Under the pieces are notes generated by a model. That model ran no database searches. It worked only from the letters and a program-made list of their open reading frames with translations, and was not told the origin of the DNA. The position numbers and the translations under genes were made by a program. A stretch of DNA of 64,000 nucleotides from positions 5,458,501 through 5,522,500 of the forward strand of contig AP031353.1 in NCBI GenBank assembly GCA_037833965.1, written 5' to 3'. The stretch's first letter is position 1; each line of letters starts with the position of its first letter. Positions 1-64,000 of this stretch are shown here, piece by piece. The DNA comes from Marchantia polymorpha subsp. ruderalis (taxonomy: Eukaryota > Streptophyta > Marchantiopsida > Marchantiales > Marchantiaceae).

Positions 1-2494
1 AATGCGGACTTTTATCCACGTTTAAACACAAGCGGGAATGAAAGTTATAAAATCTTCCGATGTATAGACTACATAAAGTCTCGGATAAAATGGGGGAAAT
101 CAAACTAAATCGCAGCACTGTTTGCCAGTGATCGAACCTGTCGACGAGTATGTTGCCCTCTGGTCGTTGAATGAAATACGATGCAGCACCAAACGATTTG
201 TCGCTGTGGAATCCACAGTGATACACACCCTACACAAGTATAAATCTCCTATCAGGTTGGACGAGAAGCAACTCCAAAGAGGCTTCATTACAATTTTGGA
301 AGCAGATTTCAGACAAAGTAACGGAAACGGTTGAAAACAACATTGAATCTAACCAAAAGCTTAATCCGAGTTCACAAATCTCCATCACAACGTGTGTCCA
401 CATGAGCAATATACAGACGCAAATGACGTAACCTCCTGTAAAATATCGACTACTGAATGCCTGCCTCAGATGCTCACCGGCAAGTCCTCATCGATACAAA
501 GAGGAAAGGTTTCCTGAGCCTGCAGAACGTCCTTGGAGGGAGTTAACGTGCGTATAGAACCTGTGGGACATGATACGAGAGCCTGTAGAACAGACAAGGT
601 TCAAGTGAGCTCCAAGAGCAGCCATCCCTCATCATGGAATTGAAAACTCGAACATATTTCTGTCGTAGAAGCTTCAGAAACAAAAAGGATGTTGAAAGCC
701 GAAGCCTCCGCGAGAGTACGCAAGCTATCCAACGTTATCATCATATCGAGTGGCCTTGAAGCCTTCATGCATACAGACCTGCAGAGCTCGCAGTCTTTCC
801 TCGGGTGTGGCTGGTTGCTTGTGCACAACAGATTGCTCCCCAACTCGCGAATATATTTCCTGTGACAGTATTCAGAACCCAGGTAGATGAGCATTTTCAT
901 GCATACCTCGCAAGCACAAGCCATGAATCATGCGCAAGACTTCAGAAGTACGAGGGGCATTGTTTCTGCCGTCCCAAACAGCAGGTACTAGAGCTTACTC
1001 ACCGGAGCCATCCAACGACACGTGTCGCAATCTATGCAGGAACGATCTGTACAAGCAACAAGCCAGTCAACTTATGTGCCTTAATAGGCTCCTGTTCCTA
1101 CGATTCCGTCAAATGAGAAAAATGGCAGAAGCACAGAAGGCGAGGACCAAATTCAACTGTTCCACGAGGAGTTTGAATATATAGTTGAAGGCTGCTTTAG
1201 TGCAGGAATGCGATGCATGGACCTTCACATCCTGCGCCTGGCAAATCAGATACCCGTCAATAGAGTGTTCAGCTATTCTGCATCCTTCAGCGTGCCAGCT
1301 GCTTACGTGCGGCCGGATGGATCCACAGAAGAGAGAAGGATTTTACGGTGAGTTCGATTGGGTGCGGGAAAACAGAAAGCTCACCGACGTACAGATCTCC
1401 GTCCACATTTTCCTCACGACGACCTCGCAAGCCCCGCGAGGTTGTAGATTCGGTGCTGACGGCACGGACTTGGAGGTTTCTCCTCACCTGCACTCGCTGA
1501 GAAGATTTCGGAGGCCCTGTGGTCTGCAGCCGTAACTGCTGCAGACCTCTCGCATGCACAAGCGAGCGCAATGCTCCGCACTCCATCTCTCTCCACTTCA
1601 CTCACTCTAAACTCGGCGACTTCCTTAGGGACGATCTTCCAATTGGCCTTTTCCGATCAAATTCCGAGCTATGCGGGCTGCAGGAGTCAGGATTCAAGCC
1701 AAACACACTTAGTCGAACTGTTCCAATCTCCGAGCGAGCTCCGGGCTCGTCTCAACTCGTCCTCAATTCTCGAGTTTGTCGCTCGTCTGTCCACAGACTT
1801 CTCCCCTTTGTCCTGTTCGCTTCAGCTGAAAACGTTGGGTTGGCATGGCTCGCAGCAGCAGCACCTTATAGGACGAATGGGCGGAGATCTGCGAGTGTGC
1901 CTTGGGCTGACCCCGACACCGATCAGAATGACGCACGTGTCGGCATGAAATCCGTCGGTCCTCGCCATTCCTGCAGGAGTGATGATATAATCCTGACTCC
2001 AGAATACGGAAGCCTCCTGAGACAACAAACGTCAGCACGGAGACTTTGTCGTCCACATTCAAGCGGGAGACAGCGGGCAGGCCGTCGAGAGAGGAAAGCG
2101 TTTTAGAAAAAACTTCCAGAATTCTCTAGACGTGGATAGAAGGAGAGGCAAGCAAGCCAGGGAATGTAGAGCAGTAATGAACTTTTCAAGTACTGACTGC
2201 GGAAGTGCGTATGGCTTTTGCATGCGGCCTTGTCACAGGTCGCTTGGGGATTCAGGACGCAGGGTCCAGGTGGCGTCGTCTGAGGCTTCCGGGCTCGACT
2301 GGGGACCACCATAGCTCGATCCGCTTCCATCTCCTCTAACTGCCGAAGGTTCCGACCCTGCCCATGGTGGGCCAGGGGAGTACCCCGCGGCAGAGCTCGT
2401 GTTTTCCACACGAGCAAGAAGGTACAGGTGTGAGCCTCAGATTCTGCTTACATGATCTATGGGTTTCATGTTTGGACGAGACGACAGGGTAGAA
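1..2494. other. Unassigned sequence, no gene recognised
   Basis: Mixed-composition sequence with only short, overlapping open frames on both strands. None has a recognisable domain, and none has the codon regularity or length that would make me call it a gene. The longest, 1519-2106 on the plus strand, is serine/arginine-rich and is opposed by equally open frames on the other strand, which is typical of chance frames in GC-richer DNA. It could be diverged transposon or intergenic host DNA. I see no terminal repeats. Confidence 0.5.
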
Positions 2495-2570
2495 TGTCGT
2501 TGAGAATTTCGTTCTTGTTTTGGAGGTGCAGACTGTCGTTGAGAATTTCGTTCTTGTCTTGGAGGTGCAG
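2495..2570 (+). repeat. Two-unit tandem duplication (39 + 37 bp)
   Basis: A unit beginning TGTCGTTGAGAATTTCG at 2495 recurs at 2534. Over the shared 37 bases there is one clear difference (T/C near the end), and the first unit carries two extra bases. This is a recent local duplication with no coding role that I can see. Confidence 0.85.
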
Positions 2571-2860
2571 GAATTCAGCGTCAGAAGGCCCATGAATAAA
2601 ATGTATATTCACAAGTGAAGTGATGAAGGAGATTCTGATCGAAGATTAAAATATTCTCGGCAATATTATCATTGGCCCGGGTGAACGTGGAGGAGGAAGA
2701 TCATTGCACGGGCGGTGCTAGCGTCATACCGTAGGGATAGAGGAAACCGTAGGCCTTAAGCATTGTTTCCTCTACGTCTCGTTCAGAGACCTTCGTTATC
2801 AACGCCCTCTGCTTCAAATTTCGTTCGATGCTCCGAGGACTCGTATAGAATCCCGTAGTA

Positions 2861-2921
2861 AAATGTAGGTGAGGACTCCTCACCTACATTTTGTCTAGCC
2901 TCCTCACTGAGGAGGCTAGCA
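2861..2921. repeat. Two adjacent perfect hairpins
   Basis: The first has 15-bp arms at 2861-2875 and 2879-2893 around a 3-base centre. The second has 12-bp arms at 2897-2908 and 2910-2921 around a single base. Both are perfect inverted repeats lying only 3 bases apart. They are too short to be whole MITEs, and I saw no target duplication. They could be remnants of a terminal-inverted-repeat element or a structured non-coding site. Confidence 0.8.
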
Positions 2922-3196
2922 ACACAGAACGCACAAAAAACGTTTCCTACATACAAAATGTAAAAGTAACCATTTTGAGAGACAAGGATCACAGATTTAA
3001 TTGGGTTGAGCCGCCTGAGGATAAGATCAAATCCCGTAGCCAGATCACGGAGTTGCTCCCTATCTCTTCAAAGCCGTGGACTGCAAGGCTCGTCAGCAAC
3101 CCAAATGTTCATCCCTTGTCCGTCCTGGCCGCTGCGAAATTCGGCTCGTCCCTTCGCGGTCGCTTACACCTCAAGCATGACATAAGTCGCTGCAAT

Positions 3197-3230
3197 CTCT
3201 CTCCACACCTTAAGTCTGGTGTGGAGAGAG
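3197..3230. repeat. Perfect hairpin, 13-bp arms
   Basis: Arms at 3197-3209 (CTCTCTCCACACC) and 3218-3230 pair perfectly around an 8-base loop. It lies about 275 bp from the hairpin pair at 2861-2921. Confidence 0.8.
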
Positions 3231-3574
3231 CCTGCTCCCACTTGATAAAACGAGGGGGACAGAGTCATAAAAGGAATGATGGACCCATCTAGTCGTAAGA
3301 GGATGAAACCAAAAGGGTAACGAAGAAAAAAGATGGCAAGACCCATACAGTCGACAAAAGAAAAATTATGTTATGGTTGAGAAAGAACGATGAGGTTAGG
3401 GCTAGGCCTCAATATCACAGTAAAAATAACGTGATCGCTACGCAATCGATTCCTCGGTGATTGTAGTTCAATGAGAGAAACTTGTCGTTGGCATCTACGA
3501 TCAGACTCGTGAAGGGACGTACCTTTACTCGCCGCCTGCTTACTTCACCGTTGATGTTGCCGGCCACCCGATCG

Positions 3575-3607
3575 ACCTGCCAAAAGATTCCGGGTCCTTT
3601 GGCAGGT
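3575..3607. repeat. Hairpin, 10-bp arms
   Basis: ACCTGCCAAA at 3575-3584 pairs with TTTGGCAGGT at 3598-3607 across a 13-base loop. It is the fourth strong hairpin within about 750 bp. No U-tract follows, so I do not call it a terminator. Confidence 0.65.
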
Positions 3608-3949
3608 ACTGCCCTCTTAGAGCTCGATCCTTCGTCACTCTTAGGGCTTGAGCATTAGAGTCGATGCCAGTTTCTAGAAATCGGATGCTTTTGGGCATCT
3701 TCGTACTCTAGATACTTTTCGGTGGGCACTTAGCGACCCTTCGAGAGATCGCATATCGAGCACGAGTACCGTCTCGAGGCTTTTGGAGCTGCTAGAGCAT
3801 GATCGTTGGGCAAGAATGTGCAGCAAGGCAGAGGATGCGCCAACTCCTCGATTCGATCTCCGAGCATTCATTCTGCTTCAAAGACACAACTGATTTCCGA
3901 AACAAGCCGAGCACAAACATGATTTCCACTGTCTTCGTGCACCGCCTAG

Positions 3950-6028
3950 GGGAAATATATGTAAGGATGATGTAGTTATAATTTCGATTTCACATTATAT
4001 ATACTATTTGTTTATTGATGTAGCATTCAGTGACATAAAAAGGTACTGACTGATGAATGCTATGTGCCAGTATGAGTTGATTGTCTTGAACTTTGTATAT
4101 AAAAGAAAATATCGTCCAAAATAATTTCACTCTGGTAAAATTTAATATCTCTTGCCATGATTATAAATATGTGTCGATATAAAGTAATAAAGTTTAAACG
4201 TATTTTTCCTTTCTATTTCGTATACGACTATTTCTTGAGATTCCAACATGGCGATATACTTGTACATAATCTAATTTAAAATTGTAAAAAATTTAATAAT
4301 AATATTCATCAAAAATTTGTTCGAAAATTTTGTTTCATTGAAGAATTTTTTATAGGAAACAAATTCAAACAAATAATATTATATAGAGAACTGCAAGATC
4401 AAATTGTATGCAACTTTTGCTTGAAGAACATAGAAAGGATTGCAACAATTTTTTAAAAAAAATTACTTGTATAAGTTTCTAATATTCAATTTTATTAATA
4501 AATATATATATATTCGAAAAACAAATTTTTAGATTGCACTTCTATAGAGTTCAATCTATCATAGTTACAAATGTTGAAAGCATTCATAAAAAATAAAAGA
4601 TTTCTCCATAAATCAATCAAAAAGATGTGATAGATTTCTTCATTTACACATATATCTATGAGTATAATATGATTATTTATATAAAATATGATGAATCTAA
4701 AACACAATGTGTTTATATATGGATATCAAAACAATTTACACGGAAACAATGATTTTGATAATCTTGACAACTTTCATTTGATGAAGAACTTTCTCAACTA
4801 TTTTTTTCTAGCTAGTTAAAAATATATTGTTCTTCTTCTGTTTTGAATATGTGAAATATACTGACACCTAATTTAGCATTTTAATCATGTGTTAATGATG
4901 AAATACATCAATGTTCAATGATTAAAAGATGAAATGTATGCAAATATCAATTTTGGAAGATTGATATTATTTAGGAAATTAACTTAATATCAATTTTCTA
5001 AACATTCATGAAAGATGATGTCAATATAATTTTTCAATTTTTTCCTAGTATAGTTAATAATCTATTCAATAATCTTTTGGATAAATATTTTGCATACTTC
5101 AATATTTTTTTTTGGAAATAAACATGTCAAATTATTAAAAACTAAGTTCACATTTGGTAAAGAATAATTATACAGATCTCATCATTACAATATTGAAAAT
5201 ATAAAGCTAAAGAATTCATTCATTTAAAAAGTGTTTTTTAAAATTATGTGATTTCAAAATACGTTCATATTAATCTACATAAGTTATGAAATATAGTTGA
5301 TTTCAATATTTTTTTATTATCAATTGAAATTTACAAAATAATTTTTTATTTGTTAAAAATTCTGATATCAAGTTTAAGAAATCTAATAAAGTATTTTGGA
5401 TGAATAAAATCAGAGCCAAAATAATATATATTTCTTGTTTTTTTCTAATTTTTTATTACTTTTGGCATATAATATATATATATATATATAATTGTTCAAA
5501 TTTTTTTAACAAAGTATTTTAATTTTTTTAATAATTTGAATTTCAAAATTTTTTTCAATACAAATGATGCTCACATTTATTTGAATGATAATTTGATTAC
5601 GTTGCGGATGAAAACTCACACAATAATCAAACAATAATTTTGAGATTATATACTATTTGTACTACTAAGAAAACTCTAAAGTTTACAAGTTCACAACACG
5701 ATTGAATTGGGTAAAGTTCATACTGGAAGTTAGTATGAACTTCGGAATTTGGACAAAAACCAAATTGTTGCTAAGTTTGAAATGAACCAAACTGCCTCCC
5801 AATTTGAAAAAAAGCCAAAGTGCCACTCTAACCACCGTTTGTGATATCAATCCTCCATCAAGCAACGAGTTTACACTAGATATTCTAAAATCGTAAAAGA
5901 TCCACATGATGATTACATCCTAATGTAGTTACACACATTGAGGTATCAAATAGTTTTGGCACTTGATTTTGTCGTTATTGCTGATAGAATATTTTGATTA
6001 TTTTGGGAGCGTTAGCAAGATTGGCTAC
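3950..6028. other. AT-rich block without genes
   Basis: Composition drops sharply here. Long runs of A and T, an alternating AT run near 5469-5490 and only a handful of short frames are present. No domain was recognised. The block ends just before the target duplication of element A, so it is part of the DNA into which A inserted. A second block of the same character lies at about 24.15-25.85 kb. Confidence 0.6.
5469..5490. repeat. (AT)n microsatellite
   Basis: Alternating A and T for about 20 bases within the AT-rich block. Confidence 0.8.
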
Positions 6029-6222
6029 AAGTTTGTGGTACCCCACTTTTGGGATTTTTGAGGAATTTAAAACATTTTCGGAAAACTGTATCGCGGCAGA
6101 AGTGTAAATAGCCATCGGTGCACCAAAATAGAGTAAAACTAGATGATCTCGGAGAATCTCGAAGAATCTCGTAGAATCCAGGAGTTGGGCGCAACGTTTG
6201 GGACAGGCGCCGCCCTAAACGA

Positions 6223-7165
6223 CGGACTCTGAAGGAGTACCCCTTCGGCGCAAGGCGCGTAATTCGCCTTCGGCGCTACGCCTTCGGCGCTAGAGAAATC
6301 CTTCAGAATCTGATCAATTCCCAAACGCCTTGACTTGGTTAGGGTTTCGTTGGAAAGAGCTTGACGCGCTGATTTTAACGAGCCCAAGAACGCTTGGAAC
6401 GGATGAGGACTCAGGGAGTTGTGACGGTCGAAAGATACGAAGATCTTCGCCTACGCATAGGCGAGGGAAGTTTGTCCTATGCGCGGACGAGGGAAGTTCG
6501 CCTACGCATAGGCGAAATAGGGTTTGACGTCGGCGGGATGTCCGTCGAGTATGCCGCCTACGCATAGGCGGGGAGGACTTGCACCTACGCATATGCGAGC
6601 GGGGATCGCCTACGCATAGGCGCTTCGGCGTCGGCGGGAAGTCTGCCTTCGGCCCTAGAAATCCGACTTCGGGGTTGGAACTTGTACGGCGCCTTCGGCG
6701 CCAGCGCATCACGAATGGGCGAAGACCCAACGGAGTAGTAAAATCCGTACGGACCGTACAGACTGTACGGACGAGTGCGCCTTCGGCCGGTCGGGGTTAC
6801 AGAGACAAGAGCGCCGACGGAGAGGCGAGAGAAGTGGACAAACTGGACGGAGTCTGTTGACCGCGGTCAACGCCTTCGGCACAGCCGCCTTCGGCGCTGC
6901 GCCTGCGGCGAGGGACCTTCGCGGACGAACGTCCTGAGTGCGGACGGAATTTGCCTACGCATAGGCGAGCGCCTACGCACAGGCAGATGAAGTTCTGCGC
7001 CGGCGGAAACTCCGCCGGGGATTCCGCCTACGCAGAAGGGAGTTCAACTTTTGTTATATGCGCGGATGAACGCCTTCGGCGAAGCGGGACTAGCCAAATT
7101 GAAGTACGAAGGAGTGTAGCGCGCCGGCGAGAAATCCGCCTTCGGCGCTTCGGCCCATGTCCGCG
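6223..7165 (+). repeat. Palindrome-rich leader of element A
   Basis: Dense dispersed short palindromes. CGCCTACGCATAGGCG occurs at 6448-6463, 6499-6514, 6555-6570 and 6607-6622, with one-base-off forms near 6952 and 6969. The 11-mer CGCCTTCGGCG and its core GCCTTCGGC recur many times between and beyond them. All could fold as tiny hairpins in DNA or RNA. The same motifs occur inside the coding remnant downstream. Confidence 0.85.
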
Positions 7166-7320
7166 GCGTGATACGTCGGCGGAGTTCAAATTACCAATTC
7201 GAGCGTGTGAGTGAAGTCGGCGTCGGCGGAGCGTGAAGCCACGCGTGAGAGAGAAGGCCGTAATAGCGCCGAGCCGGCGCGGCCATCAAGTGATTCGACC
7301 TTCACGACCGAGAGCCGATC

Positions 7321-9962
7321 ATGACCTCCTACGAGGAGACAGAGGACGCCCCATTCTTGAATTCGCGATTTCAATTTCTGGTGCGAGCTGCGCGCGTCCA
7401 CCTGCTAACTGAGAGACATTCTAGACATCACCATTGTTCTAACAATTGTTCCAATAACCATTGTTCTAATTGTTCAAGCGGGAGAGGTCTTCCAAGAACG
7501 GGTACAAGACCCGCGACTACAAAGATTGTTTCCGCAGGACCGTAGCGATGGCGCTGCTGCAATTGTAGCAGCCGCACCGCACTACGTACATCACGTTGTG
7601 GCAGGTATCTTTCGTAGAGCTCACATTGGCCGGAGCTCCAGTTCACTGGTCACGTATCCTACATAGGGTGATGCGACAGCATGCGCTTGAGGAGCGGGGA
7701 GGAACTCTGAATCACCTCTCACCATTCTTGATAAACTTTTATCGGGAGATGAATTGTTTAACCGCGGCGGAGCGTGCTCGATTTCCGCCATTGTCAGTCG
7801 ACCATCCCGGAAGGTATGTGCGGGATAACGAGGTAGACACCGATGTGGAGGATTCGCCAACTTCCACTCCACCGACTCAACAAGATACGGGAAGAGACAC
7901 ACCCGCAGCGAGAGTGCCGCAGAAGCGAAGATGGAGAGAGGAACTGGAGAGACAGCAACATCGAGAACCCACTGCTCTCATACGGAAGCGGCCACTGCAC
8001 GAAGTTTGCAGCCGGCCGAAGCAGAAGGCGTGCAGGCTTGTGTTACCAGCCAGCAGCGCAGAAACGGCGACGATCGCCACAGAGAAGGGAAGTTCGTCCC
8101 CGGAGAAGGATGGGACTACGCGGACGTCCGCAGGAGCGGTGGACCACGCTATGCCTTCGGCGGACGAGAGACGGCCTTCGGGTCAGGAGTTATCACGTGC
8201 GGTGCGGACGAGTGTGCCGCCTACGCATAGGCGACTCCCTGTTGATAGGCGACCCCTTGCGGACGTGGACCTCCGCCTACGCATAGGCAGAGAAAGTTCG
8301 CCTACGCATAGGCGGCCGCCTACGCACAGGCAGGACTCACGTCCGGTACAACGCAGGAAGGGGAAGGAGTCGGCGGAAGATCCGCCTTCGGCTCAAGGGC
8401 CTTCGGGGCAAGGCCCTCCGGCGGAAAGAGCGCCAGGATTTGCGCCTTTGGCGCCAGGGCCTTCGAGCCAACAAATTACAAGCAGGGAGCATGCGGAAGC
8501 CGCACCTTTGGCGGGGAATCCGCCGGAAGATGCGCCTTCGGCGGAAGGGCCTTCGGGCCAAGGAACATCGGGCGGGCCGCCTTCGGCTCTATCGCCTTCG
8601 GCGGGTGAAGCGCCGGGATTTGCGCCTACGCGTAGGCCAAACGCATACCTAGCGCAGAACCTAAGGGGGGAGCAGGACCGATCAGAGGAGCAGGACCTAA
8701 CGGAGGAGCGGATTGTCTGTCCGCAGGATGAAATTCGTGCGCACGATGCACAATTACACCCCGAGCAGACACATTCCGCACGATCGCCTTCGGCGGTAGA
8801 CGCCGGCGGCGAAGAAGTTACAATCGACGCACGACAAGCGGACGATGGGGATGTGGCACGGCCGCATTCACCCACCGCCTTGGATATTTTAGCAAGGAGC
8901 AGTGAGGCTGCAGGAGCGCCATCGGCGGCAGAACACGCAGACCACTCGTAGCCCCACTCAGGCCAGTCGCCGACGCAATCAATGGCGACCGAAATCCTCC
9001 CTTCGGAGGATGATGAAGAAGGAGGATCCACAGAATCAGTGTCGGGATCGGGATCCACCGAGGAAGAGGAAGAATTAGTTGGTGCGCCGGCGGCGGCGCT
9101 GTGTGAGCAGGTAGTACCTCTGCTGAGATACTTGGATCGCAAGATGGAGAAATACACAGATCCTCGCCAACCTGGGTCCTACGTCGAGTTAGTGCGCAGG
9201 CGAACTCGCACTAAAGTCCACACCAGCAAGTTGCTAGCTCGGGTGAACCGGGAACTTAAGGAACTGCAAGAGAAGCATGCATGCTTGTGGGGTTAGTACA
9301 ATCTCAATCAGAAATTATACAAACACTACGACAAGGTGAAGGATGGGAGACTGGAAGAGCTCACCAAGGAGCAGGTGAAGGTCACGGAAACACTGATTTC
9401 TGAGAAGACTCAAAATCGGGTTTTGTCAGAGAAGCTCGTGCGACAGACGCGGTTGTTAGAGTAGTGTTAGCTCGCACGACAGGCGGATGAGGAATTAATC
9501 CGCAGGCTGCAGTCGGAGTGCGGAGAATGGAGAGCACAGCGTGCGGAGGCCGAATCGCAGTTGGTAGTAATTGAAGACGATCGCCGACGAGAGCCAGATC
9601 GCACGAAGGAAGAGATGGCGAGGCGAGTCACCCAGTGTCTCAAGGGCTACGCCCACTGGGAAGTGGCGGCGCAGGAGAGACTCACACTGCGTGAGTTAGA
9701 GCTTCGTGAAGCCGGGTTGTTGACGGGTGACAGTTGGAGTCGGCGGCGAGTAGCGAAGAAGTTAGATTCTTTTCTGTCGAAGGCGCGAGACACCATGGCC
9801 ACCCTTGAGACGGAGGTTTCCGCGGTGTTGCGGCAATTGGGACTGCGCAATCGAGCTGAAGACTGGCAGGGTAGGGAGTTAGTGCGCGGCAGTCCGTTGC
9901 GCAGGAGGCGAAGCACAGGTTCCGCGGAGTGTAGTGTAGCGTGGTTCCGTGCAGGCGCATAG
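7321..9962 (+). pseudogene. Remnant of the A-D family protein gene
   Basis: The reading resembles the whole-looking protein of copy D from its first residues (FLNSRFQ.LVRAAR) to its end (SAECSVAWFRAG). Recognisable parts are the conserved core (SILHRVMRQHA.EE-type segment, then LNHLSPFLINFYRE), a Pro/Ser/Ala/Gly-rich middle whose repeats such as PSAEGPS and PTHRRP are encoded by the short palindromes, and a Glu/Lys/Arg-rich coiled-coil C-terminus. The longest open stretch is 7596-8951. The core recalls the 'putative plant transposon protein' domain found in several plant retroelements; that is a resemblance from memory. This copy is broken. Confidence 0.75.
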
Positions 9963-10407
9963 TTAGTGCAGTGTAGTGTTAGTTAGGACTTAGAAGGTAT
10001 AAAGTAGTTCAGGACGCCTTGGGATCTTTCCCAACATCGGAAGTGCAGATCAGGAACTCATTTTCTCTGCGTGTTTGTGACCTTAGTTCTGTCACCATGC
10101 AAGAGGAGCTACAACTTGGCGTTCCGCATTTTGTAGCTGAAGGCCTTCGGCCGAATGTTCAGAGCTAGTACATTGGTTAGAGACTTGAGTAGCTCGGATC
10201 TACACCTGCGGGTGATTGCCGATGCTCAGAGCCAGTGACAAGTTAGATACTTGAACATTTTCCCCCTTACACCTTTGAGTGGTTGTTTCTGATTGTACTC
10301 CTTCGGGATTTTTCCCTTGAATGCCAAAGTGAAGTTTTGCTACTTCGTGTAAGCCTTGGTTGTAAATTCAGGTTACGCTGCAGCAGGTGCCTTCAGGGTA
10401 ACCCCTG

Positions 10408-10865
10408 TAGTATTTCTGGGAATGACAAGTGCCTAAGAGTTCAAACTCTTCAATAGACTGTTATGGTGTGTTACTGAAGTGTTTCTCAGTGAGTCCTTCC
10501 GTGCGGACCTGTGTTCTCTGCGCGTTTTGTGAGTTGAGAGTGTTGTTCACCGCGTATGAGTGACTTTGATCCGAAGTAGGAAGTCCAATCCGGGTTTCCC
10601 ACACTAGTAGAAAGCTAGTGGACGGGTTGTAAAAGCCGGAGTTGGGAGTCACTAACCGCAGCTTCGCCGAGTGCTCGCGAGAGACTTTCCCTCTGAAATC
10701 TTGAGTAGAGGTCCTAACGGATCTCTGGGTTGTGTTTCTGTAGTTTCAGGTGTGTGTGTGTGTGTGTGTGTGTGTTACGCTGCACTGTGCAACCTCCGAG
10801 TGGACACTTGCAGTATTTCTGGGAGTGACAGTCGCTTGAGAATTCAAACTCCTCAATAGTCTGTT
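10408..10865 (+). repeat. Internal duplicated segment in the tail of element A
   Basis: A block around GTAGTATTTCTGGGAATGAC (about 10408-10463) recurs in diverged form at about 10812-10865, a spacing near 400 bp. Each is followed by a CAATAG.CTGTTA run. The same duplication, with similar spacing, is present in B (15.55 and 15.97 kb), C (28.97 and 29.38 kb) and D, so it predates the copies. Confidence 0.75.
10751..10775 (+). repeat. (TG)n microsatellite
   Basis: About 25 bases of alternating T and G in the tail of element A. The matching (AC)n is seen in the minus-strand copies C (about 29.07 kb) and D (about 33.10 kb). Confidence 0.9.
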
Positions 10866-10966
10866 AAATGTGACACTTTGTACCCTGTGTGTTCCTCTGT
10901 CCCTGTGGGTTCGACCTTTCTACCACTATATTGCAGTTTTAGCCTTTAGTGGTTTATTACAAAGTT

Positions 10967-11583
10967 CTGAAGTTTGATTAATTATTTCATAGCTTGTCAA
11001 TGTACAAGATATTTTAACCTCTCTCGATTGATGAGGGAGTCAATGATCTAAAAAACTTCATATTCTTCTTCTATACTAATTTTGACGCATGATTGAAGTG
11101 CTAACAATCATCTAAGAATAGTCGATTCTCTATAATGTTCAAGCAAAGAAACATGAATACTAGATAAATTTTCATAGTTGATGGTGCTATATGCTACCTC
11201 ATTGACCTACTTACTCGAAATAAAAGTCCAAGACAACAATAGTTAAGTTTGTTGCGTGTTGGGCAAGTTTTAAAATTGCAATTTCAAAACTAGACTTTAT
11301 CTCCAACCCAATTGTTTGGATGTCACTTTCAAGATTTGTCTACATTAATCTTATGCCGCTCTTAAGCTTTTACAAGCCTTGTCTTCATGTCTTTCTTTAT
11401 GAAGTTTTGCAACTATGGTAATCAAATCTTGCGCAGTCGGATTTTTACCAAACTCAAGTTCAAAGAGTCAAATTGTGAATGATATTAAGAGTTTGTGAAA
11501 AGTGGAGTTTGATGTATAAACTCTTAAATTGTACTATTGTAGACAAACTCTATGACTAGAAGTACATTCCACTAATTGTCTTG
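10967..11583. other. Spacer between elements A and B
   Basis: About 600 bp of AT-leaning sequence bounded by the target duplications of A (AAGTT) and B (ATGAT). Nothing recognisable as a gene. The nearby right flank of B is copia-like, so this spacer may be older retroelement sequence. Confidence 0.4.
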
Positions 11584-12599
11584 ATGATTGTGGTAACCCA
11601 CTCTTTGTTTTTATTCGGAATTAAAACATTTTTTGGAAAATAAGTACCGCAGCAGCAACTGTAAATAATAATCGGTACAAAAAATAGAGTAAAAAAGGAA
11701 GAATCGCGGGTCACGGAGAATCTAGGAGTTGGATGGGGCTTAGGCCTAGGTACAGCGCTTTGGACGGAGCATACGGTTCTTGCTGGGGAGAGCGCATTTG
11801 GCGCCTTTGGCAACAGGTCCTTTTGTGAGGTGTATTCGGCAAAGTGCCTTCGGCGCAGACGCCTCCAGAAGATCTGTCGCTGAAGACGTACAAAGCATGC
11901 GCAGCGAACGCCTTTGTCACAGGAAAAACGACCCCGTCACTTCGGACGCCTTCGGCCGTGTGCCTTCGGCGGTAGATTCCTTCGGCACTAGCACCTTCGT
12001 CGTAAGGTTTCGCCTTTGGCGGAAGAAATGCCTTTGCCTCTAGGATGCTCCTTCGATGGAAAGATGCGCATGCGGCGGAAGAAGAAAAGACAAAAGATTC
12101 GGCGGAAGTCCATACCTTCGCCGCGAGCGCCTTCGTCGCTAGTGCCTTCGGCACAAGCACCTTTGGCGGTACGCGAGCAGAGAACAGCGTCGGCGGAAAT
12201 CGGCGGAATCAAGATTGATCGTACACGCGTGGGAGTCCACACAACGGCGGAGCGTGAATTCGAGCGTGCGAATTGGGCCGTTACGCCTCTTCGCCGGCAT
12301 CGCATTCAATCGGGTCGCGGCCAGTCCAAGTGTTGAACGTTGGGCGATCTTGATCGCCGAAGGAAAGAACTCACCCTCACTCTCACCCTCGCATTTTCAA
12401 TTTCGCATCCGTCAGAGCTCGCGACGCGCAGCAGGGTAATTCGCGGTGATCTTGCGGAGAAATTTCTGAGCGTGAGGAGAGTGTGCGGATTTTTGAGATT
12501 GCAGGAGTGCACAGAAGTAGAATCTTGCGGGAGTCTTGTGGAGAATTCGCTGAGCGCTCGCGGAAAGATTGAGAGAGAGAGTGGGCAAGAAGTGTAGAG

Positions 12600-15390
12600 A
12601 GAAATTGCAGCGAGTTCACATGAGCTCCCGACGCGCAGTAGCGAGTGCAGAGAAGTTGCAAGAAGCTCGTGTCAGTAGAGAAATAGAGTGTGCAGGAACT
12701 TGCGAGAAGTTTGATGACCCGGTCGACTCAGCTGCGGATGGTTCCGCTGAAAGTGCCGCAGATTGGACTGCGCGCATTTCAGAACAAATTGTCGGCGGTG
12801 AAGCTTGATTTTCTCCTATGGGGATGGAATTGAGTGTGCCCGGATATGGTCCGGGAATGGCTGCGGGAGAGGAACCAACCTCCGCGCGGTTTTTGACCAC
12901 ATCCGGAGAAATGGCAAGTCCGCGATTGGGAACAAGTCTTGGGAAGGTGCGTAGGAGAAGAAGGCGACCTTCTCTTCGAATGTGAGAGTGTGCAGGTCAC
13001 GAAGGAAGAAGAAATTTACTTTGATGCCCTTTTCAAGAACAGCAAGTCCAGCAAGAACGGGTACAAGACCCGTGACTACAAGGATCGCATGCGGAGGAAT
13101 GTCGCGGTAGCACTACTTCAAATTTTATAGCCGCACCGGACCACCTACATGACTTCTTGGCAGAAGAGGTTTGTGGAGCTGGCGTTGACAGGAACTCCGA
13201 TCCTTTGGGCTCGGATTCTGTGGAAGGCAACGTGACAGCACGCGCAGGAGGAGAAGGGGGGATCGATGAATCACCTCTCCCCCTTCTTGATTAATTTCTA
13301 TCGATCGATGGGGTGCTTGACAGCGTTGAAGCAAGTGCAGTTTCCCTTGCTGTCACACAGCAATCCGGGCAAATACGTGAAGGATGTCGAGGTCGACACC
13401 GACACAGACGAGACGCCCGCTTGCACACCACCAGCTCGACCGCGAGCAGAGAAAGAACCGCGGGCAGTACAAGTGTCGCGGAAGCGGAAATGGGATGGGG
13501 AGGCAGACCAGAGTCAGTGAGAAGCGCCCGCTGCCCCCGCCTGAAGTTGGGCGACCCACGAGCCCTCCAGTCGGCCGAAGCAGAAAGCTCACAAGCTTGT
13601 TGTGCCGGCAAGTAGCGCGTACACCAGACGAGCCGCGGAGAGAAGAAACTCGCCATCCTCTGGGGAGGATGCGAGTGCGAGAGTTCTTGGGAGTACAGCG
13701 GACCTCCCTGCACCGAAGGTACGGACGCCTTCGGAGGAGGCAAGAAGGCCCTCGGGCCAAGGAAGACGGCATGCGGCACCGACGAGTATGCCAGCGACGG
13801 ACAGATGCTTGGTGTAGGAGCCTTCGGCACAAGAGAAGTGTATGGAGAAGCCTTCGGCTCAAGAGCCTCCGGCTCAGATGACTTCGGGTGAAGCGCCTTC
13901 GGCGCAGACCCAACTTGAGCAACCTGCGGAGGACGAAGGCAGGAAGGAGGAAACACGTGTGCCTTCGGCACAAGCGCCTTCGGCGGTAGCAGCTCTGCAA
14001 CCTCCGGGCTGACTCTCACTTAGGTTTACCTCAGATGGCTTTTCGGTAGCTCATCATGATTCTAGAAGACTAGGATTCTGCATCACACTCATAACCTAAA
14101 CACCCTCTCACACAATCTCTCAAGGTATCACTCTAACTCATACACTCATCGACACTCCAAGGTATTGAAAATTCGTCACTCTTTCATATATGAAACAAGT
14201 CTCTACATATGAACTCTCCATACTTGCTTGAGAGTCTCTTTCCTACCTCTCTATATATACTATTTGAGAATTTACCATAGTAACAAATGATAATTACTTT
14301 CTAACATACTTTTATAAAGATAACTCATAGTAAAGTTGACTAGTTATCAATATGTGGCAACATGTCATTGGCCTCCTAAACCTTCTAGATGTTTACTAAT
14401 CCCTAGATTGAGGTGGCGACATGCCATTTGTGCCTTTCCAACTTCTAGAACTTTTCACTTTCCACTAAGTCAACATTAGACTTAGTCTAACCAATGGATT
14501 ACTCTTTACTTTAGTCAAACTAATCAAAACTAAACATGAAGTCCAAAAGTCTTTTCTCTTGGAATCTAAACTTGTACAAGACAAAATAGAAGTGCTCACT
14601 CAAATCTTCTAAAACTTCTCTAGTTATTCCGCCAAGTATAGACATTAAAGCTAAACTAGCTAGACTTAGTCATAACTAGCTAGATTTAGTCATAACTATC
14701 CTAACCATGATTAACTCATTGGCTAATTCTAGTTTTATTTCACACATGCAATATCTGGTCTTACAGCTCGGGCAGGTGAAGCGGGCCCGCCGGAAGCAAG
14801 ATCTTCCACCCCGTTGGAGATGTTGGCAGGGAGTGAAGCGGCGGTCGCGGCAGAAGAAGCTGCGCGACCCAGTTCCAAGGAATCGCCGAGGATTTCGGTG
14901 GCGACAAAGATCCTCGACTCAGAGTACGATTCGGGTTCAGAGGAGAAGGAAGTGGAGTTGGTGCAAGGCACGCCGACGGGAATGCTTTGCGAGCAAGTGG
15001 TACCGCTACTACGGTACCTTGATGGAGTGCGGAAGCATAGCTGTAGTTAATGGAGTTTGAAGCCAACCGCCGCGCGACAGATCGCACGCAAGAGGAGTTA
15101 GTAGCGCGAGTGAACCGGTGTCTGAGAGGTTGTACTCGCTGGGAGATTGCAGCGCGGAAGAGAGTCACCTTGCGTGAGATGGAGATTCGTGCGGCAGCTT
15201 TGATGTAAGGTGACAGTCGGAGTCGGCTACGCATTGCGAAGCAGTTGGATGCTTTTCTGGCGAGGTCGCGAGACGCCATTGCGAACCTCGAGGCAGAGGT
15301 GACCGCGGTGTTGCGGCGGCTGGGATTGCACAATAGAGCCGAAGATTGGTCGGGTAGGGAGTTAGTGTGTAATAATAGTTAAAATTCGGG
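12600..15390 (+). pseudogene. Heavily broken A-D family protein gene in element B
   Basis: Family segments recognisable on the plus strand include SSKNGYKTRDYKDR (about 13.03-13.09 kb), GSMNHLSPFLINFYRSMGCLT (near 13.26-13.32 kb) and, beyond the solo LTR, a segment resembling ATKILDSEYDSGSEE and EQVVPLLRYLDG (about 14.9-15.03 kb). The order matches copy D: core, low-complexity middle, then C-terminal coiled-coil region. The remnant is interrupted by the LTR at 13996-14765 and has many other breaks. Confidence 0.7.
13996..14765 (-). mobile_element. Solo LTR of the E family inside element B
   Basis: On the plus strand it begins TGCAACCTCCGGGCTGAC and ends GGTCTTACA. These are the same ends as the LTRs of the whole-looking element E. 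It is flanked by GCTC at 13992-13995 and 14766-14769, a 4-bp target duplication. Relative to E it is in minus orientation. No internal region is attached, so it is a product of LTR-LTR recombination. It is about 770 bp, shorter than the 858-bp LTRs of E. Confidence 0.9.
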
Positions 15391-16139
15391 CTTACACCTT
15401 CGAACGATTTTCCCTGTTTGTATTCCTTCGTGATTTTTCCCCCTGAATGCCAAAGTGAAGTTTTGTTACTTCGGAGTAAGCCTTGGTTGTAAATTCAGGT
15501 TGTGTGTGTTAAGCTGTTTGAAGCGCCTTCGGGGATAGCCTCCGCAGTATTTCTGGGAATGACTAGTGCCTTAGAATTCAAACTCGTCAATAAACTGTTA
15601 AGTTGTGACACTGGATCTTTTCTCAATTGAGTTTCTCAGTTCGGATTCATGTATTCCCTGCGCGTTTTGTGAGTTGAGTGTTGTTCACCGCGTGAGAGTG
15701 ACTTTGGTTTGACGAAGGTACCGCATCCGAAGTAGAAAGTCCAACCTGGATGCCCTGCACTAGTAGTAACTAGTGGAAGGGTTGTAAATTCGGAGTTGGG
15801 GGTCACTACCTGCAAATCCTCTTAGTGTACTCTTGGAAAACTTTCCCCCTGAATCTTAAGTAGAGGTCATAACCGACCTCTGAGTTGTGCTTTTATAGTT
15901 TCAGGTGTGTATTGGGGTGAACTACGCTGCACTATGCATCCTTGAAGTGACCTCTGAGTTGAGCACATGCAGTATTTCTGGGAGTGACAGTAGCCTGAGA
16001 ATTCAAACTCCTCAATAGTCTGTTAAAACGTGACATTTGGTACTTTGTGTGTTGCCTCTGTCCCTGTGGGTTCGACCTTTTGTTGCTATATTGCAGTTTT
16101 AGCCTTTGGTGGGTTATTACAATGATAGTTGATTAAGCA

Positions 16140-17340
16140 CATTAACTACTATTTCAATACTTGATTCATGCGTTAAGTTTATTCATCTGTGTGAGGGTGA
16201 TACGTCGATCATAAATTGATCTTCACTTGTAAGATCTTGGACAGAGATTGGTAGATATTGAACGTGAATTTTGTACTGTGACATTAACAAATGCAAGAAC
16301 TAGTTGAAATTCACATCTAAGATGAATGATGTGGGAGAGTTGAATAGTATATTTATGAAGGTATATTCATAGATATTTGATGAAGAAGAAGTTATGGTTG
16401 AATCAGGTCAAGTATATTTGACATATACCTGACAGGTTAAATTTGATAGATACTAAAGTAATATAAACTCCTTTAGCAACACATTTCAAACTTTTTGAAG
16501 CTGAATTTTTTACCAATGCCATTGAGAAAAAAATAATATAATGTGTTTTCTATGAACAAATTGTGGGCATCATCATGTCTTTGATGATGTGCATAAGACC
16601 TGATATTGCTCTAGCAATGAACAAGGTGAATTGATTTATGTCAAATCCAAGAATGTTTCATTTAAAAGTAGTGAAATGGATTCTCAAGTATTTGATGAGT
16701 TTTAAGTATTATCGTTTACTGTTTGATTGTTCATTAGACAATGCCAAATTTGAATAACTAGGTATGTGTTTACATTTGGTGGTGAAATCATTAGTTAGGG
16801 ATCTACCTTTTAGGGTTGCGTAGCTTAGTCTACAACATAAGCTAAATATACAAGAAAATTATTTGGTTATACAAGCTTATGACCAAGATGAGATTGAAAT
16901 ATGATGTGATCAATTCTTATTGTGATAACCAAAGTGTTTTAAATTTAGCTACAAATCTGGTGATGAAAAGTAGAGTGAAGCATATCGACATCAAATATCA
17001 ATCTATTAGACAAGTAATTTCTGATCAAAAGATTAAACTAGTCAAGCGCGAAGGTAAATTGACATTTTGATTTGTTGATCAAAATTATTTCTTTGGAGAA
17101 TTTTAGATGACATTGTGCAGGTTTTGCATGGAAAGCACAAGTAGATATTGCTAATAGTATCTTCTGTTAACTCTTTACATAAATACTCTACCATGTTTTG
17201 ATAACAATTTGGTTCTAGTTAACTCTAGTTAAGAGGAAAGTTCTTGTGTTAGGTTTCAACTTAAATTTCTCGCGGAGTAATTATATAGGTTATAGAGATT
17301 ACTATTTTCTCAACATGAGTTAAGGAAGAGATTGTTGTGA
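16140..17340 (+). mobile_element. Old Ty1/copia remnant (3' part)
   Basis: Decayed plus-strand protein similarity runs through a reverse-transcriptase tail (MNDVGELN-like segment near 16.33 kb; MCIRPDIALAMNKVN near 16.59 kb) into an RNase H end. The clearest stretch is 16879-17070, reading CDNQSVLNLATN and SRVKHIDIKYQSIR, the classic copia RNase H C-terminus. After it comes a 3' untranslated region like that of the copia element at 25.85-57.01 kb (AACTCTTTACATAAAT, then CGGAGTAAT), a purine tract, and a probable LTR start TGTTGTGATTAAC near 17332. Element B sits immediately to its left. Broken and old. Confidence 0.7.
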
Positions 17341-17639
17341 TTAACATAATAATCAGGTTAACTTGCTATTGATAGTTCATTCTAGGGTATTTAAACTCCA
17401 AATCAATCTTCTGCAAACCCACGCTACTCATTAGATCGAAGTGAATTCACTTTGCTAGTGGACATAGCCTTGACAGAGTGAATCATGTACTCCTTCTCGT
17501 CTTGTGTATTCTTGAGCTTTTCTATCACTGTCACTTCTTGGTGAATATCGTTCAAAAATATCTCACATTGAAAGTTGGTAAAATGGCTGCTAAAATATTT
17601 GGAAATCAATTCAAGAATGGCACCGAGTTTCATTAAAGT

Positions 17640-18235
17640 CATTATGGATCCAAAAGATTTTGTTGATTTGGACCTTGGTGATGATTTGGATAGTCAGAAG
17701 AGCACTTTTGACTATGTTTTCACGTGAGTAGGTGTTCTTGTATACTAGATGTTGAGATTGCAAATATGTGTGATTCTTTCTAAAAAAATTCCAGGTTCAT
17801 TGCAATTTCGAAGGCCAAAAAAGAGATGATGTGGCTATTCAATTTTTTGAAGTGAATCAAAATAGATAAAAATTTCATAGCACTTCACGAAGACATCAAA
17901 GTGTTTTATGTCTCACAAAAATCTAGACGTTTCATTTGAAAATTAAATATATCCAGTTGAAGTTGAATTGGTAGATGATGAAATCTTGTCATCAAGAAAG
18001 ATAATAGATGAGTTAAATTCTAAAGACATGTCACAACAATTATCATGAGGAAAAATCTTTGTGAATCTATGCATTTATTCAGTTAGATTAATCACTACTT
18101 AAATGAGAATAGTTAGTCATAGTAGATTGGTTGGAGTATGTAATAAAGAAGATGTAGAAAGACTTTTGGTTGTCAAATCAAACTTGAAATGCAATTCTTA
18201 AAGTTCAAAGAATCACCTTAAACAAAGATCCTTAT
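17640..18235 (+). mobile_element. Second copia RNase H remnant
   Basis: Decayed plus-strand similarity to a copia RNase H domain. A segment reading LDLGDDLDSQKSTFDYVF recalls the 'GD.D..RS..GYVF' block, followed by an AKKEMMWLF-like segment that recalls 'A..EA.WL'. It is too broken for a confident extent. It is separate from the remnant at 16.1-17.3 kb because it repeats the same domain. Confidence 0.45.
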
Positions 18236-18244
18236 CGCAAGATT
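18166..18244 (+). repeat. Direct repeat, copy 1 of 2
   Basis: About 79 bp beginning TTGGTTGTCAAATCAA. It recurs in diverged form at 19016-19094 (TTGGTTGTCAAACCAA), including AAAGAATCAC and AACAAAGA blocks. Possibly termini of a small decayed element. I could not find target duplications. Confidence 0.6.
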
Positions 18245-18904
18245 GTTGACGTATTTACTTGATTGGACCCCATCAGAATCTAAATTGTTTGATGGAACCC
18301 ATTTTGTTTTACCCTATGGGACTTCACTAACAGCACAGCTTTGCCAAATTCCAAATCGTGATACTGTATTGAGAAATTGAATGCCATTGTGGCTGGAATT
18401 ATTAAGTCAAATCGAGTAGGTGGAAATCAACCAGCGTTACTTAGATACATAATAATAATCCAGGGAGGTAATATTGAAGAGTTTGGTGTATCGACTCACC
18501 TGACACTATAAAAGTACCTATAGGTAGGCTACCAGTGGTAGCGCACACGACATCACAAGGGACTGGACCGAATATCTCTCCCTATAGATCCAGCTGTTGA
18601 AGCAGTTATCGATGTTGCTCGCATTATGAAGAGTGAGCCGAGTTGAGGTAGAGATTTCAGAGCCGTGCCGAATTCAAGTCCATCATACGGCCACTAACGG
18701 CTTTGGCCGCAAATGCATCCATACGATGGTGTTTGAGAGGACATATGACACAATCCCGTGGAAGCGGGGGATGGTAAACGAACAAAACGGTTCCATAGAG
18801 AAATTGATTTTGGCCTACCAAAACGCGTTACTGTAGCGACAGAGTTCCATAACCTGTTGATACTAGAACATGCGTTACTTCTACAGTCAATGTGTTCCCA
18901 TAAC

Positions 18905-18954
18905 GTAAAACAAAACTTAAACTTTTAAAAGGTAAAACAAAACTTAAACTTTTA
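18905..18954 (+). repeat. 23-bp tandem duplication
   Basis: GTAAAACAAAACTTAAAC plus five further bases at 18905-18927 recurs at 18932-18954. Confidence 0.8.
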
Positions 18955-19015
18955 AGGGTACCTTGGGCAATTTAGGTTTCGAGAGAGTGGCATCAAGTGA
19001 ATACCTCAAAGATTG

Positions 19016-19094
19016 TTGGTTGTCAAACCAAGCTTGAAGAGCAATTTTTTAAGGTCAAAGAATCACTTTGAACAAAGACTCTAATATCAAGATT
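19016..19094 (+). repeat. Direct repeat, copy 2 of 2
   Basis: Partner of 18166-18244, about 850 bp downstream. The two are similar but clearly diverged. Confidence 0.6.
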
Positions 19095-19109
19095 AAGTCA
19101 TAATCTCCC

Positions 19110-20365
19110 GCTAGACTCCTTGTTCAAAATGGTTCTTGGAAGTAACTGTTTCAAACTGCTCTCCAAGATTGACTTCACAACCTACCACCTTCTGGATCAG
19201 CCGTATTCAAGTATTCTTCTGAAAAATTGCACACTTCATCAAATTGTGCCCTGGACTTTCTTTGCTCTGGTTCCAAGGTTTCCAAAAGCTCGAAGTGTTA
19301 TGTTCGCGAGAATTCGTGCGGTATATGGTAAGGACGAACGTTCCGAGAATCACTTTAGACCCGAGAATTGGAGACATTCTCACCGAAAAAATGGTTGGTC
19401 TCTCGAATCCCGAGACGAGGAAAAGGACGGACCGAAGGAACCGAAAGCTCATGCACGTAATTCCCCAGCGTCGGGGCTACGTCGCAGCCATGATAACCCC
19501 CCGGCCCATGCAATGCAGCGTTGCCGTATTCAGATCAGGAGACCGTGCGCCGTGCACCTCAGACTCTCGGTGAATCCCCTCTCCTCGATCTTCTGTGAAC
19601 TCCGCCGACCTGAAGAAAGCTGAGGCACGAATTCGGATCCGATCGCCATCATGTGCTGAAAGATCGATCGAGCCCTCGGTGGTCTCAGCCGCTCTCCATC
19701 ATATTCATTCGTCGCAATCCTGGATCATGATGGCTCACATGATCATGGAAACCGCCTAGGGCATGTGCTCGGATTAGCTCGGTGAGAGAGTTCCCTGCGT
19801 GTGTGGATCGCTCGTCGGTGAGCAAAGAGCATGTTGCCTTGCGTGAGCCTTTGATTGTCAGAAAGCACGGAGTTGAGAGGAAGGCCCAGGAGCAGAATTA
19901 TTACGGAGGGGGCAGTGTGAGGCAGATGAGGCAAGCTTGCCCGAAGCACGAGAGCACGACAAGCTTGGTGCTGCTCCGGATACTGAGGGCGGCGGCGGTG
20001 ACTCGCACCTCGAGCTGGGGCTCCAAGGCGCCGGAGACTAGAAGGGGCTGCTGGAGCCCATCGACCCGGTGATTCAAGCCGAGATTATCATCTACGGCGG
20101 GTTCGACCCGCACTCGCAGTTCTGCGGCAGCTGCCGACTCTCCAAGCACCGGCGGCTGGCACGAGGTGAGCCTCCACAACCGGGGCTACAAGATCCCCGA
20201 CTACTACCTCCACGACCCCGCAAGCTGCCCCTCCCCCTCCCCCATCTTCCAATCCTCCTCTCGATGGCGCGATCGCCTTCCTGGACGTCTACAAGAGCGA
20301 GAACAAACTCAGCGCCTCGACCCCTTAGACCACCACAGCTAGTGATGGGTATGTATCAAACTAGA
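19110..20365 (+). other. GC-rich unrecognised patch, possible host gene fragment
   Basis: Composition rises well above the surrounding AT-rich DNA. At about 20060-20260 the plus strand reads coding-like segments such as IIIYGGFDPHSQFCG, then (after a frame change or a possible intron boundary) VSLHNRGYKIPDYYLHD, with CC/GC-biased codon ends. I do not recognise the family. It may be an exon or pseudogene fragment of a host gene, or a captured gene piece. No start, stop or splice pattern is convincing enough to call a gene. Confidence 0.35.
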
Positions 20366-20369
20366 TGAT

Positions 20370-23300
20370 TATATACACAGTACAATACAGGGCTTAAAAC
20401 TCGTATTGTATTTAGTTGTATTAAAACAACTAAATACAACTATTCGGACATACTTATTTGCATCATCTTGAACAAATAATTCCAAATCGAAGTGTTCATA
20501 ACTCATATCCCCACGATCACCATCTGACCCTCGCTCTCCGTGTCGCTCTTCCAAGTGCCTCTACCTCTACATAGCCGGATCTCGCCGCGCCGGGTTCTCC
20601 CCGGATTCGCGTCCGATCAAGTGCAGCCCGAATCCTCCGCCCTCTGCTCTCGTCGAAGTTGACACCACTTGCAGAGCAATTGATGGTATCCCCATCTGGT
20701 CATTTTCCAGCAAGTGTTTTGCATTCCGCATGGGTCTCATAAAGTATTTTTTTCAAAAAATATTCACCTCGTAAACATTCACATTACACACATACATGAT
20801 CAAATGTGAAAAAATCTTTCACTTCCATGGATTTTGTTCACAAAATCACAATATTGCTTTACTGAAAATCCATTATATTGTCCTTTAGAGCTACGATAAA
20901 TTGCCTTCTAAAATGTTAGGCTACTAGACTAACTTACTATAATAAAAACCAACTAAAGTTAACTAAGATCTGAGTTAAGTACTAAGACATTATTCCATGC
21001 GTTCCTCTCTAGAATTATTCTATTGGTGTTATTATGTATTAACAACTCCAAGAATCCATCAGAACATACTGTATCATATATTTTTCTCTTGTATATTTTA
21101 TGGAGAGTAATCATGTTACTAAAAATAATCTTACATTCTAATTCTGTATTCTTCAACATGCTATTTAAATTTTTCAATTTCTATGAATGTTTTTTATGTA
21201 AAAGAAAGACAACTATTCGCGTTATTCAAGGAATCCATCAACTAAAAAAGATGAATGGGTTTCATTGATAAGATTTTGAGGGTTATATTGTTAACTTACC
21301 TGAAATCATTGCTATCAATCTTCACAGAGCATGAACTCCATGTTCATGCGCATAGCCAGAAGTAACGAAATCGGATGGTAATGGAATATCAATGTACGAT
21401 AGTGACAGTTCCGAGCTCGGAGGATTGCTCTGAAGTTTTGAGTTTTTCTCACCTCCTGAGAAGCGTAAAAAATGCATTGGAAGGAATGTTGAGATATGTC
21501 CATCGGACTTATTGCATCCGATTTCATAGATGTATTGCGGGTAATGAATGACTTGTACAAAGTATAAATATTAGCTTCATGTCTTTACCTTCATTCTATT
21601 ACAGCCTCCGTACATGCACGTAAGGCTTTGATGGCCCAGATCATGAGATATTTTCTGTGCCCAGGTGAGAAACTTTAACTCTGCCTTTTGTAATAGAGGT
21701 ATCTTACGTAAGCTTCAGACATTAGAGCCTCCCATGCACATGTACGCTCCCGGACCTGGACGTTTTCTTCTAGGTTCAAATGATTCTTAGTATATCTTTA
21801 CAAAAGCGGGGGTCCCGTATTGTTATTGAGATCACGCGTCTGCAGAAAAGAGAACACTCCGATATTCAGAACTAGTAGTTGGATGATTTGGCGCTTAGTT
21901 TACGTCTAGAGTGGAGGATAATAAATGCAATCTAACGGCCATATTCCAAGAGCAACTCTCCAAATGTTCTAGCGATGTGGGATAGAATACCATGTGTTTA
22001 TCATTAAATTTTTGTTGTTTTGTTCTGCGACGTGAAAAAGGTTATTGTAATATGGTATGCTATTTTGCTTGAGCATATTGGCGAAGTACTCTTGGGGGTA
22101 GGTAGAAGGAGAGAAATTTGTAGTTGATGCAGGTGGAAAAAATTTGTCATAAATATTTCAACAGTTATGAGAAATAGAGAAGTACTTACGTGCGTATGAA
22201 AATGGCATGCATTCTCTTTACAAGGAATGTCGTGGTATTTGACCTAACCCGTACACTCGAAGTATTATCTTTGTCTGAAAATGATCTCAACTTGGCTCGC
22301 AGATTATCTCGACGTTATTTGACCCCTATTTTGTAAAGACACCCTCAGGTTTCCTAGATGCTCCCAAAAGGCCAGCGATGTGATTAATATTTCAAGTATC
22401 ATTAACCAACCCAAGCCAACTTAAAATTATGAGCCTGATTATCATAAAGACAATGTGGCAGCTGTATATACTACACGAAGATGTGCTGGATGTGATACTG
22501 GAATTGGGATTTTCAATGACTTACGAAGTAGCAAGCCCTGAAAACAATGAAATCAAATGAGCTTCTTCCTGAAAAGGAACTCGAGGTTAATTTTTTTATT
22601 CAGGCTTAAGTCATATGGAAGGAAGGAATTGGAATGCATGTTACCCCAGAAAGAATGAAGTTTTTGAAGACTGGTCTCATGCAATGAAGCAGATTAATCT
22701 TCAATGCTCTTCTTATCTACTTGAAAGTTGGGCTCTTTGCCTGATGATCCCTGTCCATCGGTTATTACATGCTCACCGAAGTCACTGAATCGTCCTTGAA
22801 TTGCGAACGAAAGCTTACAAAATTCCTTAATGTACTTGAAGTTCATAATCCAAACTACTGCAATGTAGACCTTGTCTTCAGATGTCTAGATGATCTATCA
22901 GTTTTCATACAGCAATCAGAGTTTTGGAAAATCGTGCAGGGCTGGACAGAGTTATCGGAGCTTGGCTGGGCATTCAAGGTCTCGACGTTTGTTCTTCTCC
23001 AGGCTACATACATAGCTCGGCTCATTTTTAAGTACAAAGTTCCCTCTGCATCTTCTTCCATACTGCATCCTAAAGCAGAAACAACAGCAGCGGGTGAGAG
23101 CAGGCTACTCAACTAGCAGTGCGGAATCACGATCAACGAATTTTTAAAAAACCTTTAAAAATTCGTGAGATGTAAGGGCCACATGAGCATGCACATTCCC
23201 CCTTAATTATCATAAAAGCCACTCTATTCTGCCTTGCGCCATGAAACTTGGGGGAATGATTCGTCAATACCACGTCCTCTATTATACCATTCACGATGGT

Positions 23301-25846
23301 GAGTTGTATGCGCAAATATTCCCCATGAGAATAAAAGAAAAATATAGATCCGAAATGAGCTTAAATTGCGGCAAACGATTCCTTTTGGTCCTCATTAAAA
23401 GATAAAAACAAACCTTGCTCAGGAATCTTGAATCACTCACAAGTTTTACGCTTTCTGGCTAGCGATCGAGGTATTGGCCCGGCCTTTAGTCGACCTGGAA
23501 AGTTCATTCAATCGAAATAAAAGGAAAAGCACGTCTCCGAGTACAAAGGGTTCTGAAAGGTCATTCTTCATCTTTCACCATCCGAGCACCACTGCCCAGG
23601 TATTAGCTAATTATTAGTCAGAGCGTTAATTAATAGGTTAATTGCCTCTGGGAAGCCCGCTGGCTCATACACAGGAACTGTTAATAGGCAGGGATCTCTA
23701 AAACTGCCATGCAGTTGACCGACATAAAAATCATTTTGATATTCTTCGCCTTGAATAAAAATTTCCTGCCAGAGTATGAGGAGACATTTAGTCGTGGTCA
23801 GCATCTGCTCCTCTTAAGTACAGCTAGAAGTTTTCATCACCTTAAAGAGTTTTGATATTCCCTCTTTCGTATGTGTTTTCTAAATATTAAGAGGGAAGTC
23901 CATCTAGACCTCCCCTTATCCTCTATTCTGAGCAGTCCCATTGCAAGAAGAAGGACATTCCGGCCTTAATCATGACTTGAATCTGAATTAACTTCTTATG
24001 CTCTTGTACAGCTTATTTCTCCTTTCAATATTATTTCAATAGTATTTTGACCCGCAATACAGGTAACTAGAGCTGACTTCTGTTGTTAGCAGCTTTTGGC
24101 GTTGCTCTCCAACTACCAACTCTTTACTTCGGGCGATCTGGACTCGGATCTCAGAAGGATAAATTTTGAAATATCCCATCGAGGCGCTCATAGTGAATCA
24201 AGTCACGAGTGGAGCCTCGATGTTGCATGTACATTACACTGCTCTAAAAATGTGCTTCCATTTATTTTCTGAATCTCTTTGTGTGAATTGCGTATTTTGG
24301 TTTTCCCTTTCACTTTCTATTTTTCAGCCAACTAACAATATTCATAAATAAAAATGATTTTTAATTATTTACTTGTATCATAAAGCTTATGCAAACTTTT
24401 GTGTGTACAAGATCTAGTCCGAACTCCAATTTGTAGTTTCAATCGATCCAAAAATCACAAGAAAAAATACTAACATCCTTGTATAAGACTCAATCCATAT
24501 CTCATATATTATTTAAATAAATCTCGAATTTACATAAATATATTTTCATATTTAAATTTTTTCTTCCAGAACTTTTCAAAAAAATATTTATAAGGCAAAA
24601 TTAATTATGTATGTTTTAAATTTTTTATGTTTAATTTTGCATCTTTATATTAAATTTTGGCATATATCTTGCCTATAATAAATCCAGTCTACTCAAAACT
24701 TAAAACTCGCATGTTGTAATTTTTTTTTAAATTAAAACAGATTGATCAAAAAGTTTTTTATCATCATTCTGAACCAAATTGCATTGTTAAATTGAACTCA
24801 CAAATCAGTCTGGATACGACATATGTGCAAATTCAAATTTTATCAAAACTAATATTATCAACTTTAAATGTAAACTAAGCACAATATTCACGTTAGAAAT
24901 CTTTTTTGCTCGAAATAAATTGATATATATACCTTGTGATTTTTTCATAAACATTAAAAGTGCACTATCAACTGTGATATTAAAAATCAAAATTGCAAGT
25001 AAGCGTTTAAATCCAATCTTGAATAATAATATCTTTCTGAAAATTTATTCAATCAACTTAGAACTTAAATTCCACACAAATTCAATAGGATTCTTATACT
25101 GCTCTTCCAGAAGCTCTCAAAGGTTGACTTCATTACCAATTTTGAGTCAAATTCCTAATATATTTACAGAAATAATATTTTTTCAAATAATCAATTGACT
25201 TAAAAAGTTATTCCAACACAGAAGATTTACAAATATACATAAATTTTTCTTTTCAATAAATTTTACTCTTTTATTAAAATGGGTGCAAATTAAAATATTT
25301 TTGTTTTACATTGATAAAAACTTCTATTTTTAGTGTAACCTAAATATATTTTTTTACAATAGTTTTGGTATTCCTACTAATATCTATTAAAGTTTGTTGT
25401 CCCATTTAAAATTTTGCACTTATCAATATTTTTTCTTCATGCATACATTTCATTAGATTTTTTAATATAGTGTTTTGTTATCCATCTTTGAACCAGTTTG
25501 TAACTAAAAACATATTTTAGTACAAGATTGAACATCTTTTTATAAGTTGCGACAATTCTAGCATATTAATAAGAGCTACATTTCAACCATTTGCCTAATC
25601 CACATTTTCATTCTTTAGCTTTTTCTATCTAATAGTTATGTTACTACACACGAGCAATCTTTGTCTATGTTTAATAAATCTGATTTTAAAGTTTTTTAAA
25701 TCAAATCATAATAGTTGAGAAAAAAAAATGTCTACTCATGTTGCTGTTTTTTTTTAATCTGTTGTTAAGCAAAACACACTGCTGCAACATCTCTAGATAT
25801 TGCATACATTATGAGATCAAGAGCTTTGACGTTTTCAAAAATAGAG
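20370..25846. other. Unassigned AT-leaning stretch
   Basis: About 5.5 kb with no recognisable domain. The part from about 24.15 to 25.85 kb is very AT-rich, like 3.95-6.0 kb. It ends at the AATAC target duplication of the copia element. Confidence 0.5.
22769..23116 (+). CDS. Unrecognised 115-codon open frame
   Basis: The longest open frame in this stretch. It begins MLTEVTESSLNCERKL and contains a hydrophobic segment near residues 75-90 (STFVLLQATYIARLIF). I recognise no family. The opposing strand is also open over part of it, and no neighbouring exon or promoter is evident, so it may be a chance frame. I list it only because it is the most protein-like stretch in several kilobases. Confidence 0.2.
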   Translation: MLTEVTESSLNCERKLTKFLNVLEVHNPNYCNVDLVFRCLDDLSVFIQQSEFWKIVQGWTELSELGWAFKVSTFVLLQATYIARLIFKYKVPSASSSILHPKAETTAAGESRLLN

Positions 25847-25851
25847 AATAC

Positions 25852-26905
25852 TGTAATGATAATACTGAGAAATACACGAACACAGAAAGTAACATGGTTC
25901 ACTCTCGGGAAGGAGGGCTATGTCCACCCAGAGCTTTGAGTACTTTACTCGAGGTAGTGTCAGGGAAAGATTGTCTCTACAAGGTGAGACCCGAGGTATT
26001 TATTTCCAGTCCAAACTACCGTCCTATATATTTATAACTAGGATCTGCAACCTCCGGGCTGATTCTCACTCAGCCCGGAGGTTCCGAGGAAAACCTGATT
26101 CTCACTCAGGTTTACCTCGGATGGCTTTGCGGTAGCGCATCATGGTTCTAGAAGACTAGGATTCATCCTCACACTCATAGTCCAAACATCCATTCACACA
26201 ATCACTCAAGGTAGCACTCCAACTCACACACACATTGACACTCCAAGGTACTGAAAATCATCACTCTTTCATATATAAAACAAGTCCTCACACATGACTC
26301 TCTAAACTTGTTTGGGAGGTGTCATTCTACCTCTCTATATATACTACTCAGAAGTTACCATAGTAACATGTGGTAATTTCTCCTAACTCACTTTTACCTA
26401 AGTAAGTTTGACTAAGCCACTATACGTGGCAACATGCTATTGGTCTAGCTAAACCTTCTAGAAGGTTTCGTTATCTAAGGTTGAGGTGGCGATATACAAT
26501 TGGAAGCTTTTAAACTTCTACAAGCTTCTTAGCCACTAAGTCAACATTAGACTTAGTCTAGCCAATCATCTTTCATACATTTAGTCAAACCAATCAAATC
26601 CAAGCTTCTAGTCAAATATCTAATCCCTTGGAATCTAGTCCTTTGAAAAAGACAAAATAGAAGTGCTCACTTCATTCTTCTAGAACTTCGCTAATTATTC
26701 CGCCAACTATAGATATTGTAGCTAAACTTAGTCATGACTAGATAAACTTAGTTATAACTAACTACTTTAGTCATAACTAGCTAGACTTAGCTATGCCTTG
26801 GCTAATCATCCTTAATCACTTGACCACTTCTAAGACTTAGTACATATGTGCAACACCCGATCTTACAGATCTGAGATTACTCCTTTTTTAGAGTTAACCT
26901 CAACA
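25852..26905 (-). repeat. 3' LTR of the old copia element (split by a solo LTR)
   Basis: About 228 bp of LTR when the 822-bp solo LTR and its 4-bp duplication are discounted. It matches 56786-57014 over its length, including GTACTTTACTCGAGGTA and AAGGTGAGACCCGAGGTA blocks. Outer flank AATAC. Confidence 0.85.
26046..26867 (-). mobile_element. Solo LTR of the E family inside the copia LTR
   Basis: Starts TGCAACCTCCGGGCTGA, ends CGATCTTACA, and is flanked by GATC at 26042-26045 and 26868-26871 (4-bp target duplication). It is about 822 bp. Near its start a locally duplicated stretch creates an extra hairpin (CTCCGGGCTG...CAGCCCGGAG). It is clearly diverged from the LTRs of E. Confidence 0.9.
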
Positions 26906-27082
26906 ATCTCCCTTTTAACTCACGTTAATGAAGGGTATCCTCTATAACATACATTATTACTCCGCAAAAAGTTCTAGACAGATTCCTAACATAAATCCAC
27001 TCTTTACACAAGAGTTAACTAGAACCAAACCCTAGCCATATCAGGATAGAGCAATAACATAAAGAGTTAACTAATAACTACC

Positions 27083-27502
27083 TGTAACCATCTTTAGTTA
27101 GTTAGAACTAAAGTAGAGGTTACTCTGAATATGGATGTAGATACTTTAGTGTGCACTAGTCATAGCTGCCACATCAGCGATCCGCGCACTTGGTAGGTAC
27201 AGAGTGGATGTGTTAGTTGACAGTGCCACGTCAGCAATCCGTGTGCTTGTAGGTAAGGATTGAGTGTGTTAGTTAGTGTGTTAATTGGGTGCGCCACGTC
27301 AGCGATCCGTGTGCTTGTTAGGGTTATCCGCCACGTCATCCATCCACTAGGAGTGGGATGAATGGTGGGGATTAGATCTTATCACCTTGTACTTGCTGGT
27401 GAGAGCTATATAAGGGAGAGGAGAACCATTGTTGGTATCTCTCATCTTCAGAGTTTACGTTTCTATCTTCGAGTGAACTTCTCTCTAAACCCTAGTGTTA
27501 CA
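27083..27502 (+). repeat. 5' LTR of the chromovirus
   Basis: 420 bp, TG...CA, with a TATATAA box at 27407-27413. The upstream part holds three imperfect repeats built on CCACGTCAGC.ATCCG, each carrying an ACGT core. Confidence 0.93.
27407..27413 (+). promoter_or_regulatory. LTR TATA box (chromovirus)
   Basis: TATATAA within GCTATATAAGGGAG, about 95 bp before the LTR end. The same box lies at 49439-49445 in the other LTR and near 58835 in the LTR of the second chromovirus fragment. Confidence 0.7.
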
Positions 27503-27503
27503 A

Positions 27504-27515
27504 TGGTATCAGAGC
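27504..27515 (+). promoter_or_regulatory. Primer binding site, initiator tRNA-Met
   Basis: TGGTATCAGAGC one base after the 5' LTR. It is complementary to the 3' end of plant initiator tRNA-Met, the usual primer of plant Ty3 and copia elements. Confidence 0.9.
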
Positions 27516-28276
27516 GACCTTGTTCTTTCCTTGACTGTGGATTACCCCTCATGGAATAGCAAGTGAGTGATGATGGAGTGTAGTCTTGAGAGTGTATAAA
27601 GGCTGGCAGAGGTCATTCATCTGCATGTAGAGAGAGGTGGAAGGGGGAAATTGTGTTTTTGCAGATATGGACGGGATTGACAGGAATCCAGTACCGCACT
27701 AGCCAATTCCTAACCTATTCGATATTCACCTTCGTTGCATGGAGAAACATCATTTTTGGATGTACCTTGTGGCTTGTTGGGGTGCAGATTTTATGACTAG
27801 AGTGATGGAGTCAAGAGTGCCACTGATTCTTCCAATAGTTACTTATGGAGAGACTTGGAATTGTACTATATACATTCTATACTGATTGTTTCATGGATTT
27901 GAATCGCGAACCACTTGTCTCGGTTCGATTCAGCACTTATGTAGAGATTAGAACAGTATATAGACAGAAGAGGATATGGAGAGATTTTCTTGTGAGGAAT
28001 TATGGAGAGGAGTACTATAGAGCTGTGATAGAGTCACCTGCACCTTTTGTGACTACTTTGTTGAGAGGTCACATAGTGATTATACTCACTTTGTATTAAA
28101 GGGATTGTGAGAAAGCCTGGGAACATCAATTGATATGGGTGAGGTTCTCAATGCAATCATGGCGGAGATGAAGGAGTTGAGAAAAGCAATAGTAGATGGG
28201 CATACCAAGCAGCAAGCCATGGAAGATAAAATCTTCGCATTAGAGAGTGAGAAAGTAGAGAGAGAGAGTTGGAGAG

Positions 28277-28866
28277 ATGGAAGTTGAACCTCAAGTTCAA
28301 GCTTCCCAAGTTCAGCCAGAACCAACTCCTATTGATGCAGCAGAGGCAAATAGGAGACGTCTTCAAGAGATTGAAGATCAAGCAAATCTTTTGCTTCGAA
28401 TGGGAAAATCCTGTAAGGTGGAAGCTTACAAAGGGAGTAGAGCAATGGGAGTGTTAGAGGGATGGATTATGAGGATGAATATTCATTTATCCCATTTTCA
28501 TGTTTTTGATTATATTGCAGGAATGTTCATGAGATCTTATCTTACGGATAAGGCTCTCACATGGTACACAACATGGGAGAAAATGCTTTCAGAACGAGGT
28601 GCTACCATTTCGTGGAGTGGAATGCAACAAGGACTTCTGCAAAATTTTCAAGCGGTGGATTCTCTTCAAACTGCAAGAATGAAGTTGTGGAATCTGAAGC
28701 AGAAAGGAGGTATTTATGAGTACATTGAAGAATTTCGTGATCTTCAAGTATCTATCATGGATATGAGTGGAGCTGAAGCCTTGGACGTGTTCAAACGAGG
28801 CTTGAAAGATCGAATTCGAAAGGAGGTGATGGTAAGCAATCCATCTACTGTGAATGAAGCAATCGC
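28277..28866 (+). pseudogene. gag part of the chromovirus (left of element C)
   Basis: The reading contains a retrotransposon gag domain: a FxG-like start, a segment around SYLTDKALTWYTTWEK, and LKQKGGIYEYIEEFRDLQ. This order is typical of plant chromovirus capsid. It ends at the AATTG target site of element C. The gag region continues on the other side of that insertion. Confidence 0.85.
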
Positions 28867-28871
28867 AATTG

Positions 28872-31800
28872 TGTAATAACCCACTAAAGGCTAAAACTGC
28901 AATATAGTGGTAGAAAGGTCGAACCCACAGGGACAGAGGAACACACAGGGTACAAAGTGTCACGTTTAACAGACTATTGATGAGTTTGAATTCTCAGGCG
29001 ACTGTCACTCCCAGAAATACTGCAAGTGTCCACTCGGAGCGCACTCGGAGGTCGCACAGTGCAGCGTAACACACACACACACACACCTGAAACTACAGAA
29101 ACACAACCCAGAGATCCGTTAGGACCTCTACTTCAAGATTTCAGGGGGGAAGTCTCTCTCAAGCACACTCGGCAAAGCTGCGGGCAGTGACTTCCAACTC
29201 CGGCTTTTACAACACTTCCACTAGCTTGCTGCTAGTGTAGGAAACCCGGTTTGGACTGCCTACTTCGGATCGAAGTCACTCATACGCGGTGAACAACACT
29301 CTCAACTCACAAAACGCGCAGAGAACACAGGTCCGCACTGAAGGACTCACTGAGAAACATTCCAGTAACACAACAACAGTCTATTGAAGAGTTTGAATTC
29401 TCAGGCACTTGTCATTCCCAGAAATACTACAGGGGTTACCCTCAAGGCACCTGCTGCAGCGTAACCTGAATTTACAACCAAGGCTTACACGAAGTAACAA
29501 AACTTCACTTTGGCATTCAGGGGAAAAATCCCAAAGGAGTACAATCAGAAAGAAACACTCGAAGGTGTAGGGGCGAAACTGTTCAAGTATCTAACTAGTC
29601 ACTGGCTCTGAGCATCGGCAGTCACCCGCAGGTGCAGATCCGAACTACTCAAGTCTCTAACCACTGTACTAGCTCTGAACATTCGGCCAAAGGCCTTCAG
29701 CTACAAAATGCGGAACGCTAAGTTGTAACTCCTCCTGCGTGGTGACAGAACTCAAGGACACAAACACGCAAAGGAAATGGGTTCCTGATCTATACTTCTG
29801 AGTTTGGGAAAGAACCCCAGGCAAAACGCCTGGAACTATTTTATACCTTCTAAGTCCTACCTAACACTACACTGCACTACCATGGTGCGAGCCGCAACAG
29901 AACCTACACCTGAGGAGTCGGCGGCTGCCTTCCCCTCTAACTTACAACCTAAATCTAACCCTAACCCTAAATCTGAATCCTAAGCCTACTGTACAGAGCC
30001 GCCAGTGCCTTCCCACCCAAGATCTGAGGCTGAAAATTTGTAGGCAGGCGTGGCCGGCCGAGATCAACGGCCCCACAAAATTTCAGATCCATCCGACCGT
30101 CCATCGCAAAGATATGGGCCCCGCAAGATCTCTGAACCTAGGCCAAAATTCCTTCTCCAAAATCCGAGGACTGTGGGTTCCACGCGTCCTACACGCAAGC
30201 CGCCTACTCGCAGGCCGCCACTGCCACACCTGAACATTCTACATTCATGACCACCCGATCCTCGCCGGAGGAAATCTCCTTCCGCGCACCGCCGAATGCG
30301 TCCAACCGCCAAAGACGCACTTCCACACCTTGTCAATCTCTAACAGTCACCCCGACGCCCATAACTCACGGATCCCTGCTTCGTTTGCAACGTTCTTGGG
30401 CTCGTTGGAACGAGCGTGTTGTGTTCTTTCCAACGAGCCCCTAACCAAGTCAAACGGATAAGAATTGAGAAAGTTATCACTGTTTTACTCTTCCGCCGAA
30501 GGCCTGCAACCGTCGAAGGCGTCCGTCCGCGCATTGGACAAAAGTCGATCTCCCTACCTCCGAAGGCGGAATTCCCGGAAGCGTAACCCCGAAGGCGAAC
30601 ATCTAGGGCCGAAGGAGAACGTCTACGTATCTTCCGATAGTCCTAACTCCCTAAATTCCCATCCGTCCCAGGCGTTCTTGGGCTCGTTGGAACGAGCGTC
30701 GCGAGCTCTTTCCAACGAGACCCTAACCACCGCAAACCATTAAGAATTGAAAACACTATGTTGATTTTACCCTTCCGCCGAAGGCCTGCCTGTGCACAGG
30801 CCGCCTACTTGCAACCCGCCTGTGCACAGGCGTCCGCGTCGTCAGCAGTCCCTCTAAGTGTTAACGCCGAAGGCCCCTCTAAATGTTAGCACCGAAGGCC
30901 CTCCATATCAGAAACTTCCGCCGCTCCTAACTCGGTGATGCCTCATCCGTTTCAAGAGATCTAGGTCTCGTTGGAATCAGTGCGTCGAGTTCTTTCCAAC
31001 GAGACCCGAATCAAGTCAAACCGCTAAGAATTGAGAAAGTTATGTCGGTTTTCCTCTTCCGCCGAAGGCGTTCGCCTATCCACAGTCCGTCCGCGGCGCT
31101 GACCTGGCCGTCCGCGGCGCTGAGCTGTCCGTCCGCGGCGCTGAGCTGGCGCAGAAGGCGCCGTACACTTTCTACCTCACAAGGCGCATTTCTAGGGCCC
31201 AAGGCGGATTTCCCGCCGACGCCGAAGCGCCTGTGCACAGGCGGCACGTGTGGAGGTGGCCTGTGCACAGGCGACCTGTGCACAGGCGAACTTCCTTCGT
31301 CCGCGCATAGGACAAAACTTTCTTCGCCTGTGCATAGGCGGAAAGCTGAGTATCTTGCGACCTTCATAACTCCCGGAATTCTCCTCCGTTCGTGGCGTTC
31401 TTGGGCTCGTTAGAATCAGCGCGTCGAGCTCTTTTCAACGAGACCCGAACCAAGTCGAGGCGTTGCGCATTGAGAAAGTTATGAGGGTTTCACTCTTCCG
31501 CCGAATGCACTCTCCCGTATCGCCGAAGGCGTTGACCCGAAGGCGTTGACCGGAGGCGTCTACCGCCCAAGGCGCATCTTCCGGCGGTTCTTCCGCCGAA
31601 GGCGTACCGCCAAAGTCGCTCTACCGCCGAAGGTCCCCCCATCAGTAACTTCCGACACTCATAACTCAGTGACCTCTCATCCGTTTCACAAGTTCTTGGG
31701 CTCGTTAGAACGAGCGTCGCGAGCTCTTTCCAACAAGACCCGAAGCATCTCAAGGCGTTACGAATTGAGAAAGTTATGAGTGATCTACCGCCGAAGGTGC

Positions 31801-31999
31801 TCGAAGCTGATCCTGCAGCATGAACCGCCCGTTCCGTCCCAAGCGTCCCACTGTGGCCTAAGCCCAAAACCCCTTGACTGTCCTCGATCCTCTTTTTACT
31901 CTGGTTTCGCGTACCGATTACTATTTACAGCTGCTGCCGCGGTACTTACTATTCAAAAATGTTTTAGTTCCGACAAAAAACAAAAAGTGGGTTACCACA
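28872..31999 (-). mobile_element. Element C: short, ORF-less member of the A-D family
   Basis: On the plus strand it starts TGTAATAACCCACTAAAGG and ends GTGGGTTACCACA, flanked by AATTG at 28867-28871 and 32000-32004. Relative to A and B it lies on the minus strand. The tail (28872 to about 29.88 kb) matches D closely. The protein gene is absent. Instead there is unrelated sequence (about 29.9-30.3 kb) and then about five copies of a 300-bp unit with CTCGTTGGAA/TTCCAACGAG arms and short palindromes (30.35-31.85 kb). It inserted into the gag region of the chromovirus, so it is younger than the chromovirus. Confidence 0.9.
30350..31870 (-). repeat. Array of about five ~300-bp units in element C
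   Basis: Each unit, read on the plus strand, has TTCTTGGGCTCGTT, a variable GCG core, CTCTTTCCAACGAGACCC and then GAATTGAGAAAGTTAT, followed by palindrome-rich filler. Units lie near 30.39, 30.68, 30.97, 31.40 and 31.70 kb. The same unit occurs once in A and D and about five times, in the opposite orientation, at 52.7-54.2 kb. Confidence 0.8.
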
Positions 32000-32009
32000 A
32001 ATTGCTCAA

Positions 32010-32411
32010 CGAATTTCAGATGCTTTTGGTGTCACACACGGTGAACCAGTGAGCAATTTTAGAGATCCATCTGGTCCAACACCGATGAAGTTGGGAAACC
32101 TTCGACGTAGAGAAGGTTTTGCACCAACAAGAGGACCACCACCAAGATTTGGAGGTGAGATTAGGCGACCAGGAGTTCCAAATTTGCAAGAAGGTTTTGC
32201 AAATAATGGAATGGTTCGAGGAGGAGCTGGAGTTCGTGACAATCGCCAATGCTATGCATGTGGACGAATGGGTCACATAGCCAAGTTTTGTCGAGTTCGG
32301 CCGACACAACAAGGAGGACGGCCCATGCAGCGACGACCGTTCAACAATATGGAGGGGATAGAGTATGAAGAGGTGGAGGAAGCAGTTTCGGGAAACGAAG
32401 ATCACCAGTAA
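32010..32411 (+). pseudogene. Chromovirus gag tail with zinc knuckle
   Basis: This stretch carries CYACGRMGHIAKFC, a C-X2-C-X4-H-X4-C zinc knuckle of the nucleocapsid part, preceded by an Arg/Gly/Pro-rich segment. It lies just right of element C. Confidence 0.85.
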
Positions 32412-32413
32412 TC

Positions 32414-32818
32414 TTGCCTCGCGGCCTTACTGGTTCTACAAAGCGAAGAAAAGGCAAGGTTGGAAGAAGGCAATGGTTGGGAGCTCATGGAAGGAGTAAG
32501 AAGCAAGCTCAACTCATTGTCACTTATGGTTTCATGGAAGGACACAAGGTGAGAGTTTTAATTGATCCTGGAGCAACTGAGAATTTTCTATCAAGGAGTG
32601 TTGCTATGAAGTTGAGTTTGATGTTGATGAAGGACGTGAGTGAAGAAGTGGAATTGCCAAACGGGCAAACTGAAGTGATAGAAACACTACCACGGAGTGT
32701 AGAATTATCCATAGGTAGATACAAGGAGAGCATTGAATGTAGAGTAATTCGTTTAGCTCGATATGATGTCATCCTTGGAATGCCATGGATGGAACAATAT
32801 AATCTGAAGGTAGATTGA
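32414..32818 (+). pseudogene. Chromovirus aspartic protease region
   Basis: An aspartic protease signature VLIDPGATENFLS is followed by RYDVILGMPWM, the usual second landmark of retroelement proteases. Element D lies just downstream, at the TTGTG target site. Confidence 0.85.
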
Positions 32819-33193
32819 AGAAGAAAAGTGATTACAAGTAGTGGATGGAAGATCTATGGAGATAGAATTAGATCTCAGATGAGGAATTTACCCCTCTTTG
32901 TGTGTAATAACCCACTAAAGGCTAAAACTGCAATATAGTGGTAGAAAGGTCGAACCCACAGGGACAGAGGAACACACAGGGTACAAAGTGTCACGTTTTT
33001 CACGACTATGGAGGAGTTTGAATTCTCAGGCAACTGTCACTCCCAGAAATACTGCAAGTGTCCACTCGGAGCGCACTCGGAGGTCGCACAGTGCAGCGTA
33101 ACACACACACACACACCTGAAACTACAGAAACACAACCCAGAGATCCGTTAGGACCTCTACTCAAGATTTCAGGGGGGAAGTCTCTCGCGAGC

Positions 33194-34051
33194 TGCAACC
33201 TCCGGGCTGACTCTCACTCAGGTTTACCTCTGATGGCTTTGTGGTAGCGCATCATGGTTCTAGAAGACTAAGATTCATACTCTCACTCATGTCCCAAACA
33301 CCTTCTCTTACAAACTCTCATGTATCACTCCAACTCACACACAACTCTCCTCACATCACCCTCTTCACATAAATGCAAACACACGTCGATACTCCAAGAT
33401 ACTCAAAAACTTCACTCCTTCATTACTGAAACAAGTCCTCACACATGACTCTCCAAACTTGCTTGAGAGGTGCTACTCTACCTCTCTATTTATACTACTT
33501 GAGAAGTTACCATAGTAACATGTGGTAATTTCTCCTAACTTACTTTTACCTAGGTAAGTTTGACTAACCTTCTCTACGTGGCAACATGCCATTGGCCTAC
33601 CTAAACCTTCTAGAAGCTTCCGGAATCCAAGGTTGAGGTGGCGACATGCCATTGGAAGCTTTTAAACTTCTACAAGCTTCCTAGCCACTAAGTCAACATT
33701 AGACTTAGTCTAGCCAATCATCTTTCATACATTTAGTCAAACCAATCAAATCCAAGCTTCTAGTCAAATATCTAATCCCTTGGAATCTAGAACTTTTGTA
33801 TAAGACAAAATAGAAGTGCTCACTCCTTGTAAAAGACAAAATAGAAGTGCTCACTCCATTCTTCTAGAACTCCGCTAATTATTCCGCCAACTATAGACAT
33901 TGTAGCTAAACTTAGTCATGACTAGATAAACTTAGTTATAACTAACTAGTTTAGTCATAACTAGCTAGTCTTAGCTATGCCTTGGCTAATCATCCTTATT
34001 CCCTTGACCACTTCTAAGACTTAGTACATATGTGCAACACCCGGTCTTACA
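33194..34051 (-). repeat. 3' LTR of element E
   Basis: 858 bp, TGCAACCTCC...GGTCTTACA on the plus strand. Identical by eye to 40192-41049. It includes a short internal tandem (AAGACAAAATAGAAGTGCTC twice, near 33.80 and 33.83 kb). Confidence 0.95.
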
Positions 34052-34060
34052 TTTACCCCC
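34052..34060 (-). promoter_or_regulatory. Polypurine tract of element E
   Basis: In sense GGGGGTAAA abuts the 3' LTR. It is the expected primer for plus-strand DNA synthesis. Confidence 0.7.
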
Positions 34061-34074
34061 GGACCAAGATTTCA

Positions 34075-37000
34075 CTACGCCCTCGGAGTGAAAGAATCTG
34101 ATCTTCGATGGAATAACTTCAACTTGTCGTGGTTGACTCGATCGAAGTGACGTCCTCCTAACTCCTTGATGTCATAAGTGAAATTTCCCCACACCTTCTC
34201 AACTATGAAAGGTCCAAAATACTTAGGAAGAAACTTTTTCCTAGCTCTCTTGTATCTAATTGCATCAAAGAGCATCACCCAATCACCTTCCTTGAACGGC
34301 TTCAAGTTCTGGTTTCCACTTCGTTTGTCGTGATACTTCTTCTGCAACTGTTGAGCCCGCTCCACTCGTACCATGGCTAATGCTCGAGCTTCCTCCAACT
34401 CCATCAATTGTTGTTGGCGAGACTTGATGGCTTCTGCTCCATTTGATTTCTTCAACCTTTGCTGGATTGTTGTGAATGTTGTCAAGTCAAACTGTATGGG
34501 AAGTTTTGACTCAACTCCATACACCATCCGAAAAGGTGAGTATCCAGTAGATGTCTTCCATGTTGTGCGATACTCCCATAAGATAGCATGGAGCCTCTTG
34601 TCCCAATTGTGTTTACTCCCGTCCATGTCTGCATCCTTGGCCAACATCATACACAAAGTGTAGTTGGTCCGCTCCGCCAACCCATTAGCGTTAGGTTTGT
34701 AGGAAGTGGTCACTCGAGCCTTGATGGAAAAGTGCTCCAACATGGCTTGAATCATACTTCCCACAAATTCTCCTCCTCTATCTGATACTAACTCCAATGG
34801 ACAACCAAATCGAGTAATGATTCTCTCATATAAAAATCTACCAACCTCCTTCTCATTAGTAGATTTAAGTGGTCTTGCCTCTACCCACTTCGTAAGATAA
34901 TCTGTAGCTATCACAATGAACTTATTCCCTCGAGGAGTAAGATTCAAAGGACCTACAAAATCTATTCCCCACTTTTCAAAAGGACCTAACACTGGTACAG
35001 AAATCATAGGAGGGGTTTTCATGGACTTTTTAGCAAAAGCTTGACACACATCACAACTTTTGCAATATTCCACACAATCCTTAAAAATACCCTTCCAATG
35101 ATAACCAGCATCAAGAATTTTGAAGGCAGTTACCTTCCCCGCAAAATGTCCTCCACATACTGCACCATCATGAAACTCCTTCATGAGTTGTAGTGCCTCT
35201 CCTCTCCCAACCGCCCTTCGTAGAAGTCCGTCAGCTCCTTGATGAAAAAGTACCTTCTCCATGATCATATAAGGTTGACATCTCTTCACTAATGCATTTT
35301 TCTCCCTTTGATGCATTCCTTGAGGAAACTCTCCTCTAGAGATGAAATCCCAAATTTCCTTGTACTCCTCCGGTACTGTTGTCACCGTGTCCATGACTAG
35401 CAAGTCCTCATCCGGAAAGGTGTCATCTACTGACTGATCTCCTCCATCATCATATGCTCTCGACATCAAATCCGCATTAGCATGCTTCTTTCCAGGTCTA
35501 TCCTCAATGGTATAATCAAACTCTGCTAGTAGTAGCTTCCATCTAGCTATCCTCCCTTCAGCATTAGGCTTGTTGAAAATGTATTTCAAAGCCTTATGAT
35601 CAGTCACTATAGTGAATCTCCCACCCAACAAATAATGTCGAAACTTCTTAAGTGAGAAGATTACAGCTAACGCCTCTCTCTCTGTCACTGAGTAGTTCTT
35701 CTCCGCTTGAACCATTTGTCTACTAGCATAGGCAATTGGATGATCATGCTTTTCATCATCTAATTGACTCAAGGTGCATCCTACAGCAATATTTGATGCA
35801 TCTGTGTAGAGAATGAAAGGTTTACCCCAATCCGGTTTCGCCAAAATTGGAGCCGTCACCAACGCCTTCTTGAGAACTTCGAACGCCGTCTTTGCAGCTT
35901 CATCCTTGAAAATGAGTTCGTACTCCACTCCCTTCTTCATGTAATTTGTCAAGGCATGAGCTTTGTTGGAGAAGGACAAGATGAACCGTCGATAGTACCC
36001 CACCATACCAAGGAATTGCCTCAACTTGGTTAAAGTCGCCGGAAAAGGTAACTCCATGATCCGTGTCACCTTCTCTGGGTCCACCGCTATACCATTCTTG
36101 GAGATGATATGCCCCAACAATAGGCCTTCCTCACATCCAAAAATGCATTTTTCTGGATTGAGTGAAGCCTTAGCTTCCTCCAGCCGTTGAAGTATTTTGA
36201 TCAAATGATCAAAATGATCCGCTTTCCTCCCGTAAACACAAAAATCATCTATGAAATCCCTTACAAACTTTCCAATGAAAGGTTCAAACACTCTATTCAT
36301 GAACCTTTGAAAAGTGGCAGGAGCATTACATAGACCAAACGGCATCACTCTAAAAGCGAAGGTTCCCCATGGAGTAGTAAAAGTTGTTTTGAGTTGGTCT
36401 TCTAAGGCAATTTGGATTTGGTTATAGCCACTATAACCATCTCCAAAACTATACCACTCATGGCCAGCAACCTCCTCTAGAATCTCATCTATGAAAGGCA
36501 AGGGATAGTAGTCTTTCTTTGTGACAGCATTCAACTTTTTGTAATCTACGCACACTCGTAGCTTACCATTCTTCTTCTTCACTATCACAATTGGAGACAC
36601 CCATTCAGAATTTTCTACCTCGTAGATGAAGCCAGCCTCCTTGAGCTTGTCGATCTCCTCCTTCACCACAAGAGCCGTAGGTGGATTTATTCGGCGTTGC
36701 TTTTGCCGAATAGGACGAGCTTTCTCCTCCAACTCGATGCGATGAGTCTCCAACGTCACATGCTTAAGATCCTTGTAACTAAAGGCAAAAACATGAATAT
36801 ATTTGCGAAATATATCCAGAAACTTTGCCTTTTCCTCCTTGGTAACCTTGGGACCAAACCTGAGAGTGGACAGTCGTCGACACACCTCCTCTTCGCTCAT
36901 CTCCACTTTGTCAGGATCTTTCTTCACTCCAGGCCTAGGCAACAACTCCATGGCAGCAATGACTTGTACTTGAACATTATCATCAGAAGAGTACTCCGAT

Positions 37001-38847
37001 GATGTTTCTTGATCAGAAGTTGAGATGTCTGTGTCAACTTCTGAAAAGCTACCACTCTCTTCACTCTCAGATTCCCAATACTCGTCAGTTGGTCTATCTG
37101 AGTCAGTGGTGGATTCCCCTCCTCTCGTCAAAGGAACCTTAACTCGATGGTTCTTTGGGCCTATCCTCAAATAGCCCTTGTGCCATCGGTCCGTAGTCCT
37201 TACCGCCCTCAACCAAGGACGTCCCAACAGCAAGTCGTAGCTAGCTTCCTTGAGAATTTGGAAGGAAAGCAAAGTTTGCACTCCCCTCACACTAACCACA
37301 ACTTTGTCTACCACCCCCAGTGGTCTTACCTTCTGTTTGTTGGCCATACCAACAATTATGCTAGAAGGTCTAGAAGGTTGCATACCCAACTTCTGCATCA
37401 ACCTCTCAGACATGGCATTCACAGCCGATCCACCATCAACCAACACATCTGATACATCATGTCCATTGATCCTCACTTCGATCTTTGAAGCATGTGTACA
37501 TACCTCCGAAGCAGCCGCATCCACCACCCCAACTCCCACATTGGTCATGTGAGCCTTCCCCTTAGATTTCCGCTTCTTGGTCCTTGTGGAGATAAGACCT
37601 CCTCTTAACTCCTTCCGAATGGCTGGATTCAAGGCAATCAGCTGACCAACTGTTATATTGGCCTTCTGATTTCCTACATCCTCCACCACGTCATACTTAG
37701 CTTGAGAAGATGAAATGGAAAAGTCATCCATGCCCAACTTCTTCCTTGGTACTCTTGGTTGACTCACTCCACTTGACCGTGTACTTCGACTTGGCGTGTC
37801 CTCCATGAAAATCGACTCGTCCGCAAATCGGGCCCGCTTCTTCTCATGAGCAAGGATATCCACTTTCGATTTTGAGCTCTCCCCTTTCTCAAAAGTGCAT
37901 TGATGAGGGAATACATCAATGGATGCTACTCCCTTATCCTTGGCTTGTTGCGTGGCCGGTGCATTGTTGTTGTGCCGAACTCCATCATGTTGTCGAGGGT
38001 TAGGACAATTTCTCTGAAAATGAGGACCTCCACAAGAAAAGCAAGAAACCGCAAAGTTTCCTGAAGGTGGATTTCCTCTTGGAGGATAATTTCCATACCC
38101 CCTAGAGCCTCCTACTACGTTCTGATTCCTCTTCTCCCACAACTGTACTACATTGATCTTGAGATCTGCTAGAGTCTCCGTGATAGATTTCAACTCATTT
38201 TGAAAATCCACACTAGGATTCGCTATCGTGGATGAAGTAGAAGTGTTTGAAACAATAGACCTTCCTACAACCGGTGGAGCTACTTCTCTAGCCACCAAGC
38301 TAGAATCATCATCTTCTAAGCTCTCCTCCATTCTAATAGCAATTCGAATGGCTTCAGCCTTAGAAGAGGGCTTCTCGTATCTCACCTTACTTCGAATCTC
38401 TGGTCTCAAACCTCCAACGAAGTTCTTCATGAGCATCGCCCTTATCCCCACCATTGTAGCATCCACTTCGTCTCCGCCCTTCCTCAACACCACGTGGAAT
38501 CTAGATTCCAACTTCTCGGTTCTCTCCACATAGGTCCTCACCTTCTCGTTCTCTCCTTGTTTCAAGAAGGTGACCTCACACATCAACTTTTCATAACTTT
38601 CACTGGGAAGAAAGTTTTCGATCAGGTTCTCCGTTAATGTCTCCCACGTGTCGTCCTCCGAATGCTCCCTCTTGTACTCCTTGTACCACTTGAGAGCAGA
38701 ATCCTCCAAGAAATCCGGCAAAAGCATAGCCCACTCGTCTTTCTTCCTCTCATTGTTTCCTATGCAAGCCCTCTTGAAGTCCCTAACAAAAGCTTCTACA
38801 TCCTCATTCTCCCTCCCATAAAATACCGGAAGCTTCCCCATTTCCAA
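34075..38847 (-). CDS. Element E gag-pol polyprotein (1,590 aa)
   Basis: One uninterrupted frame. Residues about 1-160 are a retrotransposon gag domain (LKWYKEYKRE, FLPSESYEKL). A zinc knuckle CFSCGGPHFQRNC lies at 269-281, one residue shorter than the usual spacing. Protease motif VLVDGGSAVNAMS is near 469-481 and YDLLLGRPWL near 537-546. Reverse transcriptase spans about 700-930 with MPFGLCNAPATFQ and an FIDDF active site at 865-869. RNase H begins at FILYTDAS (about 1011). The integrase zinc region (HH-CC, about 1226-1268) is followed by the catalytic triad at about D1296, D1356 and E1392. The C-terminus ends soon after an SH3-like 'PKYFGPF' segment, with no chromodomain. The start is the first Met after an A-tract in the sense strand. 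A single fused gag-pol frame is common in plant Ty3 elements. Confidence 0.95.
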   Translation of the reverse strand: MEMGKLPVFYGRENEDVEAFVRDFKRACIGNNERKKDEWAMLLPDFLEDSALKWYKEYKREHSEDDTWETLTENLIENFLPSESYEKLMCEVTFLKQGENEKVRTYVERTEKLESRFHVVLRKGGDEVDATMVGIRAMLMKNFVGGLRPEIRSKVRYEKPSSKAEAIRIAIRMEESLEDDDSSLVAREVAPPVVGRSIVSNTSTSSTIANPSVDFQNELKSITETLADLKINVVQLWEKRNQNVVGGSRGYGNYPPRGNPPSGNFAVSCFSCGGPHFQRNCPNPRQHDGVRHNNNAPATQQAKDKGVASIDVFPHQCTFEKGESSKSKVDILAHEKKRARFADESIFMEDTPSRSTRSSGVSQPRVPRKKLGMDDFSISSSQAKYDVVEDVGNQKANITVGQLIALNPAIRKELRGGLISTRTKKRKSKGKAHMTNVGVGVVDAAASEVCTHASKIEVRINGHDVSDVLVDGGSAVNAMSERLMQKLGMQPSRPSSIIVGMANKQKVRPLGVVDKVVVSVRGVQTLLSFQILKEASYDLLLGRPWLRAVRTTDRWHKGYLRIGPKNHRVKVPLTRGGESTTDSDRPTDEYWESESEESGSFSEVDTDISTSDQETSSEYSSDDNVQVQVIAAMELLPRPGVKKDPDKVEMSEEEVCRRLSTLRFGPKVTKEEKAKFLDIFRKYIHVFAFSYKDLKHVTLETHRIELEEKARPIRQKQRRINPPTALVVKEEIDKLKEAGFIYEVENSEWVSPIVIVKKKNGKLRVCVDYKKLNAVTKKDYYPLPFIDEILEEVAGHEWYSFGDGYSGYNQIQIALEDQLKTTFTTPWGTFAFRVMPFGLCNAPATFQRFMNRVFEPFIGKFVRDFIDDFCVYGRKADHFDHLIKILQRLEEAKASLNPEKCIFGCEEGLLLGHIISKNGIAVDPEKVTRIMELPFPATLTKLRQFLGMVGYYRRFILSFSNKAHALTNYMKKGVEYELIFKDEAAKTAFEVLKKALVTAPILAKPDWGKPFILYTDASNIAVGCTLSQLDDEKHDHPIAYASRQMVQAEKNYSVTEREALAVIFSLKKFRHYLLGGRFTIVTDHKALKYIFNKPNAEGRIARWKLLLAEFDYTIEDRPGKKHANADLMSRAYDDGGDQSVDDTFPDEDLLVMDTVTTVPEEYKEIWDFISRGEFPQGMHQREKNALVKRCQPYMIMEKVLFHQGADGLLRRAVGRGEALQLMKEFHDGAVCGGHFAGKVTAFKILDAGYHWKGIFKDCVEYCKSCDVCQAFAKKSMKTPPMISVPVLGPFEKWGIDFVGPLNLTPRGNKFIVIATDYLTKWVEARPLKSTNEKEVGRFLYERIITRFGCPLELVSDRGGEFVGSMIQAMLEHFSIKARVTTSYKPNANGLAERTNYTLCMMLAKDADMDGSKHNWDKRLHAILWEYRTTWKTSTGYSPFRMVYGVESKLPIQFDLTTFTTIQQRLKKSNGAEAIKSRQQQLMELEEARALAMVRVERAQQLQKKYHDKRSGNQNLKPFKEGDWVMLFDAIRYKRARKKFLPKYFGPFIVEKVWGNFTYDIKELGGRHFDRVNHDKLKLFHRRSDSFTPRA

Positions 38848-38851
38848 CTAA

Positions 38852-38878
38852 TTTTTTTTTTTTTTTTTTTTTTTTTTT
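38852..38878 (-). repeat. 27-base A-tract (sense) before gag-pol of element E
   Basis: An unbroken run of 27 T on the plus strand lies between the two coding frames of E. It is flanked by TTTCCAA on one side and TTGGAAA on the other, so the tract sits inside a short inverted repeat. It ends 5 bases upstream of the sequence leading into the gag-pol start. Confidence 0.85.
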
Positions 38879-39070
38879 CTATTGGAAATTTATATGGGGC
38901 TTCCTAATACAATATAAACAACACTAACTCCATCCTTGAGTAATTCATCAAAGGAAACACAAAAGGAATTGGTTGTTCCAAGATAGCCAAAGCTCTCTCC
39001 TCTCCTAGGCATACGATGAGTCTTACCCTCATCATCATCTTCTCCATCATTCGAATGATGATCTCCATCT

Positions 39071-39514
39071 TCAGTTGGAGCTTGAACCCGCTGAGGTCAC
39101 TTTCTCTGTTTCAGCACTTAGCTTGCCGTCAAACCCTTCCACAAGTGATTCCAGAAGTGCCTTCACTCCGCTGCATTCGTGTCCCGCTGGTAGCCCAATC
39201 ACTCCGCAATTGTCACAGAAGGTGGCGCTTTGGGATTCATGTGGCGATGATGGTCCCAAGTGAAGTTTCAAATCTCCCAAGTTCCTCTTGCTCCTCAATC
39301 TTCTATCTTTGTTCCGCAGGGAACAATTGACAACCTTATGGCCCTCCTCTCCACAATAAAAACAAGTTTCACGTTTGACTCTTGGAGATTGACTCACTAC
39401 TCTTTCTTCAAACTCCACCTTGAATTCTCTTGTATTGGAGTCTAAAGACACTATAACATCCAAGCCTTGAGGTACTTTGGATAACCTAACCTTCCAACCT
39501 TCTTGTTCACTCAT
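39071..39514 (-). CDS. Element E upstream ORF: small zinc-knuckle protein (147 aa)
   Basis: An intact frame between the 5' LTR and gag-pol, beginning MSEQEGWKVRLSKVPQGL. It has a classical knuckle CFYCGEEGHKVVNC (C-X2-C-X4-H-X4-C, about residues 52-65), and a second Cys/His cluster FCDNCGVIGLPAGHEC further on. A basic stretch (RNKDRRLRSKRN) lies between them. Gag-pol has its own knuckle, so this is an additional nucleic-acid-binding protein. I do not know a named family. It may be a captured host CCHC gene or a gag duplicate. Confidence 0.75.
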   Translation of the reverse strand: MSEQEGWKVRLSKVPQGLDVIVSLDSNTREFKVEFEERVVSQSPRVKRETCFYCGEEGHKVVNCSLRNKDRRLRSKRNLGDLKLHLGPSSPHESQSATFCDNCGVIGLPAGHECSGVKALLESLVEGFDGKLSAETEKVTSAGSSSN

Positions 39515-40169
39515 TTTCCCATAAGGTAGAAACCACTCAAAAGACCTCTCCCAGAAACGCTATCTACTTGACGAAAACTGTGAATAAAGAAATCAAAAAC
39601 TTTTGCTTTGTTATCTTGCTTTTGTACCCCCTCAACTTCAAATCAACATAACTTCGTCTCTAGACGTGATCTCTCAGTGAAATTTTGACTCAAACGTAGC
39701 TTATCTTCCAATACACACTCGTACGAAGTTTCAAAGCCTAAATTGAAATACAGAAAAAGTAATCAACTCTGTACAAACTTTCCAGAGAGCAGACTTTTGA
39801 TACCCGTGAAAACCCACTCAACTTCTAACTCTCATATCTTTCTGTTAACACATGATCTGGACCTGAAACAAAAACGTAAATTTTCTCTATCTTTCACTCT
39901 AAAATCAATAAAAACTTTGAAGAATACCTTCAAAAATACTTTTCGGTGTCTAAGATCACTTTTCTCTCAAAAAGACATGTTTACGTGAACAAAACATACA
40001 AAATCACTTCTAGGCTATCATATGAGACTATGGGATAAACAATTGGAATTTCGCTCTCAAGCACACTCTCCGCTCTTTCATTCCCCAATGTTAACACCAA
40101 GTGATCCCTCATGGATACTTTCTCTCGAGCTAGAAATCGAATCCTAAACATTCCGCCTTCTAGATTGAG

Positions 40170-40187
40170 GTCCCGGCAACGGAACCA
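40170..40187 (-). promoter_or_regulatory. Primer binding site of element E, tRNA-Glu
   Basis: In sense TGGTTCCGTTGCCGGGAC, four bases after the 5' LTR. It is complementary over 18 bases to the 3' end of plant tRNA-Glu as I remember it (GTCCCGGCAACGGAACCA). Most plant Ty3 elements use initiator Met; tRNA-Glu, -Asp, -Lys and -Arg are less common. Confidence 0.8.
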
Positions 40188-40191
40188 AAAA

Positions 40192-41049
40192 TGCAACCTC
40201 CGGGCTGACTCTCACTCAGGTTTACCTCTGATGGCTTTGTGGTAGCGCATCATGGTTCTAGAAGACTAAGATTCATACTCTCACTCATGTCCCAAACACC
40301 TTCTCTTACAAACTCTCATGTATCACTCCAACTCACACACAACTCTCCTCACATCACCCTCTTCACATAAATGCAAACACACGTCGATACTCCAAGATAC
40401 TCAAAAACTTCACTCCTTCATTACTGAAACAAGTCCTCACACATGACTCTCCAAACTTGCTTGAGAGGTGCTACTCTACCTCTCTATTTATACTACTTGA
40501 GAAGTTACCATAGTAACATGTGGTAATTTCTCCTAACTTACTTTTACCTAGGTAAGTTTGACTAACCTTCTCTACGTGGCAACATGCCATTGGCCTACCT
40601 AAACCTTCTAGAAGCTTCCGGAATCCAAGGTTGAGGTGGCGACATGCCATTGGAAGCTTTTAAACTTCTACAAGCTTCCTAGCCACTAAGTCAACATTAG
40701 ACTTAGTCTAGCCAATCATCTTTCATACATTTAGTCAAACCAATCAAATCCAAGCTTCTAGTCAAATATCTAATCCCTTGGAATCTAGAACTTTTGTATA
40801 AGACAAAATAGAAGTGCTCACTCCTTGTAAAAGACAAAATAGAAGTGCTCACTCCATTCTTCTAGAACTCCGCTAATTATTCCGCCAACTATAGACATTG
40901 TAGCTAAACTTAGTCATGACTAGATAAACTTAGTTATAACTAACTAGTTTAGTCATAACTAGCTAGTCTTAGCTATGCCTTGGCTAATCATCCTTATTCC
41001 CTTGACCACTTCTAAGACTTAGTACATATGTGCAACACCCGGTCTTACA
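40192..41049 (-). repeat. 5' LTR of element E
   Basis: 858 bp, identical by eye to 33194-34051. A TATAAATA box (sense) is at 40485-40492. The outer flank is GAGC. Confidence 0.95.
40485..40492 (-). promoter_or_regulatory. LTR TATA box of element E
   Basis: In sense TATAAATA within AGTATAAATAGAGAGG. It is also present in the other LTR at 33487-33494, and a TATA-like TATATAT lies at the equivalent place in the solo LTRs. Confidence 0.65.
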
Positions 41050-41770
41050 GAGCACACTCAGCGAAGCTGCGGGCAGTGGCTTCCAACTCCGGCTTTTACA
41101 ACACTTCCACTAGCTTGCTGCTAGTGTAGGAAACCCGGTTTGGACTGCCTACTTCGGATCGAAGTCACTCCTACGCGGTGAACAACACTCTCAACTCACA
41201 AAACGCGCAGAGAACACAGGTCCGCACTGAAGGACTCACTGTGAAACATTCCAGTAACACAACAACAGTCTATTGAAGAGTTTGAATTCTCAGGCACTTG
41301 TCATTCCCAGAAATACTACAGGGGTTACCCTCAAGGCACCTGCTGCAGCGTAACCTGAATTTACAACCAAGGCTTACACGAAGTGGCAAAACTTCACTTT
41401 GGCATTCAGGGGAAAAATCCCAAGGGAGTACAATCAGAAAGAAACACTCGAAGGTGTAGGGGCGAAACTGTTCAAGTATCTAACTAGTCACTGGCTCTGA
41501 GCATCGGCAGTCACCCGCAGGTGCAGATCCGAACTACTCAAGTCTCTAACCAATGTACTAGCTCTGAACATTCGGCCGAAGGCCTTCAGCTACAAAATGC
41601 GGAACGCTAAGTTGTAACTCCTCCTGCGTGGTGACAGAACTCAAGGACACAAACACGCAAAGGAAATGGGTTCCTGATCTATACTTCTGAGTTTGGGAAA
41701 GAACCCCAGGCAAAACGCCTGGAACTATTTTATACCTTCTAAGTCCTAACTAGCACTACACTGCACTACG

Positions 41771-44700
41771 CTACACGCCTGCACGGAACCACGCTACACT
41801 ACACTCCGCGGAACCTGTACTACGTCTCCTGCGCGGCCGACTGCCGCGCACTAACTCCCTACCCTGCCAATCTTCCGCTCGACTGCGCAGTCCCAAACGC
41901 TGCAACGCCGCGGACACCTCCACTTCGAGGGCGGACATGGTATCCTGTGCCTTCGACAGAAAGGCATCGAGCTTCTTTGCTACCTTCCGCCGACTCCTAC
42001 TGTCGCCTGACAACAACCCGGCTGCGCGTAATTCAAACTCACGCAGTGTGAGTTTCTCCTGCGCCTTCACTTCCCAGTGGGCGTAGCCCTTGAGACAGTG
42101 GGCGACACGCCTCGCCGTCTCCACCTTCGTGCGATCCGCCTCCTTCCTGCGATCCTCTTCAATTATCACTAATTGCGATTCGGCTTCAGCACGTTGCGCT
42201 CTCAATTCGCCACTCTCTGACTGTAACCTGCGGATTAACTCTTCATCCGCCTGCCGTGCGAGCTGACATTGTTCCAACAACCGCGTCTGTCGCACGAGCT
42301 CCTCTGACAAAATCCGATTCTGGGTCTGCTCAGAAATGAGTGCTTCCTTGACCTTCACCTGCTCCTTGGTGAGCTCGTCCAGTTTCTCATCCTTCATCTT
42401 CTCGGAGTGCTTGTAGAATTTCTGATTAAGCTTATACTGACCCCACAAGCATGCATGCTTCTCCTTCAATTCCCTCAACTCCTGGTCCACTCTAGCTAAT
42501 AGCTTGCTGGTGTGGACTTTAGTGCGAGTCCGCCTGCGCACTAACTCGATGTAAGATCCCGGCTGGAGTGGGTCGGCGTATTTATCGACCTTGCGATCCA
42601 AGTACCTCAGCAACGGAATCACCTGCTCAGAGAGCGCCGCCGCCGGCGCTCCAACAATTTCCTCCTCCTCCTCCTCGGTGTCTTCTGCTCTTGACATTTC
42701 TTCCGTGGAGCCTCCGTCGTCATCATCCGAGTGGAGAATTTCAGTCGCCATTGATTGCGTCGGCGACTGCCCCGAGTGGGGCTGCACGTCATCGACGTGT
42801 GCTGCCTGCGAAGGCACGGCTGCAGCCTCGCTGCTCGTCGCCAAAATGTCTAAGGCGGAAGGCGAATGTACCCGTGCGGCATCCCCGTCGCTCGCTTGTT
42901 GGTTGTCTACCGCGTCCTCTCTGCCGCCGTCGCCCGCCGCCGAAGGCGATCGAGCGGAGGGTGGCTGCGCGGAGTTTGATTGCGCATCGCGCATCGAAAT
43001 TTCATCCCGCGGACAGTCACTCCGCTCCTCCGTCTGTTGCTGCTCCCTTGATCGGTCCGTGGGGGCTGTGCCCGGCCCGTGCGCAGGCGCAATTGCCGGC
43101 GCCTTGTCCGCCGCAGGCGTAGCGCCGCGGACATCCATCGCCGAAGGCGACATGGCCGGGGGCCGCTCGCCCGATGTCCCTTGGCCTATAGGCCCTACCG
43201 CCGAAGGCGCATCTATCGGCGGACTTCCCGCCGATGGTGCGGCCTCCGCACGCTCCCTGCTCGTATCTCCTCGGCTCGAAGGCCCTGGCGCCGAAGGCGC
43301 GAATTGCGGCGCGTGGTGCGCCGGAGGGTCTGGCCCCGAGGGCCGGTGTCTCGTAGGCGGTTCTTCCGCCGGCTCCTTCCCCTTCCTACGTTGGAACGGG
43401 GGTGATTCTTGCCTGTGCACAGGCGGCACGTGTGGAGGTGTCCTGTGCACAGGCGACCTGTGCACAGGTGAGCGCCTGTGCACAGGCGGACTGCTCCTTC
43501 CCACGCGTAAGCGTAGATCCACGTCCACTTGTGATCGCCTGTCCGCGGAGGCTCGTCCGTCCGCGGAGGTTCGCCTGTGCGCAAACGGAACATCTGTCCG
43601 CATCGCACGTGGTAACTCCGGAGGCCCTTGGCCCGTAGGCGGCCTCTCTCCCGTCGAGGTTGCAGCGTGGCCCGTTGCTCCTGCGGTCGTCCGCGCTTCC
43701 TCATGCTTCTCTGGCGACGCACTTCCTTTCTCCGTCGCAATCGTCGCCGTGTCCGCACTGTCGGCTGGTAACACCAGTCTGCGTGCCTTCTGCTTCGGCC
43801 GGCTGTATGATTCGCACAGCGGCCGCGGTCGAATGGGAGCAGAGGGTTCTTGATGCTGCTCCTCTTCAGACTCTTCCCTCCATCGCCGCTTCCGCGGCAC
43901 TCGCGCTGCAGGAGTGTGTCTCCCTTCGTCCCTTCGCCTTGATGGGGTAGAAGTCGGTGACTCCTCTGCATCAGTGTCGACCTCATTCTCCCGCACATAC
44001 TTCCCGGGATGGTCGATGGACAATGGCGGAAAATGTTCAAGCTCCGCCGCTGTCAAACAATTCCGCTGTCGATAAAAATTGATGAGGAAAGGACAAAGAT
44101 GGTTTAGAGTCCCCCCCTTCTCCTCAAACGCGTGCTGTCGCATCACCCTGTGCAGGATGCTCGCCCAGTGAATTGGAGTTCCCTCGATGACGCACTCCAC
44201 AAAAGAGACCTGCCACAATGTGATGTAGCAGGCGCGGTGCGGCTGCAGTAATTGCATCAGCGCCGCGGACAAAGTCCGGCGAAATCGATCCTTGTAATCA
44301 CGGGTCCTGTACCCATTCTTGGTAGACCTCCCGGTCTTGAACAGCTCCACAAATTGCGCCTCTTCCTGCTTGGTCACCTTGATGCTCTCACTGTCGAAAA
44401 GGAGATGTCCTGGCATGCCAGCACATCTTCCCAACGCCTGCGCCCAATCTTGGACTGTCCACCGATCAACATGCGGACGCAATCCGCGCGAGGGTGGTCC
44501 CTGTGGCTCTAGCCACTCGCGCACCATATTCGCACAGATGTAGTTCCATCCCCATAGCAAGAAATCGAGCTTTCTTGCTATTAAGCGCTCCTCGAAAGCG
44601 CGCAGCCCGTTCTGTGGTAGGCGAAGTGGCACCATCCGCAATCTGCTCGGTCTCGTCATTGCGTTCCTGGGGTTCGTTCGCCCGCTCATTCTACTTCCGC

Positions 44701-44911
44701 ACCGCCCGAGCTTCTTTCTCTCTCGGCAAACTCTAATCGCCCTCAATTCCAAATCACGCGCATTCACTTCTCCCTCAATCAACAAGAAATCTCCTGTGCG
44801 ACGACGTCGAGAATGTTCCGCAGCCAGCAGATGGATGCGCGCAGCGCGCACAAGAGATTGGAATCGCGAATTCAAGAATGGGACGTTCTCCGCCGCCCGG
44901 TCGAAGGTCAT
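41771..44911 (-). CDS. A-D family protein, whole-looking copy in element D (1,046 aa)
   Basis: An open frame in three rough parts. Residues about 1-100 are basic. About 100-310 is the conserved core (LLWGWNYICANMVREWL, NGYRTRDYKDRFRRTL, ITLWQVSFVECVIEGTPIHW, LNHLCPFLINFYRQ), which recalls the 'putative plant transposon protein' domain. About 310-740 is Pro/Ser/Ala/Arg-rich low complexity in which PVHRR-, APSAEG- and PSAVG-like repeats are encoded by the short palindromes. About 740-1010 is a long Glu/Lys/Arg/Leu coiled coil (EELVRQTRLLEQ, ELRAQRAEAESQL), ending in a basic tail. No catalytic motif of a transposase, polymerase or nuclease is visible. It may be a structural or DNA-binding protein of a non-autonomous element. 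Copies A and B carry decayed versions. Confidence 0.8.
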   Translation of the reverse strand: MTFDRAAENVPFLNSRFQSLVRAARIHLLAAEHSRRRRTGDFLLIEGEVNARDLELRAIRVCRERKKLGRCGSRMSGRTNPRNAMTRPSRLRMVPLRLPQNGLRAFEERLIARKLDFLLWGWNYICANMVREWLEPQGPPSRGLRPHVDRWTVQDWAQALGRCAGMPGHLLFDSESIKVTKQEEAQFVELFKTGRSTKNGYRTRDYKDRFRRTLSAALMQLLQPHRACYITLWQVSFVECVIEGTPIHWASILHRVMRQHAFEEKGGTLNHLCPFLINFYRQRNCLTAAELEHFPPLSIDHPGKYVRENEVDTDAEESPTSTPSRRRDEGRHTPAARVPRKRRWREESEEEQHQEPSAPIRPRPLCESYSRPKQKARRLVLPADSADTATIATEKGSASPEKHEEARTTAGATGHAATSTGERPPTGQGPPELPRAMRTDVPFAHRRTSADGRASADRRSQVDVDLRLRVGRSSPPVHRRSPVHRSPVHRTPPHVPPVHRQESPPFQRRKGKEPAEEPPTRHRPSGPDPPAHHAPQFAPSAPGPSSRGDTSRERAEAAPSAGSPPIDAPSAVGPIGQGTSGERPPAMSPSAMDVRGATPAADKAPAIAPAHGPGTAPTDRSREQQQTEERSDCPRDEISMRDAQSNSAQPPSARSPSAAGDGGREDAVDNQQASDGDAARVHSPSALDILATSSEAAAVPSQAAHVDDVQPHSGQSPTQSMATEILHSDDDDGGSTEEMSRAEDTEEEEEEIVGAPAAALSEQVIPLLRYLDRKVDKYADPLQPGSYIELVRRRTRTKVHTSKLLARVDQELRELKEKHACLWGQYKLNQKFYKHSEKMKDEKLDELTKEQVKVKEALISEQTQNRILSEELVRQTRLLEQCQLARQADEELIRRLQSESGELRAQRAEAESQLVIIEEDRRKEADRTKVETARRVAHCLKGYAHWEVKAQEKLTLREFELRAAGLLSGDSRSRRKVAKKLDAFLSKAQDTMSALEVEVSAALQRLGLRSRAEDWQGRELVRGSRPRRRRSTGSAECSVAWFRAGV
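43411..43488 (-). repeat. In-frame palindrome cluster inside the element D gene
   Basis: Four palindromes of the CCTGTGCACAGG type in under 80 bp, the last a perfect CGCCTGTGCACAGGCG at 43473-43488. They encode the PVHRRSPVHRSPVHR segment. In element A the equivalent codons are built from CGCCTACGCATAGGCG instead. Confidence 0.85.
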
Positions 44912-45059
44912 GGTCGGCTCTTGCTCGTGAAGAACGTCTCACTTGATGGCCGCGCCGGCTGTACGCTGGAACGGTCTTCGCTCTCACGCGCGGCTTCACG
45001 CTCCGCCGTCGTCGATTAAACTCTCACGCTCGAATTGGCGGGTTTGAACTCCGCGAGCG

Positions 45060-46010
45060 TATTACCCCGCGGACATGGGGGCGTAGCGCCGAAGGCGAGT
45101 TTTCCGCCTTGCGCGGTACACTTGTTCGTACCGCCCCTCGGCCAATCCCCCTTTGCCTTGACGCGTGTGTCCGCATGTCGGACAAAAGTTCAACTCCTGC
45201 CTGTGCGCAGGCAGGAGCCTCGGCGGATTCTCCGCCGGCGCGGAACTTGAACATCCTCCTGTGCACAGGCGTCCGCCTGTGCGCAGGCGAATTCCGTGCG
45301 CGGCGCTGCGCTGGCGCGGAAGGCGTTGACCGTGGTCAGCCGTCTCCGTCCAGTCTGTCCGTTCCTTGTCTCTTCGTCGGCGCTTCCGCCGCCGCAACTC
45401 CGTCCGTCCAAGAGCGCATCCACCCTTCCCGTCCGCATGGTCCGTACCGATTTGATTACTCTGGCGGCTCTTCCGCCGTACGCGGCGCGGTGCTGGCGCG
45501 GAAGGCGCCGTACACTTTCTACCTCACAAGGCGCATTTCTAGGGCCCAAGGCGGATTTCCCGCCGACGCCGAAGCGCCTGTGCACAGGCGACCTGTGCGT
45601 AGGCGGACTTCGCGCCTCCCCTAACCCTACTTCGCCTGTGCGCAGGCGAACGCCTTCGTCCGCGCATAGGACAAAACTTGATTCCCCCTTCCGCCGTAGG
45701 CGGAATTCGCGCCGGTGGCGAACTCCTTCCGCCGTAGGCGACCGCCTCCGTTTCTTCCAATAGTGATAACTCCCTAAGTCCTCATCCGTTCCAAGCGTTC
45801 TTGGACTCGTTGGAATCGGTGCGTCGAGCTCTTTCCAACGGGACCCTAACTTGGTCAAGGCGCCCGAGGGTTGACCTAATTATGGAGGGTTTCCCTACAG
45901 CCGCGGACGCAACCTCCGAAGGCGGGTTTTGCGCCTTGCGTCGTAGGGGTCCTAACTGCAGAGCTCGCAGGGAGGGTGGTGCCTGTCCTTACTGCTGCAC
46001 CCCAAATCCC
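45060..46010 (-). repeat. Palindrome-rich leader of element D
   Basis: Palindromes of the TGTGCACA or TGTGCGCA type occur near 45.20, 45.26, 45.29, 45.58 and 45.65 kb, with GCCGAAGGCG-type 11-mers. One copy of the CTCGTTGGAA/CTTTCCAACG unit lies at about 45.80-45.85 kb. A stretch at about 45493-45580 is nearly identical to element C at about 31.15-31.24 kb. Confidence 0.8.
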
Positions 46011-46161
46011 AGATTCTACAATATCCCTCGAGAATCCCCGCGATCTTCCGGATTCACTCCGTTTTGATGTACCGAAGGCTATTTACAATGCTGCCAGGGT
46101 ACAGTTTTCCAAAAATGTTTTAATTTCCTCAAAATTGCCAAAAGTGGTGTACCACATTGTG

Positions 46162-48006
46162 ATGGGTACAGCATCCATTTCTAGAGATGATGTATGTTTC
46201 CTTGGAGTTATAAGAGATATTGGGTCCACGGACAAACCTTACATCCCGGAGTCCTTGAACGACATTTTTATGGAGTATAAAGATGTTTTTCCAGATGATC
46301 TACCTGCAGGATTACCACCAAAGAGGCGAGTAGATCACAAGATTGAGGTGATACCTGGAAGTACAACAACTTGCAAAGCTCCATATCGTTTGGCTCCAAA
46401 CGAATTGGAAGAATGCAAAGCTCAAGTGGAGGAGATGTTGAGCAAGGGATTCATTCAACCAAGTGTTTCACCTTATGGAGCTCCAGTACTCTTTGTGAAG
46501 AAGAAGGATGGATCCATGAGACTATGTATCGATTATCGCGGGTTGAATCAGCAAACGGTGAAAAACAAATATCCATTACCTCGTATGGATGATTTGTTTG
46601 ATCAACTTCAAGGAGCGAAGTACTTCACCAAGCTAGATTTGAGAAGCGGCTACAATCAAATTCGAATTGCAGATGAAGATGTTCACAAGACAGCTTTTCG
46701 TACTAGGTATGGACACTTTGAGTATCTGGTGATGCCTTTTGGTCTCACTAATGCACCAGCTACATTCATGGGATTGATGAACGATATCTTTCGCCTTTAT
46801 CTAGATAAATCTGTCATTGTTTTTCTAGATGATATATTGCTGTATAGCAAAACTTTGAGTGATCATAGAAGTCATTTACGAGAGGTTCTTCAAGTTTTAA
46901 GAGACAATCAATTGTATGCCAAAGCTTCAAAATGTGAATTTGGCAAGTCAGAAGTAGATTACTTGGGTCATAGAGTTACAGCTACAAGAATCCAAGTGAT
47001 GAGTGAGAAGATAGATGCCATTCAGAAATGGATAGCACCTGAGGATCAAACTCAATTGAAAAGTTTTCTAGGGCTCACTGGATTCTATCGTAGATTTGTG
47101 AAAGGTTTTGCTCGACTAGCTCAGGCCTTGACTTCCATGTTAGGGAAAGGTCAAAAGTGGAGATGGGGAACAGCTCAAGAGTTAGCTTTTCAAGCATTGA
47201 AAGATGCTTTGTTACACACACCTATTCTCAAGTGGTATGATCCTAACCGTTCTATCAAGTTGGCCACTGACGCATCAGGTACAACAGTAGGTGGCATACT
47301 TCAACAAGAATGGGAGGATGGATGGCATCCAGTTGCTTTGTATTCTCGAAAGTTGGTGGCGGCGGAACAAAATTATCACACGACAGAACGAGAGGAGTTA
47401 GCTATCGTGTTGGCAACCAAACATTGGAAGCATTATTTGGGTGATAAGGAGTTTGTGGTGGAGACTGATCATAAACCCTTGGTTTATTTGGAAACTCAGA
47501 AGGATCTGTCCAAACGACAAATTCGATGGGCAAAGTGGCGTCAACGCTTCAACATGAAGATTGTGTACGTGGATGGAAAGAAGCAACTTGCAGATGCTCT
47601 CACACGCATGCCTTGTTTGAATCATGTTGCAGAAGTGAAAATTCAGGCGGATTGGTGGAGCAAGATGTCACAAGCCACAAAGGAGGATGAAGAGATCACT
47701 CGGGCACTACAAACTGGAAAGGCAGAGAAATCTCGAGGTTTGGCGTTTTACAATCAGCGTATATGGATTCCACAAGATCACGATTTGCGCACAATGATTT
47801 TGGCAGAAAGTCATGATACAGCCATTGCAGGTCATGTGGGAGTGGAGAAAACCGTGGAGAGTATACAACGAGTGTACTATTGGCCCAAAATACGTGAGGA
47901 TGTGGAGTCTTATGTTCGAAGTTGTGTTGCTTGTCAACAAAACAAGGCAAGTAATCAAAAACCAGCGGGTTTATTAAAGCCTTTTGCTATTCCCGAACAG
48001 TGGTGA
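46162..48006 (+). pseudogene. Chromovirus pol part: reverse transcriptase, RNase H, integrase zinc region
   Basis: The reading starts right of element D and contains [33 protein letters not shown], the active site FLDDILLYS, RNase [17 protein letters not shown] and VVETDHKPL, and the integrase zinc region ending CVACQQNK. This is the normal domain order of a plant chromovirus. The stretch is long and well preserved. Confidence 0.9.
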
Positions 48007-48018
48007 GAACATGTCACC

Positions 48019-49101
48019 ATGGATCTTGTATGTGAGTTACCAAGGACTTCGTTAGGACATGATTCAATGGTGGTTTTTGTGGACAAATTGAGCATGATGA
48101 TTCACATCAGGCCAACCACAAAAACAGTAACAGCTCCACAACTAGCTCAATTGTATCTAGATGCAGTTTTTGTGAATCATGGCTTAAGCAAAGTGTTAAT
48201 CACGGATAGAGGTACTCACTTCACTAGTTTATTTTGGAAAACTTTGTTTAGTTTTTTCAAAACAAAACTAGCAATGTCAACGGCCTATCATCCTCAAACT
48301 AATGGACAAACTGAGAGGGCAAATAGAACCATAGAGGATATGCTACGAGCATTCACATTAGAAGAGCAAGAAGAGTGGGACAACCTTTTGCCACTTGTGG
48401 AATTTGCATATAACAATTTTGTTAATGCATCCACAAAAGTGTCTCCATTTTTTCTTATGTATGGAGCTCATCCGATAACTCCTTCAAGTTTGATGAGACT
48501 TTCCAAAGGAGAGGAGTTTTCGACCAAAGTTGCAGCAGTCAACGAATTCGTGGAGCATATTCACCGAGGACTACATCAGGCCAAGGAGAAGTTGGTGATA
48601 GCTCAAAATCGGCAAAAGCAGCATGCCGATGCTCATCGTAGAGAAGTGATTTTTGAGGTTGGAGATCATGTTTGGTTATCTACAACGAATTTGTCTCTTG
48701 TAGGAACACCAAAGTTAAACCCTAGGTTCATTGGTCCATTTTTGGTTTTGAAGCGTGTTGGTGAAGTGTCATACAAGTTGGAACTTCCGTCACATATGAA
48801 AATACATCCAATATTTCATGTGTCACGATTGCGAAAACATGTACCACGACCAAAACAATTCACCAACCAACCAGCACCACCTCCTCTTCCAACCTTGATA
48901 GCAGATCATGAGGAGTTTGAGGTAGAAAAGATACTCAAGAAACGAATTCGAGGTCATAAATATCCCAAAGTAGAGTATTTGATTCAATGGAAAGGCTATC
49001 CATCGTATGAATCAACTTGGGAACCAGCTAAAAATTTAGCAAATGCACCTTTGATAGTTCAGGAGTTTGAACGTATGTGCAACGAGAACGTTGCATCTTA
49101 A
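48019..49101 (+). pseudogene. Chromovirus integrase core and chromodomain
   Basis: The integrase core shows [24 protein letters not shown] and [21 protein letters not shown]-type segment ([12 protein letters not shown]) follows. The C-terminus is a chromodomain: [29 protein letters not shown]. Chromodomains at this place are known to steer chromovirus integration to heterochromatin marked by histone H3 methylation. Confidence 0.92.
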
Positions 49102-49114
49102 AAGGAGTGAGGTT

Positions 49115-49534
49115 TGTAACCATCTTTAGTTAGTTAGAACTAAAGTAGAGGTTACTCTGAAAATGGATGTAGATACTTTAGTGTGCACTAGTCATAGCTG
49201 CCACATCAGCGATCCGCGCACTTGGTAGGTACAGAGTGGATGTGTTTGTTGACAGTGCCACGTCAGCAATCCGTGTGCTTGTAGGTAAGGATTGAGTGTG
49301 TTAGTTAGTGTGTTAGTTGGGTGCGCCACGTCAGCGATCCGTGTGCTTGTTAGGGTTATCCGCCACGTCATCCATCCACTAGGAGTGGGATGGATGGTGG
49401 GGATTAGATCTTATCACCTTGTACTTGTTGGTGAGAGCTATATAAGGGAGAGGAGAACCATTGTTGGTATCTCTCATCTTCAGAGTTTACGTTTCTATCT
49501 TCGAGTGAACTTCTCTCTAAACCCTAGTGTTACA
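49115..49534 (+). repeat. 3' LTR of the chromovirus
   Basis: 420 bp with about five differences from 27083-27502. TATATAA is at 49439-49445. The outer flank CTAGC compares with CTACC on the left. Confidence 0.93.
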
Positions 49535-49561
49535 CTAGCTAGCATAGATGTAATAGAAATC

Positions 49562-49969
49562 TGTAACACTAGGGTTTAGAGAGAAGCTCACTCGAAGATA
49601 GAAACGTAAACTCTGAAGATGAGAGATACCAACAATGATTCTCCTCTCCCTTATATAGCTCTCACCAACAAGTACAAGGAGATAAGATCTTATCCCAACC
49701 ATCCATCTCACTCCTAGTGGATGGATGACGTGACGGATAACCCTAATAAGCACACAGATCGCTGACGTGTCGCTCCCAACTAACACACTCCATCCTTACC
49801 TACAAGCACACGGATTGCTGACGTGGCACTGTCAACTAACACATCCACTTTGTACCTACCAAGTGCGCGGATCGCTGACGTGTCAGCTATGACTAGTGCA
49901 CACTAAAGTATCTATATCAATATTTAGAGTAACCTCTACTTTAGTTTCAACTAACTAAAGATGGTTACA
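49562..49969 (-). mobile_element. Solo LTR of the chromovirus family, inverted next to the 3' LTR
   Basis: Starts TGTAACACTAGGG, ends GATGGTTACA, and is flanked by AAATC at 49557-49561 and 49970-49974 (exact 5-bp target duplication). It lies 27 bp from the 3' LTR of the chromovirus in the opposite orientation, so the two form a roughly 400-bp inverted repeat with a tiny spacer. Identity between the arms is high but visibly below that of the LTR pair. Confidence 0.92.
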
Positions 49970-49974
49970 AAATC

Positions 49975-50240
49975 TTGTAACCTATATAATTACTCCGCAG
50001 GAAGTTCTAGAAAGAAACCTAATACGAGGCCCCTCTTTACATGAGAGTTAACTAGAAATAAGCCGTAACCATCACAATGTAGAGTAGATTTAAAGAGATA
50101 ACAGAAGATAATATGTTACAAACTTTTACCTGCGCTTCCCATGCACAACCTGCATGATAGCACAGTGTCGCCTGAAACTCTCTATAGAAATAACTTTGAC
50201 CAACGCATCAACTAGATTAAATCTACCGTCTATTTTGACT
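49975..50240 (-). pseudogene. 3' end of the copia pol and first 3'-UTR repeat
   Basis: On the minus strand, about 50240-50110 resembles the end of the copia polyprotein (FRRHC and VVHGK segments), matching the plus-strand remnant near 17.10 kb. It is followed by an untranslated segment with AGTTAACTCT and GCGGAGTAAT. That segment recurs at 26930-27060 on the far side of the chromovirus, so the chromovirus lies between two copies of a roughly 140-bp 3'-UTR repeat of the copia element. Confidence 0.6.
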
Positions 50241-50430
50241 AGCTCAATTACCAAAGTTTACCATCAAGATTGACTAGCTCATTCATAAGAGTTTGTCGTC
50301 AAGATGGACTACTCAATTAGCAAAGTCTATCGTCAATCTTGACTAGCTCAATCATCAGAGTTTACCGTCAAGATTGACTAGCTCAATCACCAGAGTTTAA
50401 CATCCATCTTGACTAACTCAATCATTTTAT
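50235..50430 (-). repeat. Tandem array, ~44-bp unit, about five copies
   Basis: The unit reads roughly GACTAGCTCAATCA, CAGAGTTTACCGTCAAGATT. Units diverge by several bases. It abuts the copia pol remnant and may be a repeat that grew inside the old element. Confidence 0.7.
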
Positions 50431-50689
50431 CGGACACTTGTGTTTGATAAAATACCTTATATCATTGTTAATTAACTTGTACCGTCCACATCTTGATCAT
50501 TAATCACAAAATGATCAGACTCTCCCACAACTACATACCGGTGCTCAGCTTTATCATTGATCACATAATGATCAAAACTCCCCCAAACTACATATTTGAA
50601 TGAAAGTTTTCACTTATTAGTACAAAGATCCAGAAAATTCTCCCCCTCTTTCAAGGAACAAGGCTCATTGAAAGACATGCATCTATTGA

Positions 50690-51720
50690 CATGAACCTTA
50701 CAATCTATGTTGCTTGCGACTAACTGTCACATTGACTATCTCTCATTGTCACCCACAACTAACTACACACGCGACTAACTGCATTCGCGACTGACCATCA
50801 CCGTCGCCTGCGATTGATTGCGTCCGCAATTAAGTGTCGCCTGCAACTAACTTCACCCGCGACTTATTAAAAAATGTTGTTCACAACTAACCATCCGTCA
50901 CCCGCGACAACTGTTGCCTGTGAACACTGTTGCTTGTGACAACAGTCACCTGCAACTGTATCGTCCGTAAGCCGCGACTTCAGTCATCCGTGACCACCGT
51001 CGTCCACGACTGCAATATCTGTCACCCGCAACTCCCGTCGCCCATGACAACCGTCATCCGTAATTTTATTGTCCGTCACCCACGATTGTAATATTTGTCA
51101 TCCGTGACATCAATTGCTCCTAACCACCGTGACTTCCGTCGTCCACGACCTATGTGACCCAATAACAGTTTCCGAGTCAATTTACTCCTTCTGAGTCATT
51201 TTTCAGCTCCTGAAAAATATCTAGTCCCACTATTTGTGTCGAGAACTTTCCAACAATATCCAATTTGTTTATACTCTGATGAGAAATATTTTTGACAGAA
51301 TATTCCGTCATCGTCACCGTCACCGTTGATCAACCGTCATCATCGACCGACGTTCGTCACCGTCACCCTCACTCGTTGACTGTGTTGCACTTCAAACGAC
51401 GTTCTTCCTCAACCACGGTTAACCGACCACGGTAGTCATGTTCACCGCAGTTTTTTTCCTAACGTGGTTTGTCTAAGTGACTTTGGTTATCACACCTACC
51501 GTGGTTGTCTCGCCGACCACAATTTGCCCACCTACCGAGTTTACCTTCCTATCACGGTTGCCTTGACTATCACGTTTAGTCCCGCCAACCGTAGTTTGTC
51601 ACATCTACCACGGTTGATATGCCGATCACAATTTCCCCTATGACCACAGTTCCTTCAATATTGTAGTTAACCTCAACCATAGTCACCATTTTGTCCGTGG
51701 TTAGTCCAGTGGTTAATCCT
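50690..51720. repeat. Degenerate GTC/CGCGAC simple-repeat field
   Basis: A kilobase of loosely repeated words such as CGTCACCCGCGAC and CCGTCGTCCACGAC. It passes into ACCACGGTTG-type words after 51.3 kb. No reading frame survives. It looks like a decayed short-unit satellite. Confidence 0.6.
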
Positions 51721-52735
51721 ACCGACCGCGACCACGACAATGTTAGGTCCGACCTCGCGGGAAGGGGTGGTACCACGGCCACCGCGCAGGGGGTGGGTTT
51801 GGTTGCTCCCCGCTGCTGCTACCTCATGCGGCCGGCTATCTCCTCCGTCACTTTGCGGCTACCTGCTTCCTTTGCTACCGCTACCTCCTCCTCTACTTCG
51901 CGCGGCTACCTCGAGGCTGGTGCTCCCCACTGCCGCTACCTCCAGCGGTCGGCTACCTCCTCCACCACTTCTCTGGGGGAGGTGCTCCTCAATGAGTTAA
52001 CTGGTCTAGATCACTACTGGTGCGGCTCCTTGTGAACTGGAATTGACCAGGATTTGAAGTTAGATCCACGAGCAGGCATTCAAATTGTTTCTGCTTCTAT
52101 TAACTTCATTTCTAAACATCAACTTTTGTTCACCGTCACTACTCACACTTGCGAAGAAAGATGTGGCAAGCAACTCATCGTCTAATGCAAACACGAATGC
52201 GAACTCCCTCCTCGGACCCATGGACCCCTGCGCGACAGTCTTCCCGGCAACTCACTTGCTGCTGCCCGCCCCCAATCTGCCCGGACTCCAATGTAATGAT
52301 CTCAGTGACGAATGTTAGTGAAACACTGGGCTAGGAAATATAGAGTCAAGCCATTGAACTTTGAAGTTACTCTGATGGTACATAGCCATCACACCGGACA
52401 GAAATAAACTTGTAAATAGCAATTGCTCACCGATCGAACATCCATGTGCGTGTCGTGAAGTGTGCATTTGCACGTCTCTGCAGAAACACAACCGTCTAAA
52501 ACCTTCTTCAACAAGCCTCGTTGTCTTACAGACTGCTCCGTCGAGCTTCTCGATTTGTCTTGAGTTACTGTGATCCCCACTTGGACACTCAAACTCGCCT
52601 GTGATCCTAGATATATTCGTCTGTGTGAGCACAAAACTGTGCTCATATGTCCTTTTACCCTTATGAGAGTTAAAAGTTTGGATTTAAGCTCTTGCAAAAT
52701 TATGCTTGGGGTTTTCTGAAAGTTTTGGCAAGATT
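51720..52735. other. Unassigned interval within the copia element
   Basis: A GC-rich CTACCTCC-type stretch (51.75-52.0 kb) is followed by ordinary sequence. No gene recognised. Sequence at 52.03-52.1 kb could be internal copia DNA, but I cannot support it. Confidence 0.35.
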
Positions 52736-52739
52736 AAGA

Positions 52740-54250
52740 GTTGGTGTGATGGTTAGGGGGCACAAGGTGCGGAAGGGGGCCTTCGGGGCAAGGTCTTCGG
52801 CGAAGTGCCTTCGGTGAAGTTCCTTCGGAAAAGGCCTTCGGCGAAGAAGTGAAACTCTCATAACGTTTTCAATGTGTGACGTCTTGACTCAGTTAGGGTC
52901 TTGTTGGAAAGAACTCGCGACGCTCGTTCCAACAAAACCAAGAACTCTTGAAACGGTCAAGGCATCACCGAGTTAGGAGCGGCTGAAGTTTCTGATATGG
53001 AGGGCCTTCGGCAGGTTGCGCGTAGACGGCCTGTGCATAGGCAAACGCCTTCGGCGGAAGGAGTTCGCATCCGCCGGGGATTCCGCCTACGCAAAAGTGA
53101 GTTCGACTTTTGTCCGATGCGCGGACGAACGCCTTCGGCGGTTGCAGGCCTTCGGCGGAAGGGTAAAACCGGCATAACGTTTTCAATTCTTAACGGTTTG
53201 CATTGGTAAGGGTCTCGTTGAAAAGGGCTCGACACGCTCGTTCTAACGAGCCCAAGAACGCTTAGAACGGATGAGGACTTAGGGAGTTATGACTATCCAA
53301 AATACGCAGACGTTCGCCTTCGGCGGAAGGAGTTCGCCTCCGCCGGGGATTCCGCCTACGCAGAAGGGAGTTCGACTTTTGTCCTATGCGCGGACAAACG
53401 CCTTCGGCGGTTACAGGCCTTCGGCGGAAGGGTAAAACCGGCATAACGTTTTCCATTCTTAACGGTTTGCGTTGGTTAGGGTCTCGTTGGAAAGGGCTCG
53501 ACACGCTCGTTCTAACAAGCCCAATAACGCTTGGAACGGATGAGGACTTAGGGAGTTATATCTATCGAAAGATACGTAGACGTTTGCCTTTGGCAGAAGG
53601 AGTTCGCCTCTGCCGAGGATTCCGCATACGCAGAAGTGAGTTCGACTTTTGTCCTATGTGCGGACGAACGCCTTCGGCGGTTGCAGGCCTTCGGCGAAGC
53701 AATAAAACCGGCATATCTTTTTCAATTCTTAGCGGTTTGACTTGATTCGGGTATCATTGGAAAGAACTCAACGCGCTGGTTCCAACGAAACCAAGATCTC
53801 TTGAAACGGATCAGTCATCATTGAGTTATGAGCGTCGAAAGCGGCTGTCATGGTTAGGCGAGAGGCCTTCGGCGTTAACATATAGAGGGGCCTTCGGCCC
53901 AAGGCGGCCTGCGCATAGGCACGCTGTGCATAGGCGGCCTGCACGTAGGCGGCCTGCGTGTAGGACGCCTGTGCAGAGGCAAACGCCTTTGGCAGAAGAG
54001 TAAAACCGTCATAACTTTTCTCAATTCTTATCGGTTTGACTTAGTTAGGGGCTCGTTGGAAAGAGCACAACACGCTTGTTCCAACGAGCCCAAGAACGTT
54101 TCAAACGAAGCAGGGATCCGTGAGTTATGGGCGTCGGGGTGACTGTTATAGATAGGCAAAGGTGCGGAAGAGTGTCTTCGGTGGTGCGCGGAAGAAGATT
54201 TCGGACGGCGGATGTTGACGTGGTCATAAATAAAGACTGTATAGGTGTGG
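52740..54250 (+). repeat. Five-unit array related to the A-D family leader
   Basis: Units of about 265-320 bp begin near 52.89, 53.21, 53.47, 53.75 and 54.05 kb. Each has GGTCTCGTTGGAAAG, a GCG core, and CGTTC.AACGAGCCCAAGAACG, so that CTCGTTGGAA and TTCCAACGAG can pair. AACGGATGAGGACTTAGGGA and palindrome filler (CGCCTTCGGCGG) follow. It is the plus-orientation counterpart of 30.35-31.87 kb in element C, and the similarity continues through about 54.25 kb (GTGGTAGTGGCGGC). I found neither family terminus, so I call it a fragment of a C-like element. Confidence 0.7.
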
Positions 54251-54562
54251 TAGTGGCGGCGGCGTGAAGTCAGGCGTGGAAATAGGACGGTGGGGCATGA
54301 AGTCGCACATGGGAACCAGGCAGTTGCCCATCATCGCGGGAACGATTTTCACGCGGCCTGTGGGTGACTCGGCCCTTGGACGTTGGAGAGGATTATTCGG
54401 CCTGCGAGCTAGGATTGTGTGGTGTGCCATTGTGTGGAGACGCTGGTGGGATCGGTAGGAGGAATAGAGTGTGGATGTGAGTGATTTTCGCAGGGAAGTG
54501 GTGAGGATTAGGAGGGGAGTGTGGAGAGCTCGAAGGAGGAGGAAGAAACCTCTCGTGGGTGG

Positions 54563-55165
54563 AGAATCGTATCTGAGAGTGAAATTAGATTGGAATTCAA
54601 GATTGAAGTGTAATCTGTGAGTGAGATTTGAGATCAGAGTGGAAGACCTGAGAGTGGGATTCGAGATTGAAGTGTAATCTGTGAGTGAGATCTGAGATCA
54701 GAGTGGAAGACCTGAGAGTGGGATTCGAGATTGAAGTGTAATCTGTGAGTCGTATCTGAGAGTGAAATTAGATTGGGATTCAAGATTGAAGTGTAATCTG
54801 TGAGTGAGATCTGAGATCAGAGTGGTTGACCTGAGAGTGGGATTCGAGATTGAAGTGTAATCTGTGAGTGAGATCTGAGATCAGAGTGGTTGACCTGAGA
54901 GTGGGATTCGAGATTGAAGTGTAATCTGTGAGTCGTATCTGAGAGTGAAATTAGATTGGGATTCAAGATTGAAGTGTAATCTGTGAGTGAGATCTGAGAT
55001 CAGAGTGGAAGACCTGAGAGTGAAATTCGAGATTGAAGTGTGATCTGTGAGTGGGAGCTGAGATTGAAGTGTAATCTGTGAGTGGGATCTGAGATTGAAG
55101 TGTAATCTGTGAGTGGGATCTGAGATCCGAGTGGAAGATCTGTGAATGGGAGCTGAGAGTGAAGT
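54563..55165 (+). repeat. Minisatellite with higher-order structure (64/64/55 bp)
   Basis: Units begin GATTGAAGTGTAATCTGTGA. A 64-bp form occurs twice and is followed by a 55-bp form (with GTCGTATCTGAGAGTGAAAT). This triplet of about 183 bp is repeated at least twice, then decays into shorter units to the right. Such order implies unequal exchange of triplets. Confidence 0.85.
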
Positions 55166-55329
55166 GAAATCTGAGACTGAAATCTGACAGTCGGGATCTG
55201 AATTTGAAACTGAAAAGGGAGAGTGGAATCTGAGAGAGTAATCTGGTGGGGTTTGAAGGTGGAAACTAAGAAATTGACACTGAAATCTGAGTAGGAATTG
55301 GGAGTGGAACTCAAAGCTAGGATAGACCA

Positions 55330-56765
55330 CAGCGGCTGTGGTATTGAGAAAGTCACCCAGAGTTGGATTAGATCTTTATTTAACAAAGAGCTTGTCTGCT
55401 GCTCTTGTGGAAATAGCAGACAGCAAGTTATTATTTTCAGTTCTGGATAATTTGTCTATGAAAGAGCAAGTGTTTATGATCCCATTGCCTTGAACACACT
55501 TTGCCCACATGGTTGAGATCAAAGAAGTTAGATTATGGGAGCTCGAACCTCCACCTGGACTACAAACGCTGAAGGGTGGGGAGTTTAGGCTCACAGTCTG
55601 CCTTTCCATAGAGAAAATTCTGTCACCAATTTCTTGTGCCTAGCCTTGGAAAATTCCTAGTCAAATTTGCTGATACTTAACAAATTTTTGTCAATTCGCC
55701 TCGGACCTCGATACTTCTCCTTCAGCGATCTACCTGTGCTCATGCAAGTCGTTTTTCCAAGTCCTGCCTAGAATGGCCAGAACAGTTCGTTAGTCGGATT
55801 CTTGTATGAGAGTGGGGATGTGGTGTGAGATCCCTTAAATAGCTCGATGCTGCTGCTGCGCTCTCAGCCTCGGCCACTGCAATCTTACGGCAATTTCCGT
55901 CTATTAAGCCCGAACCTTCATCCCAATTTCAGAATCCAAATTCGCCCGTAAGAGTGATTGCTGTGAAATCAAGATCTTTCTTAGGGGATTGTACCTTCTT
56001 CTTCTTCTTAGTCCTCCTCCCACATCCATAATGCTCTTATTAACTATAATTTTTTCATCTTGATGGATGAGATCAAAGCGCCAAAATAGTCTTCTCTTAG
56101 AACATATTCGCTCCAAAGTGCATCTATAGACAGGCAGGCACAGCCCTACTCGCGTCCACAACCCCACGCCCACCTCACAAGGATTCGCAGCCGGAACAAT
56201 TTCTCCTACTCTCCAGACATCGATCGCAGAGCCCAATCCTTCACCAACTCACCCTCAGCTGGTATCAGCACTTTCCGAGATTCAGGTCTAGAACAATCGA
56301 ATCTGTGGAGTAGATCGAATATAACCTCCTCTACATGCTGATTGCCATCCGCTTACTTCTGCGATGTCACTTGTAATGGCTACAAGAATTTTCTTGCCTC
56401 GGAATTCATCTGCCTTAGACGGAGAAGGACTGCAAGCATATCAATACTCCTCTTGTGCAAAGAAAAGAGAATTCTTTGTCGATGCAAAGGTCTGCACAGT
56501 TGATTTCCTTGTACTCAAAGTTGTCACTCCGAATAACTTTCTGTCATTGCAAACTAAAATAATTGAAACTCGCTCTGATAAAAGTTGATATCTCTGACTC
56601 CAAAGAATTTCCCATCACATGAAAAAACTATCAGTCGATTGATCTATCCGACCTCAAAAAATTCCGAATCAAAATCTGACAACACTAAGTTTTGAAAAAC
56701 TTGAAGATAAATAATCATTAGACCACTGTCACATATAGACTTGTCATAGTTTATACTCTGAACCA
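55330..56765. other. Unassigned 5' internal part of the old copia element
   Basis: By position this is the region just inside the right-hand (5') copia LTR. I see no gag, protease or integrase motif here on either strand. The element may have been non-autonomous, or it may be too decayed to read. Confidence 0.4.
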
Positions 56766-56767
56766 AA

Positions 56768-56785
56768 ACCTGCTCTAATAACATT
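56768..56785 (-). promoter_or_regulatory. Decayed copia primer binding site
   Basis: In sense TGTTATTAGAGCAGG, next to the 5' LTR, resembles the initiator-Met site TGGTATCAGAGCAGG with a few changes. It supports the orientation of the copia element. Confidence 0.6.
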
Positions 56786-57014
56786 TGTAACGATAAAACC
56801 TGAGAAATACACGAACACCAAAAGTAACATAGTTCACCCTTGGGAAGGAGGGCTACGTTCACCCAGAACTTTGAGTACTTTACTCGAGGTATTGTCAGGG
56901 AAAGACTGTCTATACAAGGTGAGACCCGAGGTATTTATCCCCAGTCCAGATGACTGTCCTAGCTATAAATAGCTAGGACTCGAGGTTACTCCTTGACTGG
57001 AGTTAACCTCAACA
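56786..57014 (-). repeat. 5' LTR of the old copia element
   Basis: 229 bp, TG...CA in both readings, about 12% different by eye from its partner at 25852-26905. The outer flank AATAC at 57015-57019 equals the flank left of the partner. It contains a near-perfect palindrome, CTAGCTATAAATAGCTAG (about 56969-56986), which also includes a TATAAAT box. Confidence 0.85.
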
Positions 57015-57019
57015 AATAC

Positions 57020-57540
57020 ATGTGATTGTCGTCGTATCTTTAACAAACTGTTCTTGAATATCTTTAACAATTTTCATGTTTGTAATTTTGTTAGATTACA
57101 AACATGAAGATTTTAAATGATAAATATACATTTTATTATGTTCTTTAAGAACATTGTTGTGGAATAACATGACTACTAAATAATTTTTATAAAGAAGTAA
57201 AATGTGAATGGGATGAAATATTGGACTTGATTTGTACAAATAGCTCAAATTGCAATAAGCTCTTGTTGCAAATAAGTTTAAAGAAGCGATATTGTGCTAG
57301 AACAATTACAATGAATATGGATATATGAAAAGATAAATCTAAAATATTCAATAAAATCAACGCTTGGAAATAAAATAGCCAAAAAAAAGACCTAAGTCAA
57401 ATTTTCAAACAAAACAAAAACTACAATGAAAAATCAAATGGTAACTTTGGAACACGCAAGGTTGTGGAACAATGTGTATTAAGCAAGTAAGATCAAACAA
57501 ACACGTAATCAACAAGAGCAAATAATGGCAAAAAAAATAA
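57020..57540. other. AT-rich spacer
   Basis: Sequence between the copia target site and the second chromovirus fragment. No gene recognised. Confidence 0.5.
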
Positions 57541-57577
57541 GTGAGGTACTCACTTCACTAGTTTATTTTGGAAAACT

Positions 57578-58400
57578 TTGTTTAGTTTTTTCAAAACAAA
57601 ACTAGTAATGTCAACGGCTTATTATTCTCAAAATGATGGACAAACGGAGAGAGCAAATGAAACCATAGAAGATATGCTACGAGCATTCACTTTAGAAGAG
57701 CAAGAAGAGTGGAACAAACTTTTGCCACTTATGAAATTTGCATATAACAATTTTGTTAATGCATCCACAAAAGTGTGTCCATTTTACCTCATGTATGAAG
57801 CTCATCCTATATTACCTTCAAGTTTGATGCAACTTCTCAAAGGAGAAGAGTTTTTGACCAAAGTTGCAGTAGTTAACGAGTTTGTGGAGCATGGTCTCCG
57901 AGGACTACATCAGGTCGAGGAAAAGTTGATGATAGCTCAAAATTGGCAAAAATTGCATGATGATGTTCATTTTAGAGAAGTGGTTTTTGAGATAGGAGAT
58001 AATGTTTGGTTATCTAAAATGAATTTGTCTCTTGTGGGAACACCAAAGTTGAATCCTAGGTTCATTGGTCCATTTTTTGTTTTGAAACGTGTTGGTGAAA
58101 TGTCATACAAGTTGGAATTTCCGTCGCATATGGAAATACATCCGGTATTTTATGTGTCACGATTGCAAAAATATGTAACATGACCAAAACAATTCATCAA
58201 CCAACCAGCATCAACTCCTCTTCCAACCTTGATAGCAGATCATGAGGAGTTTGAGGTAGATAAGATACTCAAGAAGTATATTCGAGGTCATAAATATCCC
58301 AAAGTAGAATATTTCATTCAATGGAAAGTATATCCATCATATGAATCAATTGGAACCAGCTAAAAATATAGCAAATGCACATTTGATAGTTCAGGAGGTT
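57578..58400 (+). pseudogene. Integrase and chromodomain remnant
   Basis: Reads the second half of an integrase core and the GPF segment, followed by recognisable but damaged chromodomain sequence (EEFEVDKIL). A short part of the downstream region appears twice (about 58.35 and 58.43 kb; AACCAGCTAAAAAT, AAATGCACATTTGATAGTTC), a small local duplication. Confidence 0.8.
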
Positions 58401-58509
58401 GAACGTATGTGATCTTAAATTCAGCTTGGGAACCAGCTAAAAATTTAGCAAATGCACATTTGATAGTTCAGGAGCTTAAACGTATGTGCATCTTAAAAGA
58501 AAGGAGGTT

Positions 58510-58925
58510 TGTAACCATCTTTAGTTAGTTAGAACTAAAGTAGAGGTTATTCTAAATGTTGATATAGATACTTTAGCGTGCACTAGTCATAGCTCACACG
58601 TCAGCGATCCGCGCACTTTGTAGGTAAAGATTAGATGTGGTAGTTAAAAGTGTCACGTCAACGATCCGTATGCATGTTAGGTAAGGATTGAGTGTATTAG
58701 TTAGTGTGCTAGTTGGGAGCGTCATGTCAACAATCCGTGTGTTTGTTAGGGTTATCTACCACGTCATCCATCCACTAGGAGTGTAATGGATGGTGAGTAT
58801 AAGATCTTATCTTCTTGTACTTGTTGGGGAGAGTTATATAAGGGAGAGTAGAACCATTGCGGGTATCTCTCATCTTCAGAGTCTATGTTTCCATCGCCGA
58901 GTGAACTTCTCTCACTAGTGTTATA
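58510..58925 (+). repeat. LTR of the second chromovirus fragment
   Basis: About 416 bp starting TGTAACCATCTTTAG, with the same CCACGTC/GTCAGC-type repeats, a TATATAA box and a GTGAACTTCTCTC end. Clearly diverged from 49115-49534. Confidence 0.88.
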
Positions 58926-59490
58926 AGTATGAACAAATCCAAGATATTTATTCAATGAAGCTGAGTGCACGTCGAGCATCAACAAATTGTTGAGCTCTTA
59001 GAGTCTTGAGATTTGTGTTGTTCTCCACACTACTCCTGCCTACTTGGCCGCTAGACCGACTTCAAGTCCATGTCCAATTCTTCGTGTGCCGTCTCGTGGA
59101 CGACACATATATTGACAATGATGGTGAGGGTTAAATGACAATGTCATCGTTATTGAAGTCTTCATCCGACGTCGATATCAACACAGACACAACCTTATCT
59201 TCCATAGTCACAATTTCCTACTATCAGCTATTTGCAAATTTGCAAATGTCGTTGCGAACTTGCCAGTATAGTTAATTAGCCAATGGCTTGCCAGCTAAAT
59301 TTGAAATCCAAGCCGGCCAGTATCATCATTACATCCGTATATAATAGAAAGCCACGTCTAAATCACACAGGGCCCCTGACCAGCTTGGAGACAAAACTTG
59401 AGATAACAGAGAAACATCTGACAACTTACATATTACCATGCTTGCCCTTCTCTCACTAGGGTTTCAAGAGCAAACGAGCTCCACAAATGT
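58926..59490. other. Unassigned spacer
   Basis: No recognisable gene or element terminus between the second chromovirus LTR and the repeat pair at 59.49-60.03 kb. Confidence 0.5.
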
Positions 59491-59608
59491 AGTGAAGGTT
59501 GTCGTGCGAATACATATCGCCATACACTCTACATCGCTGACATGCTACTCACATACACATACGCACACACATACACACATATAAGGCGCGAGAGAGTACA
59601 CACTCAAA
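59491..59608 (-). repeat. 118-bp direct repeat, copy 1, near the end of element H
   Basis: The GTCGTGCGAATACATATCGCC...GCGAGAGAGTACACACTCAA block is nearly identical to 59911-60029. It holds a CACATATAAGGCGCGAGAG segment that in the minus orientation gives a TATA-like CTTATATG. Confidence 0.85.
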
Positions 59609-59910
59609 TGTCACAACTAAAATAAACGGGAGATTCCACACTTGAATTCCCGTCGGTCAATTACCCTACTGGCAACAAACCGTCACCGTCACAAACATGA
59701 GTCAAGCCCAACCCACTCCACACTCGGAGAATCCAAGTCGACGCAAAGGGGAAAGTCGCTCTACGCTCCCAACGCTTTCAGGCTCGACTTGAAGAACTAA
59801 CTTTCTTCGAGCCGTCCCCGACTGTATACCCCTCGTGATCCGAACCCTAACTCCACGTCTAAATATAGTAAGTGCCCAGCCTGCGTGAGCCGACGCGAAA
59901 CTACATGACA

Positions 59911-60029
59911 GCTGTCGTGCGAATACATATCGCCATACACTCTACATCGCTAACATGCTACTCACATACACATACGCACACACATACACACATATAAGGC
60001 GCGAGAGAGTACACACTCAAATGCCACAA
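59911..60029 (-). repeat. 118-bp direct repeat, copy 2; probable LTR edge of element H
   Basis: The partner of 59491-59608, about 420 bp away. Immediately to its right, 60031-60040 reads in sense AGGGGGGCGA, a good polypurine tract. The repeat edge at about 60028 (TGTGGCATTTGAG in sense) is therefore probably the start of the 3' LTR of element H. The second copy may reflect a duplicated LTR edge or an LTR of about 420 bp followed by another. Confidence 0.55.
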
Positions 60030-60189
60030 CTCGCCCCCCTAGCTGGCGGTCAGGTCCCTCTGACTCCCAGGTAGCCCTATCTACAACTACATGCTATACA
60101 CCTTCGTGGGTGCGCAAACCAGTAGGCCGGGTGCTATGTCGCCCCATCGTTAGTCGCCTATGTGCAATTCATAACATGTGAAGATCAAG

Positions 60190-60335
60190 TCATCTACTCC
60201 TCTAAAGTACATTGAGGACAAACCCATCGTCCAGCCGGAATAACATCGATAGGCGGAGTTAGGCACGACATGTGTCATCCCCTAGAGCACCTATCACACA
60301 CCAACATACGGGCCGCCTGACCAGCTGACCCACAC
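60190..60335 (-). pseudogene. PHD-finger-like module at the integrase C-terminus of element H
   Basis: Cysteine pairs CMLC and CDRC, separated by a short basic and hydrophobic stretch, are followed within the next 30 codons by His and Cys residues in the spacing of a C4HC3 PHD finger and a last CPQC pair. PHD fingers bind histone H3 tails. The position is equivalent to that of the chromodomain in chromoviruses, which suggests an alternative chromatin-reading module. The similarity is by eye only. Confidence 0.6.
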
Positions 60336-61267
60336 AGCATGCACCTCAAGCCAGCACGTAAGATCGCTAAGCTTGGGTTCATAGTGCCATCTACGTTTGG
60401 GAGGTGGCATGGCGCACAATTGCGCACATGATCCTTCCAAACAACGCCGTCACGACCCTCCAACAAGAGAACTCCAGAAGGTAACACCTCCCACACTCGC
60501 AAGATTGTGCGTCCCACCGTCACATCCAATGTCGTCGGTGCAGTTTGCTGTAGATAGACGTAGTCTCCCACATGGAATCTACGAATCGATGGTCGATAAC
60601 CTCCTCCCCAAATGGTTGCATATCGCAATGTGACTCTATGTTGAGCAATCGCAAGATTCTCAAACGCTACAGGCATAACTCTTCGAAAGAGCTCTGCACG
60701 TTGAGAACATACTCTTACCCACATATTCGAGTCATCAAGGTTCACCACCTCGCTAGACTCACGACGAATCGATGTTGGCAAGTCTGGATCTCGGCCGTAC
60801 AATAGAAAATATGGTGAGAAGGAAGCCAAGGATGCTTGACGACTGAACCGGTATCCCATGGCCAACCACGGAAGTTGGATATCCCACTCCCCAAGATGAC
60901 CTTTCTGTAGGCCATACTTGCGCAACGCCCTCTTCACCGTCTGTACAACACGTTCAGCCAAACCATCTGCCTCTTGATGAATTCGCGACGTGGTCCGATG
61001 ATCAATGAGCGCCTTGTCACACAAGACCTGAAACTCACCCTGAATCTCTGTCCCTTGATCTGTCAACACCTCAGCTGGTGCACCATAGTGACTAAGCACC
61101 CTGTCAAGGAAAGCATATGCTACTCCCTCACTTGCCTTGTCAGGTAATGCCAACAACTCAATCCACTTGGAGAAATGCTCTACCATGACCAACACATACC
61201 GATGATGTCGTACATTCAAAGGTAGTGGTCCAGCAAAGTCCAAACTCCAACGGTAACCCAACCCCAT
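60336..61267 (-). pseudogene. Element H integrase core
   Basis: The reading has WSLDFAGPLPLNVRHHRYVLV, the segment FSKWIELLALPDKASE, LTDQGTEIQGEFQ and ADGLAERVVQTVKRALRK. The catalytic Asp, Asp and Glu are therefore present in the usual Ty3 context. An SH3-like tail (RRFHVGDYVYLQQ) follows, and then the PHD-like cluster. Confidence 0.85.
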
Positions 61268-61273
61268 GATGGG

Positions 61274-62332
61274 TTATGGATGTAACACTAGTGTCGGGGC
61301 ATTGAATGATGCCCTCATCCGATCACAAACCATGCAACGTGATACCAACTGCTGTACCTGAGTATGCATATCACGCCACCAATACTGATCAAGAAGTAAG
61401 CTATATGTACGCTTCACTCCAAAATGTCCCAACTCCTCATGAGCATGCCTCACAATGCGTGCTCTCTGAGCTGGGTGTGGTACTACTCGTACCCTACCGT
61501 CCTCCCAGACTCGGAGAACATGTGATCCCTCCAATCGGTATCTTTTCGCCCGTTGGAGAACACAATCTCGCTCCTTGGCACCCACTGTGCCTGGCACTAT
61601 GCTGGTTCGTAGGAACTCCAACACCAATGCATCATCGTGAACATCACGCTGATCCACACCACCATCCTCAACCTCAGGATCTGAAGATCGACCATCTACT
61701 CTCTGACTAGAGTAAGATGTCAGATGATTCTCTCTGCTTGAGTTTCCACATAACCAACACATGAAGGCAGATGCATGCCAACCAGGCACCATCTCCTTGT
61801 CAACCTCACCATGCCATCTAGCTCTAGTGTCATTCTCCTGGCTAGTGCATGGATTTTGACTCAAACCATCGGCATCCAGGTTCGCAACTCCATGTCTATG
61901 CACTACCTGAAAATCGTACTCCTGTAAGATCAGAGCCCACCGTGCAAGCTTCCTTGTGAGCTTGTCAGACTCCATCAACCACTTGAGCGGCTGATGATCA
62001 GTAACAAGGGTGAACTGCGTACCAAACAAGTAACACTTGAAGTATGCCACAGCCCACACCGCTGCCAAGCACTCTCCCTCGTACGAACTATACCGCGACT
62101 CCGCTGCATTGTTCGAACGACTAGCGTACGCAACCACAAACTCCTTGCCCTCATCATCACGCTGCGTCAACACCGCTCCAAGTCCCAACATACTCCAATC
62201 AGTGTGCAACAGATATGGACGACCTCTAATAGGTCTCTTCAAGGTGAGAGCAGCCACCAATCTGGCCTTGAGCTCAACAAAAGCTCTCTCCTGCTCATCT
62301 CTCCATTGCCACTTCTGATCTGTCTTCTGCAA
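61274..62332 (-). pseudogene. Element H RNase H and integrase zinc region
   Basis: RNase H landmarks are YLLHTDWSMLGLGAVLTQ, AYASRSNNAAESRYSSYEGE and LVTDHQPLKWLM. They are followed by HRHGVANLDADGLSQNP and, after a linker, an integrase HH-CC zinc region (HEELGHFGVKRTYSLL, CMVCDRMR). This is the order of Ty3/gypsy pol. Confidence 0.88.
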
Positions 62333-62545
62333 CTAGTTCAAAGGCTTGGCTATAGCACTAAACCCCTTCACATACCTAAGGTAGTAGTTCGCCAAACCCA
62401 TAAATGCACAAACTCTACTCAAATCTGTGAGACAAGGGATGCGTGCAATAGCCTCCACCTTTGCTTGCTGAACTTTTAAACCACTCACCAAATCAACGCG
62501 AAAACGGCGTTGCTCCGCCAAATCCGAGCTCACAATCCACGTCAA
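62333..62545 (-). pseudogene. Element H RT connection segment after the methyltransferase
   Basis: KVEAIARIPCLTDLSRV, then FMGLANYYLRYVKGFS, is the hallmark segment between the RT palm and RNase H in Ty3 elements (compare 'FLGL.GYYRRFV'). It lies directly downstream of the methyltransferase end. Confidence 0.75.
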
Positions 62546-63849
62546 GCAGTTCAAGTCCATAGCTTGACCCAAAACCTAACGACGCGAAGCCTCTGAAACT
62601 GTAGCAACTGCGGTGACACCAGTCATAAATCCCATCGCACGCTCTCTCTCATCAGCGTTGGGCTCCACCAACTAATGTACTGTACTGTCCCACAGTAGTC
62701 CAGGTCCATCATCACAATATGCATGTGATGCTAGATAACTGACAAATGTAGGTAAAGCCATCCGAGGCTGACCTACGCGGTTCACCTTCGCCATAGGTGA
62801 CCTGTCAGCAACTCTCACTACCTGAGAGTGTCGGAAAACATCCAAGATACTGTCAACGGTGAGTGTAGGATCACGCTGCACAGAATCATAGGCATGACGC
62901 AATATCTCACGTGGCAAAAGGTTGGTCCACCATAAACGTGCACGATGAGCCCGTGATCCAACCCTCGCAGCATCCAACAGTACTGCTGATCCAATCCATG
63001 CTCGGACCTGATGAACACTCGCCATCAACTGGGCCCGAGTGTCACCTAACAATGGTACGTTCTCCAAATGTATGTTGGAGAACGTGTCTGCTGCACTTGG
63101 AGATGACGTAACACTCTCATCATCTCCCAAAACATCTGAGATCTGGGATCATGCAACCGTGTCCCATGTCCAGCGCGTGTGTGTCCCTTACATGGCCAGC
63201 CCGCAATCACTATATCAATATGGCCAACGCGGTCAAGGTATGGCGCCCCCAGCAACGAAATGTCTGAAGGCAACGCCTTCTGGAATCCTCGGACAGCTGA
63301 TCGCGGCAATAACGAAGGAAAAAGCCGCATCAACTGTGCAACATGTCGTGAAGAGACTCGACGTGCAGTCTCGTTCTTCTCCACATACAAGTATCTCCGT
63401 ACGAGAATACCTGACTGCAACACCGCAGCCAAACCTGTGCTGATCCCACCAAAAAGATCCAGCAAACAAACACCCTCTGGGGAATACTCCCATGCAATAG
63501 GTGTAGTAACTAATGGAGACAATGCGCTAGAACCACCAACTAGCCGATCAACTGAAGCCCTCTCTGGCTCTGCTGGTAAAGAGGCTTCGCTCCAAGCCTT
63601 CTTCACCAACCTATGAGCCTCCACCTGGAGTGTCTGACAAGAACTCCACAGTGGAACATCTAAGTGTGAAGTCACCGCCGCTGTGAAACTCACAACCTCC
63701 TCCACATCCTCGTAGACTGAGGTATCGTCGACAGACATGTTCTCATCCAACAAGTCATCAGGCCAAGTAAGCACTCCGCTGAAACCCGCAACGGATGCTA
63801 AGACCGCACACGAAGATCCAAGAGGTCGATCTCGAGAAATAAATCTCAC
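62546..63849 (-). pseudogene. C5 cytosine DNA methyltransferase domain carried by element H
   Basis: The motifs of the family appear in canonical order. Motif I LLDLFGGISTGL is near 63.43-63.47 kb. Motif II is YVEKN. Motif IV GWPCKGHTRAG carries the catalytic Pro-Cys pair near 63.19 kb. Motif VI ENVP is near 63.06 kb. A motif VIII-like AHRARLWW is followed by a target-recognition stretch, and a motif X-like LGQAMDLN lies near the end. The enzyme would transfer a methyl group from S-adenosylmethionine to cytosine C5. The domain is embedded in the pol region between a protease-like segment and the RT connection. An N-terminal acidic region (about 63.6-63.8 kb) is unassigned. The copy is broken. 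Confidence 0.85.
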
Positions 63850-64000
63850 TGGCAGCTCGCTAAGACGTCCATCGCCAGACTGCCAACCAGAACGATAGGC
63901 AGCAGTCTCCGTTCAATAGTCCATCCGAAAACCCATCGGATATAACACAGCTCCACCAACAAGCACATCATATGACTCAACTGATGTAACCACCGCAGGG
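63850..64000 (-). pseudogene. Protease-like segment of element H at the window edge
   Basis: On the minus strand, SYDVLVGGAVLYPMGF resembles the 'YDVILG...L' second landmark of retroelement aspartic proteases and runs toward the methyltransferase. It is cut by the end of the window. Confidence 0.5.

What the first reader, a model, noticed from the sequence alone, without database searches (positions are those of the whole stretch)
60190..64000. Ty3/gypsy element carrying a cytosine DNA methyltransferase
Motifs I, II, IV, VI, VIII and X of a C5 methyltransferase lie in order inside a retroelement pol region, next to RT connection, RNase H and integrase. Retrotransposon-borne methyltransferases have been described in charophytes and dinoflagellates and proposed to self-methylate new copies. 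If this genome is a liverwort, the lineage reaches land plants, which I do not remember being described. The methyltransferase position, between a protease-like segment and RNase H, is also notable.
Basis: partly seen in the sequence, partly recalled or inferred. Interest (0 to 1): 0.85.

Follow-up and report, generated by a model that had tools for sequence, protein, structure and literature searches.

The report
Liverwort retrotransposon carrying a DNA methyltransferase
A dead copy of a jumping gene, from a family found in liverworts and peat mosses, carries its own DNA-methylating enzyme (and a histone-reading type of domain); such elements were known in algae, and a published paper had stated that they are absent from land plants.

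Summary
The MTase is DNMT3-type (non-rearranged motifs; DNMT3A/3B are the best solved relatives by profile and by predicted fold). It is not a chance neighbour: separate Marchantia polymorpha gene models join gag, protease and MTase; protease, MTase, RT and RNase H; and MTase, integrase and PHD. Relatives occur in Calypogeia (liverwort), four Sphagnum species and unnamed environmental contigs. In 11 of 11 comparisons that cover it, the MTase is the best conserved region, in some nearly tied with the protease. The window piece nests inside the Marchantia clade. The closest published case is KnitGypsy-Dnmt3 of the charophyte Klebsormidium. A 2019 paper's wording that methylase-bearing transposons are not present in land plants does not hold for bryophytes. 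The role (methylating the element's own cDNA) is inferred; kinship with the Klebsormidium element and the 5' end could not be tested. Verdict: a new bryophyte member of a known, rare kind.

The parts
63928..63996 (-). C-terminal tail of the retropepsin (V-L-V-G-G-A-V-L-Y-P motif); protease active site lies outside the window
   Evidence: collinear tblastn of P0177 from residue 706; motif at 63966-63928; active-site motif L-D-S-G-A-Q-P at 637 of P0177
63046..63912 (-). DNMT3-type C5 methyltransferase, first piece (N-terminal spacer, motif I 63471-63430, motif IV with W-P-C 63210-63184)
   Evidence: 221 bits against a profile of non-Marchantia relatives
62672..63067 (-). methyltransferase, second piece in another frame (motif VI E-N-V 63064-63041, motif VIII 62956-62918)
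   Evidence: the ORF that holds it scores 195 bits
62537..62650 (-). methyltransferase motifs IX-X (E-R-E-R-A-M-G-F ... L-G-Q-A-M-D-L-N-C-L-T-W), across in-frame stops
   Evidence: third profile match at 26 bits
62336..62482 (-). RT remnant (thumb/connection); RT core missing just upstream
   Evidence: P0182 residues 923 on align to 62482-61511 while 695-922 have no match here
61511..62332 (-). RNase H (RT_RNaseH, RT_RNaseH_2) and following linker
   Evidence: Pfam 1.6e-35 and 2.7e-29
61310..61474 (-). integrase zinc-binding H2C2 domain
   Evidence: Pfam Integrase_H2C2 6.6e-16
60947..61255 (-). integrase core (rve)
   Evidence: Pfam rve 1.3e-12; motifs
60197..60349 (-). PHD finger at the integrase C-terminus, interrupted by one stop
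   Evidence: C-x2-C ... C-x2-C ... H-x2-C ... C-x2-C read at 60349-60197; partial Pfam PHD at E 0.62 in the window; the aligned stretch of Marchantia P0127 is PHD at 4.4e-9
59906..60031 (-). direct repeat copy 1 (candidate B1 of a DIRS-like end)
   Evidence: 126 nt, 96% to 59493-59618; 98.3% over 119 nt
59619..59905 (-). 287-nt stretch between the repeats (candidate A2); no second copy in the window
59493..59618 (-). direct repeat copy 2 (candidate B2)

Best explanation
This is a dead copy of a multicopy bryophyte Ty3/Gypsy retrotransposon family whose full form, pieced together from separate gene models, encodes gag with CCHC knuckles, retropepsin, a DNMT3-type cytosine methyltransferase, RT, RNase H, integrase and a PHD finger. 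Most likely mechanism (inferred): the methyltransferase is made as part of the polyprotein, released by the element's protease, carried in the particle, and adds 5-methylcytosine de novo to the element's own double-stranded cDNA before or at integration, so that new copies arrive already marked. The PHD finger on the integrase most likely binds a histone tail and steers or anchors the insertion, as chromodomains are thought to do in chromoviruses. Shown: architecture, DNMT3 affiliation, conserved catalytic motifs, strong conservation across hosts. Inferred: particle packaging, DNA substrate, timing, PHD target. Confidence about 0.95 for identity and 0.45 for the self-methylation step; the single figure below covers both.
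For: Same polyprotein: P0177 gag-CCHC-protease-MTase in one 1278-aa model; P0182 protease-MTase-RT-RNase H with RVT_1 1.8e-23 and RNase H 2.6e-33; P0127 MTase fragment with integrase C-terminus and PHD, collinear with the window. DNMT3 type. Catalytic parts kept: of 36 proteins holding motifs I, VI and VIII in order, 29 also hold both W-P-C and A-H-R-x-R. Constraint: in 11 of the 13 comparisons with Marchantia P0177 at least 243 aa of the MTase align, and in all 11 it is the most identical region (for example Calypogeia P0114 78% against 45% for the spacer beside it; Sphagnum P0118 74% against 55%; P0134 53% against 33%). SymbioDIRS-Dnmt3 MTases methylate CG de novo in yeast (PMC5890265, passages).
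Against: No enzymatic, expression or methylation data here. The nearest published case, KnitGypsy-Dnmt3, showed no activity in the yeast assay (the authors call it inconclusive). Of the 36 proteins, 3 lack W-P-C and 4 have A-H-H for A-H-R; at least four of the 213 fetched proteins have a changed motif IV. The protease is nearly as conserved as the MTase in three comparisons (74 v 73%, 98 v 97%, 87 v 84%). Two of the 13 comparisons (P0205, P0211) are gag-protease proteins with little or no MTase aligned: they end near or before motif I, so an MTase-less relative is not excluded. CpG in this copy (observed/expected 0.73) is below the window mean (0.87) but above the blocks that hold another Gypsy (0.52-0.57), so it is no special signature. 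Other Gypsy elements in the window manage without an MTase.
Confidence: 0.6

Rival explanations
1. The MTase acts on the target site or nearby host chromatin rather than on the element's cDNA: PHD and MTase together choose and mark the landing site, hiding the insertion in silent chromatin.
For: PHD finger fused to the integrase C-terminus; animal DNMT3 enzymes also pair an H3-reading domain with the MTase (recalled).
Against: The MTase lies between protease and RT, not beside the integrase; no insertion-site data.
Confidence: 0.2
2. The MTase modifies RNA (the element's own RNA or a tRNA primer) or is a non-catalytic DNA-binding module.
For: No activity of the Klebsormidium MTase in yeast (passages of PMC5890265).
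Against: Profile and fold match the DNA enzymes DNMT3A/3B best; DNMT2 only 7e-4; catalytic motifs mostly conserved.
Confidence: 0.1
3. Retrotransposon MTases persist because they protect the host against DNA viruses, as proposed by Morozov et al. 2019.
For: Proposed in PMC6338049 (part 2 of 4 of its text read).
Against: That hypothesis leans on their absence from land plants, which bryophytes contradict.
Confidence: 0.04
4. Chance neighbour: a host DNMT3/DRM/CMT gene or pseudogene lying next to a Gypsy fragment.
For: The window copy is broken and in two frames.
Against: Protease and MTase motifs stand in one protein in Marchantia models named for chromosomes 4, 6 and 8 and in Calypogeia and Sphagnum; P0182 adds RT and RNase H; not DRM by motif order.
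Confidence: 0.02

Closest known systems
KnitGypsy-Dnmt3 (Klebsormidium nitens, de Mendoza et al. 2018, PMC5890265)
   Same: LTR Gypsy element with a non-rearranged DNMT3-type MTase in the Pol ORF; catalytic residues conserved; the paper's figure legend says its repeats are arranged as in DIRS elements, and the window shows a compatible repeat-gap-repeat 3' end
   Different: Host is a bryophyte; a PHD finger follows the integrase (the words PHD and chromodomain do not occur in that paper's main text; its figures and supplements were not seen, so a PHD there is not excluded). Sequence kinship not tested: no Klebsormidium name among the listed hits
SymbioDIRS-Dnmt3 and SymbioLINE-Dnmt (Symbiodinium, PMC5890265)
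   Same: Retrotransposon-borne cytosine MTases; DNMT3 type in the DIRS case
   Different: DIRS with tyrosine recombinase, or LINE; not Gypsy with a DDE integrase
Chromoviruses (Gypsy with chromodomain at the integrase end), e.g. window 45880-49098
   Different: Here it is a PHD finger, and an MTase is present
Ginger1 DNA transposons with PHD (PMC2836005, passages)
   Same: PHD finger C-terminal to a Gypsy-type integrase/transposase (one Hydra family in the table seen)
   Different: Cut-and-paste DNA transposons, no RT or MTase
Orchid Gypsy with AlkB-like m6A demethylase ORF (PMC9289625, abstract and passages)
   Same: Plant Gypsy that captured a nucleic-acid-modifying enzyme
   Different: RNA demethylase in an additional ORF, not a DNA methyltransferase

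Membership tests
Ty3/Gypsy LTR retrotransposon | domain order protease-RT-RNase H-integrase | tested here: met
   window RNase H then integrase; P0182 protease, RT, then RNase H; RT core missing in the window copy
Ty3/Gypsy LTR retrotransposon | gag with CCHC and retropepsin | tested here: met
   in relatives only and mainly by motif: CCHC at 334 and L-D-S-G-A-Q-P at 637 of P0177; a Pfam aspartyl protease reaches E 0.001 in 1 of 13 members scanned
Ty3/Gypsy LTR retrotransposon | long terminal repeats and target-site duplication | tested here: inconclusive
   126-nt direct repeats downstream; 5' end outside the window
DNMT3 family | C5 MTase motifs in order I-IV-VI-VIII-X | tested here: met
DNMT3 family | closest to DNMT3 among solved C5 MTases | tested here: met
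   DNMT3A 2.2e-19; best rows of Foldseek and VIA are DNMT3A/3B
DNMT3 family | groups with DNMT3 in a tree, apart from DNMT1 and bacterial enzymes | tested here: met
   split 99/97 of element MTases + DNMT3A + DRM from DNMT1 + M.HhaI (27 of 36 MTase stretches used); reference branches long; no plant DNMT3 and no CMT in the tree; whether all element MTases form one clade apart from DNMT3A and DRM is unresolved
DNMT3 family | derived from the host plant's own DNMT3 | not tested
   no plant DNMT3 sequence was obtained
DRM (domains rearranged) | motifs VI-X before I-IV | tested here: not met
   order I to X in the window and relatives; DRM aligns only over motifs I-IV
KnitGypsy-Dnmt3 | DNMT3-type MTase inside Gypsy Pol | tested here: met
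KnitGypsy-Dnmt3 | DIRS-like A-coding-B-A-B repeats | tested here: inconclusive
   repeat-gap-repeat at 60031-59493; the 5' A copy would lie beyond 64000
KnitGypsy-Dnmt3 | same MTase clade | not tested
   no Klebsormidium sequence in the listed hits (one search lists 120 of 475)
KnitGypsy-Dnmt3 | purifying selection (Ka/Ks) on the MTase | not tested
   no DNA of other copies; protein-level conservation only
Chromovirus | chromodomain at the integrase C-terminus | tested here: not met
   no Chromo match up to E 1 in the window integrase ORF or up to 0.01 in P0127; PHD in its place

The most novel reading that the evidence does not exclude
A bryophyte-wide retrotransposon lineage carries both a writer (DNMT3-type MTase) and a reader (PHD finger) of chromatin in one polyprotein and uses them to pre-methylate its cDNA and choose its landing sites. 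In Marchantia, for which PMC5784723 lists five host methyltransferases (MET, two CMTs, two DRMs) and no DNMT3, it may be the only source of DNMT3-type de novo methylation (a review passage, PMC8566409, speaks of two DNMT3-type enzymes when describing bryophytes, so this needs checking). The lineage may also have moved between distantly related hosts.
Probability: 0.25. Interest if true: 0.88.

Novelty: new member of a known kind. Interest (0 to 1): 0.66.

Why it matters
DNA methylation is a main means by which hosts silence transposons, so elements that carry their own cytosine DNA methyltransferase are a paradox, described so far, in what I saw, from two algal lineages (dinoflagellates and charophytes). 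This places a multicopy family in Marchantia, a standard genetic model, and relatives in a second liverwort and in peat mosses. The purpose of such enzymes becomes testable in a transformable land plant. [quoted passage not shown]

Tried and rejected
Chance match and host-gene neighbour: rejected (and linked copies). DRM origin: rejected by motif order. DNMT1/CMT origin: no chain named DNMT1 within E 10, an absence, not a proof; CMT was in neither tree. Whole-genome copy count and DNA of other copies: not possible, the genome search did not answer in five tries. A scan of viral contigs with P0001 found two pattern matches, neither confirmed. tRNA and Rfam scans of the window found nothing. CpG depletion as a mark of self-methylation: not distinctive. 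Liverwort monophyly of the MTase: the tree puts Marchantia with Sphagnum-like rows before Calypogeia (96/92) and the AU test gives p 0.034; too weak to claim horizontal transfer. For that tree eight divergent environmental rows were dropped by me beforehand and one stretch under 205 aa (P0121, Calypogeia) fell out; for the first tree 27 of 36 stretches, those of 270 aa or more, were used. The profile and the structure model used 42 of the 213 fetched proteins, chosen by me.
Full report
What is there. The element runs on the minus strand. From 64000 downwards the window reads the tail of a retropepsin (63966-63928), a spacer, a C5 methyltransferase (motif I 63471-63430, IV 63210-63184, VI 63064-63041, VIII 62956-62918, IX-X 62650-62537), a remnant of RT (62482-62360), RNase H, integrase H2C2, integrase core, and a C4HC3 PHD finger ending at about 60197. 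tblastn with relatives gives collinear matches in this order and shows one frame change near 63067. About 228 residues of relative P0182 (linker and RT core) have no match between window 62534 and 62482. In-frame stops separate the ORFs. This copy cannot be active.

Is it more than chance? The two methyltransferase pieces score 221 and 195 bits against a profile made from 19 non-Marchantia relatives; the best of 1000 shuffles scores 6.2. Pfam passes the gathering score for DNA_methylase, RNase H, H2C2 and rve; the second methyltransferase piece and the RT remnant have no Pfam match up to E 1.

Family. The first piece alone finds 113 proteins at E <= 0.001. A profile search gives 475 proteins, 120 listed, adding S. 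troendelagicum and more Calypogeia. A third search gives 49, adding S. jensenii and long Marchantia models. In all 213 proteins were fetched. Marchantia names of the Mp_ kind place family pieces, some of them without the methyltransferase, on chromosomes 1, 3, 4, 5, 6, 7, 8 and V (chromosome read from the name).

Linkage. P0177 (Mp_4g09160, 1278 aa) holds CCHC at 334, protease at 637, and methyltransferase motifs I (885), IV, VI, VIII and X (1181). P0182 (1190 aa) holds protease, methyltransferase, RT and RNase H. P0127 holds a methyltransferase fragment, the integrase C-terminus and a PHD finger at 4.4e-9. These are gene models and may skip or join exons, and no single one spans the whole element, but together with the window they give one order: gag-CCHC, protease, methyltransferase, RT, RNase H, integrase, PHD. 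Protease and methyltransferase motifs also stand in one protein in Calypogeia (P0121), S. troendelagicum (P0118), S. jensenii (P0192, motif X) and S. balticum (P0104); the S. tenellum protein P0034 starts after the protease. Two other Gypsy elements in the same window, at 38847-34078 (minus) and 45880-49098 (plus), gave no methyltransferase match; the second has a chromodomain where this one has the PHD finger.

Constraint. Compared with Marchantia P0177, the methyltransferase is 78% identical in Calypogeia P0114, 74% in S. troendelagicum P0118 and 53% in unnamed P0134, while the spacer just before it is 45%, 55% and 33%, and the protease 74% (54 aa), 73% and 44%. In the 11 of 13 comparisons in which at least 243 aa of it align it is the most identical region, in three of them nearly tied with the protease or gag; the other two proteins (P0205, P0211) end near or before motif I. 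Of 36 proteins with motifs I, VI and VIII in order, 29 keep W-P-C and A-H-R-x-R as well, 4 have A-H-H and 3 lack W-P-C; at least four of the 213 have a changed motif IV. This argues for selection on the enzyme but is not a Ka/Ks test.

Ends. Downstream of the PHD finger a 126-nt direct repeat (60031-59906 and 59618-59493, 96%) flanks a 287-nt stretch. This is what the B1-A2-B2 end of a DIRS-like arrangement would look like, and the figure legend in PMC5890265 says KnitGypsy-Dnmt3 has that arrangement (section 9 read). The test, an A1 copy upstream of gag, lies outside the window, so the repeat may also have another origin.

How it most likely works. DNMT3 enzymes methylate double-stranded DNA de novo (established knowledge). 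An enzyme placed between protease and RT, with a protease to free it, would be packaged with the RT and meet the element's cDNA first. cDNA methylation was proposed for the dinoflagellate DIRS elements, whose enzymes methylate CG in yeast; the Klebsormidium enzyme did not in that assay, which the authors call inconclusive (passages and section 11). The PHD finger occupies the place of the chromovirus chromodomain and probably reads a histone tail during integration. None of this mechanism is shown here.

Literature. KnitGypsy-Dnmt3 and the Symbiodinium elements are the known cases (PMC5890265: abstract, passages and sections 9 and 11 read). A 2025 survey repeats streptophytes and dinoflagellates, citing that paper, and calls the LTR elements Copia (PMC12344493, section 5 and passages read). 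[quoted passage not shown] the authors may have had tracheophytes mainly in mind. I met no paper describing them in bryophytes in searches. These cover open-licence PubMed Central only; some lists were cut (15 of 47 shown, 15 of 120, 30 of 54); and of the papers listed I looked at passages only in PMC6453930, PMC10952607, PMC9985172, PMC5784723, PMC9516144, PMC8566409 and PMC8616336. Marchantia is listed with MET, two CMTs and two DRMs (PMC5784723, passage).

Verdict. Observation confirmed, interpretation supported: a new bryophyte member of the rare DNMT3-bearing Gypsy elements, with a PHD finger as a further feature.

Noticed in passing
34078-38847 (minus): A 1590-aa uninterrupted Gypsy ORF with gag, aspartyl protease, RT, RNase H and integrase, possibly a young intact element.
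   Followed up: partly
45880-49098 (plus): A chromovirus pol (RT, RNase H, H2C2, integrase, SH3, chromodomain) in two ORFs.
   Followed up: partly
28259-28873 and 57545-58183 (plus): Fragments of other Gypsy elements: a Ty3-type capsid/gag and an integrase C-terminus.
   Followed up: partly
41774-44938 (minus): A 1055-aa open frame in a G+C-rich stretch (about 60%) with long overlapping frames on the other strand and no Pfam match at E 1e-4; nature unknown.
   Followed up: no
4001-6000: Very A+T-rich block, 23% GC, in a window otherwise between 28 and 62% GC per 2 kb.
   Followed up: no
53046-53811 and 54567-55187: Tandem arrays: 269-nt unit (2.8 copies) and a 64/183-nt array.
   Followed up: no
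proteins P0117, P0123, P0132, P0134, P0136, P0140, P0143, P0157, P0161, P0174, P0188: Divergent unnamed environmental relatives (about 40-50% identical to the query); two of them (P0134, P0188) show the protease motif as well; hosts unknown, possibly other mosses or algae.
   Followed up: partly
listing, e.g. P0041, P0046, P0055: Metagenome entries named site-specific DNA-cytosine methylase are fragments of this family; P0041 groups with S. troendelagicum, so such entries are probably plant retroelements rather than bacterial genes.
   Followed up: partly
MTase tree: Marchantia groups with Sphagnum-like rows before Calypogeia (96/92; AU p 0.034 against liverworts together): ancient paralogues or host switching.
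   Followed up: partly
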